64,000 bases of DNA from Salidesulfovibrio onnuriiensis (lineage in GTDB: Bacteria; Desulfobacterota; Desulfovibrionia; Desulfovibrionales; Desulfovibrionaceae). The stretch is from positions 2,277,001 through 2,341,000 of the forward strand of contig NZ_CP040751.1 of the NCBI RefSeq assembly GCF_008001235.1. The letters are read 5' to 3'. Under the pieces are notes generated by a model. That model was given only the letters and a program-made list of their open reading frames with translations, ran no database searches and was not told the DNA's origin. Position 1 is the stretch's first letter; every line of letters begins with the position of its first letter. Below are positions 1 through 64,000 of this stretch, piece by piece. A program made the translations under genes and the position numbers.

Positions 1-2
1 CC

Positions 3-1154
3 TTTGAATGGAAGGTGGAGATGGAGGATGTTCATATGAACATCGAATCCCGTCTCACCGAAATCATCGGCCCGCTGGGCGGCAAGTTGCACACGGCCCG
101 CAGCCGTAACGACCAGGTGGCTTTGGGATTCCGTTTGCACGTGGCCAACCGCCTATCCGAATGGCGGCGTTTGCTCCAGGCCGTGGTTGCCGAATTCGCG
201 GCGCAGGCCGAGGCCCATGCCGAAACCCTGCTGCCCGGCTGCACCCATTTCCAGCCCGCCCAGCCCGTGAGCCTCGCGCATCATTTACTGGCCTACTGCC
301 AGATGTTCATGCGCGATGCGGAACGCGTGGAAGACTGCCTGAAGCGCGTGCGCGTTTCTCCGCTCGGTGCGGCAGCACTTGCCGGGACCACGCACCCCGT
401 GGATCCGCAGGCCGTGTGCGACGACCTGGGGCTCGACCGGATTTTCTCCAACAGCATGGACGCGGTTTCCGACCGTGACTTCGTGCTTGAGGCCCTGTTC
501 TGCGGCAGCCTGGTCATGGCCCATCTCTCCCGCTTCTGCGAAGAGGTCATCATCTGGGCCAACCCCAATTTCGGGTTTGTGAAGCTGCCGGACGCCTATT
601 CCACGGGGTCCTCCATCATGCCCCAGAAAAAGAACCCGGACGCCTGCGAGATCATGCGCGGCAAGACCGGGCGGGTCTATGGCTCGCTCATGTCCATGCT
701 CACGGTCATCAAGGGACTGCCCATGACCTACAACCGCGACCTTCAGGAGGACAAGGAGCCCTTCTTCGACGCGGACCGCACCGTGCGCATGTCCCTTGAA
801 GTCATGGCCGGAATGTTGCCCGGGCTTTCCTTTATCCCCGAACGCATGGCGGCCACCATGAAGAAAGGCTTTTTGAACGCCACCGAACTTGCCGACTATC
901 TGGCGGCCAAGGGAATCCCTTTCCGCGAGGCGCACCACATTACCGGTGCGGCGGTTGCCCATGCCGAGGCCGCTGGCAAGGGGCTCGAGGAGTTTTCTCT
1001 TGCCGAGCTGCAGCAGTTCTCCGCGGCCGTGGAAGAGGATGTCTTCGAGGTCCTGGGGTACGATGCCGCCGTCAGGAGGCGAACCTCGCCGGGCGGAACC
1101 GGACCCGAGTCCGTGGCCGGGCAGCTTGCCGCCGTCAGGGCGTGGCTGGCCTAA
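3..1154 (+). CDS. argH: argininosuccinate lyase, 5' end missing
   Basis: Splits argininosuccinate into arginine and fumarate, the last step of arginine biosynthesis, in the cytoplasm. The frame is open from base 3, and the first visible residues ([16 protein letters not shown]) lie about 70-80 residues into a normal ArgH, so the true start is outside the window. The fumarase/aspartase superfamily signature [12 protein letters not shown], which carries the catalytic serine loop, is intact, as are HTARSRNDQ and the TxHFQPAQP motif. The visible 383 residues end normally at a TAA. No U-tract terminator follows. A short CCTGCC/GGCAGG hairpin at 1207-1223 lies downstream but its T-run is about 16 bases away. 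Confidence 0.97.
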
Positions 1155-1459
1155 GATCCTGCCGCGTTCGGGCATTCCTTGCTCATTTTCATGTGACCGC
1201 AGCTTGCCTGCCGGATGGGCAGGGGGCTCAATTCATGGTCTTTTTTGACTTCGCAAGTTGCGGTCCGGTTTTCTTTGCTGTAACATTTTTAGGAACGATT
1301 CCTTGCTGAAGCGTGGGGCAAATAATCAAACATTGCCCCTTGCTTTTTTCGAACAAGGCATTACGTTCACTAAGATTGTTTTTTGATTGTCGTTTGCGGC
1401 CGGAATTCTTTCCCAATTCCCTTCCGCCGCAATGCACACAAATGCGCAAGGAGCATTTC
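1155..1459. other. intergenic region argH-ftsH
   Basis: About 305 bases without a convincing gene. An open frame runs through it into ftsH from 1313, but its translation has no FtsH-like character before the TTG at 1460. A short GC hairpin sits at 1207-1223, and AT-rich stretches around 1240-1250 and 1375-1385 may hold the ftsH promoter. I see no clear heat-shock or housekeeping promoter pair and no RNA gene. Confidence 0.5.
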
Positions 1460-3457
1460 TTGAACAATTTTTCCAAGAATCTGATTATCTGGGCGACCAT
1501 CTCCCTGTTGATGGTGGTCCTCTTCAATCTTTTCAATCAGCAGCCTTCGCCGCAGACGCAGTTCACTTACAGTGAATTCCTTTCCCGCGTGTCGAATGGC
1601 GAGGTCATGTCCGTGAAGATCCAGGGCAAGACCATCAATGGCGTCACTTCGGACAACAAGCGGTTCCAGACTTTCGCGCCCAACGATCCCAAACTGGTCG
1701 ATACCTTGATCCAGAAGGGGGTCGAGGTTGCCGCGGAGCCGCCTGCGGAAAATCCCTGGTACATGACGCTGCTCATCAGTTGGTTCCCCATGCTGCTGCT
1801 CATCGGCGTTTGGATATTCTTCATGCGCCAGATGCAGGGCGGCGGTGGAGGCCGGGGAGCCATGTCCTTTGGCCGTTCCCGCGCACGGCTCATCAATGAG
1901 GAGACCGCCAAGGTCACCTTCGAGGATGTGGCCGGTGTGGACGAGGCCAAGGAAGAACTGACCGAGGTGGTGGATTTCCTGCGCGAGCCGCGCAAGTTCA
2001 CCCGTCTTGGCGGCCGCATTCCCAAGGGCGTTCTACTTGTGGGCCCTCCGGGCACCGGTAAGACGCTTCTGGCCCGCGCCGTGGCAGGTGAGGCCGGAGT
2101 GCCGTTTTTCTCCATCTCGGGTTCCGACTTCGTTGAAATGTTCGTTGGCGTGGGCGCATCCCGCGTGCGCGACCTCTTTTCCCAGGGAAAGAAGAATGCT
2201 CCCTGTCTGATCTTCATCGATGAAATCGATGCCGTGGGACGCCAGCGCGGCGCAGGCCTCGGCGGCGGACACGACGAGCGCGAACAGACCCTGAACCAGT
2301 TGCTGGTGGAAATGGACGGATTCGAGTCCAACGAGGGCGTTATCCTGGTGGCCGCCACAAACCGCCCGGACGTTCTGGACCCGGCCCTGCTGCGTCCCGG
2401 CCGTTTCGACCGCCAGGTGGTGGTTCCCACCCCGGACCTGCGCGGCCGCGAACATATTCTCAAGGTGCATGCCCGCCGGACGCCGCTGGCTCCGGAAGTG
2501 GATCTTGCCACCATCGCTCGCGGCACCCCCGGTTTTTCGGGCGCTGACCTGGAGAACCTGGTCAACGAGGCGGCTCTCTACGCGGCCAAGCAGAACAAGG
2601 ACTGTGTGGACATGTCCGACTTCGAGGAAGCCAAGGACAAGGTCATCATGGGCAAGGAACGCCGCAGCCTGATCATGACCGACGATGAAAAGAAATCCAC
2701 GGCCTACCATGAGGGCGGCCACGCCCTGGTGGGCAAGATGCTTCCCCAGTGCGACCCGCTGCACAAAGTGACCATCATCCCGCGCGGCCGTGCCCTGGGC
2801 GTGACCAGTTTTCTGCCGGAAGAGGACCGTGTCAGTCGTTCCAAGACCCAGTGCGAGGCCGATATTGCCATGGCCCTGGGCGGACGCGCCGCAGAGGAGC
2901 TTGTTTTCAACCAGTTCACCACCGGTGCTTCCAATGATATCAAGCGCGCCACCCAGTTGGCCCGCAACATGGTCTGCCTCTGGGGCATGAGCGAAAAGCT
3001 CGGCCCGTTGTCCTTCAGCGACAACCAGGAGCAGGTTTTCCTGGGCAAGGAACTTATCCACAACAAGGACTACGGCGAGGAAACCGCCCGGCTCATCGAC
3101 GCCGAGGTCAAGCGTTTCATCGACGAAGGTTACCAGCGCGCCATGAAGATTCTTGGCGAGAATAAGGAAGTTTTGGATCGTGTGGCCGAAGCCTTGCTGG
3201 AGCGCGAAACCATCACCAACGAGGAGATGGAAATGCTTATGGCCGGCAAGGAACTGCCGCCCATGGAAAGCAACGGCGGGTCCCGGAGCGGTGGCTCCAA
3301 GGGCTCTTCCGGTGGCGCCGGATCCGACAAGCCCGGATACACGCCCGTGAGCGAAACCAAGGCCTATGGCGCGAATGGAGAACCCCGGCCCGAGCCCGCT
3401 GCGGACGCCGAGGACGACTTTATTCTGGAAGAGGACGAAGACAAGCCGGTGCAGTAA
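1460..3457 (+). CDS. ftsH: ATP-dependent zinc metalloprotease FtsH
   Basis: Membrane-anchored AAA+ protease that extracts and degrades misfolded membrane proteins and short-lived regulators. I chose the TTG at 1460 because AAGGAG (1448-1453) precedes it at 6 bases and the protein then begins [12 protein letters not shown], the usual FtsH N-terminus. The frame is open back to 1313. Order: transmembrane helix about 6-24, periplasmic domain, second helix about 100-120, glycine linker, Walker A GPPGTGKT (195-202), Walker B LIFIDEID, second region of homology with [13 protein letters not shown], zinc site HEGGH (417-421). The C-terminus is a Ser/Gly-rich linker ending in an acidic tail. 665 residues, normal for the family. 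First gene of the run into folP and cdaA. Confidence 0.97.
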
Positions 3458-3477
3458 GCGCCGGAGCGAATTACCGT

Positions 3478-4341
3478 ATGCCTGAAATCACATGGAACAT
3501 AGCAAGGGGCAGGGCGCTCGGCCCGGCCCCTTTTCTTATTGCCGGAATCGTCAACGTCACCCCTGATTCCTTTTATGACGGGGGCCAGCATGACGGCCCT
3601 GATGCGGGCGTGGCCCACGCCAAAGAACTCGTACGCCAGGGTGCTCATATCCTGGATATCGGTGGGGAAAGCACCCGTCCTTACGCGGACAAGGTCGGCC
3701 TGGCGCAGGAGCTGGAACGCGTCATACCGGTGGTGCGCGACCTTGCGGGCCAAAAGCTGGCGGGTCCGGACGAAAGTTCGGTGACTCCCGCCATTTCCGT
3801 GGATACCTACAAGGCCCGCGTGGCAGCGCGGGCCCTGGAGGCGGGAGCCGAGATCATCAACGATGTCTCCGCATTCCGCTTCGAGCCCGAGCTGCTGGAC
3901 GTGGTCGGGCAGTACAAGCCCGGGTACGTGCTCATGCACAGCCTGGGCAGGCCGGAGGACATGCAGGACGCCCCTTGTTACGACAATGTGGTGGACGAGG
4001 TGCTGGCTTTTTTCGAGGAGCGTCTCAACCTGCTGGACAAGGCCGGGGTTCCGGGAGAAAATATAGTGCTGGATCCCGGCATAGGGTTCGGGAAACTGCT
4101 GGAGCACAATCTGGAGATTTTGAAAAACATAGAGCGGTTCAAGGTATTCGGGCTTCCGATCTACATGGGGCTTTCCAACAAATCCCTGTGGCAGCATCTG
4201 CTAGGGCTCGAAGTGGGGCAGCGGCAGAACGCCACCCAGGTGGCCACGGCCCTGCTTGCGGCCAGGGGGGTTCCCATCCACCGGGTCCATGAGGTTGCAC
4301 TGACCCGACAATCATTGACCATTGTTCAGGAAATAGCGTAA
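3478..4341 (+). CDS. folP: dihydropteroate synthase
   Basis: Condenses 6-hydroxymethyl-dihydropterin diphosphate with p-aminobenzoate to form dihydropteroate (folate synthesis), and is the sulfonamide target. Both family signatures are visible: IVNVTPDSFYDGG near residue 24 and DIGGESTRP near residue 61. KSLW and the terminal substrate-binding RVHEV region (RVHEVALTRQ) are also present. 287 residues, full length. The gene starts 20 bases after ftsH and ends 10 bases before cdaA, so the three are probably co-transcribed; ftsH-folP adjacency is common in bacteria. Confidence 0.95.
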   Translation: MPEITWNIARGRALGPAPFLIAGIVNVTPDSFYDGGQHDGPDAGVAHAKELVRQGAHILDIGGESTRPYADKVGLAQELERVIPVVRDLAGQKLAGPDESSVTPAISVDTYKARVAARALEAGAEIINDVSAFRFEPELLDVVGQYKPGYVLMHSLGRPEDMQDAPCYDNVVDEVLAFFEERLNLLDKAGVPGENIVLDPGIGFGKLLEHNLEILKNIERFKVFGLPIYMGLSNKSLWQHLLGLEVGQRQNATQVATALLAARGVPIHRVHEVALTRQSLTIVQEIA

Positions 4342-4351
4342 ATTCAATCAT

Positions 4352-5104
4352 ATGTTCGAGTTATTCGGTACCACCATCACCTGGCAGGTCCTGCTGGATA
4401 TCGGGATTGTCGCCCTCATTTACTACTACCTCATCGTTCTGGTGCGCGACACTCGCGCCGTGGCGGTCATCTACGGGCTCATGTTCGTGCTGGTGGTCTA
4501 CTTCGTTTCCGGATACCTGAACCTTTTTACGCTGCATACGCTTTTGAGCGAGTTCCTGGACTCCATCTTCCTGGTCATCATCATCCTGTTTCAGGGCGAC
4601 ATCCGGAAGGCGCTCGCCCAGGTGGGGGCCGGACGGTTCTGGAGCCGGGCCCAGAAGGTCGAATCCAAGGCTTTCGACGAACTGATCCAGGCGCTTGTTT
4701 CCATGTCCCGCACCAAGACCGGGGCCATCATCGTTCTCGAAAAACATGTTCCCTTGGGGGATATCATCGAGCGCGGCGTGGAGATCGACGCCAAGGTGAC
4801 CAAGGAGCTCCTTGAATCCATCTTTTTCGAGGATACGCCGCTGCATGACGGCGCGGTGGTCATCCGTCGCAATAGGATTGCCGCCGCCGCCTGTATCCTG
4901 CCCCTGTCCTCCAAGCTGCGCGGGGAAACCATGTTCGGCACCAGACACCGGGCGGCCCTGGGCATCAGCGAAAGCGCCGATGCCGTCACCGTGGTCGTTT
5001 CCGAGGAGCGTGGCGACATTTCCATCGCCATCGGCGGTAGGTTGACCACCAGCCTGGACGAGGTCCGGCTGAGACGAGTACTCAAGAACGCACTGGAACG
5101 GTAG
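4352..5104 (+). CDS. cdaA: diadenylate cyclase CdaA (DisA_N domain)
   Basis: Makes cyclic di-AMP from two ATP at the inner face of the membrane. Three hydrophobic helices occupy about residues 8-30, 37-56 and 62-80, followed by a DisA_N (DAC) domain. The two catalytic motifs are intact: DGA at 166-168 and RHR at 198-200 (GTRHRAALGISE). 250 residues, slightly shorter than the roughly 270 of Bacillus CdaA. The next gene encodes a YbbR-domain protein 3 bases downstream and glmM follows, reproducing the cdaA-cdaR-glmM arrangement best known from Firmicutes, in which CdaR and GlmM modulate the cyclase. Proposed roles for c-di-AMP are potassium and cell-wall homeostasis; a Trk/Ktr system lies at 34.5-36.6 kb. 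Confidence 0.95.
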   Translation: MFELFGTTITWQVLLDIGIVALIYYYLIVLVRDTRAVAVIYGLMFVLVVYFVSGYLNLFTLHTLLSEFLDSIFLVIIILFQGDIRKALAQVGAGRFWSRAQKVESKAFDELIQALVSMSRTKTGAIIVLEKHVPLGDIIERGVEIDAKVTKELLESIFFEDTPLHDGAVVIRRNRIAAAACILPLSSKLRGETMFGTRHRAALGISESADAVTVVVSEERGDISIAIGGRLTTSLDEVRLRRVLKNALER

Positions 5105-5107
5105 CCC

Positions 5108-6007
5108 ATGAAGAAGAACTGGTCATATGTCCTGCTGGCGATCATGCTTTCCGTTTTTTCCTGGTTCCTGGTTACCGGGAGGGAAAAGGTGGAGGTGCTG
5201 GCGGACATGTCCCTGGTCATGACCAACCCGCCTGAGGGTCTGATCATCGAAAGCGGTCTTCCGGACCAGATCAAGGTCCGCGTGCGCGGTTCCAAGGGGC
5301 TGGTTCGTTCCCTGGTGGACAAAACCTTGACCTATCCGCTGGATGTCAGCGGGCTGGCCGTGGGCGAGACCGTGGTGGAGATTCGCGAGGACGCGGTTCC
5401 GCTTTCCTCCGCATATGAAATAGTGGAGATCAAGCCCAACCGCCTGGTGCTCAAGGTGGACCGCATTGCCCGCAAGGACATAGCGGTGGAAGGGGCCTGG
5501 AAGGGCAATATCAATCCCGATTATGAACTGGTCGGCGCCGTGACCGTTCCCGAGGTGGTGCGCGTCAAGGGGCCGGAAACCGTATTGAAGAAGATCACCC
5601 GCACCAAGGTGACCGTGGACGAGGATTTTCTGGACGAGGTCCCGGCGAACTGGAAGCATGAGCAGGCGCTTGATCTCCCCCCGGACGTGGAGGCCACCCC
5701 TGGCCAGGTTTCCGTGGAGTTGCGTTTTGCTCCCAAGATGCGCGAGATCTGGGTCAAGATTCCCTTGACCGTGATCGCCCCCGAGGGTAAGCGCGTCAAG
5801 ACCAAGCAGGACTATGTGCGCCTGTTACTGGATGGCCCTGTGTACCTGTTCCGGGACCAGGAGTTCCGCAAGGACATGGCCGCCGAGATTACCGTGGCCG
5901 CGGGACAGCCTGTGGGCACCTACGATTATGATTACATGGTCAGGCTCCCGGAAGGGTGCCGCCTGAAACGAAAGAATCCTGAGCGAATCAGGACCGAGAT
6001 ACGCTGA
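5108..6007 (+). CDS. YbbR-domain protein, CdaR-like
   Basis: Probable membrane-anchored regulator of the cyclase encoded just upstream. An N-terminal helix (about 6-22, YVLLAIMLSVFSWFLVTG) is followed by extracytoplasmic beta-rich YbbR-like repeats (PEGLIIESGLPDQIKVRVRGSKG; then VEGAWKGNINPDYELVGAVTVPEVVRVKGPE), which is the architecture of CdaR. 299 residues. Starts 3 bases after cdaA and precedes glmM by 45 bases, so translation coupling with cdaA is likely. The regulatory role is inferred from the Firmicutes paradigm and is not visible in the sequence itself. Confidence 0.85.
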   Translation: MKKNWSYVLLAIMLSVFSWFLVTGREKVEVLADMSLVMTNPPEGLIIESGLPDQIKVRVRGSKGLVRSLVDKTLTYPLDVSGLAVGETVVEIREDAVPLSSAYEIVEIKPNRLVLKVDRIARKDIAVEGAWKGNINPDYELVGAVTVPEVVRVKGPETVLKKITRTKVTVDEDFLDEVPANWKHEQALDLPPDVEATPGQVSVELRFAPKMREIWVKIPLTVIAPEGKRVKTKQDYVRLLLDGPVYLFRDQEFRKDMAAEITVAAGQPVGTYDYDYMVRLPEGCRLKRKNPERIRTEIR

Positions 6008-6052
6008 TACCGAGCGCGGCTTCAGGGCCGCGCCTCGCTTTTGGAGTAGAGA

Positions 6053-7405
6053 ATGAATCAGAGACTTTTTGGAACCGACGGCCTTCGCGGCCAGGTCAAT
6101 ATATTCCCCATGACCCCGGAAATCGCCCTGCGCCTCGGTTTGGCCGCAGGCCAGTACTTTCGAAACGGCAACAAGCGGCACCGCGTTGTGATCGGCAAGG
6201 ATACCCGGCTTTCCGGTTATGTCTTCGAAACCGCTCTTACCTCGGGCTTTTGCGCCAACGGCATGGACGTTTTTCTGGTGGGTCCCATGCCCACACCCGC
6301 CATTTCCTTCCTGACCCGCAACATGCGGGCCGATCTCGGGGTGGTCATTTCCGCCTCCCATAATCCGTTCATGGATAACGGCATCAAGTTTTTCGACAGC
6401 AACGGATTCAAGCTCCCGGACGAGGTTGAGGACGAGATCGCTGATCTTGTCATGTCCGGGCATTCCGATTGGGACTACCCGGATCCCGAGCGGATCGGCA
6501 GGGCGCACCGCATCAACGATGCGCGCGGCCGGTATATCGTCTATCTCAAGAACAGCTTTTCCCAGACTCTGACCCTGGACGGCATGAAGATCGTGCTGGA
6601 CTGCGCCAACGGCGCTGCCTACGGCGTGGCTCCCTATGTCTTCGAGGAGCTCGGAGCCACGGTGGTCAAGGTCGGCATGGACCCGGACGGCCAGAACATC
6701 AACCGCCAGTGCGGCTCCCTGTATCCGGAGGTCATTTCCCGCAAGGTGCGCGAAGTGGGCGCGGATGTAGGGCTGGCCTTGGACGGCGACGCGGACCGGC
6801 TCATTGTTTGCGATGAAAAGGGACATGTGCTGGACGGCGACCAGATCATGGCCATTTCCGCTCTGGAAATGATGGAAAAGGGTACCCTGCCCAAGGGCAT
6901 GCTCGTTTCCACGGTCATGAGCAACATGGCTCTGGAATTGTTCATGAAGGAAAAGGGCGGCACGCTGTTGCGCGCCCCGGTGGGCGACCGCTACGTGGTG
7001 GAGGCCATGCGGCGCGAGGGCGCTACGCTTGGCGGGGAACAGTCCGGCCATCTCATTTATATGGATCACAGCACAACAGGCGACGGTTTGCTTGCCGCAC
7101 TGCAATTATTGCGTATAATGTGCGAGAAAAAACAGCCCATGTCCGCGCTTTCGAATCTGCTTCAGCCGTTTCCGCAGGTTCTCAAGAATGTGCATGTGGA
7201 GCGCAAGATCCCCTTTGAGCAGGCTCCCAAGGTCATGGAAGCTGTTGCCAAGGTTGAAAAGGAGCTTGCAGGAAAGGGACGTGTGCTGCTTCGCTATTCG
7301 GGAACCGAGGCCGTGGCCCGGGTCATGGTTGAAGGCCCCGATCAGGCCAAGGTCGAGCAGTACGTGGACGATCTCGTGGGCACTCTCGAAAAGCATCTTC
7401 GTTAA
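6053..7405 (+). CDS. glmM: phosphoglucosamine mutase
   Basis: Interconverts glucosamine-6-phosphate and glucosamine-1-phosphate for UDP-GlcNAc, peptidoglycan and LPS synthesis. The catalytic phosphoserine lies in SASHNP, with the serine at residue 102 as in E. coli GlmM. The metal-binding loop DGDADR and the C-terminal phosphate-binding [15 protein letters not shown] are present. 450 residues, full length, starting [13 protein letters not shown]. Preceded by GGAGTAGAGA at 9-10 bases. Together with galU 29 bases downstream it ties c-di-AMP synthesis to cell-envelope precursor supply. Confidence 0.97.
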
Positions 7406-7434
7406 TCGCCGTCATCCGCACGCAAGGAGGATTC

Positions 7435-8319
7435 ATGGACATCAGGAAAGCCGTTATTCCCGTCGCCGGTTGGGGAACCCGTTCATTGCCTGCCACCAAG
7501 AACATCCCCAAGGAGATGCTTCCCATCTACAAGAAGCCCATTGTTCAGTACATTGTGGAGGAAGCCATCGGGGCCGGTCTGCAGGATGTGGTTTTCGTCA
7601 CCAACCAGAACAAGAAGATCATCGAGGATCATTTCGACCGCAGCTTTCTGCTTGAACAATTGCTGGAGCGCGGGGGGAAGATGCAGCTGCTCAAGGAAGT
7701 TCGCCAGGTCGCGGATATGTGCAACATGATTTCCGTGCGCCAGAAGGAGCAGCTTGGCCTGGGGCATGCCGTGCTCTGTGCCAAGGAAGTCTGCAAGAAC
7801 GAACCTTTTGCGGTCATGCTCGGCGACGATCTCATGTTCGGCATGAACGCTGGAATCATCGAGCTTCTGGATGCCGCCCGCACCGAGGGCAAGGCCGTGG
7901 TCGGGGTCATTGACGTGCCTCGTGAGAAGGTCAACCGCTACGGCATCATCCAGGGCGAGGAATTCGCGCCCAATCTTTTCCGGGTCAGGAATCTGGTGGA
8001 AAAACCCAAGCCCGAGGAAGCTCCTTCGACCCTGGCCATTACGGGGCGGTATGTGCTTCTTCCCGAGATTTTCGACATCCTCGAAAATCAGGAGCCCGGG
8101 GTAGGCGGAGAAATCCAGCTCACCGACGCCCTGCAGGGCCTTGCCGACCAGGACAAGCTCATTGCCGTGAAATTGCAGGGCCAGCGTTTCGATGCCGGCG
8201 ACTGGGTGGAATACCTGACCGCCAACATCTATTTTGCCCTGCACGATGAGGAATTGCACGACGACTTGGTTAAACGCCTCATGGAGCTGCTGCCGTGCAC
8301 CGATCTCAACAAAAAATAG
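7435..8319 (+). CDS. galU: UTP--glucose-1-phosphate uridylyltransferase
   Basis: Makes UDP-glucose from UTP and glucose-1-phosphate for polysaccharides, and indirectly UDP-glucuronate used by the decarboxylase encoded at 20.2-21.2 kb. The nucleotidyltransferase signature is GWGTRSLPATKNIPKEMLP near residue 12 (GxGTRxLP). VEKPKPEEAPSTLAITGRYVL and the GGEIQLTDAL motif are diagnostic of GalU. 294 residues, AAGGAGG Shine-Dalgarno. It overlaps the following gene by 25 bases. Confidence 0.96.
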   Translation: MDIRKAVIPVAGWGTRSLPATKNIPKEMLPIYKKPIVQYIVEEAIGAGLQDVVFVTNQNKKIIEDHFDRSFLLEQLLERGGKMQLLKEVRQVADMCNMISVRQKEQLGLGHAVLCAKEVCKNEPFAVMLGDDLMFGMNAGIIELLDAARTEGKAVVGVIDVPREKVNRYGIIQGEEFAPNLFRVRNLVEKPKPEEAPSTLAITGRYVLLPEIFDILENQEPGVGGEIQLTDALQGLADQDKLIAVKLQGQRFDAGDWVEYLTANIYFALHDEELHDDLVKRLMELLPCTDLNKK

Positions 8320-9065
8320 TTTTCTTGCTTATTCTGCTCCTGCTGGGAACAAGCGTCCCGGCAGGAGCCTTTGTTCCTGAACAGGGAGAGCTGGACGCCA
8401 ATGTTCAGGCTGCGTACCGGGGGCTCAAGTCCTGGAAGGCCACGCTTTCCTTTGACGATGTACCCGGGCTTTCGGTTCGGTATTGGTTCATGGGACGAAA
8501 GTGGCGGCAGCAGTGGACTGCTGCCGACAGCAACGCCACGGCCGTTTCCGTGGGTGTCGGGCCCAAGGTCCTGGCCGCCTGCCCAGGCGGTGCTGCTCCG
8601 CTGCCTATTATGCTTTACTGGCAGACGCCGGATCCTGTCGGGATATGGAGGCAGCTGGGCGTGGACAACGCCACGGCGGCTTTTTCTTTTTGCGAGGAAG
8701 CTCCCTGTTTTATTTTGGGTGCGGAGCCCGAGGATGCTAACAGTGCTCAGGTGCGCCTGAATAATGAAACCAAGGCATTGCTGTTGTTGCGTTTTTACAA
8801 TCAGGGTGTTCCGATTCAGTTCTCTTTTCAGGACTACGCCACCCGCAAGGGGTTCGAGTTTCCCGGAAAGGGGATTCTGGCAGTAGGGGAGCAGCCCGGG
8901 GTTCGTTTTTCCATACAGTGGGACGAGATCAACCAGGCCGGTGATGCCGGGCTATATTCTCCCGAGAAGGTGAACAGCGAATATTCGGACGGGAATTGTG
9001 GTGCCTTGCCTCCTGTTTTCCAGCGTCTCCGCACATCCTTCAATTCCATTGCTCCCGGTCGATAA
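8295..9065 (+). CDS. exported LolA-like protein, function unknown
   Basis: A 256-residue protein with a hydrophobic signal sequence (about residues 7-25, IVFLLILLLLGTSVPAGAF). The remainder is beta-rich, with AYRGLKSWKATLSFDDVPGLSVRYWFMGRKWRQQW resembling the outer-membrane lipoprotein carrier (LolA/LolB) fold. There is no lipobox cysteine, so it would be a soluble periplasmic protein. It has four cysteines (CPGG, CEEAPC, NCGALP) that could form disulfides. The GTG start at 8295 has GGAG at 8 bases upstream inside galU, so translation is coupled to galU; priA starts 6 bases after it. Family assignment is tentative. Confidence 0.75.
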   Translation: MHRSQQKIVFLLILLLLGTSVPAGAFVPEQGELDANVQAAYRGLKSWKATLSFDDVPGLSVRYWFMGRKWRQQWTAADSNATAVSVGVGPKVLAACPGGAAPLPIMLYWQTPDPVGIWRQLGVDNATAAFSFCEEAPCFILGAEPEDANSAQVRLNNETKALLLLRFYNQGVPIQFSFQDYATRKGFEFPGKGILAVGEQPGVRFSIQWDEINQAGDAGLYSPEKVNSEYSDGNCGALPPVFQRLRTSFNSIAPGR

Positions 9066-9071
9066 TTTGTC

Positions 9072-11438
9072 ATGAGCCGTTACTGGCAGGTCACGCTTCT
9101 TTCTCCTCCGTATCAGACCCTGACATACGGATATCCCGAGTATTTCCCAGCTCTCGAGCCGGGAACACGGGTGATTGTTCCTCTGGGGCGCGGCAATCGT
9201 GTGGGCGTTTTGGCTCAGGCTGCGGACAGCGCTCCCGAGGGTGTTGAGGTCCGGCCTGTGCTTTGGCCCTTGGAGACCGCTCCCGTTCTGGGGCCCGGCT
9301 ACATGGAAATGGTGCGTAACCTGGCCACACGCCAGATGGTGCCGGACGGGCGCATCCTGGAAACCCTTCTACCGCGGGGGCTTCGTTCGGCGGCGGTGAC
9401 TTATACCCTGGAGCGCGATCCCCGGACAAGTCCGTTTCCGGCATCCATCAAGCCTTCGCTCCTGGCCTCCATGCCGGAACAGGACAAGCGGGTGCTCATG
9501 GAGGCATGGCTGGCTGGCAAGATGCGTGTGCGCCTCAATCCCCGGAAAGAGGCTGAGGAACGGTTCGTCACCCTTGCCGTGGATCCGCCCTGGCCGGTTC
9601 GTCCCAATGCCAAGCGGCAGTTGCGGTTGCTGGAGCATCTGCTGGATAACGGGCCGCAGAGTCTTTTTTCCCTCAAATGCGTCCTGGGCGATTGGTCCTC
9701 GGATATTGCCCAGCGTCTGGAAGGATCCGGGCTGGTGACCATCGGCGAACTTTCCGCCGACATGCTGGCCCAGGTGGACGAGCCCGTTGACTGCGAACCT
9801 TCCGCAGCCCTGGATTTCGATTTTACCGGAGAACAGGAACTGGCCTTTGCCTCCCTTGAGGCCGCTCTCCAAGAGGGCAGGCCCGCCTCTCATCTGGTGC
9901 ACGGCGTCACGGGCAGCGGCAAGACCTATCTTTATCTCAATCTGATCGCCAAATGTCTCGAAGCCGGACGTTCCGCGCTGCTGCTGGCCCCGGAAGTTGC
10001 CCTGGCCTGCCAGCTGGCCAAGGCGGCCGCACGGGCGTTCCCCGGCAGGAACGTCAGATTTTATCACGGCTATCAGAGCCCGAAAAAGCGGGAGACAACC
10101 TTTCTGGAGGTCGCTTCCGACCTGGAGCCGAGTTTGGTGGTGGGCACCCGGTCCTCCCTGTTCCTGCCCGTGAAGAATTTGGGCCTGATCATTCTCGATG
10201 AGGAGCACGACGAATCCTACAAGCAGGAGGAACGCCTTGCCTACCAGGCCAAGGAGGTCGCCTGGTTTCGGGTGCAGCAGGCCAATGGCTTGCTGGTGCT
10301 GGGGTCGGCCACGCCGGATGTGAAGACCTTTCACGCCGCGCGTTCCGGGGCCGTTCCCGTTTCCACGCTGGCCCAGCGGGTGGGGGAGAGCGAGCTGCCG
10401 GACGTCGAACTGGTGGACATCAGCGAAACGGTCGACCGGGAACAACCGTTTGCGCCGCGGAGCATTGAGGCCATCCAGGAGACCGTGGGCCGGGGCGAAC
10501 AGGTCATCGTCATGCTCAACCGTCGGGGCTATGCGCCGCTAATGTACTGCGTGGATTGCGGCACCGTGGTTCGTTGCCCGGAATGCGAGGTCGGCATGAC
10601 CTTTCACAAGGGGCGCGAGCGGGTTATCTGCCACTATTGCGGCCTGAGTCATGCCTATCCCTTGCTCTGCGCCAAGTGCGGCGGCGGCAATTTCATTCCC
10701 ATGGGCGAAGGTACCGAACGGTTGGAGGAACAGCTTCAGGCCATCTTGCCCGAAGGCACCAAGGTCCTGCGCATGGATCGCGACTCCACCCGCCGCCAGG
10801 AGCGCATGGAGGAGATTCTGGAATCCTTCCGCAAGAAGGAGGCCCAGGTGCTGGTGGGCACCCAGATGCTTTCCAAGGGACACCATTTCCCCGACGTGAC
10901 ATTGGTGGTGGTTGCCGATGGCGACCTGGGGCTGAACCTGCCCGACTACCGCGCCTCCGAGCGAACCTTCCAGTTGCTGGTGCAGGTTGCCGGGCGCGCG
11001 GGGAGAGGCGGGCGCAAGGGCAGGGTGCTCATCCAGACCCGTAACCCCGGGCACGAAATCTGGATGCAGGTGCTTTCCGGTGATTACCTAACTTTTTTCA
11101 ACCAGGAGATCGAGCGCCGCAGAAAGTTCGGTTATCCGCCGTTCAGCAAGCTCGGCTTGGTGCGCATCAGTTTCCCGGGCGACTGGGAAGGCGGGCAGGC
11201 CGCCATGATGGAACTGGGAAGTCTTGTGCGTCGCAAGGCCGTACAGCTCGGAGTCACCGCTCTCGGCCCCGCTCCGGCTCCCCTGGCCATGTTGCGGGGG
11301 CGCAGACGGTTCAGTTGTCTGCTCAAGTCTTCCCAGTGGCAGGGGATCAGAGAGCTGTATTCCTTTATAGAGAAGCGTAATCCCGCGCCTCGCAAGATAC
11401 GCATGAATCTGGATCTCGACCCCTTAAGCATGCTCTAG
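9072..11438 (+). CDS. priA: primosomal protein N' (replication restart helicase PriA)
   Basis: 3'-5' DNA helicase that reloads the replisome at stalled forks. N-terminal DNA-binding domain (about 1-110, SPPYQTLTYGYP, VPLGRGNRVGVL), Walker A GVTGSGKT (278-285), DEEHDES helicase motif II, then the zinc-binding insert with eight cysteines at 493, 496, 502, 505, 520, 523, 533 and 536, followed by the second helicase lobe (VGTQMLSKGHHFPDVTLV, QVAGRAGRGGRKG). 788 residues, full length. It sits unusually in an envelope gene run, 6 bases after the exported LolA-like protein and about 70 bases before the OmpH-like gene. Confidence 0.97.
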   Translation: MSRYWQVTLLSPPYQTLTYGYPEYFPALEPGTRVIVPLGRGNRVGVLAQAADSAPEGVEVRPVLWPLETAPVLGPGYMEMVRNLATRQMVPDGRILETLLPRGLRSAAVTYTLERDPRTSPFPASIKPSLLASMPEQDKRVLMEAWLAGKMRVRLNPRKEAEERFVTLAVDPPWPVRPNAKRQLRLLEHLLDNGPQSLFSLKCVLGDWSSDIAQRLEGSGLVTIGELSADMLAQVDEPVDCEPSAALDFDFTGEQELAFASLEAALQEGRPASHLVHGVTGSGKTYLYLNLIAKCLEAGRSALLLAPEVALACQLAKAAARAFPGRNVRFYHGYQSPKKRETTFLEVASDLEPSLVVGTRSSLFLPVKNLGLIILDEEHDESYKQEERLAYQAKEVAWFRVQQANGLLVLGSATPDVKTFHAARSGAVPVSTLAQRVGESELPDVELVDISETVDREQPFAPRSIEAIQETVGRGEQVIVMLNRRGYAPLMYCVDCGTVVRCPECEVGMTFHKGRERVICHYCGLSHAYPLLCAKCGGGNFIPMGEGTERLEEQLQAILPEGTKVLRMDRDSTRRQERMEEILESFRKKEAQVLVGTQMLSKGHHFPDVTLVVVADGDLGLNLPDYRASERTFQLLVQVAGRAGRGGRKGRVLIQTRNPGHEIWMQVLSGDYLTFFNQEIERRRKFGYPPFSKLGLVRISFPGDWEGGQAAMMELGSLVRRKAVQLGVTALGPAPAPLAMLRGRRRFSCLLKSSQWQGIRELYSFIEKRNPAPRKIRMNLDLDPLSML

Positions 11439-11506
11439 CACATGCTCGACACAGAAGTCCGAAGCGGCTACATTGTGCCATCCCTGTCATGAAAATGGAA
11501 AGGAAT

Positions 11507-12007
11507 ATGAAGCAAATAAAGATAGTTGTCAGTGCAATGTGCCTTTTGGCCCTGCTGGCGCCCCAGGCCTTTGCCCGGGTGGGATTTATCAATCCCCAGC
11601 GTGTTGTCAATGAATCGCGTATCGGCAAGGTGGCTCAGGAAGACCTGGCCAAGCTCGGCAGGATCAAGGATCAGCGCATCCGCAAGAGCGGGGCGAAGAT
11701 CGACGGTATCAAGGCCGAAATCGGCAAGGGCGGTTTGTCCGTTACCGACCAGAAGGTCCGCGAGAATCAGCTTGAGGTGCTCTATGGCCGCCATGAACGG
11801 CTGATCAAGCAGAGCAACCAGGACATACGCTCCGAGGAGAGCCTGCTCATTCAATTCATCATGCGCAAGGCCGACAAGATCCTGCGACGGCTGGCAGCCC
11901 AGGACGGCTTCACGCTCATCCTGACCGACCCCGATTCCATCGGCTACATTTCCCCGGAAGTGGATCTGACCGACCGGGTTATCAAGGCCCTGAACGAGGA
12001 GATGTAG
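11507..12007 (+). CDS. OmpH/Skp-family periplasmic chaperone-like protein
   Basis: About 166 residues: signal peptide (MKQIKIVVSAMCLLALLAPQAFA), then RVGFINPQRVVNESRIGKVAQEDLAKLG, the standard N-terminal strand of OmpH/Skp, a long charged helical hairpin, and a closing ILTDPDSIGYISPEVDLTDRVIKALNEEM strand. Skp trimers hold unfolded outer-membrane proteins in the periplasm. The frame is open from 11489. I prefer the ATG at 11507 because the signal peptide then begins normally and GGAAAGG precedes it closely; ATGs at 11489 and 11495 lack a ribosome site. One base separates its stop from the next start, suggesting coupled expression with the SH3 protein. Confidence 0.85.
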   Translation: MKQIKIVVSAMCLLALLAPQAFARVGFINPQRVVNESRIGKVAQEDLAKLGRIKDQRIRKSGAKIDGIKAEIGKGGLSVTDQKVRENQLEVLYGRHERLIKQSNQDIRSEESLLIQFIMRKADKILRRLAAQDGFTLILTDPDSIGYISPEVDLTDRVIKALNEEM

Positions 12008-12008
12008 G

Positions 12009-13352
12009 ATGCCGATGAAACACATTCATAAGATACTGGTCCTGACCCTTTTCGTGTTTTTGTCCGCTTCGGTTGCCATGGCCGCCGAGTTTGGCGATAT
12101 CCGGTATCCGGACAGGCCTCTCAACCTGCGGACCGGACGCAGTCCCAAGACCAAATGGGTCGGAACCCTCCAGGTGGGGCAGGAAGTCCGGGTGGCCTAT
12201 CTCAAGGATGGCTGGGTGGCGGTTTTCGAACCGTACATGACCCGGGAATCCGATGTGCGCATCGCGGGTTATGCCAATGTGAAGTATCTGAAGAAGACGC
12301 GGGGCAAGGTCAAGATTGAGCCCTGGGGCGAAATCATGCATCCGGTGACCGTGCTGAACATTCGCGCCAAACGGTCTCCCGGCTCGGACAAGGTGGGATC
12401 GGTGACGCCACGTACCAATGTGAAGGTCGATTTCCCGGAGGACGGTTGGTATGCGGTTTTCGAAAGCAGGGCCTCCATTCGCAGCAAGAGCAACGCCATC
12501 GGGTATGTGAAGAGCGACTATCTTGAACCAGCTCCCGTGGCTACGGTGGAAGCCGCTCCCGCCGCCGAACCCATCACGACTCCTGCGCAAAGCGGTGTCG
12601 GCGAGGTCCGCAGTTCAGTCGCACCCGCGCCCGAAGTCAAACCCGAGGTTGAGACCCCGGAAGAGACCGCAAACACTGAAGCCGTTTCTCCCGCCCCGTG
12701 GGGGGAGGTGGTGACCATCAAGAATACGGTGCAGGTGCGAAAGGAGCGCTCCTCGTCTGCGCACTATGTCCGGACCCTGAACCCCGGGGATACGGTCAAG
12801 CTCGATATGCTCAAGGATGGCTGGTATGCGGTCTTTGACGCCGACGAGACCGTGCGTGGAGAACACAAGGCCCTTGGCTATGTGTTCAAGCGGCAACTGG
12901 AGCAGGGGGACACTCCCGCCCAGGCATCTTCCAAAATCGTAAGCAAGGAAACAACGGCTCCGCAAAAAACTTCGACGCCCAAGAAAATCGTCATCAAGCC
13001 GGATCCCTTTGCCTCTTCCAGGAGGCCGGATCCCAAGGCGGACCAGAACAGGCACGGCATCAGTTTCAAGATTCTGGAGGAATCCCAGACCAGCCGTCAG
13101 GGCGAGGACGTCATTTTCCTGAAGGTGTTCGTGGATGTGAAGACCCTGCCCAAGGCGGCATTGCTGGAGGATTTCACCAATACCCTGTGGAAGGAACACC
13201 GCCGAAGCGGCAAGCAGGTGCAGGTGGACCTGTATCTGCCGGGCATGGACCTGGAGGACCTCGCCTTTGTGGTCGCCCGATATGATGATAAGGAACAGTT
13301 GGAATTTTGGGCGCGGAAGACGGCCCTTTTCGGAACGAAATACATGAAATAA
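12009..13352 (+). CDS. exported protein with three bacterial SH3-like modules
   Basis: 447 residues with a cleavable signal peptide (ILVLTLFVFLSASVAMAA). Three repeats of a bacterial SH3b-like module sit at about 30-97, 108-177 and 234-298. Each has LNLRTGRSP/LNIRAKRSP/VQVRKERSS, then VxxxxDGWxAVF and a closing GYxxxxYL/QL. Modules two and three are separated by a Pro/Glu/Ala-rich linker (about 180-230). A Lys/Pro linker and a C-terminal 120-residue globular region (ISFKILEESQTSRQGEDVIFLKVFVDVK) of unknown type follow. SH3b modules usually bind peptidoglycan or peptides, so an envelope role beside the OmpH-like chaperone is likely. No catalytic NlpC/P60 domain is present. A strong terminator follows. 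Confidence 0.8.
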   Translation: MPMKHIHKILVLTLFVFLSASVAMAAEFGDIRYPDRPLNLRTGRSPKTKWVGTLQVGQEVRVAYLKDGWVAVFEPYMTRESDVRIAGYANVKYLKKTRGKVKIEPWGEIMHPVTVLNIRAKRSPGSDKVGSVTPRTNVKVDFPEDGWYAVFESRASIRSKSNAIGYVKSDYLEPAPVATVEAAPAAEPITTPAQSGVGEVRSSVAPAPEVKPEVETPEETANTEAVSPAPWGEVVTIKNTVQVRKERSSSAHYVRTLNPGDTVKLDMLKDGWYAVFDADETVRGEHKALGYVFKRQLEQGDTPAQASSKIVSKETTAPQKTSTPKKIVIKPDPFASSRRPDPKADQNRHGISFKILEESQTSRQGEDVIFLKVFVDVKTLPKAALLEDFTNTLWKEHRRSGKQVQVDLYLPGMDLEDLAFVVARYDDKEQLEFWARKTALFGTKYMK

Positions 13353-13380
13353 AAAGCGGCCCCTCGGGGCCGCTTTACTT
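13353..13380 (+). terminator. intrinsic terminator after the SH3 protein gene
   Basis: An 11-bp inverted repeat (AAAGCGGCCCC / GGGGCCGCTTT at 13353-13363 and 13366-13376) followed by a T-rich stretch. It lies between convergent genes and can serve both strands. Confidence 0.85.
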
Positions 13381-13401
13381 TTGGTTATCTCGCCGGGAGG
13401 G

Positions 13402-13839
13402 TTATCCTATCTCCCGCTCCAGAAACAAGGGAATGGTCCTTTTGCGCTCCGGTTTGACGGACGGCTCCTTGAAGGCGGCCTTCAGGTCTGTTTTGGGCGC
13501 CATGAAGATGCTGTTGCAGCTCTGGCATTCCCAATGGCTGCCATGGGGCTGCAGGTGTACGAGCAGGCCTTCGCGGTCATAGCAAAGCTGGCAAAAGGGC
13601 CCTTTGCGTTCGTCTTCCTCGGCCAGCCAATACTTCTGGCCGTCGTATTCGACCCGTTCGGCCAGGTCGAGCACTTCCGCCACCTCGTTGAGCTGCTCCT
13701 TGAGGATCTGGTTTTCCTCGCAGACCGCGAGAAATTCTTCCTGCAGGCTTTTCAGGAGAATTTTTCCTTCCTCCAATCTGTTGTTTTCGAACAGATCCAA
13801 GGCCCGTTTGAAGCCGGTTGCATGAAAGACGTCCGCCAT
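13402..13839 (-). CDS. small zinc-ribbon protein of unknown function
   Basis: 145 residues. The first half is helical and charged (FKRALDFENN..., EENQILKEQLNEVAEVLDLAERV), probably a short coiled coil. The second half has two cysteine pairs, PFCQLCYDREG and WECQSCNSIF, arranged as a zinc ribbon (CxxC-x17-CxxC) with LVHLQPHGSH between them. There is no enzyme motif; a nucleic-acid or protein adaptor role is possible but only inferred. Similar ribbon tails (FCxLCYDREGLLVxL) occur in other proteobacterial hypothetical proteins. Stands alone, convergent with the SH3 gene and 100 bases downstream of the amylase gene. Confidence 0.75.
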   Translation of the reverse strand: MADVFHATGFKRALDLFENNRLEEGKILLKSLQEEFLAVCEENQILKEQLNEVAEVLDLAERVEYDGQKYWLAEEDERKGPFCQLCYDREGLLVHLQPHGSHWECQSCNSIFMAPKTDLKAAFKEPSVKPERKRTIPLFLEREIG

Positions 13840-13943
13840 GAGGCCTACCTCGTTTTTAGTACTGGTTCCTCCCTTTTATCGACAGCCTGCCAAGAGGACT
13901 TTAGGTTTTTGTGCAAGAAAAGGTATATGCCCCTTCAATGCCC

Positions 13944-15290
13944 TCACTCCCTACACGGCGCATAGACCACATATCCTCTTGGAGGTGCGTATATTTCCAC
14001 GTGTCCGAATCCGTCGGCATGTTGAACGTTTGGTTTGCCGATATCCCCCTCGCTCCACCATGCCTTCGGTTCGTAGCAGGCGCCGGGTCGGCTCGCATGA
14101 ACACGGGCGCCGCGCCATTTTCCGCCGTTGTTGTTCATTGCCAGGATCAGCCCGGGCTGTGTTTCATGCCCCAGGCGTTCCATTGCATAAAAATCCCGGT
14201 CCGCCCACAGTGTTCTCGTTTGGCCGCCGGCGTATTGTTCGTGGGCCGCGACAAGGGCGGCGATACCGTTGGGTCTGTCCGGTCGGGCCAGCCCGTAGGT
14301 GAAGTAATCTTTCCAGTATACGCACGGCATGCCTTCATGGGTGAGGATGACCGCATAGGCCATGAGCTTGCCGCTGACGATTTCGTCTCCGCCGTCACCG
14401 CCTCGGAAATCGTGGTTGTCCACGAAGGTGACCGCATTCCAGGGGCGGGAGCGCATGAGGCAGGCCGAATCCAGCAATTCCCGCATGTCAAAGCCGTATT
14501 CGTCGCACATCCGCTTGAGCTTGTAGCGCAGGGGAAAGTCGAATGCATCGATCTCATTGTCGTTCCAGTTGTTGACCTCGTGCAGCCAGTCGACGATTTC
14601 GCGTTCCGAACTCCAGTGCTCGGCAACGCCATAGGGACGGATTTCCCGCTCTTTTCGCTGGTAGCGGTATTCCTGTATGGCCGGAATGATCCAAGAACCG
14701 TAGCCCTTCACGAAGTCATAGCGGAAACCGTCGAATCCGATGTCTTCGACAAGGAATCGGCAGAAGGCGAGGATTTCGCGGAAGACATCCGGATGCCGAT
14801 GGCTCAGGTCGGGCATGTCCGAAAAGGTCATGTCGTCATAGGTTTCATAGCGGCATGGATGAAAATGGTCGGTCGTGCGTTTGAATTTTCCGCTTTTTGG
14901 GTTGAACAGGGTCCAACGCTGTTTCCCGTCAATGGGGTTGGTTTCCTGTGCGTCCGCACCGTTGCAGTGGTTGATGACGAGATCCGCCAGTGTTTGCAGG
15001 CCGTGGGTGTGGGCCTTTTGTATGAGGCTCTCCAGTTCCTTGCGTCGGCCGAACCACGTGGCTTCCGATCCCTTTTGGTTGAAGTCGCCGAGGTCGTAGA
15101 AATCATAAGGGTCATAGCCCATGGACGGGCCGAACAAGTTGGCGGATTTGCTGGCGGGCGGGAGCCAGAGGTGGGTGAATCCGGTCTGGGCCAAATTTGG
15201 TACATGGTTTTCAATTTCCCGCCACCATTGGTATTCCCGTTGTTCCTCTTTGGGACAGTTCCAGTAGAAGCACTGCAGCATGACGCCCAT
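13944..15290 (-). CDS. GH13 alpha-amylase, cytoplasmic type
   Basis: Hydrolyses alpha-1,4-glucans. 448 residues with no signal peptide, starting MGVMLQCFYWN, so it probably acts on internal glycogen or maltodextrins. The GH13 motifs are intact: region I DLVINH (103-108), region II GFDGFRYD with nucleophile Asp192, region III GVAEHW with acid/base Glu224, region IV FVDNHD with Asp294. Start is supported by AGGAGG just upstream on the minus strand. Neighbours are a zinc-ribbon gene and the initiator tRNA, so context gives no pathway. Confidence 0.92.
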   Translation of the reverse strand: MGVMLQCFYWNCPKEEQREYQWWREIENHVPNLAQTGFTHLWLPPASKSANLFGPSMGYDPYDFYDLGDFNQKGSEATWFGRRKELESLIQKAHTHGLQTLADLVINHCNGADAQETNPIDGKQRWTLFNPKSGKFKRTTDHFHPCRYETYDDMTFSDMPDLSHRHPDVFREILAFCRFLVEDIGFDGFRYDFVKGYGSWIIPAIQEYRYQRKEREIRPYGVAEHWSSEREIVDWLHEVNNWNDNEIDAFDFPLRYKLKRMCDEYGFDMRELLDSACLMRSRPWNAVTFVDNHDFRGGDGGDEIVSGKLMAYAVILTHEGMPCVYWKDYFTYGLARPDRPNGIAALVAAHEQYAGGQTRTLWADRDFYAMERLGHETQPGLILAMNNNGGKWRGARVHASRPGACYEPKAWWSEGDIGKPNVQHADGFGHVEIYAPPRGYVVYAPCRE

Positions 15291-15448
15291 GGCGCACCTC
15301 CTTGGTGGAAATATTCGAAGCCGGTGTTTTTTTGATAACAGGCTCCATATAGCATGGTGAGTATGGGGCTGCCAGAGTTGTGGGGGAGGTGAGCCGTTAT
15401 AATTTGCGGAACGTCCGTGTTCCTGTTGAGCGGAGAAGGGGAAAAGAA

Positions 15449-15478
15449 AAGGCTCGAAGAAATATTTCTTCGAGCCTT
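15449..15478 (-). terminator. terminator of the initiator tRNA gene
   Basis: A perfect 30-base palindrome (15-bp arms, left arm AAGGCTCGAAGAAAT) lies 11 bases past the tRNA 3' end in the minus direction. It is followed on that strand by TTCTTTTC, a good U-rich tail. Confidence 0.9.
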
Positions 15479-15488
15479 GTGATGACTG

Positions 15489-15565
<77 letters not shown>

Positions 15566-15580
15566 TCACGTGAGAAGGAG

Positions 15581-15609
15581 TTTCTATGTGGTTTGCCGCT
15601 GGGTGTCAA
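15581..15609 (-). promoter_or_regulatory. promoter of the initiator tRNA gene
   Basis: On the minus strand TTGACA (15609-15604), a 17-base spacer, then TAGAAA (15586-15581), placing the transcription start a few bases before the mature 5' end at 15565. Found by eye. Confidence 0.7.
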
Positions 15610-15653
15610 CCTCTATTTACAAGTTTTCCAAAATTCCGTATCCCTATCCACCT

Positions 15654-16376
15654 ATGACAAACACCAGCAAGTTCTCCATGGTTTTTCCCGTCTACAATGA
15701 ACAGGAAAACCTCGAAATACTCTTTTCCCAGGCCAAGACTGCGGCCGATTCCACCGGGCGACCGTGGGAAGCCGTTTTCGTCGATGACTGCAGTTCGGAC
15801 AACAGTCTGGAGGTCATCCGCAAGCTGGCCGCGCAGCACTCTGAAGTGCGCTATGTGGCCTTTGCCGAAAACCGGGGGCAGTCCGTTGCCTTTTGTGCGG
15901 GATTCGATGCCGCGCAGTCTGACATCATCGTGACCATGGACGCAGACCTGCAGAATGATCCCGCAGACATACCGGCCATGCTGGACGCCTTCGGCAACGG
16001 CTGCGACATGGTGGTCGGCTGGCGCGCCAAGCGCAGGGACACCTTCTGGAAGCGTATTGCTTCCAAGGTGGGCAACACGGTGCGCAACTGGTTCACGGAC
16101 GACGGTATTCATGACACGGGTTGTTCCCTCAAGGTCATGCGCCGGGACATGCTCGTGAACATTCCCCGTTTTAAGAACATGCACCGGTTTTTCCCCATCC
16201 TCATGAAGATGCAGGGAGCGGTCATCAACGAGGTGGTCGTCAATCACCGGGAGCGCCATGCCGGGGTTTCCAAGTACGGCAACTGGCAGCGGGCCAAGCA
16301 GAGTCTTTACGACCTGATCGGCGTGCGCTGGCTCATGGCGCGCCACGTTTCCTATTCGGTCAAGGAAAGGAAATAA
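15654..16376 (+). CDS. family 2 glycosyltransferase, dolichol/undecaprenyl-phosphate sugar transferase type
   Basis: 240 residues of GT-A fold: FSMVFPVYNEQENL, VFVDDCSSDNS, and the metal site VTMDADLQNDPADIP (DxD). This layout matches DPM1/ArnC-type enzymes that load a sugar from a nucleotide donor onto a polyprenyl phosphate at the cytoplasmic face. The usual C-terminal membrane helices of ArnC are absent. The frame is open from 15507, but that start lies inside the tRNA; the ATG at 15654 begins directly before the catalytic domain. Followed 8 bases later by a LAB_N protein and then a DedA protein, which points to lipid-linked sugar handling. Confidence 0.88.
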   Translation: MTNTSKFSMVFPVYNEQENLEILFSQAKTAADSTGRPWEAVFVDDCSSDNSLEVIRKLAAQHSEVRYVAFAENRGQSVAFCAGFDAAQSDIIVTMDADLQNDPADIPAMLDAFGNGCDMVVGWRAKRRDTFWKRIASKVGNTVRNWFTDDGIHDTGCSLKVMRRDMLVNIPRFKNMHRFFPILMKMQGAVINEVVVNHRERHAGVSKYGNWQRAKQSLYDLIGVRWLMARHVSYSVKERK

Positions 16377-16384
16377 GGCCTGCC

Positions 16385-16639
16385 ATGGCTTTTCCCCGGT
16401 TCTGGTGGCTGCTTGCGCTTGCGACGCTGGGGCAGGGGGCCGCATTTGCCGCCTGGGGGATTGCCCGCAGGCGGGGCGGAGACACGCCCGAAATACGGCG
16501 GGGCTGGACGGTCTGCTTTTGGACGGGAGCCTGCGCCGGATTGGCCTATGGAGTCCTTCAGCGGGATCCCGTCTTCGCTGCCGGGCAGTTTTTTGCCGTC
16601 ATCATCATGATAACCTATTTTCGGAACAGAGCAGAATGA
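16385..16639 (+). CDS. small membrane protein of the lipid-A-disaccharide synthase N-terminal (LAB_N) family
   Basis: 84 residues, three predicted membrane helices (WWLLALATLGQGAAFAAWGI; WTVCFWTGACAGLAYGVLQ; FAAGQFFAVIIMITYF). The ending QRDPVFAAGQFFAVIIMITYFRN is typical of the LAB_N domain (lipid-A-disaccharide synthase N-terminal region found as a stand-alone protein). These small proteins commonly sit beside ArnC-like transferases. Its last four bases overlap the next start as ATGA, giving translational coupling. Confidence 0.8.
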   Translation: MAFPRFWWLLALATLGQGAAFAAWGIARRRGGDTPEIRRGWTVCFWTGACAGLAYGVLQRDPVFAAGQFFAVIIMITYFRNRAE

Positions 16640-17346
16640 ATAACAACGGCGATATCAGCCGGAAAGGTTTCAAGTCCGTTTTCAAGGGATTGCTCATGCT
16701 GGCCGTGCTCGGTGCGGCCGTTTACGCTGCGCGCCACTTCGGGCTCGACGACATGCTCAGGAACACCAAGTGGTTCGATGAACATGTCCTGGGGTCCGGC
16801 CCCATGTCCATCCTTATCTATGTCGGGGTGGTTGCGCTTCTCTCCGCCCTTGGGCTTCCCCGTCAGCTTCTGGCCTTTCTGGGCGGATATGCCTTCGGTG
16901 TGGTGAACGGTTCCATCCTGTCCTCGGTGGGATGTGGGCTGGGGTGCTGGCTGGCGGCCGGATACGCGCGCCTGTTCGGTCGTGAAATGATTTCCCGCCG
17001 TTTTGGCAAGCGAGCCGAGAAGATAGATGCATTCCTGCGCAGCCAGCCGTTCAACATGGCGCTGGCCATCCGGCTTTTTCCCCTGGGAAGCAATCTTATT
17101 ACCAATCTGGCCGCTGGCATGAGCAGCATTTCGCTGCTTCCCTTCGTGCTCGGATCGACCATCGGGTATATCCCCCAGAATGTCGTCTTCGCCCTGTTCG
17201 GCGGCGGCCTCAATGCGGAATCCGGGACAGGGGTTGTCCTGTCCGTGGGCGGCAGCGTCGTGTTGTTCGTGGCTGCGGGCTGGCTGGGGATGTTGACCTA
17301 CCGCCGTTACCGCAAGGAAGCTTCCGGCGTGGTCGAGGGCGATTAA
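16636..17346 (+). CDS. DedA/TVP38-TMEM64 family membrane protein
   Basis: 236 residues with about five or six membrane helices. The VTT (SNARE-associated) core is visible as GLPRQLLAFLGGYAFGVVNG, RLFPLGSNLITNLAAGMSSISLLPFVLGSTIGYIPQNVVFALFGGG. Members of the superfamily flip polyprenyl phosphates or move phospholipids, which fits the preceding lipid-carrier transferase. The frame is open from 16405; I chose the ATG at 16636 because it overlaps the previous stop as ATGA and begins a normal N-terminus. Its stop codon overlaps the convergent PAP2 gene. Confidence 0.85.
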   Translation: MNNNGDISRKGFKSVFKGLLMLAVLGAAVYAARHFGLDDMLRNTKWFDEHVLGSGPMSILIYVGVVALLSALGLPRQLLAFLGGYAFGVVNGSILSSVGCGLGCWLAAGYARLFGREMISRRFGKRAEKIDAFLRSQPFNMALAIRLFPLGSNLITNLAAGMSSISLLPFVLGSTIGYIPQNVVFALFGGGLNAESGTGVVLSVGGSVVLFVAAGWLGMLTYRRYRKEASGVVEGD

Positions 17347-17945
17347 TCCCTTTTCCCAGGGGAAGGTAGCAGCGGTTCCACCACATAGGTCCAGAGCAGC
17401 CAGGATATGGCTGCGGCGGCAACGCCGAAGAGCCATCCCGCGGCAACATCCAGAGGGTAGTGTTTTCCCAGATAGACGCGGGAATAGCCCACCAGAAGCG
17501 GCAGCAGGAGCGGCCATTTTTTCAGGCCGGGCCAGAAGATCATGGCCAGCAGGGCTATGCACATGGTGTTGGCCGCATGGGCCGAGGGATAGGATGTTCC
17601 GCGTTCCTTGGTGGGAACGAAGTCTGCGGGGCGCTGGGCCCAGTGCCCGTCTTCCTGGTAATGGACCAGGGGCAGGGCGTTAAGCGGCCGGACTCGGTGG
17701 ATGGTTTTCTTGACCACATTGGTCCCGAGGTCGGCAATGCCGACTCCAGCCAGCAGGACCAGCACAAGAATGATCTGACGTTTGCCCAGCTTGCGCCATG
17801 TCCAGACAAGCAGCGGAACCAGTAGGGCATAGAGAATGAACGGGTTGGAGAGCACCGGCATCAGTGCATCGAAAAACGGGTTTTTCCATTGCTGGTTGAT
17901 GAGGCTCAGCAGATAGGCGTCGAGTGCCGGTGTCTTGAAAAACAT
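17343..17945 (-). CDS. PAP2-family membrane phosphatase
   Basis: 200 residues, about five membrane helices. All three acid-phosphatase motifs are present: KKTIHRVRP (KxxxxxxRP), SYPSAHA (PSGH variant) and SRVYLGKHYPLDV (SRxxxxxHxxxD). Candidate substrates are undecaprenyl diphosphate, phosphatidate or lipid A phosphates. The frame is open to 18095, but MFFKTPALDAYLLS at 17945 has GGAG upstream and is the standard start. The gene converges with the DedA gene; the two share TTAA so that their stop codons overlap by four bases. Confidence 0.88.
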   Translation of the reverse strand: MFFKTPALDAYLLSLINQQWKNPFFDALMPVLSNPFILYALLVPLLVWTWRKLGKRQIILVLVLLAGVGIADLGTNVVKKTIHRVRPLNALPLVHYQEDGHWAQRPADFVPTKERGTSYPSAHAANTMCIALLAMIFWPGLKKWPLLLPLLVGYSRVYLGKHYPLDVAAGWLFGVAAAAISWLLWTYVVEPLLPSPGKRD

Positions 17946-18054
17946 AATTTCTCCATTGCGTTTTTTCGTCTCATACAGTGCTTTTCCCCACCGGGCAATG
18001 CTTGCGGACTTGATAAAGATTGAAAAATGATTCAAACGGTTATCAGGTATTTTT

Positions 18055-19197
18055 ATGAATGAAACTGAGAGGAAAGCCCGCATCGCCCTGGTCATGCCGC
18101 GCCTGAGCCGTTACGGGGGCGCCGAAGGGTTTGCTTGGCGTCTTGCCGGTGCGCTTGCCGAGGCCGGGTATGATGTGGATTTTGTCTGTGCCCGCTGTGA
18201 GGTGGAGCCGCCTGCCGGTGTTCGTCCCGTGGTCGTGGGCCGGTACGGGGGCACGCGTGTCTTGAAGGTGCTCTGGTTCGCCTGGGCCTCGGACAGGATC
18301 TGCCGCAAAAACGGGTACGACCTGGTGTTCGGCCTGGGCAATACCGTACAACAGGATATCCTGCGCATCGGCGGCTGCCCCATCCGAACGTTCAATTCTC
18401 TTTCCCTCCGCGCCTGGCCCAAAGGTTTTTCCCGCTTCTTCAAGGCCTTCCGCAGGAAGATTTCCCCGGCCTCCAACGCCATCGCCCGTATAGATGCCCT
18501 GCGTATGGAGCAGAAGCCTCTGGTGGTGGCCGTCTCCCATTTCGTGCGTGACCTCATTGTGCGGCAGTATCCGGAACTGAGTCCTGAAGCCGTTCGGGTC
18601 ATTTACAACAAGCCCGATCTGGAACGTTTTTCCCCACCCGACGCTGGGGAACGGCAGCGCCTTCGCGCGCAGGCGGGGCTGGAGCCGGATGATATTCTCA
18701 TCACCACTGCGGGCACCAATTTCATGCTCAAGGGCATCCGCCCGCTGCTCTTTGCGCTGGCGTCTTTGCCTCCCCGGTTCAAACTGCATGTGGCCGGCGG
18801 GAGAAATCCCAAGGCCTTCCTGGCTTTGGCCAGGAAGCTGGGCGTCGCCGACCGTGTCCGTTTTCTGGGCAAGGTGGACGATATGCCGTCCTTTTATCGC
18901 ACCGGTGATATCTTTATCCTGGCCTCCTTTTTCGATGCCTGCTCCAACGCCGTGCTCGAAGCCCTGGCCTGTGGCTGCAAGGTGCTTTCCAGCGGCATGA
19001 ACGGCAGCGCCTATTTTTTACCGGAACGCTGGGTGTTTCCCGACCCCGGGGATGTGGAGGCCATTGTCGCCCATATCAAAAACGCAGCCCAGGAGTCGGC
19101 CCCTGAGCCGTTTGTCTGGCCCGATGAAATCGATTCGGGACTGGAGCCCTATCTCGTCCTTATCGAGGACCGCCTGAAAAGCGTGCAGGCAGAGTAG
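18055..19197 (+). CDS. family 4 glycosyltransferase (LPS core type)
   Basis: 380 residues of GT-B fold resembling WaaG-like transferases: RIALVMPRLSRYGGAEGFAWRLAGALAEAGYDVDFVCAR at the N-terminus, a hinge (VRVIYNKPDLERFSPP), and the donor-site FFDACSNAVLEALACGCKVLSSGMNGSAY with the two glutamate/aspartate positions of the EX7E-type motif. Transfers an activated sugar to a lipid or oligosaccharide acceptor, probably LPS core. No membrane helix. The next glycosyltransferase begins five bases later. Confidence 0.87.
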   Translation: MNETERKARIALVMPRLSRYGGAEGFAWRLAGALAEAGYDVDFVCARCEVEPPAGVRPVVVGRYGGTRVLKVLWFAWASDRICRKNGYDLVFGLGNTVQQDILRIGGCPIRTFNSLSLRAWPKGFSRFFKAFRRKISPASNAIARIDALRMEQKPLVVAVSHFVRDLIVRQYPELSPEAVRVIYNKPDLERFSPPDAGERQRLRAQAGLEPDDILITTAGTNFMLKGIRPLLFALASLPPRFKLHVAGGRNPKAFLALARKLGVADRVRFLGKVDDMPSFYRTGDIFILASFFDACSNAVLEALACGCKVLSSGMNGSAYFLPERWVFPDPGDVEAIVAHIKNAAQESAPEPFVWPDEIDSGLEPYLVLIEDRLKSVQAE

Positions 19198-19202
19198 GGC
19201 AA

Positions 19203-20201
19203 ATGGCGCGTTCCATTCTTTTCCTCACCTCTTCGGATACGTCCTCCCAAAGCCTTCGATTTCGTGTGGACCCACTTGTCTCATTTGGGGAGAAGCGGGG
19301 ACTGAACGTGCGGCGGGTGGTGATTCCCGACAATTTCATGAACCGTTTGGCCTTTTTCCGATTTCTTCCCATGGCGGACATCTGCGTCTTGCACCGGGAG
19401 TTGCTGGCCGGTCGGGAATTGGCATGCCTTCGAAAAAAGTATCCTGTGCTGGCCTATGATTTCGACTGCGCCGTCTGGACGCTTCCTGCTTCGGAGCTGG
19501 ACAGGCCCGGTGGCATGCAGCGGGCCGCGAAAAGGGCGGAGCGCTTTGGGCGGCAGTGCTCGATGGCGGATATCTGCATTGCCGGCAATATTTTTCTGGC
19601 CAGGAAGGCCGACGAGTTCAGCAGGCAGGTCAGCGTCCTCCCAACGGGGGTGGATACGGACGTTTATCTGCCCAGGCTGGCCACTGATGCGTCACGACCG
19701 CTGCATGTGGGGTGGGTCGGTTCAGCGGCAGCCATGGACAACGTGCGTGCGGTTTTGGGACGGCTGCAGAGCCTTGGAGGTCTTATTCAGTTTCAGGTTG
19801 TTTCCGACCAGCCCTATGCCGGACCATGCCAGGAATATGTCTTCTGGGAAAAACGGGAGCCTGCGCGGGCGGTGGGGCAGCTGCACGGCATGGACATAGG
19901 ATTGTTGCCGTTGCCTGGAGATGAACATTCACAGGGTGATTGCGGGCTTACATTGCTGCAATTCATGTCCTGCGCCATGCCGCCTGTGGTTTCGTCCGTG
20001 GGCGTCTGTCGTGAAATCATCGACCATGGCATTGACGGTTTTCTGGTGGATGATCCCAATGAATGGGAGAAATACGTTATGCATCTTGTTGACGATCCCT
20101 CCCTGCGGGGGCGGATCGGCGAGGCGGGCCGGGAAAAATTATGTTCCAGGTATGATGTCGCGTCGATTGCGGAGCTATTATGGGAAGTTCTGGATGTTTA
20201 A
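19203..20201 (+). CDS. glycosyltransferase, GT-B fold
   Basis: 332 residues. The C-terminal half is a group-1 glycosyltransferase domain (LHVGWVGSAAAMDNVRAVLGRLQSLG; DIGLLPLPGDEHSQGDCGLTLLQFMSCAMPPVVSSVGVCREII). The N-terminal half has SQSLRFRVDPLVSFGEKRGLNVRRVVIPDN, seen in enzymes annotated as glycosyltransferase family 1 or 4. Acceptor and sugar cannot be read from the sequence. Co-transcribed with the preceding transferase and ended by a terminator shared with the convergent epimerase gene. Confidence 0.8.
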   Translation: MARSILFLTSSDTSSQSLRFRVDPLVSFGEKRGLNVRRVVIPDNFMNRLAFFRFLPMADICVLHRELLAGRELACLRKKYPVLAYDFDCAVWTLPASELDRPGGMQRAAKRAERFGRQCSMADICIAGNIFLARKADEFSRQVSVLPTGVDTDVYLPRLATDASRPLHVGWVGSAAAMDNVRAVLGRLQSLGGLIQFQVVSDQPYAGPCQEYVFWEKREPARAVGQLHGMDIGLLPLPGDEHSQGDCGLTLLQFMSCAMPPVVSSVGVCREIIDHGIDGFLVDDPNEWEKYVMHLVDDPSLRGRIGEAGREKLCSRYDVASIAELLWEVLDV

Positions 20202-20231
20202 AAGGCCGCCCTCTTGAGCGGCCTTTTTTAT
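20200..20231 (+). terminator. bidirectional terminator
   Basis: AAAAGGCCGC and GCGGCCTTTT form a 10-bp stem with an 8-base loop and T-runs on both sides, placed between convergent genes. Confidence 0.9.
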
Positions 20232-21172
20232 TGGTTGAGCAATTTGCGGAAGTAGGGGATGGTTTTTCCCAGGCCCTCTTCCAGTTGCACCTTGGGCTCC
20301 CAGCCGATAACGGACTTTGCCGTGGAGATATTCGGCTGCCGCTGCATGGGGTCATTTTCCGGCAGGGGCTTGAAGACGATCTTCGACTTTGAACCGATCA
20401 GCCGAATGACGGTTTCAGCCAGTTCCAATATGGTGAATTCATTGGGGTTTCCAAGGTTCATGGGGCCGGTGAAGTCGTCGGCGGTGTCCATGAGCCGCAT
20501 AAGGCCTTCCACCAGATCGTCCACATAGCAGAAGCTTCTTGTCTGTTCGCCTTTTCCATAGACCGTGATGTCCTCGCCCCGGAGCGCCTGGATAATGAAG
20601 TTGGATACCACACGGCCGTCGTTCATGGCCATTCGCGGCCCATATGTGTTGAATATCCGCGCCACTTTGATGCGCAGCTTGTGCTGGCGGTGGTAGTCGA
20701 AGAACAGGGTTTCCGCGCAGCGTTTCCCCTCATCATAGCAGGCCCTTGGGCCGATGGGGTTCACGTTGCCCCAGTACGTTTCGACCTGGGGGTGGACTTC
20801 GGGGTCTCCATAGACCTCCGAGGTGGATGCCTGCAGGATTTTGGCCTTCACCCGTTTGGCCAGGCCGAGCATGTTGATGGCTCCATGGACCGAGGTCTTG
20901 GTGGTCTGCACCGGGTCGAACTGGTAGTGGATGGGGGACGCCGGACAGGCCAGGTTGAATATTTCATCCGCTTCCACATAGAGCGGGAAGGTGACGTCAT
21001 GCCGCAGTATTTCGAACCTGGGGTTGTCATGCAGATGATAGATGTTTGCCTTGTTCCCGGTAAAGAAATTGTCCACGCACAGCACTTCGTCTCCCCTTGC
21101 GAGCAGACGGTCACAGAGATGCGATCCCAGGAATCCGCCGCCGCCGGTGACGAGAATAGTCTTGGTTTTCAT
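20228..21172 (-). CDS. UDP-glucuronate decarboxylase (UDP-xylose synthase type)
   Basis: NAD-dependent short-chain dehydrogenase that converts UDP-glucuronate to UDP-xylose. Rossmann motif [22 protein letters not shown], then [32 protein letters not shown] and the catalytic YDEGK (YxxxK) after [15 protein letters not shown] and [13 protein letters not shown]-like segments are hallmarks of the UXS branch over dTDP-glucose dehydratases. 314 residues from the ATG at 21172; the frame runs open to 21208 without an obvious ribosome site for either start. Provides a pentose donor for the two neighbouring transferases. Confidence 0.88.
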
Positions 21173-21506
21173 ACGCTTGGTTATGCAGCAAGCTGCATTA
21201 TGCGTCAACAGGTTGATGGCGTTGTTGTTGATGCGTGTTTCGCATTTTAATGCATACCATGCTGTGAATTTAGCAGCTATGGGGACAATGTTCTGTTTCT
21301 TTGGTGGAAATATTTGTGGAAAGTTGTTTTTATGGATTGAATTTATTGACGATAAAATATGCAGTATATTCTTTCAGTGTTCCCGGGCATGCCATAATTC
21401 GGTCGAACCTCGGTTTTGTCCTGTGTACGGAAGATTGATAGGGGAGGCATGAATGGCAATCCTGAAAACAGGGATAGCCATATCATGGGGAGAGCAAGGA
21501 GAACGC
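21173..21506. other. divergent intergenic region
   Basis: About 330 bases between the decarboxylase and the GGDEF gene. AT-rich in 21290-21380, with a 12-base palindrome GCATTTTAATGC (21242-21253). A TTGACG at 21346 and TATATT at 21365 are only 13 bases apart and are not a convincing pair. No gene or RNA recognised. Confidence 0.4.
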
Positions 21507-22838
21507 ATGTCGCCCACTGAATTGAAAGTGCTCGTTGTTGACGATTCCCAGGCCAATCTGGTCTTGATGGATCATCTCATTTCGCAGGAGGATTGCGTCG
21601 TTTATCAGGCCCGGAATGGACTTGAAGCGATTGAGCTTGTCAAACGCCATCAATTCGCCTTGATTCTTCTGGATATCCAGATGCCCGAACTCAATGGCTA
21701 TGAAACGGCCTTGGCCATCAAGGATCTGGATAACGGCAGGCATGTCCCCATCATATTCATTACAGCTATTTTTCAGGACCAGGATAATGTCAAGCAGGGC
21801 TATGCCTCCGGAGCGGTCGACTACCTGTTTCGTCCCGTTGATGTGCAGACGCTCAAAAGCAAGGTTCAGATTTTTCTGCAGATGCATCAGCAGAAGGTCT
21901 TGCTGCAGCGGGAAATCGAGGAACGCACCCGGGCCCAGCAGGCGCTCCGGGAAGCCGAGGAAAAGTACCGAAGCATTTTCGAGCGTGCCGTGGAAGGGAT
22001 ATTCCAGTGCACGGTTGATGGCACCTTTCTCGAGGCCAATCCGGCCCTGTTGCATATCCTCGGTTACGAGTCCGTGGGGCAAGTGGTGGGCATTCCCGGG
22101 ATCTCGAACATGATCATGTTCGACGGCGAGCAGCGTCAGCGCTATCTGAGCAATTTGCGCCGCGACGGATATGTTTCCAATTACGAGTACAAGGGCCGCA
22201 AACGCAACGGCGAAATCGTCTGGCTTTCCGAAAGTTCCCGGCTTGTTGAAGCCGCCGACGGAACGGAGATCGTGGAAGGGGTGGTGGAAGACATCACCCG
22301 TCGCAAGCGGCAGGAACAGGAATTGCGCCATTTGGCCACCATGGACAGCCTGACGGGCGTACCCAACCGGCATGTCTTTTTCGACAGGCTGGAGCATGCC
22401 GTGGAGTCGGCCAAGCGTTATGGAACGTTGCTGGCCGTGTTGTTTGTGGATCTCGACGAATTTAAGAAGGTAAACGATACCTATGGCCACAGCGCGGGCG
22501 ACAAGCTGCTGCAGGCCGTGGCCGAACGCTGCCAGAAGCGGGTGCGCGCCGCCGATACCTTTGCCCGCATAGGAGGTGACGAGTTCGGCGTGCTTCTCGA
22601 GCGGGTGGAGGACGTGGACAATGTTTCCAGCGTGGCTCGGGAAATCCTGGATGCCGTGGGCAAGCCCTTTGCGGTGGACGATATGGAAATGGCCGTGGGG
22701 GCCACCATAGGCATCAGCCTGTACCCACAAGATGGTGAGGATGCTGTCAGCCTGCTGGCCAAGGCGGATTCGGCCATGTATTCATCCAAGAATAAGGGGC
22801 GGGAAAAATTCGCCTTTCATTCGTCCATATTACAGTAG
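21507..22838 (+). CDS. diguanylate cyclase with receiver and PAS domains
   Basis: 443 residues. Receiver domain about 5-125 with phospho-acceptor Asp56 (LILLDIQMPELNGYE), a short coiled coil (QMHQQKVLLQREIEERTRAQQALREAEEKY), PAS domain about 155-265 (SIFERAVEGIFQCTVDGTFLEANPALL), and a GGDEF domain with intact GGDEF at 356-360. An inhibitory RxxD site (RAAD, 347-350) lies exactly five residues before it, so an active, product-inhibited cyclase is expected. AAGGAG precedes the ATG at 21507 by 5 bases; the frame is open from 21453. No sensor kinase is adjacent. Confidence 0.92.
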   Translation: MSPTELKVLVVDDSQANLVLMDHLISQEDCVVYQARNGLEAIELVKRHQFALILLDIQMPELNGYETALAIKDLDNGRHVPIIFITAIFQDQDNVKQGYASGAVDYLFRPVDVQTLKSKVQIFLQMHQQKVLLQREIEERTRAQQALREAEEKYRSIFERAVEGIFQCTVDGTFLEANPALLHILGYESVGQVVGIPGISNMIMFDGEQRQRYLSNLRRDGYVSNYEYKGRKRNGEIVWLSESSRLVEAADGTEIVEGVVEDITRRKRQEQELRHLATMDSLTGVPNRHVFFDRLEHAVESAKRYGTLLAVLFVDLDEFKKVNDTYGHSAGDKLLQAVAERCQKRVRAADTFARIGGDEFGVLLERVEDVDNVSSVAREILDAVGKPFAVDDMEMAVGATIGISLYPQDGEDAVSLLAKADSAMYSSKNKGREKFAFHSSILQ

Positions 22839-22857
22839 TTGTTTTTTTGATCTTCAG

Positions 22858-22891
22858 AAAAAAGGGAAGCCCTTGGGGGCTTCCCTTTTTT
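22858..22891 (+). terminator. bidirectional terminator
   Basis: A-run, GGGAAGCCC / GGGCTTCCC stem, T-run, lying between the GGDEF gene and the convergent dehydrogenase gene. Confidence 0.92.
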
Positions 22892-22893
22892 GT

Positions 22894-23919
22894 TTAGAAT
22901 GCGTCGTAGAGAATGTGCAGTCCGGCGGAGGCGATATCCTTGCAGCCGGTGAGCACCATGGACTGTTTGAGCTGGGCCATGATGGTTCCCAGGTACTTGA
23001 CCACGCCGTCGCGGCCGCCTCCTATGGCTGCGTAGCAGAAGGGGCGGCCGATAAGCACACAGTCCGCCCCCAGGGCGACCATCTTGAGCACGTCAAAACC
23101 GTCGCGCACTCCGCCGTCCACCATGATGATGGCGCTGCCCTTGACCTCCTCGGCTACGTCGGTGAGCACTTCTGCCGTGCCCGGGGTGTGGTCCAGGACT
23201 CGTCCTCCGTGGTTGGAGATGACAATGGCGTCCGCTCCGGCCTCAGCGGCCCTGACAGCCTCTCTGGGATCCATGATGCCCTTGAGAATGAACTTGAGGC
23301 CCCGGTCATGAACCATGTCCGCCACTTCCTTGAGCTGCGCCGGGCTTTTGGGGGAGACCGGGCGGCCCATGAGGCGCAGGGTGATGAGTCCCGCCGCGTC
23401 GATGTCCATGCCTAGCACGGAGCATCCGGTCTTGGCGGCCATGTCGAGTTTCTCCTCGAATTCTCCGCCTTCCCAGGGCTTGATGAACGGAATGCCGTGG
23501 CCTTCGAATTTGGTAATGCCGTCAAAGGCGCTCTTGTAAATGAATTCGGGTACTCCGTCGCCCGTACAGCCGATGACGCCCGCGTCCTTGCAGCCGCCCA
23601 GGATCGCATCCACGTAATCCTGTTCCTCCATGCCGCCGCCCATGTTGAAGGAGACGCCGCCGATGGGGGCTGCCATGACGGGCATGGCCAGGTCCAACCC
23701 CAGCACATTAGAGGACGGATCGGGGTCGGTCACGTCGTGCAGGAGCCGCATGTTCAGAGTGACTTCCCGAAGGGCCGAGACGTTTCTCTTGAAGGCGTTG
23801 CCGGTGTTGATGCCGCCCATGCCGGGCACCTCGCCCGCGCAGGCCTTGCCGTCACAGACCGGACAGACCCGACAGAATCCCTTCATCAGTTTTCGTGCGT
23901 TGTCGCGAATTTCCTTCAT
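22894..23919 (-). CDS. FMN-dependent alpha-hydroxy-acid dehydrogenase with N-terminal Cys cluster
   Basis: 341 residues. The FMN-binding TIM barrel of the lactate/glycolate oxidase family is clear: VMAAPIGGVSFN, KFILKGIMDPREAV, IVISNHGGRVLDHTPGTAEVL carrying the catalytic His (SNHGGR), and IIMVDGGVRDGFDVLKMVALGADCVLIGRPF. Four cysteines near the N-terminus (16, 19, 22, 27: CRVCPVCDGKAC) suggest a metal or Fe-S site through which electrons could leave, rather than oxygen as acceptor. Substrate is not certain; lactate is the obvious candidate in this type of organism. Last gene of the regulator-TauE-dehydrogenase operon. Confidence 0.88.
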   Translation of the reverse strand: MKEIRDNARKLMKGFCRVCPVCDGKACAGEVPGMGGINTGNAFKRNVSALREVTLNMRLLHDVTDPDPSSNVLGLDLAMPVMAAPIGGVSFNMGGGMEEQDYVDAILGGCKDAGVIGCTGDGVPEFIYKSAFDGITKFEGHGIPFIKPWEGGEFEEKLDMAAKTGCSVLGMDIDAAGLITLRLMGRPVSPKSPAQLKEVADMVHDRGLKFILKGIMDPREAVRAAEAGADAIVISNHGGRVLDHTPGTAEVLTDVAEEVKGSAIIMVDGGVRDGFDVLKMVALGADCVLIGRPFCYAAIGGGRDGVVKYLGTIMAQLKQSMVLTGCKDIASAGLHILYDAF

Positions 23920-23937
23920 GATTCTTTCCTCCGATGG

Positions 23938-24735
23938 TTAGAACAGGCTCCAGAGCATTTTGGAACCGACAATGAGCAAGAGAATGGCGAATATCCTTTT
24001 CAGCCGGTGTACGGGCAGGCTGTGAGCCAGCCGGACTCCCAGGGGGGCGGTCAGCATGCTCATGGAAACGATGCCCAGCAGGGCGGGCAGGTACACGTAT
24101 CCCAGTGACCAGTCCGGCAGGTTGGCGGCGCTCCAGCCCGTGGTGATGAATCCCGCGGTGCCGGACAAGGCGATGGGCAGCCCTATGGCGGCCGCCGTCC
24201 CGATGGCCGTATGGATGGGGATGTTGCACCAGGCCATGAACGGCACGGAAAGCGTGCCGCCGCCGATGCCCACCAGGGCCGAGAACACGCCGATGCCGTT
24301 GCCCACGCCGAACATGGGCAGGGGGCCGGGGACGGTGCGGTTCGGCTTGGGCTTTTTGCCGGTGATCATCTGGTAGGCCACGAAGTAGAGGAAGACGCCG
24401 AAGAAGCCCTTGAGAAAGTTGGTGGGCAGGGCCGAGGCAATGCAGCTTCCCAGGAAGGTGCCGGTGAGGATGCCCAGGAATATCTTGCGGAAGATGTCCC
24501 AGCGCACGGCGCCTCTCTTGTTGTGGGCCAGGCAGCTGGAGATGGAGGTGAAGATGATGCTGGCCAGGGACGTGCCCAGTGCCAGGTGCATCATGACTTC
24601 GTGGGGAATCCCCTGGGCCGTGAAGCAGAAATAGAGGATGGGCACGATGACCAGTCCGCCGCCTATGCCGAGCAGGCCCGCCAGTATGCCCGCCAGTATG
24701 CCCATGAGCATGTAGGTCAGGAAAATCGTCAGCAT
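23938..24735 (-). CDS. TauE/SafE-family membrane exporter
   Basis: 265 residues with about eight membrane helices. Two repeated halves carry the family pattern (GILAGLLGIGGGLVIVPILYFCF and GVFSALVGIGGGTLSVPFMAW). Members export sulfite, sulfoacetate or similar anions, or import organic acids. It starts seven bases inside the end of the upstream regulator gene and ends 18 bases before the dehydrogenase start, so the transported compound is probably the substrate or product of that enzyme. The actual substrate is not visible. Confidence 0.88.
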   Translation of the reverse strand: MLTIFLTYMLMGILAGILAGLLGIGGGLVIVPILYFCFTAQGIPHEVMMHLALGTSLASIIFTSISSCLAHNKRGAVRWDIFRKIFLGILTGTFLGSCIASALPTNFLKGFFGVFLYFVAYQMITGKKPKPNRTVPGPLPMFGVGNGIGVFSALVGIGGGTLSVPFMAWCNIPIHTAIGTAAAIGLPIALSGTAGFITTGWSAANLPDWSLGYVYLPALLGIVSMSMLTAPLGVRLAHSLPVHRLKRIFAILLLIVGSKMLWSLF

Positions 24736-25421
24736 GGTTCTTGTTCTCCTTCTGGGTGGAGGGCAATGCTCTCCATGTTTTTGATGTGGTTGGTCATGGT
24801 GAAGTAGGCCCCCAGCGGATTGCGGTTTTCCAGGGCTTCGATGATCTGCAGATGCCCCTCCACGGACGCTCCCTTGCGGCGGCCGGGGCGCATGAATTCG
24901 GACCGGGTGTCTTCGAGCAGGGTCTTGATAGTGTCCATGACCTTGAGCACTACCCCGTTTCCTGCCGCCTCGGCCAGCGTTTGATGAAAGAGTGCGTCGA
25001 GTTGTGCATCTGTTTCGCCAGCCGCTGCGGCGCGCCCCTGGTCCAAAACAATGGCTTTGAGTCGGTTCAGGGCGTCCGGGCTAATGCGTTCCGCTGCCAG
25101 GGACGCGATCTGCGGTTCCAGCAGCATGCGCAGTTCGAATATTTCGCGGATGCGTTGCTTCTGGGTCTGGATGGCCTCGGCCAGGTGGTCGCTCAGTTCG
25201 GTCTGGTCCGTGCTGCGGACATAGGTGCCGTCGCCCAGCCTGCTTTCCAGGATTCCTTTTTCCGCCAGGGCGCGGATGGCTTCCCGTACGCAGTTTCGAG
25301 AAACCGAGAACGTTTGCGCAAGACTCCTTTCCGGGGGGATTCGGTCCCCGGTGGAGAATTCGCCGTTTTCGATCATGCTTTTGATCCGGTCCACGATGAC
25401 CTGATATTGATGTCGGGGCAT
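24729..25421 (-). CDS. GntR-family (FadR/LldR subgroup) transcriptional regulator
   Basis: 230 residues. N-terminal winged helix (PRHQYQVIVDRIKSMIENGEFSTGDRIPPERSLAQTFSVSRNCVREAIRALAEKGILESRLGDGTYV), then an all-helical FCD ligand domain (EIFELRMLLEPQIASLAAERI...DAQLDALFHQTLAEAAGNGVV...GHLQIIEALENRNP) whose His and Asp positions bind a metal and small carboxylates in FadR-type regulators. Start at 25421 is the usual MPRHQ N-terminus; the frame is open to 25487. Leads the operon with the TauE and dehydrogenase genes and has a palindromic operator 27 bases upstream, so autoregulation is likely. Confidence 0.9.
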   Translation of the reverse strand: MPRHQYQVIVDRIKSMIENGEFSTGDRIPPERSLAQTFSVSRNCVREAIRALAEKGILESRLGDGTYVRSTDQTELSDHLAEAIQTQKQRIREIFELRMLLEPQIASLAAERISPDALNRLKAIVLDQGRAAAAGETDAQLDALFHQTLAEAAGNGVVLKVMDTIKTLLEDTRSEFMRPGRRKGASVEGHLQIIEALENRNPLGAYFTMTNHIKNMESIALHPEGEQEPC

Positions 25422-25447
25422 TGGTACTACCTTTGTCGTTTTGCTTG

Positions 25448-25463
25448 AATTGGTCTGACCAAT
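25448..25463. promoter_or_regulatory. GntR-type operator palindrome
   Basis: AATTGGTCTGACCAAT, a perfect inverted repeat about a three-base centre. It matches the AATTGGTnnnACCAATT pattern known for PdhR/LldR-class GntR repressors and the TGGTCnGACCA core of FadR sites. It lies directly upstream of the regulator gene, on the promoter side. Confidence 0.8.
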
Positions 25464-25619
25464 ATTCCGTCTCAGCAGTAAATGCAAGGGGAAAACTGGT
25501 CAGCAGGCTGGGAATGGTTACATGATTAAGAACGGAAGGCGTGCTTCCGATCTTGGCGAGCAGTTGCAAAAGTATTGGGACTCGGTGTAGAAAATACCGA
25601 TTTCAAGAGAGGTTATATC

Positions 25620-26186
25620 ATGCATGAAACGAGTTTGGGCGGAACGCTTCGGGATTACCTGACCGGCGAGGAGGTGGAGGATACCACCTTCGAGGAGTTT
25701 CGCCAGGCATTGGCAAGGCTGCTGGTGGAGGAAAAAGGGTACCCCAAGGAGCGGATTCATCCCAAGGTCATGCTCACCTATGCGGTGGAAGGCCAGGAAT
25801 TTGAACGGGCTCTGGATTTCGTGGTTTATGGCCCGGACGACAAGCCCATGCTCCTCATTTTATTCTGCATTGGCAGCGTGAGTTCCTATGTGCGGGAAAC
25901 TCTCTGTGCGGCGAAATTACTGGATGGTGGTCCTGTGCCACTGGCTCTTACAACGGACACCAATGACGCGGTATTGCTGGAAGTCAAATCCGGAGAAAGC
26001 CTTCGGCAAGGCATGGCCGCCGTTCTAGAGTGGAGCGAGCTGCTAACCCTGGCCGAGCAGACTGCTGTTCCTGAACTGACTCTGGAACAGCGCGACAAGC
26101 TGACCCGTATCTTCCATGCGTACAGCGGCTTTTTGTTCAGCTGTTGTAATGGAGCCTGTCCAGCGGCCGGACCAAAGAAGGAGTGA
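25620..26186 (+). CDS. HsdR-N-like (restriction endonuclease fold) protein without the catalytic ExK
   Basis: 188 residues resembling the stand-alone HSDR_N domain: TTFEEFRQALARLLVEEKGYPKERIHPKVMLTYAVEGQEFERALDFVVYGPDDKPMLLILFCIGS. Active members read D...E-x-K at this place; here Asp66 is kept but the ExK position is L81-F-C83, so nuclease activity is unlikely. The C-terminus has a short cysteine cluster (SCCNGAC). ATG at 25620 has AGAGG seven bases upstream; the frame is open from 25575. No methylase or specificity subunit is nearby. Ends two bases from the convergent ferredoxin gene. Confidence 0.78.
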   Translation: MHETSLGGTLRDYLTGEEVEDTTFEEFRQALARLLVEEKGYPKERIHPKVMLTYAVEGQEFERALDFVVYGPDDKPMLLILFCIGSVSSYVRETLCAAKLLDGGPVPLALTTDTNDAVLLEVKSGESLRQGMAAVLEWSELLTLAEQTAVPELTLEQRDKLTRIFHAYSGFLFSCCNGACPAAGPKKE

Positions 26187-26187
26187 G

Positions 26188-26406
26188 TCAGCCTTCGGAC
26201 TGGAGGGAGATGCAGTCGCCGGGGCAGCAGGTCATGGCATCCCGGATGTCCTCTTCATCGGCTTTGTCCGTAATGAGAAACGGTCGGTCGCTCAGATCGT
26301 CCCAGCCGAAGATGTCCGGGTTCAACTCGATACAGCCCCTGCAACCGTTGCAGGCCATCGGTTCCAGGCTTACTTCCCGTAATTGCGTGGTCTTTGTGTT
26401 GTTCAT
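26188..26406 (-). CDS. single-cluster [4Fe-4S] ferredoxin
   Basis: 72 residues, cytoplasmic low-potential electron carrier. Cysteines ACNGCRGC (CxxCxxC) plus the distal CCPGDC provide the four ligands for one cluster, with one extra cysteine beside the last. The ATG at 26406 begins MNNTKTTQLREVSLEP; the longer frame to 26556 has no ferredoxin character. Divergent from the kinase-like gene, 49 bases apart. Its partner enzyme is not evident from the neighbours. Confidence 0.85.
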   Translation of the reverse strand: MNNTKTTQLREVSLEPMACNGCRGCIELNPDIFGWDDLSDRPFLITDKADEEDIRDAMTCCPGDCISLQSEG

Positions 26407-26411
26407 ATTTT

Positions 26412-26430
26412 GATAATAATAACTGTTGTT
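26412..26430 (-). promoter_or_regulatory. possible Fur-type site between ferredoxin and kinase genes
   Basis: GATAATAATAACTGTTGTT matches about 13 of 19 positions of the Fur consensus by my count. A small palindrome TTGTT-C-AACAA (26426-26436) overlaps. Weak evidence only. Confidence 0.25.
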
Positions 26431-26455
26431 CAACAAGGCAAGCCGGGAGTGAGTT

Positions 26456-27436
26456 TTGGGAACAGGCGAGGATATTTTTGATTTCTTGAATCGATCCAAA
26501 TGGTTGTCTGTAGCTGGGCCAGCGGCGATCTCCTTTCTTGCCGCCGGGGAATACAATGAAAACTACCTGGTTCATTCAAGCCAGGGGCAGTTTGTTTTTC
26601 GTATCAATCATGGCAGCCAGCTCGGACTGGACAACCAGATCCAATATGAATTTCAGGTTCTCGAGGCGGTCTACGGTTCGGGCGTGACCCCCCGGCCCCT
26701 GTACTGGTTGCTGGATCCGGAACAGGAAAGTCTCGGCGACGGCGTCATGCTCATGGAGTTCCTACCGGGCCGTCCGCTGGACTATGATCGGGATGCCGAC
26801 GAGGCGGCCCGCATATTCGCCCGAGTCCATTCCCAGCCCGAGGATGCCCGGTTGCTGGTGCAGCGAAATCCGGTCCTGGACATCGCCCGGGAGAGCCGCG
26901 TGCTGATTGATCGTTATGCCTTGGACCATCCCCTGGAGAATCGGCGTTCCCTGTTGCTGGAATATCATGATCGTGTTCTGGGCTGGGGAGAGGAGGCCGA
27001 ACGACTTTTTGCCGGGGAGCCTCTGGTGATCGTCAATACCGAGGTCAATTCCCACAATTTTCTTATAGATGACTCGGGGCCAGACAAGCGGGGGTATCTT
27101 GTCGATTGGGAAAAAGCCGTGGTTTCCTGCCGGTATCAGGATCTCGGTCATTTTCTGGTGCCCACCACGACACTCTGGAAGAGCGACAGACGATACTCCC
27201 AGCAGGAGAAAAAGGCCTTTCTCGAACAGTATCTGAGCGAGACTGGACTGGAATGTTGCATTGAGGAAATGGCTTATAAAACCGATATATTGGAGAATAC
27301 AATACTCTTGCGGGCAATGGCCTGGTGCTTTATGGCTTTTTACGAGTACACTCGGGAAGACCGCGTTTTGAAGAACGAGTATACTTTCAAGAAAATAACG
27401 CAATACCTCAACGAGATGGAATGTTTTTTCGCGTAG
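26456..27436 (+). CDS. choline/aminoglycoside-kinase-like protein with altered catalytic loop
   Basis: 326 residues, APH/ChoK fold. Nucleotide-loop region FLAAGEYNENYLVHSSQGQFVFRINHG, linker hinge LMEFLPGRPLDYD, catalytic loop and metal Asp217 (GYLVDWEKAV) are recognisable. The normal Brenner motif HxDxxxxN reads N194-T-E196-V-N-S-H-N201: the His is Asn and the catalytic Asp is Glu, while the Asn is kept at the right spacing. Start is a TTG at 26456 with GGGAG six bases upstream. The gene overlaps the ABC ATPase gene by 16 bases, so a small-molecule (choline-, ethanolamine- or thiamine-like) phosphotransferase coupled to import is the simplest idea; loss of activity is also possible. Confidence 0.8.
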   Translation: MGTGEDIFDFLNRSKWLSVAGPAAISFLAAGEYNENYLVHSSQGQFVFRINHGSQLGLDNQIQYEFQVLEAVYGSGVTPRPLYWLLDPEQESLGDGVMLMEFLPGRPLDYDRDADEAARIFARVHSQPEDARLLVQRNPVLDIARESRVLIDRYALDHPLENRRSLLLEYHDRVLGWGEEAERLFAGEPLVIVNTEVNSHNFLIDDSGPDKRGYLVDWEKAVVSCRYQDLGHFLVPTTTLWKSDRRYSQQEKKAFLEQYLSETGLECCIEEMAYKTDILENTILLRAMAWCFMAFYEYTREDRVLKNEYTFKKITQYLNEMECFFA

Positions 27437-28383
27437 ACGGCCTGGTGAAATCCTTTGGGAGAGAAACGATTCTGGACCACATCGGTTTCGAGGTGGACCG
27501 TGGCGAGATCGTCTCCCTCATCGGGCCAAGCGGTGTGGGCAAGACCACCCTCCTGAACATCATCGCCGGACTGGAGAAGCCTGACTCCGGCTCCCTGCAT
27601 TTCAGCGTGCCGCCCAGCAGGGAACATCCCGTGATCATGGTCTTTCAGGATTATGTCCTATTTCCCAACCTGACCGTTTTCGAGAATGTGGCCTTCGGCC
27701 TCCGGGTCCGCAAGATTTCGGGGAGTGATGTCCGAAAGCGGGTCATGGAGATTCTGTCCTATTTCCAATTGGCCGAAAAACAGGGCCTGTATCCCAACCA
27801 GCTTTCCGCCGGGCAGCGCCAGCGGGTGGCCATTGCCAGGGCCATGGTGGTCAATCCCGCCATGCTGCTTCTGGACGAGCCTTTTGCCAACCTGGACCGC
27901 AACCTCAAGATGCAGACGGCCGAATTCATCCGCGACACGCAAAAGGAATTCGGGGTGACCACCATCAGCGTGACGCATGACCTGGAAGAGGCCTTTGTCA
28001 TGTCCGACCGTATCGGGCTGATCCTGGAAGGCCGACTGGTGCAGTACGACACGGCCGCAGAGGTCTATGGCAATCCCGCCACCATGGAGGCCGCCCGGTT
28101 CATGGGGCCCATGAATGTGGTTCGGTCCCGCCTGGTTGATCCCTCGCGGGCGGAATGTTTGCCAGACGAAGAGTTGTACCTCCGGCCCGAGGCCATGACT
28201 ATGGTCAAGGAAGAGGGCGCTCCCGGTGTGGTGGTGGAGTCCTCGTTTGCCGGGCATTACACCAAATACCGGGTCCGGCTGGGAGAGGACGAGGTGGTGA
28301 TCTTCGACAGGCAGGATGGGATCCGGCCCGGAGACAGGGTCCATGTCCGGCTGGCGGAGAATGCGGAGAACGGAGAGGGCTAG
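27421..28383 (+). CDS. ABC transporter ATP-binding protein, YnjD-like
   Basis: 320 residues. Walker A GPSGVGKTT, Q-loop VFQDYVLFPNLTVFENVAFGLRV, signature LSAGQRQRVAIARA (Ala in place of the second Gly), Walker B MLLLDEPFANLD and switch His (SVTHDLEEAF). A C-terminal extension of about 90 residues looks like a TOBE-type regulatory domain (YLRPEAMTMVKEEGAPGVVVESSFAGHYTKYRVRLGEDEVVIF), as in the spermidine/thiamine/iron importer class. ATG at 27421 lies inside the preceding gene. Energises the two permeases downstream. Confidence 0.9.
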   Translation: MFFRVDGLVKSFGRETILDHIGFEVDRGEIVSLIGPSGVGKTTLLNIIAGLEKPDSGSLHFSVPPSREHPVIMVFQDYVLFPNLTVFENVAFGLRVRKISGSDVRKRVMEILSYFQLAEKQGLYPNQLSAGQRQRVAIARAMVVNPAMLLLDEPFANLDRNLKMQTAEFIRDTQKEFGVTTISVTHDLEEAFVMSDRIGLILEGRLVQYDTAAEVYGNPATMEAARFMGPMNVVRSRLVDPSRAECLPDEELYLRPEAMTMVKEEGAPGVVVESSFAGHYTKYRVRLGEDEVVIFDRQDGIRPGDRVHVRLAENAENGEG

Positions 28384-28384
28384 C

Positions 28385-29596
28385 ATGAAACGGGTTTTGC
28401 CTTTCATCCTTTTGCTTTTGATGGTCGCCTGTTCCGATTCGGGCCCCGCGGAAAGGGACGATTGGCTGGCCAGGACCTATTCCGATATCGAGGACGCCGC
28501 CCGGGGAACCTCGGTCAGATTCGCCATGCCCGGGTCGTTTCCGTATGCCGACGTCTGGGTGGACAACTACGTGATTCCGTCCATGAAGCGTCAGTATGAC
28601 ATCTCGGTCGTTCGCGTGCCCATGCCCCCCGGGGAGTTGTCCCGCAGGCTTATTGATGAACGCAACCTGGGGAGGGAACCCGGAAGCGTGGATCTGGCCT
28701 GGATCAGGGGAGAGGATTTCAAACGGCTTCGGCAGGCAGGGGCTTTTTTCGGACCCATCGCGTCCCGGCTGCCCAATTTTCGAAAATACGTGAACCGGGA
28801 ACTCGCCGCCGTGGACTTCGGGTTTGCCAACGACGGCTATGAAGTGCCGCTGGGCAAGGAACAGTTCGTGTTCGTTTATGACAGCGCACGGCTGGAGGAT
28901 GTCCCCGGAACATTCGCCGAACTTCGCGAGTGGGTCAGGCGGAATCCCGGAAAGTTCACCTATCCGAGGCCACCCGATCCCGTTGGGTCGGCCTTTGTGC
29001 GTCAGCTGTTCAACGCCCTGGGCGGTGAGGGCAATGCGTTCTGCCGAGGATTCGACCGCGAGCAGTTCCTGAAGCATTCACCGGCTGTCTGGGAATATTT
29101 GAACGACATAAAACCGTTTCTCTGGCGGCAGGGCCGTGTCTATCCCGAAGGGGACGACCTAATGGAGCGGCTGTTCGTGGGGGGCGAAGTGTTCCTGAAC
29201 ATGACCTCGCAACCCCTTCGTGTGCGCAGTCGGGTGCTGGACGGTATCTATCCTCACTCGGTCCGTTCCTTTGCCATGCGCGACGGATCGCTGTTCAGCC
29301 TTCATTTCATGGCCGTTCCCTTCAATGCGTCCAACAAACCCGGGGCGCTGGTGCTGGCCAATTTTCTGATGTCGCCAGCGGCGCAGTATTCCAAGTTCGA
29401 TCCCGACAACTGGGGTGATTATCCGGCCATCGACGTTTCCAGGCTGCCCGAAAGCATCCGGGAGAAATTCGCCGCCGTGTACCTGGGAAGATCCGTGGCG
29501 TCCCCGCACGAATTGGCCGTGGCCGCCGTGCCGGAAATTCCGGCCGAATACGGGGTCGCCCTGGACAAAGGATGGAAGGAACATGTCGCCCCTTAG
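28385..29596 (+). CDS. ABC transporter substrate-binding lipoprotein, YnjB-like
   Basis: 403 residues. Signal peptide with lipobox MVAC (Cys16) anchors it to a membrane. The remainder is a type II periplasmic binding protein related to E. coli YnjB and, more loosely, to thiamine and spermidine binding proteins (VRFAMPGSFPYADVWVDNYVIPSMKRQYDISVVRVP; VDLAWIRGEDFKRLRQAGAFFGPI; LMSPAAQYSKFDPDNWGDYPAIDVSRLPE). Ligand residues cannot be assigned by eye. Starts one base after the ATPase stop and overlaps the permease by 14 bases. Confidence 0.87.
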   Translation: MKRVLPFILLLLMVACSDSGPAERDDWLARTYSDIEDAARGTSVRFAMPGSFPYADVWVDNYVIPSMKRQYDISVVRVPMPPGELSRRLIDERNLGREPGSVDLAWIRGEDFKRLRQAGAFFGPIASRLPNFRKYVNRELAAVDFGFANDGYEVPLGKEQFVFVYDSARLEDVPGTFAELREWVRRNPGKFTYPRPPDPVGSAFVRQLFNALGGEGNAFCRGFDREQFLKHSPAVWEYLNDIKPFLWRQGRVYPEGDDLMERLFVGGEVFLNMTSQPLRVRSRVLDGIYPHSVRSFAMRDGSLFSLHFMAVPFNASNKPGALVLANFLMSPAAQYSKFDPDNWGDYPAIDVSRLPESIREKFAAVYLGRSVASPHELAVAAVPEIPAEYGVALDKGWKEHVAP

Positions 29597-30461
29597 GCAG
29601 CCGTCCTTGCCTACGCTGGTGAAGCTCTCGCCGTTATTGGCTCCCTTTGTGGCGCTTTTTCTGGGCGGTCTGGCCCTGGCCGTGGCCCAGTCCCTGGGGT
29701 TTTGGTTGCCTCTTCCCTACGAAGGCGGGCCTTTTGACGCCTATGCCCGGCTGCTCGATCCGTATCTGTTGCGTTCCGCCGGCCTGTCCCTGTATGTTGC
29801 CCTGGTCTCGGCCCTGTTTTCCGTGGCCGTCGGTTCGGTGCTGGCCTATGCAATATGGCGTTTGCCCCGGGCCCTGGAGCGCGCGGCAGTGGTCTACAAG
29901 GTCCCGCTCATTCTGCCGCCCATTGCCGTGGGATTCATCGTGCTCGTCTTCTGGAGCAACTCGGGTGTCATCAGCTCCGTGGGGTTCCATCTCGGACTGG
30001 TGGAACGTCCGGCCGATTTTCCGTCGGTGCTTTACGGGGGCTGCGGACTGGGCATGATTCTGGCCTATGTCTACAAGCAGGTGCCGTTCATGGTCATCCT
30101 GGGATACGCCGTGCTCAAGCGGGTCAGCCCGCAGCTGGTGGTCACGGCCAGGATGCTCGGGGCAGGGGAGGCATACACTTTTTTCCGCGTGGTGCTGCCG
30201 CATCTCGCCAAGGTCATGCACGTGGCCTTTATTATCCTGTTTTTATATGATTTCGGTGCATTCGACATACCTTTCCTGCTCGGAGAGAGCTCGCCCGGCA
30301 TGCTCAGTGTGGAGGTCTTCAACCTCTACTTTCGGAGAGATCTTTCCAACCGGCCCACGGCAATGGCCATGCTGGTGTGCATGTTTCTGTTTTCGCTTCT
30401 TTTTATCGTGCTGTATACCAAGCTGGCCTCGCGCCTGGAAAACAGGGAGCGCAAGCTGTGA
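29583..30461 (+). CDS. ABC transporter permease 1, YnjC-like
   Basis: 292 residues, about six membrane helices. The binding-protein-dependent transport signature with the EAA-type loop reads MLGAGEAYTFFRVVLPHLAKVM. ATG at 29583 lies within the end of the binding-protein gene; the frame is open from 29415. E. coli YnjC is one fused protein of two permease halves, whereas here the halves are separate genes. Confidence 0.87.
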   Translation: MSPLRQPSLPTLVKLSPLLAPFVALFLGGLALAVAQSLGFWLPLPYEGGPFDAYARLLDPYLLRSAGLSLYVALVSALFSVAVGSVLAYAIWRLPRALERAAVVYKVPLILPPIAVGFIVLVFWSNSGVISSVGFHLGLVERPADFPSVLYGGCGLGMILAYVYKQVPFMVILGYAVLKRVSPQLVVTARMLGAGEAYTFFRVVLPHLAKVMHVAFIILFLYDFGAFDIPFLLGESSPGMLSVEVFNLYFRRDLSNRPTAMAMLVCMFLFSLLFIVLYTKLASRLENRERKL

Positions 30462-31243
30462 TACCCCGCCTGTTTTACGCGTTCATTGCATTTGTGTCCC
30501 TGTTCCCGCTGGTGGTGATGGTGGGGTATGCGCTGGCTCCTGGGTGGACCTTCCCGGACCTGATTCCACAGCCCGTGGATGGCCGAGCCCTGGAGTATCT
30601 TCTGTCCCAGGCCGGTCCCGTGGCTCGGCACATGGGGGCTTCCGTGCTGTATTCTTTGCTCACCGTGTTGCTGACGCTGCTGTTTTGCCTTTCCCCGGCG
30701 CATCATTTCGCCCGCTGCGAATTTCGCGGCAAGGTGCTGCTGGAAGGGCTGCTGCTGGCTCCGGCCCTGGTGCCTGCCATGACCTTTTCCATGGGCGTGC
30801 ATACCATGTTCATCCATCTGGGACTGGCCGACTCCTTTGTCGGGGTGGTGCTGGTGCTCTCCACATTCAGTTATCCCTACATGCTGCGGGCGCTCATTGC
30901 CGGGTTTCAGGCCGTGGGGCCGGAATACGAGCAGTGCGCCCGGAATCTCGGGGCCGGTTTCATGACCCGGCTGGTGCGCATTGAACTGCCGCTGTTGGTT
31001 CCCTCCATGGTGGCCGGCGGCTCCGTTGTCTTCCTGGTGGCCTTTTCCGAATATTTTTTGGTTTTCCTTATCGGCGGCGGCGCCGTGGATTCCTTTACCG
31101 GCTACCTGTTTCCGTACCTGGCCTCGTCGGACAGGAGCATGGGGGCCTTGCTCACGCTTCTGTTTCTGATCGTGCCCGTCGGGCTGTTCGTATTCATCGA
31201 ACTGGCCGTATCCCGGGTCTACCGCAGGCGAGGTCTGTATTAG
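30458..31243 (+). CDS. ABC transporter permease 2, YnjC-like
   Basis: 261 residues, about six membrane helices. EAA-type loop: CARNLGAGFMTRLVRIELPLLVPSMVAGG. GTG start at 30458 with GGGAG eight bases upstream, overlapping the previous gene by four bases. The five genes from 26456 to here show spacings of -16, +1, -14 and -4 bases, i.e. one translationally coupled unit. A terminator-like hairpin follows at once. Confidence 0.87.
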   Translation: MIPRLFYAFIAFVSLFPLVVMVGYALAPGWTFPDLIPQPVDGRALEYLLSQAGPVARHMGASVLYSLLTVLLTLLFCLSPAHHFARCEFRGKVLLEGLLLAPALVPAMTFSMGVHTMFIHLGLADSFVGVVLVLSTFSYPYMLRALIAGFQAVGPEYEQCARNLGAGFMTRLVRIELPLLVPSMVAGGSVVFLVAFSEYFLVFLIGGGAVDSFTGYLFPYLASSDRSMGALLTLLFLIVPVGLFVFIELAVSRVYRRRGLY

Positions 31244-31250
31244 GCAACAA

Positions 31251-31277
31251 AAAAGGGGAAGCCTTTCGGCCTCCCCT
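31251..31277 (-). terminator. terminator of ychF
   Basis: AGGGGAAGCC-tttc-GGCCTCCCCT hairpin with one mismatch at 31254-31277. On the minus strand it is followed by six T, so it mainly serves ychF; it also sits at the end of the plus-strand importer operon. Confidence 0.85.
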
Positions 31278-31301
31278 GAAATGTCTTGCTGAATCCGGGC
31301 G

Positions 31302-32402
31302 CTAGACGTTGAACAGGAAGTGGATCACGTCGCCGTCCTTGACCACGTATTCCTTTCCTTCAACGCGAAGCACGCCTTCGGCCCGGCATTTGGTTTCCGA
31401 GCCATGCTGGACGTAATGGTCGTAGCCGATGACCTCGGCCCGGATAAAGCCGCGTTCGAAATCGGTGTGGATGACGCCCGCGGCCTGCGGGGCCTTGTCA
31501 CCGTCGTGGATGGTCCAGGCGCGGACTTCCTTCACGCCTGCGGTGAAGTAGCTGATGAGTCCCAGAGAGTGGAAGCCCGTGCGGATGATCTTGTCCAGGC
31601 CCGCCTCGGTCACGCCGTAGGAGTCCAGGAATTCCTGGTACTCCTCGTCCTCGAGCCCCACCAGTTCCTCTTCCATCTTGGCGGAGATCTTGACGAATTC
31701 CGCGCCGCGCTCCTGAGCCAGTGCGCTCACCTGCTTCACGTAGTCGTTGTCCTCGGTGAGTCCTTCCTCGTCCACATTGGCGCAGTAGATGATGTTCTTG
31801 GCCGTGATGAAGCGCAGTTCGTCGATGACGGCGGCCACGTGCTTGTCGTCGAGATTCGGGAAGGAGGAGACCAGGTTGCCCTCGTTCATGTGCGCCAGGA
31901 GTTTTTCGGCTGCATCGATTTTCGGGGCCAGGGTCTTGTCGCCCTTGAGCTGCTTTTTCATGCGCTCCAGACGGTTGTCCAGGATTTGGACATCGGCCAG
32001 AACCAGCTCGGTTTCAATGACCTCGATGTCGCGCAGGGGATCCACGGAATTGGACACGTGAATCACGTCGTCGTCGTCAAAGCAGCGGACCACGTGCAGG
32101 ATGGCCTGGGTTTCCCGGATGTTGGCCAGGAACTTGTTGCCCAATCCTTCGCCCTTGCTCGCGCCCGCCACCAGGCCCGCGATATCCACGAAATCCACGG
32201 TGGAATGCTGCACGCGCTGCGGGTTGACCAGTTCGGCCAGCTTCTCGATGCGCTTGTCGGGCACAGGCACCACGGCCTTGTTGGGCTCGATGGTGCAGAA
32301 GGCGTAGTTGGCGCTTTCCGCGTTCTGCGCCTTGGTCAGGGCGTTGAAAAGAGTTGATTTGCCGACGTTGGGAAGGCCGACGATACCTATGCTCAAGGAC
32401 AT
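31302..32402 (-). CDS. ychF: redox-sensitive ribosome-associated ATPase/GTPase YchF
   Basis: Conserved Obg-family P-loop protein (OLA1 in eukaryotes) that binds ribosomes and prefers ATP. 366 residues: P-loop GLPNVGKST, switch motif DIAGLVAGASKGEGLGNKFL, the ATP-type specificity motif region NIIYCANVDEEG, and the C-terminal TGS domain ending VEGKEYVVKDGDVIHFLFNV. Start at 32402 preceded by AGGAGA; the frame is open to 32525 but those residues are not YchF-like. Divergent from aroL with about 270 bases between. Confidence 0.96.
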   Translation of the reverse strand: MSLSIGIVGLPNVGKSTLFNALTKAQNAESANYAFCTIEPNKAVVPVPDKRIEKLAELVNPQRVQHSTVDFVDIAGLVAGASKGEGLGNKFLANIRETQAILHVVRCFDDDDVIHVSNSVDPLRDIEVIETELVLADVQILDNRLERMKKQLKGDKTLAPKIDAAEKLLAHMNEGNLVSSFPNLDDKHVAAVIDELRFITAKNIIYCANVDEEGLTEDNDYVKQVSALAQERGAEFVKISAKMEEELVGLEDEEYQEFLDSYGVTEAGLDKIIRTGFHSLGLISYFTAGVKEVRAWTIHDGDKAPQAAGVIHTDFERGFIRAEVIGYDHYVQHGSETKCRAEGVLRVEGKEYVVKDGDVIHFLFNV

Positions 32403-32671
32403 TTTCGTTCTCCTGGAAATATTGAAATATGGCGGACCGGCCGCCACAGGGCGATTCTCTCTACAATGCTTCAGAGCGGGTTGCAAGCCCCGGATTCGTC
32501 GAAACCGAGGCGGGCCGCCGCACAAGGCGTTTTCCTTGTCCAGGAAGAAGGAAAACAGCGTTTTTGGGCCTTGCTTTTTGGGCCGTCGGATTGTAGCAAT
32601 TTTCCTTGGGCCCCAAGGCCGGACAAAGCTGCCATTCCTGCTTCGAACTCAGAGATTATCCAAAACCACGC

Positions 32672-33193
32672 ATGAAGAACATCTATCTCATTGGGCCGCG
32701 CGCAAGCGGCAAGACAACGGTCGGCAAGGCGCTGGCCAGCACTCTGGACCGGCCATTCGTGGATACGGACCAGGCTTTTGTAGAGCAATTTGATCAGCAG
32801 ATCGCGGATTGCGTGAAGAATGACGGCTGGGACGTCTTCCGCAAGCGCGAATCCGATATACTCAGGACCCTTTCCGGCAAGGGCGGTATGGTGGTGGCCT
32901 GCGGCGGCGGTATAGTGCTGCGGGACGCCAACCGGCAGATTCTTTCAAGGGGGATTACGATCTACCTGCTGGCCGACCCCGAGGTTCTGGCCGGGCGGCT
33001 GGCCAAGGATCCCATCGAAGCCCAGCGTCCTTCTCTGACGGGCAAATCCATCACCGACGAGGTGCAGGAAGTGCTTTCCATGCGCGATCCCATGTATCGC
33101 GAGTGCGCCCATGTTGTTCTTCACCAGAAAGGGGTGGACGCCATGGTGCGCGAAATAGCCGATACCGTTGCCAGAATAGGCGAAAATTCTTGA
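32672..33193 (+). CDS. aroL: shikimate kinase
   Basis: Phosphorylates shikimate at the 3-hydroxyl using ATP in aromatic amino-acid synthesis. 173 residues: P-loop GPRASGKTT, shikimate-binding DTDQAF, ACGGGIVLRD and RDPMYREC. ATG at 32672 is the natural start; no strong Shine-Dalgarno is visible. It lies two genes and a potassium system away from aroC, so both aromatic genes flank the cluster at 32.7-37.6 kb. Confidence 0.92.
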   Translation: MKNIYLIGPRASGKTTVGKALASTLDRPFVDTDQAFVEQFDQQIADCVKNDGWDVFRKRESDILRTLSGKGGMVVACGGGIVLRDANRQILSRGITIYLLADPEVLAGRLAKDPIEAQRPSLTGKSITDEVQEVLSMRDPMYRECAHVVLHQKGVDAMVREIADTVARIGENS

Positions 33194-33220
33194 CTTTAGC
33201 CTTGCTCTCCATGCTACATT
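33190..33220 (+). promoter_or_regulatory. possible promoter for the CofD-like gene
   Basis: TTGACT (33190-33195) and an extended -10 TGC-TACATT (TACATT at 33215-33220) with a 19-base spacer. A 7-bp hairpin CCGAAGC/GCTTCGG follows at 33233-33251 in the leader. Confidence 0.4.
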
Positions 33221-33289
33221 GAACTTTAGGATCCGAAGCTGTGGGCTTCGGGTTTCCATTGATTTACATGTATTTGGAAGGAGCATTGA

Positions 33290-34465
33290 ATGAGTCTCAC
33301 GGAACGACTGCTCGCGGCGGATGAAAGGCTTGAGAGGCTGGCTGCCGCTCCCCAGGACGGTCCCCGGATCCTGTTTTTCAGCGGAGGGACCGCCTTGCGG
33401 GAAGCATGCGCGGAACTGATCAAATACACCTGGAATTCCGTTCATATAGTTACTCCCTTCGATTCCGGCGGCAGCTCTGCCGAACTGCGGCGAGAATTCG
33501 ACATGCCCGCGGTGGGAGACGCGCGCAACCGCATTCTCGCCCTGGCCGATCCGAAGGAAACGCAGGCCTTTGCAGCTGCTGAATTCCTGGCATCCCGGCT
33601 CCCGCGCGAAGGCGGAAACGAAGCGCTGCGCGAACTGGCGACACAGATCGCTCGAGGCGCCCATCCTGGCATGAGCGGCCTTTCCGAGAGTACTGCGGCA
33701 GTGATCAAGGATTCCATGACCCTGTTCCTGGATTCCTGCTCCGAGAGGTTTAATTTTTCGGGGGCCAGCATCGGCAACATGGTGCTGACCGCCATGTACC
33801 TTCGGCATGAACGGGCAACGGCCCCGGCCATTGACGAATTCAGCGCCCTGGTTGCCGCGCGCGGCACCGTGCGTATGGTTCTGGATGCTCCCCTGGATCT
33901 CAAGGTCCATCTGGAGGATGGAAAAACCGTTGTGGGCCAGCACCGGATAACCGGAAAGACCGAGGCCCCCATTTCCTCTCGGGTCAGCCACCTCCGCCTA
34001 CACCGCGACGGCGTGACCGTGGCCCGGAGGGAGACCCGCATTGAAGGGGAGGTTCGTGCATTGATTACGGACGCGGACATGATCTGTTATCCGGTGGGCA
34101 GTTTCTTTTCCAGCATCGTGGCCAACCTGCTGCCCGGCGGCGTGCCGGATTCCGTGGCCGCCAATGCCTGTCCCAAGGTGTTCGTGCCCAACCTCGGCCT
34201 GGATCCCGAACTGGTGGGCATGAGCCTGACCGATCAGGTGAACGCTCTTATCGAGTATTTACGCAACGGGGCCATTGTCCGTGCGGGGGGCACCTATCTT
34301 GACGGCGTGATCATCGATCCCGAGGCCCATTATCCGGGCGACGTGGATTGTGCGTATCTCGAATCCCTGGGCCTGGAGATAGTGGAAGCGCCGCTTTTGG
34401 ACCGGGAACAGGGATTGGTGGCGGCAGTGCCCCTGATTCGAACCCTTATGGCGATTTCCTGCTGA
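33290..34465 (+). CDS. CofD-like protein, GAK-system type
   Basis: 391 residues, CofD/YvcK-like Rossmann fold: ILFFSGGTALREACAELIKYTWNSVHIVTPFDSGGSSAELRREFDMPAVGDARNRILALAD. This opening closely resembles the CofD-like proteins annotated as part of the GAK system (CofD-like plus ATP-grasp plus XXXCH proteins) in Desulfovibrio and some Vibrio; identification is from memory. True CofD moves 2-phospholactate to F420 precursors, while YvcK-like proteins affect cell shape and carbon use. No ATP-grasp or XXXCH partner is seen in this window. GGAAGGAG precedes the ATG. Next to a Trk/Ktr potassium transporter. Confidence 0.8.
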   Translation: MSLTERLLAADERLERLAAAPQDGPRILFFSGGTALREACAELIKYTWNSVHIVTPFDSGGSSAELRREFDMPAVGDARNRILALADPKETQAFAAAEFLASRLPREGGNEALRELATQIARGAHPGMSGLSESTAAVIKDSMTLFLDSCSERFNFSGASIGNMVLTAMYLRHERATAPAIDEFSALVAARGTVRMVLDAPLDLKVHLEDGKTVVGQHRITGKTEAPISSRVSHLRLHRDGVTVARRETRIEGEVRALITDADMICYPVGSFFSSIVANLLPGGVPDSVAANACPKVFVPNLGLDPELVGMSLTDQVNALIEYLRNGAIVRAGGTYLDGVIIDPEAHYPGDVDCAYLESLGLEIVEAPLLDREQGLVAAVPLIRTLMAISC

Positions 34466-34509
34466 TTCGAGGAGTTGCCCTTCCCGCCCCAGGGGAGTAA
34501 ACCACGGTT

Positions 34510-35877
34510 ATGCGCATCAAGTTGTTTTCTCCATTTTGGATGCCGGTCTGGTTTTTTGCCGGCGCCATCCTTGCTGGCGCGTCGCTTCTGGCATTTGATC
34601 CCGGCCTTGCCGAGCAGAATCTGTCCTGGATTGACGCGGTGTTTACCGCAACCTCGGCCATGTGTGTCACCGGACTTGTGGTGGTGGATACGGGCTCGGC
34701 CTTTTCCCATTTCGGGCAGATGGTCATTCTGGTGCTTATCCAGCTCGGCGGTTTGGGCATCATGACCTTTACCAGCCTGGCCATGTATCTCATGGGACGG
34801 CACGTAAGCCTTTCCGACAGGATCTCGGTGGGGCAGAGCCTGCTGCACGATCCCCGGTTCAGCCTCAGGAATTTTCTGTTCCGGGTCATTTGCATCACCT
34901 TCGGTATCGAGCTCGTCGGAGCAATGCTGCTCTGGTTGGTCGATCCCCAAGGCTTTCATCCCTATTCGGCGCTGTTCCACTCCATTTCGGCCTTCTGCAA
35001 CGCGGGCTTTTCGCTTTATGCCGACAGCCTCAGCGCTTGGCATTCCAACTGGAGCATCAATTTCATTTTCATGGCCCTGATCACATTGGGGGGCCTCGGG
35101 TTCTATGTGCTCAACGAATGTGGCGGACTTCTGACCCACGAGGTGCGGGCTCGGCTAAGCGGCAAAAGGGGAGAGCGGCCGTCCCTGAGCTGGCACAGCT
35201 CCGTGGTGCTGCGAACCTCCGTCCTTTTGTCTCTGGGGGGCGCTGCGGCCATTTTTACGGCCGAGCTGTTTGGGGGCGAGTCCTTCGGCATATGGCACGA
35301 AGAGTTGCTGTCGGCCCTGTTCCAGTCCGTGACCTGCCGTACCGCCGGGTTCAACACGGTGGACATTGCCCACATGACCAACGTTTCCCTGGTTTTCATG
35401 CTTTTCCTCATGCTGGTTGGCGGTTCCCCTGGTTCCTGTGCGGGCGGCATCAAGACCACCACGCTGCGGGCGGTCTGGGGATTCATCTGCGCCCAGTTCG
35501 CTGGCAGGCAGCAGACGGTCATCGGCAAGAAGGCCCTGGCTTCGTCGTCCATGAACAAGGCGTTCACCCTGCTGGTTTTCGCCGGTTTCATCGTGGCGGG
35601 CGGCGCCATCATCCTCAATATATCCGAAGGCGGCGACGTGCCGCATATTCAGGCCAGGGGTAATTTCCTGGAAATTCTGTTCGAAGTCATTTCCGCTTAC
35701 GGTACCGTGGGGCTTTCCACGGGAATGACCGGCAAGCTGACCTCATTGGGCAAGGTGGTCGTCATCATGCTCATGTTCATCGGCAGGCTCGGTCCGATCT
35801 GGTTGCTTTCCGCCCTGCAAAGCTGGCAGGTGGAGCAACGGTTCAGGTATCCCGAACGGGATTTGCCGCTCGGGTAA
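34510..35877 (+). CDS. Trk/Ktr potassium uptake membrane subunit
   Basis: 455 residues, TrkH/KtrB family with four M-P-M repeats. The four selectivity loops read ATSAMCVTGLVVVDT, SAFCNAGFSLYAD, VTCRTAGFNTVDI and ISAYGTVGLSTGM, each with the conserved glycine. Size fits KtrB better than the longer TrkH. Cotranslated with the RCK subunit gene 18 bases downstream. In other bacteria such systems are controlled by c-di-AMP, which this organism should make through CdaA. Confidence 0.92.
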   Translation: MRIKLFSPFWMPVWFFAGAILAGASLLAFDPGLAEQNLSWIDAVFTATSAMCVTGLVVVDTGSAFSHFGQMVILVLIQLGGLGIMTFTSLAMYLMGRHVSLSDRISVGQSLLHDPRFSLRNFLFRVICITFGIELVGAMLLWLVDPQGFHPYSALFHSISAFCNAGFSLYADSLSAWHSNWSINFIFMALITLGGLGFYVLNECGGLLTHEVRARLSGKRGERPSLSWHSSVVLRTSVLLSLGGAAAIFTAELFGGESFGIWHEELLSALFQSVTCRTAGFNTVDIAHMTNVSLVFMLFLMLVGGSPGSCAGGIKTTTLRAVWGFICAQFAGRQQTVIGKKALASSSMNKAFTLLVFAGFIVAGGAIILNISEGGDVPHIQARGNFLEILFEVISAYGTVGLSTGMTGKLTSLGKVVVIMLMFIGRLGPIWLLSALQSWQVEQRFRYPERDLPLG

Positions 35878-35895
35878 GCGTTCAAGGAGAATGGT

Positions 35896-36555
35896 ATGGC
35901 TCCCAAATTGGAAGTAGGTGTTATTGGTCTCGGCAAGTTTGGGCTGGCCTTTGCCCAGTCCCTGCAGAGCAAGGGGCACAATGTGGTGGGCGTGGATAGC
36001 GTTGCCGCCAATATTCAGCGGGCCGAAGGCTGCATCACCCAGGTTTTTCACGCCGACGGCACGGACCGGGACGCCCTGGAGCAGATCGGGTTCAAGGAGC
36101 TGGACCAGGTGGTGGTTTCCACCGGGGACTCCATGGAGGCCAGCATCCTGGTGGTCCTCAATCTCCAGGACCTGGGCGTCAGCAAGATCTGGGTCAAGGC
36201 GATCAGCGCCCAGCATGAAAAGGTGCTCAAACGCCTTGGCGTGCATTTCGTCATATTTCCGGAGCGGTTCGTGGCCCAGCAGATTGCCCACCGCATGGCG
36301 GTTCCCGGCCTGCTCGACTATCTCGGTCTCGGCGAGGACGTGGTGGTGCGGGAAATAATGGTGGAGAAGTGGAATGGCAAGACCCTGCGGGATCTGGATC
36401 TGACCAACCGCCACAGCGTGCAGGTGGTGGCTTTCAAGAAAAACGGGGATGAGAAATTCAGCTTCATCCCCAAGGCGGATACCGTCTTGACCACAGGGGA
36501 CACTCTTGCCATCCTCGGCAAGGGAGAAGATGTCCTGAAACTGGATAACACCTAG
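35896..36555 (+). CDS. TrkA/KtrA potassium channel regulatory subunit
   Basis: 219 residues, one RCK_N Rossmann domain (VGVIGLGKFGLAFAQSLQSKGHNVVGVD) and one RCK_C domain at about 135-219 (LRDLDLTNRHSVQVVAFKKNGDEKFSFIPKADTVLTTGDTLAILG). One RCK unit means KtrA rather than the double TrkA. Forms a cytoplasmic octameric ring that gates the membrane subunit in response to nucleotides. Confidence 0.92.
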   Translation: MAPKLEVGVIGLGKFGLAFAQSLQSKGHNVVGVDSVAANIQRAEGCITQVFHADGTDRDALEQIGFKELDQVVVSTGDSMEASILVVLNLQDLGVSKIWVKAISAQHEKVLKRLGVHFVIFPERFVAQQIAHRMAVPGLLDYLGLGEDVVVREIMVEKWNGKTLRDLDLTNRHSVQVVAFKKNGDEKFSFIPKADTVLTTGDTLAILGKGEDVLKLDNT

Positions 36556-36563
36556 GGAGCACT

Positions 36564-37625
36564 ATGAGCGGCAACACGTTTGGAACGATTTTCAAGCTGA
36601 CCACATTCGGAGAATCCCACGGCCCGGGCCTTGGCGGGGTGGTGGATGGTTGTCCGGCGGGCATTCCCCTGGACGAGGCCATGATTCAGCGGGAGCTGGA
36701 CCGGCGCAAGCCCGGATCGGGCAAGGCTTCCACGTCCCGTAAGGAGTCTGACTCCGTAAAGTTGTTGTCCGGTGTTTTCGAAGGCAAGACCACCGGGACG
36801 CCCATTGGCTTTTTCATCGAAAATGAGGATCAGCGGTCCCGGGACTATTCCGATATCAAGGATATTTTTAGACCCGGTCATGCGGACTTCGCCTTTCATG
36901 CCAAGTTCGGTAGGCGAGATTACCGCGGCGGCGGACGTTCTTCCGGGCGTGAGACCGTTTCCCGAGTAGTGGGCGGTGCCATTGCCATGGAATTGCTGCG
37001 GCAGGAAGGCATTTCCCTGTATGCCTACACCATGGAACTGGGCGGCATCCCCGTCCGGGATGTGGACTATGAATCGGCCCAGGAAACCCCGTATTTTAGT
37101 GCGGACAGCGGGGTGGTAGGAAAGTGGGATGAGCGTATTTCCCAGGTGAAGGGTGAGGGTGACACTGTTGGCGGCGTGGTGGAAGTGCGCGCCGTGGGCG
37201 TGCCCCCGGGACTCGGCGAGCCCGTGTTCGACAAGCTGGACGCCCGCCTGGCCTATGCCTTCATGAGCGTGGGTGCGGTCAAGGCCGTGGAGATCGGGGC
37301 TGGGTGCGCCGCTGCCCGCAGTGTGGGGTCGAAGAATAACGACTACATGACGCTGGACGGTTTTTCCTCCAACAACGCAGGCGGGGTGCTCGGCGGCATT
37401 TCGAGCGGTCAGGACATTGTCGCCAGGGCCTATGTGAAGCCCATTCCCACCATAGCCAAGGAGCAGCATTGCATGCACCGGGACGGCGGCACGGTTTGCG
37501 TCCGCGTGGGCGGCAGGCACGATATCGCGGCCATTCCCCGCATCAATCCCGTGCTCAAGTCCATGCTGGCCATGACCTTGGCGGATCTTCTGCTGCTGGA
37601 TCGGCGATTGGGCGTTCGGCAGTAG
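36564..37625 (+). CDS. aroC: chorismate synthase
   Basis: Converts EPSP to chorismate with reduced FMN as cofactor. 353 residues with GESHGPGLGGVVDGCPAGIPL, RPGHADFAFHAKFGRRDYRGGGRSSGRETVSRVVGGAIA and the closing GRHDIAAIPRINPVLKSMLAM. Starts eight bases after the ktrA-like gene. A terminator follows, ending the aroL-to-aroC run. Confidence 0.96.
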   Translation: MSGNTFGTIFKLTTFGESHGPGLGGVVDGCPAGIPLDEAMIQRELDRRKPGSGKASTSRKESDSVKLLSGVFEGKTTGTPIGFFIENEDQRSRDYSDIKDIFRPGHADFAFHAKFGRRDYRGGGRSSGRETVSRVVGGAIAMELLRQEGISLYAYTMELGGIPVRDVDYESAQETPYFSADSGVVGKWDERISQVKGEGDTVGGVVEVRAVGVPPGLGEPVFDKLDARLAYAFMSVGAVKAVEIGAGCAAARSVGSKNNDYMTLDGFSSNNAGGVLGGISSGQDIVARAYVKPIPTIAKEQHCMHRDGGTVCVRVGGRHDIAAIPRINPVLKSMLAMTLADLLLLDRRLGVRQ

Positions 37626-37649
37626 TTGCTGGAAACCGAGAAAAAGGAA

Positions 37650-37684
37650 CCGGGGGCATTCACTGAATGCCCCCGGTTTTTATT
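37650..37684 (+). terminator. terminator after aroC
   Basis: CCGGGGGCATT-cactg-AATGCCCCCGG stem followed by a T-run; it also covers the end of the convergent YbjQ gene. Confidence 0.92.
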
Positions 37685-38027
37685 TTTTGTTGGATTTGAG
37701 CGGCTTGAGTCGAACCGCCGTGCCGTAGCAGGAGTAGTACTTGTCGCCTTCGGGATGGAATGCGACCGATTCCCGGTATCCCACGATGGCGTCCGCGTTG
37801 ACGTCAATTGCCTGGGCCATGAGCCCGTAGAAGGCATTGTCGAAAGTATAGCTGCGGCAGACGAGCAGTCCGAATGCCCCCACAATGTCACGACCGGGGA
37901 CTCCCTCTGTGGTCACTATCTTGAGATTGCCCGCAAGGTATTGCTCCTTGGCGAGCCTTAAACGGTGATCGTTTTTCTGGTCTTCCCTGGTCACCTGTTT
38001 CTTGGGTGAGCCGAAAATAAGGGCCAT
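37680..38027 (-). CDS. YbjQ/UPF0145-family protein
   Basis: 115 residues: LKIVTTEGVPGRDIVGAFGLLVCRSYTFDNAFYGLMAQAIDVNADAIVGYRESVAFHPEGDKYYSCYGTAVRLKP matches the small pentameric YbjQ fold sometimes called heavy-metal-binding domain. Function is not established. Sits 93 bases downstream of the AhpD-like gene on the same strand, possibly the last gene of the TetR-controlled group. Confidence 0.82.
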   Translation of the reverse strand: MALIFGSPKKQVTREDQKNDHRLRLAKEQYLAGNLKIVTTEGVPGRDIVGAFGLLVCRSYTFDNAFYGLMAQAIDVNADAIVGYRESVAFHPEGDKYYSCYGTAVRLKPLKSNKK

Positions 38028-38120
38028 ATCATTTTCCTTCTTCCTGAATACAATTGATTTCGTTCATCTTGTGTATCCCAGGATGCCCTTTTTCCGCAAG
38101 CGTCACCTGCCGGTGCTCCG

Positions 38121-38642
38121 TTATTCCCTTTCCATGAACGTCTTGAAGAGGGTTCCGTGCGTCAGCATTGCCGCACCGTGGGAGGTTGCCTCCAGTATTG
38201 CCTTTTCCGACCAGCCCATATCCTTGAGCTCTTCGATGTCTTTTCTGGTGATCTGGAGCGGGTCGTGTACCGCCTTGATCACAAAGGCCACCAAAGCGTT
38301 TTCGTTGCTTTCAAAAGGACCGTCGAGCGGATTTTTTCGCATGGTTTCAAGTTCCGGCTCTGTCATTCCCTGTGCCTGGAGCATTCCCTTGTTGAATTCC
38401 CGGCAGTAGTCATAGTCAAAGGCCTGAGCCACCAGGTAGCGGATGACGGCCAACAATGAATGGTCGATCTCCTCCTGGCTGACGAAGTGCCCGATGGATG
38501 CGGTTTGCAGCCGGAGCAGATCCGGGCTGACGCTCAGAAGCTGCATGGGAGCCGGGACTCCCAGGCTCTCTGGGTAAATGCCATACGCCTTTGCAATTTC
38601 GCCTTCCGCCTTTTCCGGGGTTACATAATTGAGCATGAACAT
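38121..38642 (-). CDS. carboxymuconolactone decarboxylase/AhpD-fold protein
   Basis: 173 residues of the all-helical AhpD-like fold: LQTASIGHFVSQEEIDHSLLAVIRYLVAQAFDYDYCREFNKGMLQAQGMTEPELE. Active AhpD peroxidases have CxxC with a nearby His; here the loop is YDYCREFN, with a single Cys and no His, so the classic disulfide chemistry is absent. AAAGGAGAAA Shine-Dalgarno. An operator resembling that of the tetR gene lies 38 bases upstream, so it is probably the repressor's main target. Confidence 0.82.
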   Translation of the reverse strand: MFMLNYVTPEKAEGEIAKAYGIYPESLGVPAPMQLLSVSPDLLRLQTASIGHFVSQEEIDHSLLAVIRYLVAQAFDYDYCREFNKGMLQAQGMTEPELETMRKNPLDGPFESNENALVAFVIKAVHDPLQITRKDIEELKDMGWSEKAILEATSHGAAMLTHGTLFKTFMERE

Positions 38643-38678
38643 GATTTTCTCCTTTGGTTATAGGTTGATGTTTTTATA

Positions 38679-38695
38679 ATAGACCGGTCGTCTAT
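38679..38695. promoter_or_regulatory. TetR operator upstream of the AhpD-fold gene
   Basis: ATAGAC-CGGTC-GTCTAT (38679-38695), on the minus strand containing TAGACGACCGGTCTA. It shares the half-site GGTCTA with the operator at 39310-39331 and overlaps the A+T-rich -10 region of the gene. Confidence 0.7.
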
Positions 38696-38711
38696 AAATG
38701 GTGAAAAAAAA

Positions 38712-39299
38712 TTACGCCTCTACCCGAAGCAGGTGGGAAAAGACATACTTGTGAAAGAGCCGAAGCGGTTCGCCGCTTTTGGACACCTTCATTCGGATCA
38801 TTGCTCCATGCCAGGCGCTGATGATGAAATAGGCCATCTCTTCGCAGTTCATGGTGTACTCAATGTCGCCACCGCGTTGCGCCTCCAGCAGCACGTTTTT
38901 CAATGCGGAGGCCATGCCGTCGATGGCCTGCCTGAGCTTTTCCCGAAAGGCCGGGCTCAGGTCGCCCATCTCCTGTCCGAGGTTGCCGACCGGGCATCCC
39001 CGGCTGTAGTCGTGGGAGCGGTAATACTCCTCGAACCAGCTGAAAAAACGGTGCAGCCGTTCCAGGGGAGGAAGGCTGTCGTCCTCAAGCATGTCATGAA
39101 TTGTGGAGCGAAACAGGCGGCCGTAATGATTGACCACCTCGACACCGAAGTCCTCCTTGCTATCGAAATAGAAATAGAAGGAACCCTTGGGCACTCCGGC
39201 CACTTTCAATATTTCCTGGAGTCCCGTGTTGTTGAAGCCCTTGGCGTGGATCAGTTCCGCACCGGCCTCTATGATTTTCTGCTTGGTGGTTTCACTCAT
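38712..39299 (-). CDS. TetR-family transcriptional repressor
   Basis: 195 residues: helix-turn-helix in KQKIIEAGAELIHAKGFNNTGLQEILKVAGVPKGSFYFYFDSKEDFGVEVVNHYG, then a helical ligand-binding domain. The C-terminal pattern YSRGCPVGNLGQEMGDLSPAFREKL belongs to the TetR_C_6/AcrR-like subgroup that often senses lipophilic or electrophilic compounds. The gene has its own palindromic operator, and the next gene downstream carries a matching one. Confidence 0.9.
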   Translation of the reverse strand: MSETTKQKIIEAGAELIHAKGFNNTGLQEILKVAGVPKGSFYFYFDSKEDFGVEVVNHYGRLFRSTIHDMLEDDSLPPLERLHRFFSWFEEYYRSHDYSRGCPVGNLGQEMGDLSPAFREKLRQAIDGMASALKNVLLEAQRGGDIEYTMNCEEMAYFIISAWHGAMIRMKVSKSGEPLRLFHKYVFSHLLRVEA

Positions 39300-39309
39300 T
39301 CTATCTATT

Positions 39310-39331
39310 GACTAGACCAGTCGGTCTAGTC
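39310..39331. promoter_or_regulatory. TetR operator at the tetR promoter
   Basis: Two perfect 9-bp arms (GACTAGACC at 39310-39318 and GGTCTAGTC at 39323-39331) around AGTC, core TAGACCAGTCGGTCTA. A minus-strand TTGACA -35 lies at 39338-39333, so the palindrome fills the -35/-10 spacer. Confidence 0.85.
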
Positions 39332-39340
39332 GTGTCAAGA

Positions 39341-39374
39341 AGAAAGGGACGGCATGGAAATGCCGTCCCTTTCT
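39341..39374 (-). terminator. terminator of the M16 peptidase gene
   Basis: Perfect 15-bp stem (AGAAAGGGACGGCAT at 39341-39355 with its complement at 39360-39374) and a GGAA loop, 30 bases past the peptidase stop; the tail on the minus strand is only moderately T-rich. Confidence 0.7.
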
Positions 39375-39404
39375 GGGATTCCGTTCATGGCGAAGCTTTG
39401 TCCG

Positions 39405-42071
39405 CTAGGGCACCACCTTCATGAGGTAGGCCTTGTCCTGGTTCAGGTATTTGCGAACCAGGTCGCGGATTTCCTCTGCCGTGACGGTTTGGGCGCGGTC
39501 AATGACCTTTCGCTTGTGATCCATGTCGAAACCCTGCGCCATGAGGCTTGAGGCCTCGCGGCTGCGGGAAAGCAGGGATTGGTGCTCCTGGTAGTAGTCT
39601 CCGGTGAGGATGTTTCGGGCGCGGCTGATTTCCGATTCCGGCAGGGGATTGGCCTGGAGGTCGGCAATGACCGTGTGGAACCCATTGAGGGCCTGCTCCA
39701 CCTTTTCGGGCTGGGTGCCGATGTAGAGCGCCATGAGTCCGTCGTTGCGGGTCTGCCAGAGGATGGCGGTCACCGTGTAGCCGAGTCCCTGCTTGTCGCG
39801 CATGTCGCGGAACAGCAGGCCGGATTGGCCGGAAAACGCTGCCTTGAGCACATTGAGCTCGGCGGAGGCGTCAAGGTCGTCCTTGCCCGGTACCGGAAAG
39901 GTCAGCAGCAGGTGCGCCTGGTTGCGGTCCGGCAGGGTCATGGTTTTCTCGCGTTCCGTGTTCCAGACCACATCCTTGAATACGTATTTCTGGGCCGAAG
40001 TGGTGATGGATTTGGCCACATCCTTGGCGAATTGCGTTACCAGGGCGCGGTCGTAATCGCCCACGACGGCCAGCACGAACGGCTCTCTGGTCTGGTTGGC
40101 CCAGTAAGCAACGGCATCCTGCCGTTTCAATGCCTGAACACCTTCGATGCTGCCTTCGGAGAGATAGCTGTAGGGGGCGTTGGCAAAGAGGTAGGGGAAC
40201 AGGTGGCGGAACATGAGTCCCAGAGGCCTGTCCTCCTGGCGCTGAATCGCGGCGATCTGGTCCTGTTTGGCGCGTTCGATTTCCTCGTCCCGCCATGCCG
40301 GATTCAGGATCACATCCTTGAGCAGGGGCAGGACCTTGCCGCTGAAGCGGGACGGGAACTTGGATTCCAGGGCAAAGAGGTTCCGGCCTGAGGTGGCGCC
40401 AATATTGGCGGCGTGGTCGGAAAGGAAGTCCTCGATCTCGTTGGCACTCATTTTCTTGGTGCCGCGGGTAAGCGCCTTGGCGGCCAGGGAAGCGAGTCCC
40501 TGCTTGTTTTCGGAAACATCGCCGTCACCGCCGGTCCAGTATATGGACATGGCCGTGTAGGGCAGGGTGGCGTCCGGCAGGAGGACCAGCTTGCTGCCGC
40601 CGGGCAGCTCAATGATTTCCTTGCCGTTGGCTTGTTCGGCCCTGGCTTCGGTTGTCTTTGCCTTGCCGTTCCATTCGGCCGTGGTGACTTCCTTGAGCTT
40701 TTCCGGGGATACCCCGTTGCTTTCAGGCACCAGGATTGCGGTGACCAGCCTGTCGGGACGCAGGTATCTTCCGAAGACCTCGGCCATTTCCTTGCGGTCC
40801 ACGTGCTTCAGCGCAAAGAGATAGTTCTGTTCCGCTTCCTCGCCGTCCTCGAAGAACTGGAAGTAGCCAAGCTTGCTGGCAAGGCCGGATAGGGTTTCCT
40901 TGGTCAGGAACAGGGAGTCCTCCAGGTTGAGGCGGGCGCGTTCGATTTCCCGGTCCGTGAAGACCTTGGGGTCGAAATGTGCGAATTCCTTCATGAGTTC
41001 GGTCCAGAACTCGACCACGTTTTCGGAATCGAGCGTGGCGTTGACGTAGAGGAATCCGCTGCGTTCCAGACTCAACGGGGATATAGAGATGTCGTCCACC
41101 AGCCGCTTTTCATATTTGAATTTGCGATAGAGGCGCGAGGTGTCGTCGCCGCCCAGCAGGTGTGCCGTCATTTCCAGGCCCGCCAGTTCTGCGGATTTCA
41201 GGCCCGGGATGGGGAATGCCGCGCCCAGGTAGACCTTGTTCCACTTGCCCTTGACCACGCTGAATTCGGGGCCGATGGGCGTCGTGGGCATGTCCATGGT
41301 GGTGGGCGGAATCACTTCGCGATCGTTTGTTCTGCTTCCGATAAGCCTGTCGGCCTCGGCGACGATGTCGGCCGGATCGATGTTGCCCACCACGGTGAGC
41401 AGCATGGATTGCGGCTGATAGAATTTGTCGATGTAGGCGTGAATATCCTTGGAGCTGAAGCCCTCGACCGTCTCGCGATAGCCGATGATGGGCCATTCGT
41501 AGCTGGTGCCTTTCCAGAGCATGCCCTGCAGGGACTTGAACAGGCGGCTGCCGGGGGTGTCTTCGCCGCGTTCCAGTTCGGCAAGCACGACCTTGCGCTC
41601 GCTCTTGAGCTCCTTGGGGTCAATGGCCGCGTCAAAGGCCATGTCCGTGACCACGTCCATGCCGAGCTTCCATTCCTTGTCCGGGACTTCCACGTAGTAG
41701 ACCGTGTAGTCGAAGCTGGTGGCCGCATTGAGGCTGCCGCCCACGGATTCGATGTCCATGGCGGTTTGGCCCGGTTCGCGCTTCTTGGTCCCCTTGAAGA
41801 CCATATGTTCCAGTAGGTGGCTGATTCCGGCGATCTCCGGTGTCTCATAGGCCGAGCCGGCATGCACATACAGGCGTACATTCACCAGCGGGAAACGGTC
41901 GTCCCGCTTGGCCAGCACGGTCAGGCCGTTTTTGAGCTTCACCAGCATGGTGTCGCTTATGGCGGCATTGGCTGGTGCGGCCGGAACTGCGTCGGTTGTT
42001 TTTTTCATGGTGCTGTTGCAGGCCGCCAGGAAAATCAGCAGCCCTCCGAGAATAAGTATTTTTCGAAACAT
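39405..42071 (-). CDS. M16 (pitrilysin/insulinase-like) zinc metallopeptidase, lipoprotein
   Basis: 888 residues: lipobox LAAC (Cys18), then two M16 halves. The first has the inverted zinc site HLLEH (His85, Glu88, His89) in AGISHLLEHMVFKGTKKREPGQTAMDIESVGGSLNAATSFDYTVYYVEV, with the distal glutamate region VVLAELERGEDTPG about 75 residues later. The second half (about 470-888) keeps the fold (LASLAAKALTRGTKKMSANEIEDFLSDHAANIGATSGRN) without HxxEH, as normal for the inactive half. A lipid-anchored periplasmic peptidase, likely clearing peptides or processing outer-membrane material. A palindrome occupies its promoter. Confidence 0.92.
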   Translation of the reverse strand: MFRKILILGGLLIFLAACNSTMKKTTDAVPAAPANAAISDTMLVKLKNGLTVLAKRDDRFPLVNVRLYVHAGSAYETPEIAGISHLLEHMVFKGTKKREPGQTAMDIESVGGSLNAATSFDYTVYYVEVPDKEWKLGMDVVTDMAFDAAIDPKELKSERKVVLAELERGEDTPGSRLFKSLQGMLWKGTSYEWPIIGYRETVEGFSSKDIHAYIDKFYQPQSMLLTVVGNIDPADIVAEADRLIGSRTNDREVIPPTTMDMPTTPIGPEFSVVKGKWNKVYLGAAFPIPGLKSAELAGLEMTAHLLGGDDTSRLYRKFKYEKRLVDDISISPLSLERSGFLYVNATLDSENVVEFWTELMKEFAHFDPKVFTDREIERARLNLEDSLFLTKETLSGLASKLGYFQFFEDGEEAEQNYLFALKHVDRKEMAEVFGRYLRPDRLVTAILVPESNGVSPEKLKEVTTAEWNGKAKTTEARAEQANGKEIIELPGGSKLVLLPDATLPYTAMSIYWTGGDGDVSENKQGLASLAAKALTRGTKKMSANEIEDFLSDHAANIGATSGRNLFALESKFPSRFSGKVLPLLKDVILNPAWRDEEIERAKQDQIAAIQRQEDRPLGLMFRHLFPYLFANAPYSYLSEGSIEGVQALKRQDAVAYWANQTREPFVLAVVGDYDRALVTQFAKDVAKSITTSAQKYVFKDVVWNTEREKTMTLPDRNQAHLLLTFPVPGKDDLDASAELNVLKAAFSGQSGLLFRDMRDKQGLGYTVTAILWQTRNDGLMALYIGTQPEKVEQALNGFHTVIADLQANPLPESEISRARNILTGDYYQEHQSLLSRSREASSLMAQGFDMDHKRKVIDRAQTVTAEEIRDLVRKYLNQDKAYLMKVVP

Positions 42072-42501
42072 GGAATCACTCCGGTGTATCCCCCGTCAGC
42101 AGGTAGAAACGGTAAGATGTTGTATTGTTACAATACGGGTGTGTCAATGAACCTGGATTCATTCCTGTTTTCGTTGACAGCACAGAAGATAAGCTTGTTT
42201 CCTGTTTGCGCAACCCTTGGAATCGCGATCCGGCATATTTCATATTTATTCTCATGAAGGCTTCGTTTTTTGGGATAGAGAAAAGTTAGCAGTCGGGCTT
42301 TCAAGAATTACTGAATGGAGATCGTAAAACATTTCTCAGCATTGGTGGAGAAATGGACTGAAGGTGGCTTATTGCCGCTGCGAGAGCAGGCTTGACACGG
42401 TATTATAATTGGAGCAGGAATGGGTGCGGGTGACGATGTCACGCGCCTCTTTTCTCAGGGGAAGGGTCCAGAATTTTCAAGCGAAAACCGAGGGTTGCGC
42501 C
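42072..42501. other. intergenic region upstream of the M16 peptidase
   Basis: 430 bases, AT-richer than the surroundings. The first 80 bases hold the peptidase promoter and a palindrome. The rest (42150-42400) contains no feature I can defend. TTGACA at 42392 and TATAAT at 42404 are too close together to be a standard promoter pair. Confidence 0.5.
42119..42147 (-). promoter_or_regulatory. peptidase promoter with internal operator palindrome
   Basis: Minus strand: TTGACA (42147-42142), 17-base spacer, TACAAC (42124-42119). A 15-base palindrome GTATTGT-T-ACAATAC (42122-42136) covers the spacer and -10, as expected of a repressor site. Confidence 0.6.
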
Positions 42502-42672
42502 ATGGAGAAGAACGACCGTATCAAGATGGAATGTCAGGCTGATCAGAACAGTCAGGGGCATGTCTACACTCCGTTCCCCGGAGCGGACGAGAAGTATGAC
42601 GACGGTAGCGACTGGCGGGTCTACAATCCGGATAAATATCGCGACCCCAAGTGGTCTCCCGATAAAGAGTAG
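42502..42672 (+). CDS. small acidic protein of unknown function
   Basis: 56 residues, hydrophilic: MEKNDRIKMECQADQNSQG..., then HVYTPFPGADEKYDDGSDWRVYN and a DKYRDPKWSPDKE end. It has one cysteine, no membrane segment and many Asp/Tyr/Pro, suggesting an extended peptide. ATG at 42502 with AGGG seven bases upstream is preferred; the frame is open from 42409. A terminator directly after it supports a real transcript. No function can be assigned. Confidence 0.55.
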   Translation: MEKNDRIKMECQADQNSQGHVYTPFPGADEKYDDGSDWRVYNPDKYRDPKWSPDKE

Positions 42673-42681
42673 AGAATTCAC

Positions 42682-42707
42682 GGGGCCATCCGGTCCCTTT
42701 TTTCATT
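42682..42707 (+). terminator. terminator after the 56-residue gene
   Basis: GGGGCC-atcc-GGTCCC stem (one G.T pair) followed by TTTTTT. Confidence 0.75.
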
Positions 42708-42788
42708 TTTCCCATTTTCCTCTGTTAGCATAGCTTTTCTTGGATTCGGAAACGGGGCCATTACGTCTCGGGCCGATGCTCTTTTTTG

Positions 42789-42820
42789 TTGACAAGTTCA
42801 TAGTAATAGTTATCATTATT
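42789..42820 (+). promoter_or_regulatory. strong promoter with possible Fur box before the DVU0772-like gene
   Basis: TTGACA (42789-42794), 16-base spacer, TATCAT (42811-42816). The stretch 42802-42820 read on the minus strand (AATAATGATAACTATTACT) agrees with 14 of 19 Fur-consensus bases by my count, overlapping the -10. Confidence 0.5.
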
Positions 42821-42862
42821 TTAAATAAACATGAACCGAACTTGGAAAACCAAGGAGGAAAT

Positions 42863-43216
42863 ATGGGTAGCTTAAGAGATTACAAGCATTTGGACATAGA
42901 TTGGAATATGACCCCTGAAGATGCAGTCACCATGTATCTAGAGTGGGGTAACAATTCATGGCATGCCCAGCACAGGCCCGTGACCTCCAAGGCGGATTTT
43001 AGCAACTATTTCGTTGTGTATGCATGGGACGAAAACCCCAAGGTGATGCTGATCCGCCGGAATTCCGAGGAGGCCAAGGAACTTGTTTCGCTGGATTTGC
43101 CCAAGGATATGGGCAGACGGTTCCTTAATTCCGTCAGTAATTTGAAGGGCGTGTATGCGCCCAACGAAGAGGTGAGAACCTGGCTTGAAAGTCAGATGAA
43201 GGTCAGGACCACATAA
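42863..43216 (+). CDS. DVU0772-like conserved protein of sulfate reducers
   Basis: 117 residues, soluble: MGSLRDYKHLDIDWNMTPEDAVTMYLEWGNNSWHAQHRPVTSKADFSNYFVVYAWDENPKVMLIRRNSEEAKELVSLDLP. The opening matches what I remember of Desulfovibrio vulgaris DVU0772, a protein restricted to sulfate reducers. Role unknown. AAGGAGGAA Shine-Dalgarno at ideal spacing, a strong promoter upstream and a strong terminator downstream make it a highly expressed single-gene unit. Confidence 0.8.
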   Translation: MGSLRDYKHLDIDWNMTPEDAVTMYLEWGNNSWHAQHRPVTSKADFSNYFVVYAWDENPKVMLIRRNSEEAKELVSLDLPKDMGRRFLNSVSNLKGVYAPNEEVRTWLESQMKVRTT

Positions 43217-43249
43217 CGTCACACGAGTGCATTCTCCTCTCATGCCCCT

Positions 43250-43284
43250 GCGGGGCCTGCATTGGGCAGGCCCCGCTTTTTTTT
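43250..43284 (+). terminator. strong terminator after the DVU0772-like gene
   Basis: GCGGGGCCTGC-attg-GGCAGGCCCCGC-type stem followed by eight T. Confidence 0.95.
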
Positions 43285-43329
43285 GCTGGAATTTATTTGT
43301 TGTTCGTGGTGTTATTCCCGCAATCGAAT

Positions 43330-43346
43330 AATCGCCTCGGGCGATT
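43330..43346 (+). repeat. short inverted repeat before the aminotransferase gene
   Basis: AATCGCC-TCG-GGCGATT, perfect 7-bp arms, between the terminator and the aminotransferase start. Could be an operator or leader hairpin. Confidence 0.35.
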
Positions 43347-43382
43347 GTTTATCCATACATCCCATTAACCTTGGAGCATCTC

Positions 43383-44561
43383 ATGTCCGACAAGTACGCA
43401 TCCAGAATGTCTTCGGTCCATCGTTCCTTTATCCGCGAAATACTGAAGGTCACCGCAGACCCTTCCATTATTTCCTTTGCCGGGGGGCTGCCTAATCCGC
43501 GCATGTTCCCGGTGGAGCCCATGGAGGCGGCGGCACGGGAGGTACTTGGCACAAGCGGCAGGGTATCCATGCAGTATTCGCAGACCGAAGGGGATGTGGA
43601 ACTGCGCAAGTTCATCTCCAAGCGTTATCTGGAAAAGAAGAATCTGAACATCAGCCCCGATGAACTGCTTATCACCACCGGGTCCCAGCAATGTCTGGAC
43701 CTCATCGGCAAGGTCTACCTGGACAAGGGTGACAAGATCGCCATTGAGAGCCCGGGATATCTCGGGGCCATCCAGGCGTTTTCCATCTTCGAGCCCCAGT
43801 TTGTTTCCGTGTCCCTGGAGTCGGACGGCCCCAACTTGGAGGAGCTGGAACAACGGTTCAAGGACGGGGCGAAGATTTTCTATGCGGTGCCCAATTTCCA
43901 GAATCCATCCGGCCTGAGCTATAGCCGGGAAAAGCGCAAGGCCGTCGCCGAGCTGTTGGACAAATACAATGTGCTGTTTGTGGAGGACGACCCCTACGGC
44001 GAGCTTCGTTTCATGGGCGAGGATCTGCCCACGGTCTACTCCTTCCAGAAGAAGCCCGGTATCCTGCTTGGTTCCTTCTCCAAGATCGCGGCGCCGGGAT
44101 TCCGCATCGGCTGGCTGGTGGCGGGCGGCGAGCGTCGCGACAAGCTGGTCATCGCCAAGCAGGCCTCGGACCTGCATACCAGCACCGTGGCCCAGGCCAT
44201 CATGCGCACGTACATGCTTGAAAACGACATCGACGACCATATCGCACTGATCCGTGAAACATACGGAAAACACCGCGACATCATGGTGGAGATGATCGAC
44301 AGATATTTCCCGGACGGCGTGGAGACCACCCGGCCGGAAGGCGGAATGTTCCTGTGGAGTACTTTGCCGGAAGGCTGTTCGTCCATGGATCTGTTCGACA
44401 AGGCCATTGCCAAGAAGGTGGCCTTTGTTCCCGGCAAGCCGTTCTATGCGGACGGTAGTGGGGAAAACACCCTGCGGCTCAATTTCTCCAACGCAGACCC
44501 GGATCGCATTGAAGAGGGAATCAAGCGGCTCGGCGAGAGTATCAGGGAGTTTCTGGACTAG
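43383..44561 (+). CDS. PLP-dependent fold-I aminotransferase (2-aminoadipate/valine-pyruvate type)
   Basis: 392 residues. SFAGGLPNPRMFPVEPM, MQYSQTEGDVELRKFISKRYL, TTGSQQCLDLIGKVYLDKGDKIAIESPGYLGAIQAF, VEDDPYGELRF, and the PLP-binding Lys234 in LLGSFSKIAAPGFRIGW place it in the GntR/MocR-associated aminotransferase subgroup (2-aminoadipate transaminase type). There is no N-terminal helix-turn-helix. ATG at 43383 has GGAG seven bases upstream; a TTG twelve bases earlier is in frame. Followed 34 bases later by the persulfide reductase gene, possibly co-transcribed. Confidence 0.9.
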   Translation: MSDKYASRMSSVHRSFIREILKVTADPSIISFAGGLPNPRMFPVEPMEAAAREVLGTSGRVSMQYSQTEGDVELRKFISKRYLEKKNLNISPDELLITTGSQQCLDLIGKVYLDKGDKIAIESPGYLGAIQAFSIFEPQFVSVSLESDGPNLEELEQRFKDGAKIFYAVPNFQNPSGLSYSREKRKAVAELLDKYNVLFVEDDPYGELRFMGEDLPTVYSFQKKPGILLGSFSKIAAPGFRIGWLVAGGERRDKLVIAKQASDLHTSTVAQAIMRTYMLENDIDDHIALIRETYGKHRDIMVEMIDRYFPDGVETTRPEGGMFLWSTLPEGCSSMDLFDKAIAKKVAFVPGKPFYADGSGENTLRLNFSNADPDRIEEGIKRLGESIREFLD

Positions 44562-44595
44562 TTTGTCAACACCACAGAACAGTTGAGGAGGCTGC

Positions 44596-46302
44596 ATGTC
44601 TCAACATGTTGTCGTCATAGGCGGCGTTGCGCTGGGCCCCAAGGCCGCGTGCCGTTTCAAGAGGATTGAACCCGGGTCAAAGGTGACCATGCTCGACATG
44701 AGCGATCTCATTTCCTACGGTGGATGCGGTATCCCGTATTACGTTTCCGGCGATGTGCCCGACGCCGAAGCCTTGCGCACCACGGCTTTTCACATGGTCC
44801 GCGATGAGAAGTTCTTCGAGGACATCAAGGGCGTGGACGTGATGACCCGCACCAAGGCCACCCAGGTGGACCGGGAAAACAAGCGGGTTCATTACGAGAA
44901 CGTCGCCACCGGTGAAACCGGTGTGCTCGATTACGACAAGCTGGTCATCGCCACCGGGGCCACCCCGCGCAAGCTGAACATGCCCGGGGAAGACCTCAAG
45001 GGCGTGCATTATGTTTCCAACCCGCATGATGCGGAGTGTATCCGTGCCTCCATTTCCCAGGGGCAGGTGGGCAAGGCCGTGATTATCGGGGCCGGGTTCA
45101 TCGGCCTTGAGATGGCCGAGGCCTTTGCCGATATGTGGGGCGTGGAAACCACGGTGGTCGAGATTTTCGACCAGATCATGCCGCGGCTGGTCAGCCCGAC
45201 CCTGGCCCGCATGGGCATGGAGCACATGCAGGAAAAAGGGGTCGAATTCCACCTGGGCGAAACCGTCAAGTCCATAGAGGGCGACGGCAAGGTGCAGCGT
45301 GTGGTCACCGACAAGCGTACCCTGGAAGCCGACTGCGTGATCATTTCCGTGGGCGTGATTCCCAACGATTTCGTGGCCAGGGAGGCCGGCCTGCAGTGCC
45401 ATGAGCGCGGCGGCATCATCGTGGATGAAATGTTGCGTACGTCGGACCCGGACATCTATTCGGGCGGCGACTGCGCCATCATCAAGAACCTGATCACGGG
45501 TCAGCCCCTGTTCCTGCCTTTGGGGTCCATGGCCAACCGGCAGGGCCGTATCATCGGCAACAACCTGGCCGGAGGCGAGTCTTCCTTTGACGGCGCAGTG
45601 GGCTCCTTTGTGGTCAAACTCTTTGAAACCTCCCTGGCTGGCACCGGGCTGAGCCTGGAGGCTGCGGAAGGGGCCGGGTACGATGCTTTCAGCGTCATGC
45701 TTACTCAGCTCGATCGGGCTCATTTCTATCCCACCAAGGAACTCATGACCCTGGAGCTGGTCGTGGAGCGCGGCACCCGCAAGGTGCTGGGCGTTCAGGG
45801 CTTCGGCAGTTCCGGGGACGCCATGGTGGGCCGGATCAACGCCGTGGCTTCGATCCTCAAGTTCAAGCCGACCATCGACGATATCAGCAATCTGGAGCTG
45901 GCCTATGCGCCGCCGTTTGCCGCGGCCATGGACATTTTGAATACCGTGGCCAACATGGCCGATAACGTTCTGCGTGAAATGAACCGGGGCGTGGGGCCCG
46001 CCGAGTTCGAGAAGATGTGGGCCGCCCGCGAATCGGGCGATTTCTGTTTCATCGATTGCCGCGAGCAACCGGATGCGCAGCCCTACATGGAACGCAATCC
46101 CGGGCACTGGCAGAACATTCCCCAGGGCGAGATCTACAAACGTCTGGACGAGGTCCCCGAAAACAAGACCTGCGTGCTGGTCTGCAACACGGGAGCTCGT
46201 TCCTACGAAGCCCAGATCATGCTTACCCACAAGGGACACAAGAACGTGATCAACATTCACGGAGGCATGGCGTCTCTCAAGAAGTATGGCATTGAACTGT
46301 AG
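44596..46302 (+). CDS. CoA-disulfide/persulfide reductase with C-terminal rhodanese domain
   Basis: 568 residues. FAD/NAD(P)-dependent disulfide reductase part (1 to about 450): FAD motif VVVIGGVALGPKAACR, active-site Cys44 in SYGGCGIPYYVSG (the single-cysteine CoADR type), NAD motif AVIIGAGFIGLEMAEAFADM, and FAD motif DIYSGGDCA. The rhodanese-like domain (about 470-568) has Cys530 in VLVCNTGARSYEA. This is the architecture of Npsr, which reduces CoA- or sulfane-persulfides with NADH. Cytoplasmic; links sulfane sulfur to the NADH pool. The second Gly of the usual GGVAxG is kept with Leu at A+1, still plausible. Confidence 0.93.
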   Translation: MSQHVVVIGGVALGPKAACRFKRIEPGSKVTMLDMSDLISYGGCGIPYYVSGDVPDAEALRTTAFHMVRDEKFFEDIKGVDVMTRTKATQVDRENKRVHYENVATGETGVLDYDKLVIATGATPRKLNMPGEDLKGVHYVSNPHDAECIRASISQGQVGKAVIIGAGFIGLEMAEAFADMWGVETTVVEIFDQIMPRLVSPTLARMGMEHMQEKGVEFHLGETVKSIEGDGKVQRVVTDKRTLEADCVIISVGVIPNDFVAREAGLQCHERGGIIVDEMLRTSDPDIYSGGDCAIIKNLITGQPLFLPLGSMANRQGRIIGNNLAGGESSFDGAVGSFVVKLFETSLAGTGLSLEAAEGAGYDAFSVMLTQLDRAHFYPTKELMTLELVVERGTRKVLGVQGFGSSGDAMVGRINAVASILKFKPTIDDISNLELAYAPPFAAAMDILNTVANMADNVLREMNRGVGPAEFEKMWAARESGDFCFIDCREQPDAQPYMERNPGHWQNIPQGEIYKRLDEVPENKTCVLVCNTGARSYEAQIMLTHKGHKNVINIHGGMASLKKYGIEL

Positions 46303-46356
46303 AATTGATCCGTATGACTTGTATATAATGCCTTATATGGCTATGTAGAAGGTGAA

Positions 46357-46391
46357 CCGCATGCCGGGCGTGTTGCAATCCCGGCATGCGG
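46357..46391 (+). repeat. inverted repeat upstream of the receiver gene
   Basis: CCGCATGCCGGG and CCCGGCATGCGG, a perfect 12-bp stem with an 11-base loop, 21 bases before the ATG at 46413. No T-run follows, so it is not a standard terminator. An upstream in-frame ATG (46386) lies inside the right arm. Confidence 0.6.
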
Positions 46392-46412
46392 AAACCCGAC
46401 AGGATGGCAGCC

Positions 46413-46808
46413 ATGCGTTTTCTTATCGTGGATGATGACGAGTCCATCCATTTGTATCTTCAAAGCATCCTTGCACCGTTCGCCCAGTGTGACAATGCCA
46501 TGTCCGGCGCGGAAGGCGTGGATTTCTTTGTGCGGGCGCATTCGGAAAGGCGGCCGTACGATGTGGTGTTCATGGATATTCTCATGCCGGAGATGGACGG
46601 GCACAAGGCAGCCGAGCTATTGCGCAAGGAGGAGATAAAGCTGGGAATTCGCGAGGTGGACCAGTTCCATCTGGTCATGATCACCTCCCTGGTGGACAAC
46701 CGCAATGTGAGCAAAGCCTTTTTCAACAGCTTTGCCTCCTGTTACATCGTCAAGCCCTTTGACAAGGACAAGGTGCTCGACGAGTTGCGAACCAATATGA
46801 TTCTCTAG
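46413..46808 (+). CDS. stand-alone response-regulator receiver protein (CheY-like)
   Basis: 131 residues, single receiver domain: MRFLIVDDDESIHLYLQSILAPFAQCDNAMSGAEGVDFF, phospho-acceptor VVFMDILMPEMDG, VMITSLVDNR and KPFDKDKVLDEL. No output domain, so it acts through a partner. Start is uncertain among ATGs at 46386, 46404 and 46413; the last begins right at the domain. No histidine kinase is adjacent. Confidence 0.85.
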   Translation: MRFLIVDDDESIHLYLQSILAPFAQCDNAMSGAEGVDFFVRAHSERRPYDVVFMDILMPEMDGHKAAELLRKEEIKLGIREVDQFHLVMITSLVDNRNVSKAFFNSFASCYIVKPFDKDKVLDELRTNMIL

Positions 46809-46814
46809 GAATTT

Positions 46815-46862
46815 GCCAAAACAAAACGCCGTTTCTTTCGAGAAACGGCGTTTTGTTTTGGC
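46815..46862 (+). terminator. bidirectional terminator with a perfect 22-bp stem
   Basis: Left arm 46815-46836, loop TTCG (46837-46840), right arm 46841-46862, perfectly complementary over 22 bases; A- and T-rich outer ends serve both strands between convergent genes. Confidence 0.95.
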
Positions 46863-46877
46863 TTATCTCAGGGGCGT

Positions 46878-47375
46878 CTACATCTTACCCATACTGTTCT
46901 GGATTTTGTCCAGAGTCTCCAGGAGTTCGTCCCGCTGCCGGGAATCGAAGTCCTCCATGAGCCGGGCCACGCGGCCGTAGTGCTGCGGGAATATCTTGTC
47001 CATGAGTTCCTCGCCCTTGGGGGTGATGACCACCACCTTGACGCGTCTGTCCTCGGGGTCGGTCTTTCGTTCCACAAGGCCGTCCTTGACCAGGGTGTCG
47101 AGCACGCCGGTCATGGTGGCGTTGGTTACCCCGGTGCCCTTGGCCAGCTCGGAAGGGGTCCAGCCCTCGAGCCTGCGCGTCAGCAGGATGAGTATGAAGA
47201 ACCGGCGTTGGGAGATGTCGAACTGGGTCAGAAAGGTGTTCAGCGATGATTCCACGTCCGAGGCTACGCGCAGCAGCTTCAGGAAGCAGATCAGGGCGGT
47301 CACGTCCAGTTCCGGATACTTTTCCTTGTACCGGGCCAAAAGATGTTCATCGGGAAGATCGTATAATTCCAACAT
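46878..47375 (-). CDS. MarR-family transcriptional regulator
   Basis: 165 residues: winged helix with LILLTRRLEGWTPSELAKGTGVTNATMTGVLDTLVKDGLVERKTDPEDRRVKVVVITPKGEELMDKIFP, the typical MarR wing (DPEDRRVKxVxIT). Long N-terminal dimerisation helix. Palindromic site just upstream of its own start. Targets beyond itself cannot be seen; it lies beside, but is separated by a terminator from, the peptide-transporter operon. Confidence 0.9.
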   Translation of the reverse strand: MLELYDLPDEHLLARYKEKYPELDVTALICFLKLLRVASDVESSLNTFLTQFDISQRRFFILILLTRRLEGWTPSELAKGTGVTNATMTGVLDTLVKDGLVERKTDPEDRRVKVVVITPKGEELMDKIFPQHYGRVARLMEDFDSRQRDELLETLDKIQNSMGKM

Positions 47376-47392
47376 GGTATCCTCTCGCTCTA

Positions 47393-47404
47393 TTAGGCTC
47401 CTAA
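47393..47404. promoter_or_regulatory. MarR operator at the marR promoter
   Basis: TTAGG-CT-CCTAA perfect inverted repeat, directly after a minus-strand TATACT -10 which follows TTGACT by 15 bases. Its place at the transcription start suits repression. Confidence 0.65.
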
Positions 47405-47453
47405 GTATAGCGCAGGAAGGCGTAAGTCAAGTATAAGGCGACAATCCAATAAA

Positions 47454-47484
47454 AAAGCGCCGTCAGACGGGCTGACGGCGCTTT
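47454..47484 (-). terminator. terminator of the peptide-transporter operon
   Basis: AAAGCGCCGTCAG / CTGACGGCGCTTT 13-bp stem with a five-base loop and six T on the minus strand, seven bases after the last transporter gene. Confidence 0.95.
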
Positions 47485-47490
47485 GCTTTT

Positions 47491-48504
<1,014 letters not shown>

Positions 48505-48521
48505 GGTTCTTCTCTCCCTGG

Positions 48522-49481
48522 TTAGCCCCGCTCGAAGCAGGCGATAAAGGTTTCTGACTCACATTGGCGCAGGCCGGGTATTTCGGTCTTGCAGCGTTCC
48601 AGGGCGTAATCGCAGCGGGGAAAGAACGGACACCCTTCGGGCATGTTCACCAGCGAGGGCATCATGCCGCGAATCTGGTTGAGCCTGTCGCCGTGCGTGC
48701 TCTGGGGCAGGGCGTTGATGAGCCCCTTGGTGTACGGGTGCTGTGGATTGTTGATGATCTGCTCGGTGGGGCCGATTTCAACCACACGGCCTGCATAGAG
48801 CACGGCGATGCGTTGGGTCACTTCGGAAACAACGGCCAGATCGTGGGTGATGAGAATCAGGCCCATGTTGTTTTTTTCGCAGAGCTCCAGAAGGAGATCC
48901 ATGATCTCGGCCTGGATGGTCACGTCCAGCGCGGTTGTGGGCTCGTCCGCAATGATCAGGTCCGGATCGGTCAGTAGCGAGATGGCGATGACGATGCGCT
49001 GGCGCATGCCCCCCGAGAATTCGTGCGGATACTGCTTGAGGCGTTTTTCCGGGGAGGGAATATACACCTTGCGCAGCTTATCCAGGGCGATTTCCTCGGC
49101 CTGTTTGACGGAGATTTTCCTGTGGGCCTGGATGGTTTCCACCATTTGCTGGCCTACGGTCAGCACCGGGTTCAGCGTCATCATGGGGTCCTGGAAGATC
49201 ATGGAGATGCGGTTGCCGCGGATGCGGCGCATCTGCTCATAGGAGAACTTGGAGATGTCCGTTCCCTTGTAGTTCACTTCCCCGCCCGAGATGTAGCCCG
49301 GCTTGGATATCAGGTTGATGATGGAAAATCCCAACACGGATTTGCCTGCGCCGGATTCCCCCACAAGGCCGAGGCGTTCGCCTTGGTTCAGGGCCAGACT
49401 TACGTCGTTGACCGCGCGGACCTTGCCGGTCCGCAGAGCGAATTCGACGCTCAGGTCTTTTATTTCAAGAAGTGGTTCCAC
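48522..49481 (-). CDS. peptide ABC transporter ATP-binding protein, OppD/DppD type
   Basis: 319 residues. Walker A GESGAGKSV, signature FSGGMRQRIVIAISL, Walker B LIIADEPTTALD, ITHDLAVVSEV, C-terminal GCPFFPRCDYALERC cysteine motif of the family, sometimes binding an Fe-S cluster in DppD. Pairs with the OppF-type ATPase to power the two permeases. Confidence 0.95.
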   Translation of the reverse strand: MEPLLEIKDLSVEFALRTGKVRAVNDVSLALNQGERLGLVGESGAGKSVLGFSIINLISKPGYISGGEVNYKGTDISKFSYEQMRRIRGNRISMIFQDPMMTLNPVLTVGQQMVETIQAHRKISVKQAEEIALDKLRKVYIPSPEKRLKQYPHEFSGGMRQRIVIAISLLTDPDLIIADEPTTALDVTIQAEIMDLLLELCEKNNMGLILITHDLAVVSEVTQRIAVLYAGRVVEIGPTEQIINNPQHPYTKGLINALPQSTHGDRLNQIRGMMPSLVNMPEGCPFFPRCDYALERCKTEIPGLRQCESETFIACFERG

Positions 49482-49485
49482 TTCA

Positions 49486-50403
49486 TTACCCCTTGTACAG
49501 TTTTGGGTTCAGGAAGTCCCTGACCCAGTCACCAAGCAGGTTGATGACGAAGATAAGCGTTACCAGCACGACGCCAGGGAAGATGGTGATCCACCATGAG
49601 CCGGAGAAGATGTATTCGAAACCGGCGGTGATCAGCGATCCCAGGGAGGGCTTAGTGATGGGCATGCCCAGGCCCAGGAAGGACAGGGCCGCTTCGGACA
49701 TGATGGCGTTGGCCACCTGCACCGTGGAGATGACCAGCACGGGCGACAGGGAGTTGGGCAGGATGTGCCGCCACATGATGCGTGCCTTGGATAGGCCTAT
49801 GACCCGCGCCGCCTCCACATATTCCTTCTTGCGTTCGGCCAGCACGGATGCACGCACGGTACGGGCGTACTGCGGCCATTCGGCCAGGCCGATGATCAGG
49901 ATCAGCAGGGGAATTGCGATCTTGTCGTAGCTGCCCACCCCGAACATGGTCTGGAAGATGGCCCCGATGAAGATGGCCACCATATAGGTTGAGAAGGAGA
50001 GCTGCACGTCCGCGATACGCATGAGGATGGTGTCCAGCTTGCGTATGTAGCCGGAGAGCAGTCCCACCACGATACCGATGAAGGCCTGCAGGCAGACAGC
50101 GCCGATGCCGATGATGATGGATACGCGCATGCCGTACAGGATGGTGGAGAACATGTCGCGGCCCTGGGCGTCGGTGCCGAGCAGGAACTTGGCGGTGCCT
50201 CCGGAGCTCCATACCGGGGGAAGCTCCGAATCCATGACGTCGATGGTGGACATGTCATAAGGGTTGTGCGGCGCAAAGAGCGGGGCACCGAAGGCGCTGA
50301 GCACCAGCACCAGGAGCACGGCAAAGCTGATGTAGGCCACCGGGTCGCGCAGGAAGCTGAAAAGGAAGTAGGATTCCTTGAATCGTTGCCATCTGGATCT
50401 CAT
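49486..50403 (-). CDS. peptide ABC transporter permease, OppC/DppC type
   Basis: 305 residues, about six membrane helices, with a leading FLRDPVAYISFAVLLVLVLSAF and APHNPYDMSTIDVM segment typical of OppC. EAA loop: EAARVIGLSKARIMWRHILPNSLSPVLV. Starts immediately before the OppB-type gene stop on the minus strand (adjacent bases). Confidence 0.94.
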   Translation of the reverse strand: MRSRWQRFKESYFLFSFLRDPVAYISFAVLLVLVLSAFGAPLFAPHNPYDMSTIDVMDSELPPVWSSGGTAKFLLGTDAQGRDMFSTILYGMRVSIIIGIGAVCLQAFIGIVVGLLSGYIRKLDTILMRIADVQLSFSTYMVAIFIGAIFQTMFGVGSYDKIAIPLLILIIGLAEWPQYARTVRASVLAERKKEYVEAARVIGLSKARIMWRHILPNSLSPVLVISTVQVANAIMSEAALSFLGLGMPITKPSLGSLITAGFEYIFSGSWWITIFPGVVLVTLIFVINLLGDWVRDFLNPKLYKG

Positions 50404-51378
50404 CTACTTCCTCCCCTGAATTCGAACCATGGGGTTCACCAGACCGTAGACCAGGTCCACCACAGTGTTGACGATGACGAATATGAATCCCACCATGACC
50501 AGATAGGCGACCATCAGCGAGGTGTCGGCCCGTTCCACGGATTCGATGAACATGGAGCCCATGCCCTGCCACTGGAATACAGTTTCCGTGAGGATGGTGA
50601 AGGCGACCATGATGCCGAGTTGCACGCCGCCCACGGTGATGACCGGCAGCAGGGTGTTCTTGAAGGCATGCACCACCCATACCCGGCGGGGCTTGATGCC
50701 CTTGGCCCAGGCGAACTTCACGTATTCGGTTTCCAGCACTTCCATCATTTCGGAGCGGATCAGGCGGATGAACAGCGGCAGCATGATGGAGGAAAGCGCG
50801 ATGGAGGGCATGATCAGGTGCCTGAGACCGTCCGCGGTGAACAGGCCGCTTTGCCAGCCCCAGAGGTCAACCGTTTCCCCGCGTCCGAAGGACGGCAGCC
50901 ATCCCAGCTCGACCGAAAAGACGTAGATGAGCAGGATGGCCGTGAGAAATACCGGTATGGACACCCCGATGATGGAGGCCCCCATGACAAACCGTGATAA
51001 AAGATGTTTGGGCTTGATGGCGGCGTAGATGCCCAGAGGCACGGACAGGAGAATGATGATCAGGGAGCTGCACAGGACCAGCTCAATGGTGGCCGGAGCC
51101 TTGCTGACGATTACGTCCAGGGCGGGACGCTTGAAAAAGAAGGATTGTCCGAGGTCTCCCTGTACGGCGTTTTTGATGAAGCGCACGTATTGAACCATAA
51201 ACGGGTCGTTGAGCCCGAGTTTTTCCCGGATTTCGGCGCGCTGGGCCGGGGTGACGCGTTCGCCCGCCAGATCTCGCACCGGGTCGCCGAAGTTGTGCTT
51301 GATGGCGAACCCGATGAACCCGATGATGAGCATGACCATCATGGCCTGGGCGATTCTTTTGACTGTGAATGCAAACAT
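50404..51378 (-). CDS. peptide ABC transporter permease, OppB/DppB type
   Basis: 324 residues, about six membrane helices, N-terminal MFAFTVKRIAQAMMVMLIIGFIGFAI, then NFGDPVRDLAGERVTPAQRAEIREKLGLNDPFMVQYVRFIKNAVQGDLGQSF, the OppB periplasmic loop. EAA loop: FAWAKGIKPRRVWVVHAFKNTLLPVITV. Preceded by a hairpin separating it from the binding-protein gene. Confidence 0.94.
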   Translation of the reverse strand: MFAFTVKRIAQAMMVMLIIGFIGFAIKHNFGDPVRDLAGERVTPAQRAEIREKLGLNDPFMVQYVRFIKNAVQGDLGQSFFFKRPALDVIVSKAPATIELVLCSSLIIILLSVPLGIYAAIKPKHLLSRFVMGASIIGVSIPVFLTAILLIYVFSVELGWLPSFGRGETVDLWGWQSGLFTADGLRHLIMPSIALSSIMLPLFIRLIRSEMMEVLETEYVKFAWAKGIKPRRVWVVHAFKNTLLPVITVGGVQLGIMVAFTILTETVFQWQGMGSMFIESVERADTSLMVAYLVMVGFIFVIVNTVVDLVYGLVNPMVRIQGRK

Positions 51379-51406
51379 AGGTTGGCTTTTCCGTTCTACA
51401 GGGGTG

Positions 51407-51440
51407 AAAGGGGACCCCCCTGTGAGGGGTCCCCTTTTTT
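51407..51440. terminator. hairpin between the binding-protein and permease genes
   Basis: AAAGGGGACCCC / GGGGTCCCCTTT inverted repeat between the OppA- and OppB-type genes. Its T-run lies on the plus strand and only three T follow on the minus strand. It may act as a partial terminator or 3' mRNA stabiliser for the binding-protein transcript. Confidence 0.6.
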
Positions 51441-51464
51441 ACAATTGAGCCAGAATGGCCTCCG

Positions 51465-53048
51465 CTACTTGATGACCAGGTCGCCGAAGTAGGGGAAGTT
51501 CATGGTGTTGACGATGGCCTCGGTGTTCATGTTGTCCTTGGAGGCCCATGCCAGGTTCTGCCAGTGCAGCGGGATGAAGGCGGCATCGTTGTAGAGGATG
51601 CGTTCGACTTCCTGGAGCTCTGCGGAACGTTTGGCCGGGTCGGTTTCGGACTGGGAGGCGACGATGAGTTCGTCAACCTTGGCGTTGCAGTAGTTGCCCG
51701 AGTTGTACTGGCCGTAGCCGGTTTCCTTGTTCGGGCACATGGTCAGGAATTCGGAGAAGTTGGCGGAGTCCTCGGTGTCGGAGTGCCAACCGATCATCTG
51801 AATGTCTGCGACCTGTGCGTCGAACTGATCCCAGTACTGGGCCTTGGGCATGGTCTTCAGGTTGACCTTGATGTTGATCTTGGAAAGCATGCCCACAACG
51901 GCTTCGGAGATCTTTTCGTCGTTCACGTAGCGGTTGTTGGGTGCGATCATGGTGCATTCGAAGCCGTTTTCATAGCCGGCTTCCTTCATGAGCTGCTTGG
52001 CCTTTTCCAGGTCATAGCGCGGGGTCAGTTCCTCAACATAACCGGCATAGCCCTTGGGACCCTGCTGGCCGGCCGCGGTGGCAAAGCCCTTCATGATCTT
52101 CTTGACGATGCCCGGGTTGTCGACGGCGTAGACCATTGCCTGGCGAACCTTGGCGTTCTTGAATTCCTCGCGGCGGTTCTGGTTCATCTGGAAGGTGATG
52201 ATGCGTGCGCCGGGCAGGGTGGTCAGCTTCAGGCCCTTGGTGTCGCCGATGCGTTCCAGGTCGGTGGGCGGAACCGGCATGATGAAGTCGACGTCGCCGG
52301 AGAGCAGCGCGGCCACGCGGGAGGCGTCGTTCTTGATGGGAGTCAGGATGATTTCTTCCACGTTACCGGTGTTCTTGTCCCAGTAGTCCGCAAACTGGGT
52401 GAAGACCATCTTCACGCCCTGTTCGCGATGGGAAACCTGGTATTTACCGGTGCCGGACTCGTGTTCGTTGGCAAAGGAGGGACCGGATTTGACGATCTCG
52501 TCCTTGCCTTCATAGAACTTCTTGTCCAGGGGGAAAATGTAGGTGGCCATGGGCATGACCAAGCCGTAGGGCTTCTTGGTGATCAGGTCCACGGTGTGCT
52601 CGTCCACGACCTTGGCGCCTTCGAACGGCTCGAACAGGCCCTTGTAGTCGACGCTCTTCTTCAGTCGTTCCAGGGTGTAGACCACGTCTTCGGCGGTAAA
52701 CGGATTGCCGCTGTGGAACTTGACGTCCTTGCGCAGGTGGAAGCGCATGGTCACGTCGTCGATCTGTTCCCACTTTTCAGCCAGGCGAGGTTCGAATTTC
52801 ATGTCCTGGGTCCAGCGAACAAGCGGATCGAAGACCAGGTGGGAGTACTGGAGCATGCCGCCGGAAAGCTGGACATGGGGGTCCAGGGACACCGGGTCTG
52901 CGTCCATTGCCAGCTTCAGGGTCACCTTGCCGGCTTCTGCCTGCTTTGCCTCTTTCTTTTCTGCTTCGCCGCAACCGCTCAAAACCAGTGCGGAGAGGAG
53001 CATGGTTACGAGGATCAGCGGTTTGATCCCAAAACCAAAACGTTTCAT
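51465..53048 (-). CDS. peptide ABC transporter substrate-binding lipoprotein, OppA/DppA type
   Basis: 527 residues. Signal peptide with lipobox LSGC (Cys26), then the SBP_bac_5 domain: VTLKLAMDADPVSLDPHVQLSGGMLQYSHLVFDPLVRW, FHLRKDVKFHSGNPFTAEDVVYTLERL, VRQAMVYAVDNPGIV. The first gene of a five-gene operon. GGAGG Shine-Dalgarno before the ATG at 53048; the longer frame to 53204 lacks a signal peptide. The ligand may be peptides, but nickel or opine uptake is also seen in this family. Confidence 0.94.
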   Translation of the reverse strand: MKRFGFGIKPLILVTMLLSALVLSGCGEAEKKEAKQAEAGKVTLKLAMDADPVSLDPHVQLSGGMLQYSHLVFDPLVRWTQDMKFEPRLAEKWEQIDDVTMRFHLRKDVKFHSGNPFTAEDVVYTLERLKKSVDYKGLFEPFEGAKVVDEHTVDLITKKPYGLVMPMATYIFPLDKKFYEGKDEIVKSGPSFANEHESGTGKYQVSHREQGVKMVFTQFADYWDKNTGNVEEIILTPIKNDASRVAALLSGDVDFIMPVPPTDLERIGDTKGLKLTTLPGARIITFQMNQNRREEFKNAKVRQAMVYAVDNPGIVKKIMKGFATAAGQQGPKGYAGYVEELTPRYDLEKAKQLMKEAGYENGFECTMIAPNNRYVNDEKISEAVVGMLSKINIKVNLKTMPKAQYWDQFDAQVADIQMIGWHSDTEDSANFSEFLTMCPNKETGYGQYNSGNYCNAKVDELIVASQSETDPAKRSAELQEVERILYNDAAFIPLHWQNLAWASKDNMNTEAIVNTMNFPYFGDLVIK

Positions 53049-53283
53049 GAATGAACCTCCGTTATACAAGTAGTTGACATTCGCCGGAATCGGCGAACAC
53101 AATGCAACACCTCCACCCAATAACGGGAGCAGCTCACCCAATGTCACAAAAAAACGAGTTCGACACTGCGTATGACGTTCCATTTGTGATGAGGAGTCCC
53201 GCAAAGCGCATTATTTCTTACACGTAAAACATACATTTAACAACATCATCTTTAAGCCTGATCAATGGATCAAGAATTCTGAT

Positions 53284-53703
53284 ATGAAAAATAAAATAGT
53301 TATTTCAATGTGTTCAATGATGGTTTTTCTGCTTGCCGGTTGCGGAACTTTTTTCGGGGGCGCGGGTGATCTCGGCGATGCCGCCGTGTATGACCTGGAC
53401 GGCCTTTTCGATACAAAAATCGTGCTGGAGAAGGGGGACGCCTTTGCCCTGGATATGGATTATCCGGGACAGGAAGGATACGCGTTCGAAGGCGCGGTCT
53501 TCGACCCCGCTTATGTGCGTCTGGACAAGTATTTCGAAGTGAAGGACGAAGAGAACCCTGGCGAAATAGACCGGGTGCAATACCTGTTCACCGCCCTGCA
53601 GGCGGGCAGCACGGACATCTCCGTCAAGGTCTGCAAACCCTCGGATTCGTCCTACCCGGTGGAGGTCTTCAAGAGCGTCCACCTGGTCATCGAGGAAGAT
53701 TAG
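53284..53703 (+). CDS. small lipoprotein, possible chagasin-like fold
   Basis: 139 residues. Signal peptide with lipobox LAGC (Cys20). The mature part is beta-rich: GYAFEGAVFDPAYVRLDKYFEVKDEENPGEIDRVQYLFTALQAGSTDISVKVCKP. The order GYxF...(Y)LFTALQAGSTDISV is reminiscent of the chagasin (I42) protease-inhibitor family, but the NPTTGY loop is absent, so this is only a suggestion. Divergent from the peptide transporter operon. Its stop overlaps that of the convergent radical SAM gene by four bases (TTAG). Confidence 0.7.
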   Translation: MKNKIVISMCSMMVFLLAGCGTFFGGAGDLGDAAVYDLDGLFDTKIVLEKGDAFALDMDYPGQEGYAFEGAVFDPAYVRLDKYFEVKDEENPGEIDRVQYLFTALQAGSTDISVKVCKPSDSSYPVEVFKSVHLVIEED

Positions 53704-56237
53704 AACCGCTGGGCGGTCTTGGTCATGCCGAAGTCCAGCGGGCCGATGCCTTCGTTGACGATGTCCAGCAACCGCAGGGGGCTTATGTAGCCTTCCCGCC
53801 AGTCAAAGGTCACGGTCAGGGTGCGGTCGTCGATAAGGTCGATGTCCCGCACCAGCTTGCGAATATCCACCGGCTTTATCTTTCCCTTCTTGTTGGTGCG
53901 TTCGATGATCACGGAGTCGTTGGCCATGAATGCTTTCCACTGGGCCATGCGCATCCCGGCTTCCTCGGCATCCCCCGCAAACGTGATCCGGAAATCCTCT
54001 TCCACGGACTGGGGCTGTTTTTTGCCCATGTCCAGGCGGTCTGCGCGGTAGAGCCGCAGGCCCCGCGGCATTTGCGCCCCCAGCGTTTCGGCCAGTTCTT
54101 TGGGACCCCAGTCCTCGCGCAGGAAGAGGTTGAACCATTCTATCGTGCTTTCCACGCTGACGGGTAGCGCCTTGCCAAAGGACATGCGCGGCATGGGGTG
54201 GAATCCCTGGGAAAAGCTTACAGGCAGATTGGCGCGGCGCAGGGCGCGTTCAAAGACGCTCTGCAGTTCCAGTTGGCTGAGATAGGCGGCCGGTCCGGTC
54301 TTTTCGTACCAGATGCGGTAGTGCCCGCCTTTGGCGCCCAGCTCCAGCTCCTGCTTGACGAAAGGCGGCTGTTCGCCTTCCTGGTCCCGTTTCGGGAGCA
54401 CGAGCCGTTGGCGGATGTCCTTGGTCTGCTTTTGCACGAGCAGGGCGGATGTGCTTTTTTCGGATTCGCAAACCCCGCACTGACGGCAGGTGTTGTACCG
54501 GCAGTCCTTGGTGATCTTCCCGCCCAGGGCGCGTTCGCGCTCGGTGAGGAGAAACTTGCGGGTCAGGCCGCTGTTGAGATGGTCCCAGGGGAGCGGGGCG
54601 TTCATGTCCCTGCCGCCGGTGTATTCCTCGGGAGTGAGTCCGCATTCCTCCAGGGCCTCCAGATAGGGGGCCACGGCCAGTTGGTCTTTCCAACTGGAAA
54701 AAAGCGCGTCCTTTGCATAGGCCTTTTCCACCACCGGGGCCAGGCGGCGGTCGCCGCGCGAGAAGATGCCTTCCAGGAAGGTCATTTCCGGGATGTGGAA
54801 CTTGAGCTGCACCCGCTTGTGGGGGCGGAACAGGTCCTTGAGCAGGTAGATGCGGCGCTTGATTTCGTCCAGGGGGATCTGCGGTTCCCATTGGAACGGG
54901 GTGTGCGGCTTGGGCACAAAGGGCGAAACCGCTGCCGTGATCTGCAGGCGCTTGATGTGCTTGCCTACGGCGTCCCTGGCCTTGAGGCACAGGTCCAGGA
55001 TGGCCTCCAGGTCCTCGTCTGTTTCGGTGGGCAGGCCGATCATGAAATAGAGCTTCACGCTTTGCCAGCCATGGTCGAAGATGAGCCTGATGTGATCCAG
55101 CAGGCCTTCCTCGTCCACGCCCTTGTTGATGGCGTCGCGCAGTCTTTGGCTTCCCGCCTCCGGAGCCAGGGTTGCACCGGTGCGGCGGATGCTGGAAATC
55201 CGCTCCATGATGGGGGCGGACAGCGATCCCACGCGCAGGGACGGCAGGGAGATGGAAATCTGTTCCGCGGCGCACCGGTCGAAACATCGGGAGAAAAGGG
55301 TGTCCAGGGCCGAGTAGTCGCCGGTGGACAGAGACAGGAATGAGGTCTCCTCGTATCCGGTCTTCGCAAGGCCTTCCGCGAGAATGTTCTCCAATTCCTC
55401 AAGGCCGCGTTCGCGCACCGGGCGGTAGATCATGCCAGCCTGGCAGAAACGGCAGCCCCGGGTGCAGCCCCGGGCGATCTCCAGGGTCAGCCGGTCATGC
55501 ACGGCCTGGCCAAAGGAGACGAGCTGTTCAGTGGGGAAGGGGATTGTGTTGAGGTCTTCCACCACAGCCTTTTCCACGGTTTCGTATCCTTCCACCAGCG
55601 GCTTGAGTTTTTGGCCCGGCCCCTGATTCTCGAAAAAGGATGGAATGTATACGCCGGGAATATCCTTGAGGCGCAACAGCAGATCGTTGCGGGAAAGTCC
55701 TTCGGCTTTGGCCTGCTCAATCACCTCCAGCATCTGGATCTGGGTTTCTTCGCCATCGCCGATGATCATGGCGTCGAAGAACGGGGCCACGGGCTCCGCG
55801 TTGAAGCAGGCGCCGCCTCCCGCCACGATGAGCGGGTGGGATTCGTCCCGGGCCTCGCTGCGGAAGGGGATTCCCGCCAGGTCGAGCATGTACAGGATAT
55901 TGGTGTAGCAGAGTTCGTGTGTCAGGCTGAATCCGATGATGTCCAGCTCGGTCAGCGGCGTGTCGGATTCCAGGGTGGACAGCCTCACGCCGTGCTCGCG
56001 CATGATGGCGGCGGTTTCCCTGCACGGGGTGTAGACCCTTTCCGCCCAGTAGGCTTCGCGGTCGTTGATCTGCTTGAGCAGGATCTTCTGCCCCAGATAG
56101 GACATGCCGATTTCGTACATGTCCGGGAAGGCCAGCGCCATGTGCACCCGCACGGATTCCTTGTCCTTGTAGACGGCCCCCCATTCGGAGCCGATGTAGC
56201 GGGTGGGCTTGGGCAGGATGGGCAGAAGTTCTTTCAT
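53700..56237 (-). CDS. B12-binding-type radical SAM protein fused to a TIGR03936-type domain
   Basis: 845 residues. N-terminal cobalamin-binding-like Rossmann region (RVHMALAFPDMYEIGMSYLGQKILLKQINDREAYWAERVY...GGGACFNAEPVAPFFDAMIIGDGEE), then the radical SAM domain with the CxxxCxxC cluster motif at Cys258, Cys262, Cys265 (RGCTRGCRFCQAGMIYRP). A Cys-rich segment (CRYNTCRQCGVCES) precedes a C-terminal domain from about residue 640 that matches the TIGR03936/DUF2344 pattern (YRIWYEKTGPAAYLSQLELQSVFERALRRANLPVSFSQGFHPMPRMSFGKALPVSVES). This fusion is conserved, with no defined substrate; an RNA-modification role is only suspected. Confidence 0.9.
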   Translation of the reverse strand: MKELLPILPKPTRYIGSEWGAVYKDKESVRVHMALAFPDMYEIGMSYLGQKILLKQINDREAYWAERVYTPCRETAAIMREHGVRLSTLESDTPLTELDIIGFSLTHELCYTNILYMLDLAGIPFRSEARDESHPLIVAGGGACFNAEPVAPFFDAMIIGDGEETQIQMLEVIEQAKAEGLSRNDLLLRLKDIPGVYIPSFFENQGPGQKLKPLVEGYETVEKAVVEDLNTIPFPTEQLVSFGQAVHDRLTLEIARGCTRGCRFCQAGMIYRPVRERGLEELENILAEGLAKTGYEETSFLSLSTGDYSALDTLFSRCFDRCAAEQISISLPSLRVGSLSAPIMERISSIRRTGATLAPEAGSQRLRDAINKGVDEEGLLDHIRLIFDHGWQSVKLYFMIGLPTETDEDLEAILDLCLKARDAVGKHIKRLQITAAVSPFVPKPHTPFQWEPQIPLDEIKRRIYLLKDLFRPHKRVQLKFHIPEMTFLEGIFSRGDRRLAPVVEKAYAKDALFSSWKDQLAVAPYLEALEECGLTPEEYTGGRDMNAPLPWDHLNSGLTRKFLLTERERALGGKITKDCRYNTCRQCGVCESEKSTSALLVQKQTKDIRQRLVLPKRDQEGEQPPFVKQELELGAKGGHYRIWYEKTGPAAYLSQLELQSVFERALRRANLPVSFSQGFHPMPRMSFGKALPVSVESTIEWFNLFLREDWGPKELAETLGAQMPRGLRLYRADRLDMGKKQPQSVEEDFRITFAGDAEEAGMRMAQWKAFMANDSVIIERTNKKGKIKPVDIRKLVRDIDLIDDRTLTVTFDWREGYISPLRLLDIVNEGIGPLDFGMTKTAQRF

Positions 56238-56260
56238 TGCGATATACTCCGATCACGAAA

Positions 56261-56295
56261 ACGGGGTGGCCCGCAAAGAGCCACCCCGTATGCGT
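56261..56295 (-). terminator. terminator of the Sm-like gene
   Basis: ACGGGGTGGC / GCCACCCCGT stem at 56261-56289 with a nine-base loop, followed on the minus strand by TTTTC. Confidence 0.8.
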
Positions 56296-56313
56296 TGCAA
56301 CTTGGTTTGGCGG

Positions 56314-56655
56314 CTATTTCTTGAGCAGGGAGGAGAGGTCCGGGGTTCCGCCGGCCATCTTGTCCAGATCGTTCAATGCGCCGCCCGAGGACAGGGTGAT
56401 GTTGGTCGTGGCCTCAAGGTATTTGGTCTTCAGGTCTTCCGGGCATTTCTTGTATTCGAAGATCACGTGCTGCATGGCCAGTTCGCCACCCATTTCCTGG
56501 TCGAAAGGGTAGCCGTAGGGCAGAAGCATGATCTGCACGCCCTGCTGGGAGGGGACGGTTTGGATGACAGCCGGTTCTTCGATTTTGTCTTCCTTGAATT
56601 TGCCGATAACGGTTTCACCGGTGACCAGTTTCACCAGCCTGATGTCGTAGCTCAT
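56314..56655 (-). CDS. small Sm-like protein, function unknown
   Basis: 113 residues. MSYDIRLVKLVTGETVIGKFKEDKIEEPAVIQTVPSQQGVQIMLLPYGYPFDQEMGGELAMQHVIFEYKKCPEDL follows a beta-barrel pattern (LxTGExVIGK..., then LLPYG) resembling Sm/Hfq-type folds; the C-terminal 35 residues are low-complexity and probably flexible. The resemblance is by eye and may be superficial. Transcribed as a single gene, with a hairpin after it and TTGACA upstream at 56715-56710. Confidence 0.7.
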   Translation of the reverse strand: MSYDIRLVKLVTGETVIGKFKEDKIEEPAVIQTVPSQQGVQIMLLPYGYPFDQEMGGELAMQHVIFEYKKCPEDLKTKYLEATTNITLSSGGALNDLDKMAGGTPDLSSLLKK

Positions 56656-56720
56656 TATGACTCCTTCATTGTTTGGGTCGGCCTATTAAGTAGGGACTGC
56701 CCGGAACGCTGTCAAGAAGC

Positions 56721-56760
56721 ACAAACCGGCGCGTCCGAAAAACGGACGGTGCCGGTTTGT
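56721..56760 (-). terminator. hairpin after the OFA transporter gene
   Basis: ACAAACCGGC... stem of about 17 bp with one bulge, loop A-rich, 21 bases past the transporter stop. There is no U-run on either strand, so it may be a processing or weak termination signal. Confidence 0.5.
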
Positions 56761-56781
56761 TGGTGCGTGGCCGCCTCGGAA

Positions 56782-58107
56782 TTATTTACGGACCGGAGCC
56801 TTGGCCGCCACGAGCTTGCGATACAATGGCAGGAATCCGGTCCTTTCATGCTCCGCCGCAGTGGGAGCGTTTACATGCCAGGTGAACACTGCACCCAGCA
56901 GGCAGAGAACGCCGCAGGTGGTGAAGGCCAGGGGGAAGCTGCCCATGTCTCCCAGCATGCCCCCCAGGATGGGGCCGAAGATGCCGCCCACGCCATAGGA
57001 AAGAAAGACGAAGGGGTAGTTGCGTCCCACGTTCTTGCTGCCGAAAGTGTCGGCGGTGATGGTGGGGAACAGGGAGAAGTTGCCGCCGAAATTGAAGCCG
57101 ATGAAGGCTGCGCCCACATAAAGGATGAATTCGTTGGAAGCCATGGCCGGAAAGGCGATAACGCAGAAACCCTGGGTGGCGGTCATGAGGATGATTGCGG
57201 CCTTCCGGCCCATGAGGTCGCTCATGGCTCCCCAGGCAATGCGGCCAATGCCGTTGGCCAGGCTGAAGAAGACGGCCATGGCCGTTCCCGCGACGGCGCT
57301 TGCCTCGGCCGTGGAATATCCGGCGCGCTGTAGCGCCTCCATGGGGTAGAGCTTCATGAGCCCTATGGACATGAGTCCGGCCCCGGCGCTGAAGGCGAAG
57401 GTCAGGAAGATGAGTTTGAACTGGTATGTCTTGAGCATTTCCAGTCCCGAGTAGTCCGCTTCCCTTTTTTGGCCCTTTTCATCTGTTGCGGGTGTGGGTG
57501 GGGCATAGCCCTCGGGCTGCCATCCCTCGGGCGGGAAGGTCATCCACATGCCGCCCAGGATGACAAGAGCGGCAAAGGATACACCGTAAACGATGAAGGT
57601 GTTTGACAGGCCGTATGAATGGATCAGGTGGCCCCAGGAACCGGCCAGTTTGACCCAGCCCATGGCTCCGAAGCCGAAGCCGGCTACCGCCAATCCGGTG
57701 ATCATGCCTTTCTTGTCCGGGAACCAGCGCATGCCCACGGCAATGGGCACTACATAGCCCACGCCGATGCCGGTGCCGCCGATGACGCCGATGCAGAAAA
57801 GCAGGGCCGGGAAATTTGTTCCTCCGAGCAGGCCGGCCAGAACATAACCCGCTCCGAGTATCAGACCGCTGATCATGGTCAGCTTGCGGGGCCCCCAGGC
57901 CGCCAGTTTTTTTCCTGCCCAGACCATGACCACGGCAAAGCAGGCAAGGCCCACGGCAAAGACAATCTGGGTCTGCATTTTGCTCCATCCCGCAGACTTC
58001 AGGGCCGGGGTGAACACGGACCACGCATAGATGGCCCCCAGGCAGAGCTGGATGAGTACTGCTCCCAGAACCACCCACCAGCGGTTCATTACCTTGATCG
58101 TCGACAT
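56782..58107 (-). CDS. MFS transporter of the oxalate/formate antiporter (OFA) family
   Basis: 441 residues, 12 predicted membrane helices: NRWWVVLGAVLIQLCLGAIYAWSVFTPALKSAGWS, YVLAGLLGGTNFPALLFCIGVIGGTGIGVGYVVPIAVGMRWFPDKKGMITGLAVAGFGFGAM are the OFA signature. Exchanges small carboxylates (formate, oxalate, possibly pyruvate or lactate). ATG at 58107 with GAGGAGG upstream; the frame is open to 58155. Sits 142 bases downstream of the symporter pair. Confidence 0.88.
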   Translation of the reverse strand: MSTIKVMNRWWVVLGAVLIQLCLGAIYAWSVFTPALKSAGWSKMQTQIVFAVGLACFAVVMVWAGKKLAAWGPRKLTMISGLILGAGYVLAGLLGGTNFPALLFCIGVIGGTGIGVGYVVPIAVGMRWFPDKKGMITGLAVAGFGFGAMGWVKLAGSWGHLIHSYGLSNTFIVYGVSFAALVILGGMWMTFPPEGWQPEGYAPPTPATDEKGQKREADYSGLEMLKTYQFKLIFLTFAFSAGAGLMSIGLMKLYPMEALQRAGYSTAEASAVAGTAMAVFFSLANGIGRIAWGAMSDLMGRKAAIILMTATQGFCVIAFPAMASNEFILYVGAAFIGFNFGGNFSLFPTITADTFGSKNVGRNYPFVFLSYGVGGIFGPILGGMLGDMGSFPLAFTTCGVLCLLGAVFTWHVNAPTAAEHERTGFLPLYRKLVAAKAPVRK

Positions 58108-58197
58108 GGCTACCTCCTCTGTTTCATGCCAATAGCATTCGTGTTGCAATTTCAATTATTGTTTGGTTCGCGATACAGCGGGATTAGGGTGCAAGGC

Positions 58198-58227
58198 GGC
58201 GGGAATCGCCAGAGGACGATTCCCGCC
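58198..58227 (-). repeat. hairpin between the symporter and OFA genes
   Basis: GGCGGGAATCG / CGATTCCCGCC, a perfect 11-bp stem with an eight-base loop. No T-run follows on the minus strand, so it probably limits readthrough only partly. Confidence 0.55.
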
Positions 58228-58249
58228 AGTGCCTTTGTTTAAGGAGGTA

Positions 58250-59824
58250 TTATGCCTGTTCGGGGCCATGCAGGATGGCCATGACTTCTTCCGTGTCGTG
58301 CGGCAGCGCCGCCTCTCCCTTGGCTCCGTATTCCAGCTTGGAGGCCACGTAGATGGCGATGAAGGAGAGGATCATGACGAATCCTCCAGGGTTTTTGAAT
58401 CGGAGTATCTCGGGCAGGTAGGAGACGCCCAGGATCATGGCGAAGGATCCCACGATCCCCGTGATCAGCCCGGCGATGGCTCCGTTTCGGGTCATCCTGG
58501 GCCACCAGACGCCCATGACCAGCACCGGGAAGAAGGTCGAGGCGGCAATGGCGAAGGCCAGGCCGACCAGCACCGCGATCTGCATGTTCTCGGCGATGAA
58601 GCCCAGGGGAATGCCCAGCAGTCCGATGAGCACGGAGGCGATGCGGGCCACCTTGACCCTGGAGTGCTCGGGCATGTCCGGGTTGAAGACGTTGACCACC
58701 AGGTCATGACCGATGGCTCCGGCACAGGCGATGATCAGGCCCGCGACCGTGGAGAGGATGGCCGCGAAGGCCCCGGCCACCACGATGCCGAGCAGGATTT
58801 GCCCGCCGAAGTGGGACCCAGCAACGGGAACAGCCAGGTTCTTGCCGTTGGCGGCCAGCCACTTCATGAGGTGCGGGCTCACGCCCATGGTATCGCCCTG
58901 CATGTACACGTAGCGGATGACGTGTCCAACGTACGGGCTCAGGATGTAGAACATGCCGATGAGAAAGAGCACGTAGATGACGGTCCTGCGGGCGGCCTTC
59001 CCGTCCGGTGCCGTATAGAAGCGCACCAGGATGTGGGGCAGGCCCGCCGTACCGAACATGAGCGCCAGCAGCAGGGATAGGGTGTCCTTGAGGTTGGTCA
59101 GCCAGTAAGCCGGGCTGGTGTAGGCCGCGCCGTCGAATACCTTGTCGCTGCCCGGGGTGGCTCCTTTGAATTTGCTGAGGAATTCGACCACGTCCGTGTA
59201 GGTGTAGCCCTTGACCACGAAGGGTATGAAGGCCAGCAGGAACATGGCGCCGAACAGGATCCAGAACTGGACCAGCTGGTTCACGGTGGTGCCCTTCATG
59301 CCACCCACGGTGACGTAGACCGTGATGATCAGGGAAATGACCACGATGGCCGTGCCGTATTCCATGTTCAGCAGCAGCCCCATGACCTTGCCTGCGCCCA
59401 GCATCTGCGGGGCCATGTAGAAGAGCGAAACGAACAGGACGCCGATGACGCCGAGCACGCGTGCCTTTTTCGAGTGGAAGCGCTCGGACACGAAGTCCGG
59501 CACGGTGTAGCGCCCGAATTTGCGCAGGGGGCTGGCCAGGAAGAGCAGCAGGGCGATATAGCCCACGAAGAACCCCAGGGCGTAGATGATGCCGTCGAAT
59601 CCGAACAGGAATGCAACCCCGGCAACGCCCAGGAAGGATGCCGCGGAAAGGTAGTCCGAGGAAATGGCCGAGGCGTTGATGAAGGAATTGACCTTGCGTC
59701 CGGCCAGGTAATAGTCGGCGGAAGTCTTTTGCCTGCGGAACATCCAGGTGGTGACGACCGTGAAGGCCAGCATCAGCCCGATGAGCACCAGGGCGGTGAC
59801 GGGGATTTGGTAACCGGTTTCCAT
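58250..59824 (-). CDS. sodium/solute symporter, acetate-permease-like (large subunit)
   Basis: 524 residues, about 13 membrane helices, SSS family: SADYYLAGRKVNSFINASAISSDYLSAASFLGVAGVAFLFGFDG, and GTAGLPHILVRFYTAPDGKAARRTVIYV are characteristic of the ActP/VC_2705 branch. Imports a monocarboxylate such as acetate, with sodium. The one-base gap to the small subunit gene and a DUF294 gene divergent from it reproduce a widespread conserved neighbourhood. Confidence 0.93.
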   Translation of the reverse strand: METGYQIPVTALVLIGLMLAFTVVTTWMFRRQKTSADYYLAGRKVNSFINASAISSDYLSAASFLGVAGVAFLFGFDGIIYALGFFVGYIALLLFLASPLRKFGRYTVPDFVSERFHSKKARVLGVIGVLFVSLFYMAPQMLGAGKVMGLLLNMEYGTAIVVISLIITVYVTVGGMKGTTVNQLVQFWILFGAMFLLAFIPFVVKGYTYTDVVEFLSKFKGATPGSDKVFDGAAYTSPAYWLTNLKDTLSLLLALMFGTAGLPHILVRFYTAPDGKAARRTVIYVLFLIGMFYILSPYVGHVIRYVYMQGDTMGVSPHLMKWLAANGKNLAVPVAGSHFGGQILLGIVVAGAFAAILSTVAGLIIACAGAIGHDLVVNVFNPDMPEHSRVKVARIASVLIGLLGIPLGFIAENMQIAVLVGLAFAIAASTFFPVLVMGVWWPRMTRNGAIAGLITGIVGSFAMILGVSYLPEILRFKNPGGFVMILSFIAIYVASKLEYGAKGEAALPHDTEEVMAILHGPEQA

Positions 59825-60088
59825 TTAGGCACCTCCTCCGTGTTGGATTTCATCTTCCATTGCATTGGCCTTTCTCACGTACCAGATGAAGAGGATCCAG
59901 GTGATGGGGTAGATGGCGATGGCCACGAGCCAGTAGTGCAGCGGGAAATCCAGGAGGATTACCTGTGTCACCGCTTCCTTTGCCAGGTAGACGTAAAGGA
60001 AAATGCCGATGACGAAGGCGAAGTACGGAATGCCCACGCCAAGCGCCAAGCCGAGTTGCCTTTTGCGGATGGCTTCGATGTGTTCCAT
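59825..60088 (-). CDS. DUF4212 symporter small subunit
   Basis: 87 residues, two membrane helices (AWRLALGVGIPYFAFVIGIFLYVY-like region and HYWLVAIAIYPITWILFIWYV). This is the small companion of the DUF4212/TIGR03647 symporter type, followed immediately by the large subunit. Supplied with AAGGAGG upstream of the ATG at 60088. Confidence 0.9.
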   Translation of the reverse strand: MEHIEAIRKRQLGLALGVGIPYFAFVIGIFLYVYLAKEAVTQVILLDFPLHYWLVAIAIYPITWILFIWYVRKANAMEDEIQHGGGA

Positions 60089-60181
60089 GGGTTCCTCCTT
60101 GAAGGTGGTTGAGTTTGCCGCTGAAATTCTTTTACAATAGTGTTATTGAAGCTCTCATTCTCTTTCTGGTGAACGGTCAAT

Positions 60182-61339
60182 GTGTTGCGGTCACGGGTTG
60201 AGGCCCTGGCGGATGGACTGCCAACGGGTAAAAACGGCCGGTCAACGGTCGCGCAATGTCTTCGGAGTCGCGGTTTGAGCTCTGTAAATGACGATAAACG
60301 GTCCGTTTTGGACCACCATGGCGTTCCGGGGTCGCTTCTGGCCGACCTGCGGGTCATGGCCGCCACGGGCAAGCTTCAGGGGCTGCGGAGCGTCCGCTAC
60401 GACTTTGTGACCGACTGGCTGGAGTCCGGGCTGACTGCAGAGGAAACCTGCCGTAAGCTGTCCGTATTCAACCGAGCCGTGATTCTGGCCGTACTCGAGG
60501 CGCACGAGGAGGCCTATCCCTGGCTTTCCGGCTGCACCTTCCTGGAATTCGGCTCCGGCGGCCGCAGCGAACAGGTGCTGGGGTCGGACCAGGACAACGG
60601 TTTGCTCCTGCATGGCGCGATAGACGGGGACGAGCTGGAGGATGCGGCCAACGACATCGTTATTGCACTGGACGGTGCGGGCCTGCCCCTGTGCACGGGC
60701 GGGGTCATGGTCAGCAACGAACAGTGGCGCGGCGGCTTCGACGACTGGCTGGAGCGCATGACCGGCTGGCTTTCCAATCCCCATGAACGGGGACCGTGGC
60801 AGTCCGGGCTCATTCTGGATTTCGAGCCGGTTTATGGCCCGGAGGAGGATGCCCATCGGCTGCGCAGGCATCTCTGGGAGTATGTGCGCAGCAAACCCGT
60901 GGTCATCAAGATTCTTGTGGAGGAACTCACCGACTACCGGCTGCCTCTGTCTTTGTTCGGCTCATTTCTTACAGAGAAAAAAGGGCCGTGGGCCGGATTT
61001 CTGAATATCAAGAACGGCGTGCTGGCCCATTTGACCAATGCCGTGCGCATCCTGGCCCTTAAGTACAACATGCCTTTTACGCATACCTGCGACCGGGTCC
61101 GCGCCCTGATCGAGGCCGGGCATTTTTCCGGCAAGCATGGCGAGGCTCTGCTCCAGGCCTGGGAATGGCTCCAAGGCAGGCGGCTGACCATCGGCATTGC
61201 CTGTCATGAACGCAGCGTCGATCCCCATAACTACCTGAATCCCGCCGAACTTTCCGCCAGCGAGCGCGGAGAGCTCAAGCAGTGCATCCAGGCCGTGGAA
61301 AAGTTGGTCCGCCTGGTGCAGGCAGGCTCCGGGCTGTGA
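60182..61339 (+). CDS. DUF294 putative nucleotidyltransferase without CBS domains
   Basis: 385 residues. The nucleotidyltransferase core is visible as LEFGSGGRSEQVLGSDQDNGLLL (GlnD-like GSxGR...SDxDN), followed by the substrate-binding DUF294_C region (FGSFLTEKKGPWAGFLNIKNGVLAHLTNAVRILALKYNM). Relatives often begin with CBS and cyclic-nucleotide domains; here the N-terminus is only about 100 residues of helical sequence and no CBS is present. Divergent from the DUF4212 symporter. Start at the GTG 60182 is uncertain and no strong ribosome site is seen. Likely modifies a protein or nucleotide in acetate metabolism, but unproven. Confidence 0.82.
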   Translation: MLRSRVEALADGLPTGKNGRSTVAQCLRSRGLSSVNDDKRSVLDHHGVPGSLLADLRVMAATGKLQGLRSVRYDFVTDWLESGLTAEETCRKLSVFNRAVILAVLEAHEEAYPWLSGCTFLEFGSGGRSEQVLGSDQDNGLLLHGAIDGDELEDAANDIVIALDGAGLPLCTGGVMVSNEQWRGGFDDWLERMTGWLSNPHERGPWQSGLILDFEPVYGPEEDAHRLRRHLWEYVRSKPVVIKILVEELTDYRLPLSLFGSFLTEKKGPWAGFLNIKNGVLAHLTNAVRILALKYNMPFTHTCDRVRALIEAGHFSGKHGEALLQAWEWLQGRRLTIGIACHERSVDPHNYLNPAELSASERGELKQCIQAVEKLVRLVQAGSGL

Positions 61340-61429
61340 TTTCGGTTTTCTTTTTGCATTCTCATGGATTATGAAATTTCATCGTTGGATGAAATCTTTC
61401 TTGTGGATTGATATGTAAGGAATATTTTC

Positions 61430-62974
61430 GTGAACGTACTGATCATAAATCTGACGCGCTTTGGCGATCTGCTTCAGACCCAGCCGGTCATATCCGCATT
61501 CAGGAGGCAGGGGGCTCGAATAGGGCTGTGCTGCATCGAGAATTTTGCCTCGGCCTCCAATCTCTTGCGGGACGTGGATGCGGTTTTTCCGCTTCATGCA
61601 GCAAGGATGCTGGCTGCTCTGGACAGCAACTGGCGGGACAGCGTCAAGGAATCCGTGGCCTACCGGCAGGAGATCATCGACAACTTTGCCCCCGACCTTG
61701 TGGTCAACCTCACTCCGTCCATATCCGCACGGCTGCTGGCCCGGAATCTGGGAGCGCCGGAGGTGCGGGGCTTTGATCTTGATGAGCACGGATTCAATGC
61801 GGATACCTCTTCCTGGGCGGCCTTCCTGCAGATGGCGGGTGGCAACCGCGGGGCGAGCCCGTTCAATGTCTGCGATCTGTTCCTGCGCACTGCGGGCGTT
61901 TCCGGGGATGGTCGGGGCCTGCGGCTCCGGGAGCCTGATGCCGCATTGCGTGAGCGCATGCGCACCCTTTTCCTTTCCGAGGGCCTTGAGCAGCCCGCGG
62001 GATTCGTGGCTCTGCAGCTGGGCGCCAGCGAAGACAGACGCCGTTGGCCCATAGCCCGCTTCGCGGAACTGGCCGAAATGCTCTGGCAGCGGGACAGACG
62101 TGTGCCCGTTCTGCTCGGCACCGAAGGTGAGAAATCGCTTGGAAGCCGTTTCAAGGAGAAGGTCATGTGCCCGGTGGTCGACATGCAGGGCCGGACCAAC
62201 CTGGAGGAGCTTGCGGCGACCCTGGCGGAATGCGAGGCGCTGGTAAGCAACGATACCGGCACCATGCACCTTGCCGCCGGGCTGGGCGTGCCTGTTGTGG
62301 CCATCTTCCTGGCCACGGCGCAGCCGTGGGATACCGGGCCGTATCACGAGGGAAGCGTTTCCCTTGAGCCGGACATGGATTGTCATCCGTGCGCCTTCGG
62401 CAGGGCATGCGCGAATGAGGAACGCTGTCGGTACGGGGTTGCCCCTGAAACGGTTTACGCACAGTTGTGCAGATTGTCGGGCGGGGACGGTCCGTTTGTC
62501 TCGACCGGCGCGCGGGTCTGGCAGGCCGTTTTTCGGGAGGATGGTTTCATGACCCTGGAATCCTGCTCCGGGCACGAATCAATGGATCGCGCCCGCTGGG
62601 TTGCCATGCAGCGTTGGTTCTATCGTCGGTTCCTTGACGGGGAGAGCCTGGACGGCTGGGAGCGCACTGAAGAATGGCTCGGCGCGGACATGGGCGGAGC
62701 ACTGAAAAAGACCTTGGGGGAATGCGCCGAATACCTGTTTCTGCTTCAGCAGCAGGGCATGCTTCTGGCCCGCAACCCTAGGACCGCCTTGAAAGAGAAG
62801 TTCTTGGCGTCCTGGCAGCAACTACAGAATATTCTTGATGAAAATACATATCTTAATGTGCTGGCCCGGCTTTGGATGTTCGAGGCCCAGCAACGGGGGA
62901 ATGATCTGGATGCGTTGCTGGGGATCATTGAGCGCTATCGCACGCTGGTCATGACCATGCTGAAGGCCTTGTAG
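61430..62974 (+). CDS. GT9-family glycosyltransferase with long C-terminal extension
   Basis: 514 residues, compared with about 350 for usual heptosyltransferases. GT9 part (1 to about 340): MNVLIINLTRFGDLLQTQPVISAFRRQGARIGL, FVALQLGASEDRRRWPIARFAELAEML, LGTEGEKSLG and the donor motif ALVSNDTGTMHLAAGLGVPVVAIFLATAQPWDTGPY. A cysteine-containing loop CHPCAFGRAC follows, then about 170 residues of helical sequence without known domain. GTG start at 61430 with AAGGAA upstream. Adds a sugar (heptose-like) to LPS or possibly to flagellin; cannot be decided here. Confidence 0.85.
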   Translation: MNVLIINLTRFGDLLQTQPVISAFRRQGARIGLCCIENFASASNLLRDVDAVFPLHAARMLAALDSNWRDSVKESVAYRQEIIDNFAPDLVVNLTPSISARLLARNLGAPEVRGFDLDEHGFNADTSSWAAFLQMAGGNRGASPFNVCDLFLRTAGVSGDGRGLRLREPDAALRERMRTLFLSEGLEQPAGFVALQLGASEDRRRWPIARFAELAEMLWQRDRRVPVLLGTEGEKSLGSRFKEKVMCPVVDMQGRTNLEELAATLAECEALVSNDTGTMHLAAGLGVPVVAIFLATAQPWDTGPYHEGSVSLEPDMDCHPCAFGRACANEERCRYGVAPETVYAQLCRLSGGDGPFVSTGARVWQAVFREDGFMTLESCSGHESMDRARWVAMQRWFYRRFLDGESLDGWERTEEWLGADMGGALKKTLGECAEYLFLLQQQGMLLARNPRTALKEKFLASWQQLQNILDENTYLNVLARLWMFEAQQRGNDLDALLGIIERYRTLVMTMLKAL

Positions 62975-62978
62975 CGTC

Positions 62979-62995
62979 CGGCACGAAAATTGTAT
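62979..62995 (+). promoter_or_regulatory. weak sigma-54-like element
   Basis: CGGCACGAAAATTGT has the GG of a -24 and an N10 spacing, but GT replaces the GC of the -12, so it may not function. It lies before the 199-residue gene. Confidence 0.2.
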
Positions 62996-63050
62996 TTACT
63001 GGGCCAAGCCTAAAAAAAGGAATTTTTAGCCCCCCTGAGGAGGAAGAACA

Positions 63051-63650
63051 ATGATCCTTATCGATGGACAGAAATGCGAAATTGAATCCGCCAAGTATCA
63101 GAATCTTGAAGAGATATTCACGACCATGGTCCAGGAAGGGTATCTGGACGACCGAGTCGTCACCGACGTGCTGATCAACAGCGAACCCTACAGTGAAATA
63201 TATCCGCATCAGTCCGAGGATATCGACCTGAGCGAAGTGCAAAGCATCGAAGTGACCACCATGGCCACTGCGGATATGGCCATAGAGATTACCCGCGAGC
63301 TGTACAAGGTCGTGACTCTCATGGTCGAGGGCGGCAAGAGGGTTGCCACGCTGTTTCGGCAGGCGGACGATGCCGAGGCCCTGGAAACCTACCAGGACCT
63401 GCTGGACGTGACCAGGAACTTCCTGGGCATGATCGGCCTGCTTCGCAATGAATATTCCCTCAAGGACCATGCGGCTTATGTGGAGGCCGCCGAGGAAATG
63501 ACCAACCTGTTCACCGAGATGACCGATGTGCTCGAGAACGAGGACTGGATTCTCCTGGCCGACCTGCTTGAATATGAATTCCTGCCCGCGGCGGAAAAAT
63601 GGAAGAAAGTCATAGCCCAACTCAGGGAAGACATCAGGATGGCGAAATAA
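63051..63650 (+). CDS. conserved helical protein of unknown function
   Basis: 199 residues, acidic, no signal or membrane segment. N-terminal 70 residues have a small alpha/beta pattern (MILIDGQKCEIESAKYQNLEEIFTTMVQEGYLDDRVVTDVLINSEPYSEIYPHQSEDIDLSEVQSIEVTT), and the rest is a long helical hairpin (TADMAIEITRELYKVVTLMVEGGKRVATLFRQADDAEALETYQDLLDVTRNFLGMIG). Not recognised. GAGGAGG Shine-Dalgarno. Starts the run with the next gene, two bases downstream. Confidence 0.7.
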   Translation: MILIDGQKCEIESAKYQNLEEIFTTMVQEGYLDDRVVTDVLINSEPYSEIYPHQSEDIDLSEVQSIEVTTMATADMAIEITRELYKVVTLMVEGGKRVATLFRQADDAEALETYQDLLDVTRNFLGMIGLLRNEYSLKDHAAYVEAAEEMTNLFTEMTDVLENEDWILLADLLEYEFLPAAEKWKKVIAQLREDIRMAK

Positions 63651-63652
63651 CC

Positions 63653-64000
63653 ATGACTGAAAGGCGTCAACTTCTTGATGAAGCCCTCTGCATGGGGCGC
63701 GCCGAATTGCAGCATCTTGTTGCCGGCGAGGTCCAGGAGGCGGAAAAGCTGGCCATGGCCCGCAGCCGCAAGGCCCAGCAGGCCATACACGGCATCGACA
63801 AGGTCACGCTCCAGGAGCTTGCCGACCAGTTGATTGCACTGGGCAGCCTACAGGAGGAATTGACCTCCGAGGCGAAGAAGCTCCAGGATACGGTCAAGCA
63901 GGAACTGATGAACCTGCGCAAGCAATCCCGCAGATTCTCGGCCTACAAGGTTGGTGCCGGATACGTGAAGCACGGTTTCAACCGTTCGCGTTTCCTGAGC
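63653..64000 (+). CDS. helical protein, cut by the window end
   Basis: 116 residues visible with no stop. Strongly charged helices (AELQHLVAGEVQEAEKLAMARSRKAQQAI; LQELADQLIALGSLQEELTSEAKKLQDTVKQEL) resemble a coiled coil; size and layout are somewhat like FlgN or FliT flagellar chaperones, but I cannot confirm that. Starts three bases after the previous stop, so the two are co-translated. Confidence 0.6.
   Translation, partial: MTERRQLLDEALCMGRAELQHLVAGEVQEAEKLAMARSRKAQQAIHGIDKVTLQELADQLIALGSLQEELTSEAKKLQDTVKQELMNLRKQSRRFSAYKVGAGYVKHGFNRSRFLS

Follow-up and report, generated by a model that had tools for sequence, protein, structure and literature searches.

An operon pairing a kinase with an altered catalytic loop and a YnjB-type importer in Salidesulfovibrio onnuriiensis: a candidate uptake and activation arm

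The operon and the kinase loop

The window, a 64,000-nucleotide stretch of the Salidesulfovibrio onnuriiensis chromosome, holds five closely packed genes for a kinase and an ABC importer (Table 1). Their coordinates reproduced the operon spacings of -16, +1, -14 and -4 bases given in the first-pass annotation, the first being a 16-base overlap of the ATPase gene start with the end of the kinase gene. The TTG start of the kinase is consistent with its N-terminal alignment to the closest relative. A promoter and terminator scan gave sites no commoner than in shuffled sequence. Pfam families and the NF008633 match agree with the naming of the products as an APH-fold kinase and a YnjBCD-like importer.

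Table 1. Genes of the operon and motifs of the kinase, in window positions
Feature	Position	Strand	Evidence
APH-fold small-molecule kinase, NTE family (326 aa, TTG start)	26456..27436	+	PF01636 4.2e-19; alignments A1, A2
Catalytic loop NTEVNSHN (N194 to N201), replacing HxDxxxxN	27035..27058	+	translation; A1, A2
Metal-binding DxE motif (D217-W218-E219)	27104..27112	+	invariant in A1 and A2
ABC importer ATPase, ATG start, ABC_tran and TOBE_2	27421..28383	+	4.5e-33, 1.3e-9
YnjB-type solute-binding protein, SBP_bac_8	28385..29596	+	NF008633 390.5 bits, cut-off 203
Importer permease 1 (292 aa)	29583..30461	+	BPD_transp_1 2.8e-12
Importer permease 2 (261 aa)	30458..31243	+	BPD_transp_1 4.8e-7

By its profile match (PF01636, 69.7 bits, gathering cut-off 23.2), the kinase is related to the APH superfamily as an altered subfamily: the canonical HxDxxxxN loop is absent and NTEVNSHN stands in its place, while the loop Asn (N201) and the metal Asp (D217) are retained. 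The register of this replacement follows from a phmmer alignment to 7s3l, in which 'HCDVNHNN' is paired with 'NTEVNSHN'. Three NCBIfam models (GntI, ThiK and CcrZ) matched the kinase far below their cut-offs, and none is a choline kinase. The MTR kinase paper PMC2194712 describes a GxGNxN G-loop, close to the GxxNxN of the window kinase, and a DxE metal motif common to both. It also describes a twin-Arg substrate motif, whereas A2 shows no invariant Arg pair, R49 and R286 being its only invariant Arg residues. Solved structures gave only weak matches to the kinase and the binding protein and are silent on the substrate. No result of the analysis singles out choline, ethanolamine or thiamine.

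Conservation of the loop was inspected in two alignments, A1 (23 kinase rows, all from the host's own family) and A2 (56 rows down to 35% identity, comprising the window kinase and 55 of 80 loci from a genome-wide scan that itself used the motif). N194, T195, E196, N198, N201 and D217-W218-E219 were invariant in both, which bears out the NxExxxxN loop and kept D217 of the first-pass annotation; in A2, R49, E65, E196, N201 and D217-W218-E219 were invariant and the G-loop nearly so. NTEVNS[GH]N was one of the patterns used in that scan, which yielded 146 loci, of which 80 were kept, and these were therefore left out of the unbiased motif test. Four of them (L096, L098, L118 and L121) have a variant loop that would escape this pattern and still read NTE. 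Among samples chosen blind to the motif, NTEVNS was found in the window and in 30 of 33 own-family kinase loci, the other three being HGS sisters; NTE[V/L]N was found in all eight Clostridia kinases and in two of three matches outside the host's phylum, the third, a very distant relative, reading HTD. The exceptions to NTE[V/L]N in these samples are thus one own-genus sister clade, HG[S/T], and that distant relative. Of 48 matches in a Pfam APH search, 32 were read, with seven NTE (the window included), 22 [H/Q]GD, two HG[S/T] and one unread. All 22 unrelated, readable APH control loci were [H/Q]GD, and none was NxE.

Simple decay of HxD is ruled out, since N194 and E196 are conserved across relatives, and a standard HxD is not prevalent among homologues in the importer context. 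At one locus (L236) an HG[T] kinase adjoins the binding protein, so that kinases in this setting do not all carry NxE. We infer that the NTE kinase is an active APH-fold phosphotransferase with Glu196 in place of Asp, and that Glu196 would serve as the catalytic base. Loss of HxD, together with the lack of NxE in the 22 unrelated APH proteins, could instead suggest a pseudoenzyme or ATP-dependent sensor, in which a protein made incapable of phosphotransfer by NxE would regulate the importer. This reading, raised in the first-pass annotation, is improbable: R49, E65, N201 and D217 do not vary across the 56 rows of A2, in which the G-loop too is almost invariant, and the one own-genus clade without NxE also lacks the G-loop motif.

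In the host's own genus, kinases of that clade sit at the chromosomal site that the window operon occupies, with no complete importer. In a tree with far outgroups the HG[S/T] clade falls outside the NTE kinases, on long branches; in a tree without them it nests among kinases of the own genus, with supports of 93/94 and 99/93 and one weakly supported inner fork. A grouping of nine of the ten tested own-genus NTE kinases with the clade was rejected (p-AU 0.03); other own-genus kinases fall elsewhere in the tree. The HG[S/T] clade is therefore likely nested among the own-genus kinases, as far as these trees can tell.

Co-occurrence of kinase and importer

In 199 genomes of the host's own family, the binding protein was found in 30 of the 32 genomes with the kinase versus 8 of the 167 others (p=6e-26). 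Counted by genus the proportions were 11/12 versus 2/32 (p=1e-7); this is the only one of the co-occurrence tests that takes kinship into account. Among 265 Clostridia genomes, eight had the kinase, nine the binding protein and seven both (p=2e-11), that is, the binding protein was present in 7/8 kinase genomes versus 2/257 others. Kinase and importer are therefore co-conserved in both groups, with an order rearranged between phyla, from KIN-ABC-SBP-PM-PM in Desulfobacterota to SBP-PM-PM-ABC-T2-(T1)-KIN in Bacillota (T1 and T2 are described below). Each partner was also found alone, which counts against the idea of a module: the importer lacked the kinase in 8 of the 38 own-family genomes with the binding protein and in two Clostridia (G567 and G637), and the kinase was found with no importer nearby (for instance at L085, L095, L113-L115 and L141) or, in the Clostridia genome G791, with no binding protein match.

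NF008633 is the family of E. coli YnjB, and E. coli alone matched it among 14 control genomes. The window binding protein is 34% identical to YnjB, and the ATPase shares 33% identity with a ynjD stretch over 188 residues; the window ATPase is longer than its E. coli counterpart, with a TOBE domain, and its best NCBIfam models, PhnT2 and PotA, both scored below cut-off. The permease had been described as split; this holds against E. coli, where ynjC is one gene, but not as an oddity, two permease genes being usual among the relatives. No kinase is annotated in the E. coli ydjXYZ-ynjABCDE-ynjF cluster, which has in common with Bacillota versions of the importer locus a DedA/TVP38 protein (52%) and a rhodanese (36%). 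Within the window no rhodanese match was found, and TVP38-like matches were weak and far from the operon. Among the open full-text papers listed for ynjB/C/D and ydjXYZ/ynjA/ynjE, none names the importer substrate in its title or abstract excerpt, which is not proof of absence.

Linkage to a nucleotidyltransferase and a transferase

The kinase is also linked to two further families, T1 (TIGR04282, a CofC-like nucleotidyltransferase) and T2 (TIGR04283, a GT2-type transferase). T2 was present in all 32 own-family kinase genomes versus 58 of the 167 others at E<=1e-25 (p=2e-13), and in 30/32 versus 56/167 at the curated cut-off. Both are absent from the window, and the host genome carries them side by side, some 1.0 Mb from the operon (200.7 bits for T1 and 234.2 bits for T2, both over cut-offs). 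E. coli, which has ynjBCD, gave no TIGR04283 match in the control search. At one locus (L232) the genes lie in line as T2-T1-KIN-ABC-SBP-PM-PM, and two of the 259 ORFs matched by kinase, T1 or T2 queries are T1-kinase fusions, of 493 aa (L231) and of 576 aa (L233), the latter followed by ABC-SBP-PM-PM. The two T1 proteins tested against the CofC guanylyltransferase family PF01983 were both over cut-off. The NCBIfam name for T1 is glycosyltransferase.

The linkage to T1 and T2 and the fusions suggest that the phosphate probably primes activation rather than mere trapping. Coupling of the kinase to the importer alone was rejected as too narrow on the same grounds; of the import-and-trap module first proposed, the coupling of import to the kinase stands. 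Two further points argue against the sensor reading: the kinase is paired and fused with a protein resembling a nucleotidyltransferase, which suggests that a phosphorylated product is needed, and it accompanies T1/T2 also at loci that have no importer close by.

By score, T1 and T2 of the proposed pathway belong to families that are named for arsenosugar biosynthesis and include the transferases of ArsS gene sets. T2 was found in 23 of the 26 own-family genomes with ArsS (p=2e-6), and in other groups the kinase often has a nucleoside hydrolase in its vicinity. An arsenosugar-type pathway is nevertheless very improbable. ArsS was found in 2 of the 32 own-family kinase genomes versus 24 of the 167 others (p=0.27) and in one of 25 chosen kinase genomes outside the family, so that it is absent from 30/32 and 24/25, respectively. 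In the host genome the ArsS radical SAM protein (TIGR04167) had no match at E<=1e-25, and arsenosugar biosynthesis was accordingly rejected for this host.

A candidate pathway

Genes near the kinase were counted by tblastn, because picking the longest ORF gave antisense frames in GC-rich loci. Of the 25 fully seen Bacillota-type loci, nine of which come from Enterococcus, 20 have a nucleoside hydrolase no more than 8 kb from the kinase, as against only 2 of 44 Desulfobacterota/Spirochaetota-type loci. DedA/TVP38 proteins lie within the same distance in 18 of the 25; the reference set included a few longer fused proteins, and a recount with short references also gave 18/25.

We propose that the operon probably encodes uptake and the first activation step in a conserved but uncharacterised pathway of import, phosphorylation, NDP activation and transfer. 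A small hydroxyl compound, X, would enter through the YnjB-type importer; the NTE kinase, with Glu196 where its relatives have Asp, would make X-phosphate; T1 would turn this into NDP-X; and T2 would hand X to an acceptor. We infer both the catalysis and the order of these steps. Several observations weigh against the proposal: kinase and importer each also occur alone, T1 and T2 lie outside the window, T2 is carried by many family genomes that lack the kinase, T1 bears a glycosyltransferase name in NCBIfam, and the nucleoside hydrolase is rare in Desulfobacterota/Spirochaetota-type loci. As a best guess, X would be a sugar or a polyol resembling one, and the nucleoside hydrolase that neighbours many of the kinases may release it from a riboside.

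LicABC choline scavenging and NahK-type sets likewise bring together an importer, a kinase of the APH fold and a nucleotidyltransferase for a sugar phosphate or alcohol phosphate. The kinds of parts are those of the proposed pathway, which differs in its transporter family, its CofC-like nucleotidyltransferase and its NxE loop. The likeness raises the alternative of head-group scavenging of the LicABC or Kennedy type, in which an imported amino alcohol or polyol would be phosphorylated, CDP-activated by T1 and passed by a phosphotransferase to a lipid or glycan. LicB-LicA-LicC comprises the same kinds of parts, and T1 is CofC-like. At locus L189 the genes SBP-PM-PM-ABC-KIN-T1-T2 are followed by one for a CDP-alcohol phosphatidyltransferase (PF01066 match of 29.8 bits against a cut-off of 22), the E. 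coli gene next to ynjBCDE, ynjF, carries the same annotation, and the frequent DedA/TVP38 neighbours of Bacillota-type loci fit as well. However, L189 is the only scanned locus with the CDP-alcohol signature, and a CDP-alcohol step was rejected as a general part of the pathway; T2 belongs to the GT2 type of transferases and is no LicD; and none of the three NCBIfam models that the kinase matches, far below cut-off, is a choline kinase. Head-group scavenging is thus rather unlikely.

Returning to activation and transfer by T1 and T2, we suggest more tentatively that the pathway may be a widespread one, mostly of anaerobes, that combines YnjB-type import, a kinase subfamily with Glu permanently in place of Asp (and Asn in place of His), activation as a nucleotide conjugate, and transfer. 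The kinase, with its fused nucleotidyltransferase, offers a direct enzymatic route to the substrate of an orphan importer family, and the T1-kinase fusions could allow two successive steps to be assayed on one polypeptide. The NxE subfamily would test the limits of replacing the catalytic Asp. If the proposal is true, the orphan importer YnjBCD of E. coli would gain its first biochemical lead.

The catalytic loop of the kinase

Sequence and profile checks of the window operon agreed with the first-pass annotation: five genes with the stated spacings, and a kinase with the named residues N194, E196, N201 and D217. The kinase is a member of the APH superfamily (Pfam), and the binding protein belongs to NF008633, the family of E. 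coli YnjB (NCBIfam). The permease is encoded by two genes, as had been pointed out, and relatives also have two. The upstream neighbours are listed in the Table; in another locus, L077, a GntR-TauE pair (identified by eye) likewise adjoins a binding protein and a nucleoside hydrolase.

In a published classification, the catalytic Asp is among the residues that small-molecule kinases have in common with protein kinases, and in the available part of it no family with Glu in this place was seen (PMC4702295). The replacement of HxDxxxxN by NTEVNSHN (NTE or NxE), remarked on in the window kinase, was found to be kept across the family, in Clostridia and in most phylum-sample matches. A kinase match was detected in 34 of 199 Desulfovibrionaceae genomes and was of NTE type in 32, the other two (G046 and G072) having a sister protein only. 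NTEVNS was read in the window and in 30 of 33 fetched loci of the family, the remaining three showing HGSxQx[S/T]D; the kinase of G055 was left out of this comparison, and L118, taken as that kinase, has NTEVNA. In an alignment of 56 rows, with identity down to 35% (the window plus 55 of 80 loci from a motif-based scan), N194 to N198, that is N, T, E, V and N, as well as S199, N201, D217, W218 and E219 were invariant, and so were R49, E65 and most of the G-loop. Beyond this alignment, S199 is replaced by A in some loci, and V197 by L in two Clostridia.

When Clostridia were sampled independently of the motif, all eight kinases had NTE[V/L]N. Three matches outside our own genome in the phylum sample gave two NTEVNS and one HTD, the latter (L166) very distant and in a different gene context. 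As a control, 25 relatives were searched with the Pfam APH profile, which gave 48 matches; of the 32 examined, 22 were [H/Q]GD, seven NTE (including the window's own) and two HG[S/T], and one had no readable loop. We read these sequences as a functional subfamily in which NxE is fixed, with its loss in a single side branch.

Sister kinases in the chromosomal slot of the genus

In the genus, this side branch occupies a slot that can be recognised by its markers (HSDR_N protein, ferredoxin, GTPase, AroK and TrkH), of which some loci showed only part. YchF is the GTPase of the window and of G198; the other loci have one with another P-loop pattern. In the window the slot contains the complete operon, and in G198 the same set of genes minus the binding protein. 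In G148 a binding protein stands there by itself (L080), as does an HG[S] kinase in G004, G046 and G072 (L065-L067). In G513 (L236), where the first two markers only were seen, a binding protein follows an HG[T] kinase. G004 carries a full NTE operon elsewhere (L041); no YnjB-type binding protein or T2 match (see below) was found anywhere in the G046 and G072 genomes. The HG[S/T] proteins nest among NTE kinases of the genus in a tree without far outgroups, and do not in a tree with outgroups. The simplest reading would be that the loop was freed from constraint after pathway reduction. These proteins are possibly pseudokinases; as their reading frames are still open, they may have gained a new function.

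Table. Coordinates of the features discussed
Feature	Locus	Positions
FMN-type dehydrogenase (by eye), TauE/SafE permease, FCD-type GntR regulator	window	22894-25487
Weak TVP38-like match, 78 bits, ~9 kb upstream of operon	window	16777-17211
Weak TVP38-like match, 58 bits, ~14 kb downstream of operon	window	44938-45477
Kinase of same-genus genome G004	contig C79 (5822 bases)	381-1325
HG[S/T]xxx[S/T]D sister kinase (in place of NTEVNSxN)	L065	8256-9074
Same	L066	8918-9790
Same	L067	8400-9233
Same	L236	8576-9514
Second YnjB-type binding protein region	L070 (C1:1.28 Mb)	5048-10310
Closest relative of window operon (73%), G198	L035	5737-9453
SBP-PM-PM-ABC-KIN-T1-T2, then CDP-alcohol phosphatidyltransferase	L189	7245-14441
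Pyridine nucleotide-disulphide oxidoreductase	L181	8850-11871
TrsS-like radical SAM protein, PhnP-like MBL protein	L147	11721-13001

Coupling of kinase and importer

The proposal that kinase and importer form one module was supported in part by their co-occurrence in the family and in Clostridia. The binding protein was present in 30 of 32 kinase genomes of the family versus 8 of 167 others (p=6e-26; this and the other p values, except that by genus, come from Fisher tests with genomes taken as independent). By genus, the proportions were 11/12 versus 2/32 (p=1e-7). Both kinase genomes without a match are incompletely assembled (67 and 87%), and one of them has a fragment of the binding protein where a contig ends. 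Among 265 Clostridia genomes, seven had both proteins, one the kinase alone and two the binding protein alone (p=2e-11, or 4e-10 with the seed genome excluded); the two lay near each other in three of seven non-seed loci. In the 297-genome phylum sample, the kinase matched in four (own genome and HTD relative counted) and the binding protein in two, both among these four.

Gene order is KIN-ABC-SBP-PM-PM (kinase, ATPase, binding protein, permeases) in Desulfobacterota and SBP-PM-PM-ABC-T2-(T1)-KIN in Bacillota, where T1 is a CofC-like nucleotidyltransferase and T2 a GT2-type transferase. The motif-based scan takes up loci regardless of gene context. Among its loci, the importer was complete in 15 of the 22 Desulfobacterota/Spirochaetota-type ones (out of 44) for which 4.5 kb or more could be inspected on either side, and in 19 of 25 Bacillota-type loci (out of 36; nine of the 25 are Enterococcus and one, L141, Pseudomonadota). 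E. coli ydjXYZ-ynjABCD, which appears in an FNR regulon table (PMC3688515), has the binding protein, ATPase, DedA and rhodanese in common with the Bacillota clusters.

The G198 operon has no binding protein gene between ATPase and permeases; this genome nonetheless has a counterpart of the second YnjB-type binding protein of our own genome (a single 3.89 Mb contig). The latter lies near a nucleoside hydrolase, an 8-oxoguanine deaminase (above the NF006055 cut-off) and a gene for a 211-aa membrane-like protein; a tblastn search of that stretch gave neither kinase nor ABC genes.

T1, T2 and the imported compound

Within 8 kb of the kinase, the 25 Bacillota-type loci contained T1 (24), T2 (23), nucleoside hydrolase (20), DedA/TVP38 (18) and rhodanese (17), as counted with reference sequences from those very loci. 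T1 occurred in six and T2 in five of the 22 Desulfobacterota/Spirochaetota-type loci, and both adjoined the kinase in all seven non-seed Clostridia loci. Representatives passed TIGR04282 (T1) and TIGR04283 (T2), and both T1 proteins tested with Pfam matched the CofC guanylyltransferase profile. T2 matched (E<=1e-25) in 32/32 kinase genomes of the family versus 58/167 others, or 30/32 versus 56/167 at the curated cut-off, below which G055 and G085 drop. Two T1-kinase fusions were found, one in Clostridia (L231) and one in another family of the order (L233), the latter followed by ABC-SBP-PM-PM; in a further family (L232), T2-T1-KIN-ABC-SBP-PM-PM stand in line. Our own genome carries T1 and T2 side by side at C1:3.33 Mb (L168). 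This is a long way from the window operon, and the link between the pair and the operon is therefore drawn from comparison of genomes and not from local linkage.

Some loci had further neighbours. The L181 oxidoreductase, in a family locus with T1 and the arsenosugar-type radical SAM protein ArsS, resembles a TVP38-containing fusion protein of relatives. In the Desulfosporosinus kinase locus L147, the TrsS-like protein scored 386.7 bits (cut-off 490); the related L149 has a molybdopterin oxidoreductase.

A compound X would be imported and then phosphorylated by the NTE kinase, as family membership and co-conservation suggest; T1 would perform a nucleotidyl transfer, to which the fusions and CofC likeness point, and T2 a transfer, proposed from family membership only. 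The main rival for X is an amino alcohol or polyol head group, favoured by the CDP-alcohol phosphatidyltransferase of L189, which recalls E. coli ynjF. We lean towards X being a sugar-like compound, because in methylthioribose kinase, of the same superfamily, the catalytic Asp touches ribose O1 and O2 (PMC2194712), and because many NTE kinases have a nucleoside hydrolase nearby.
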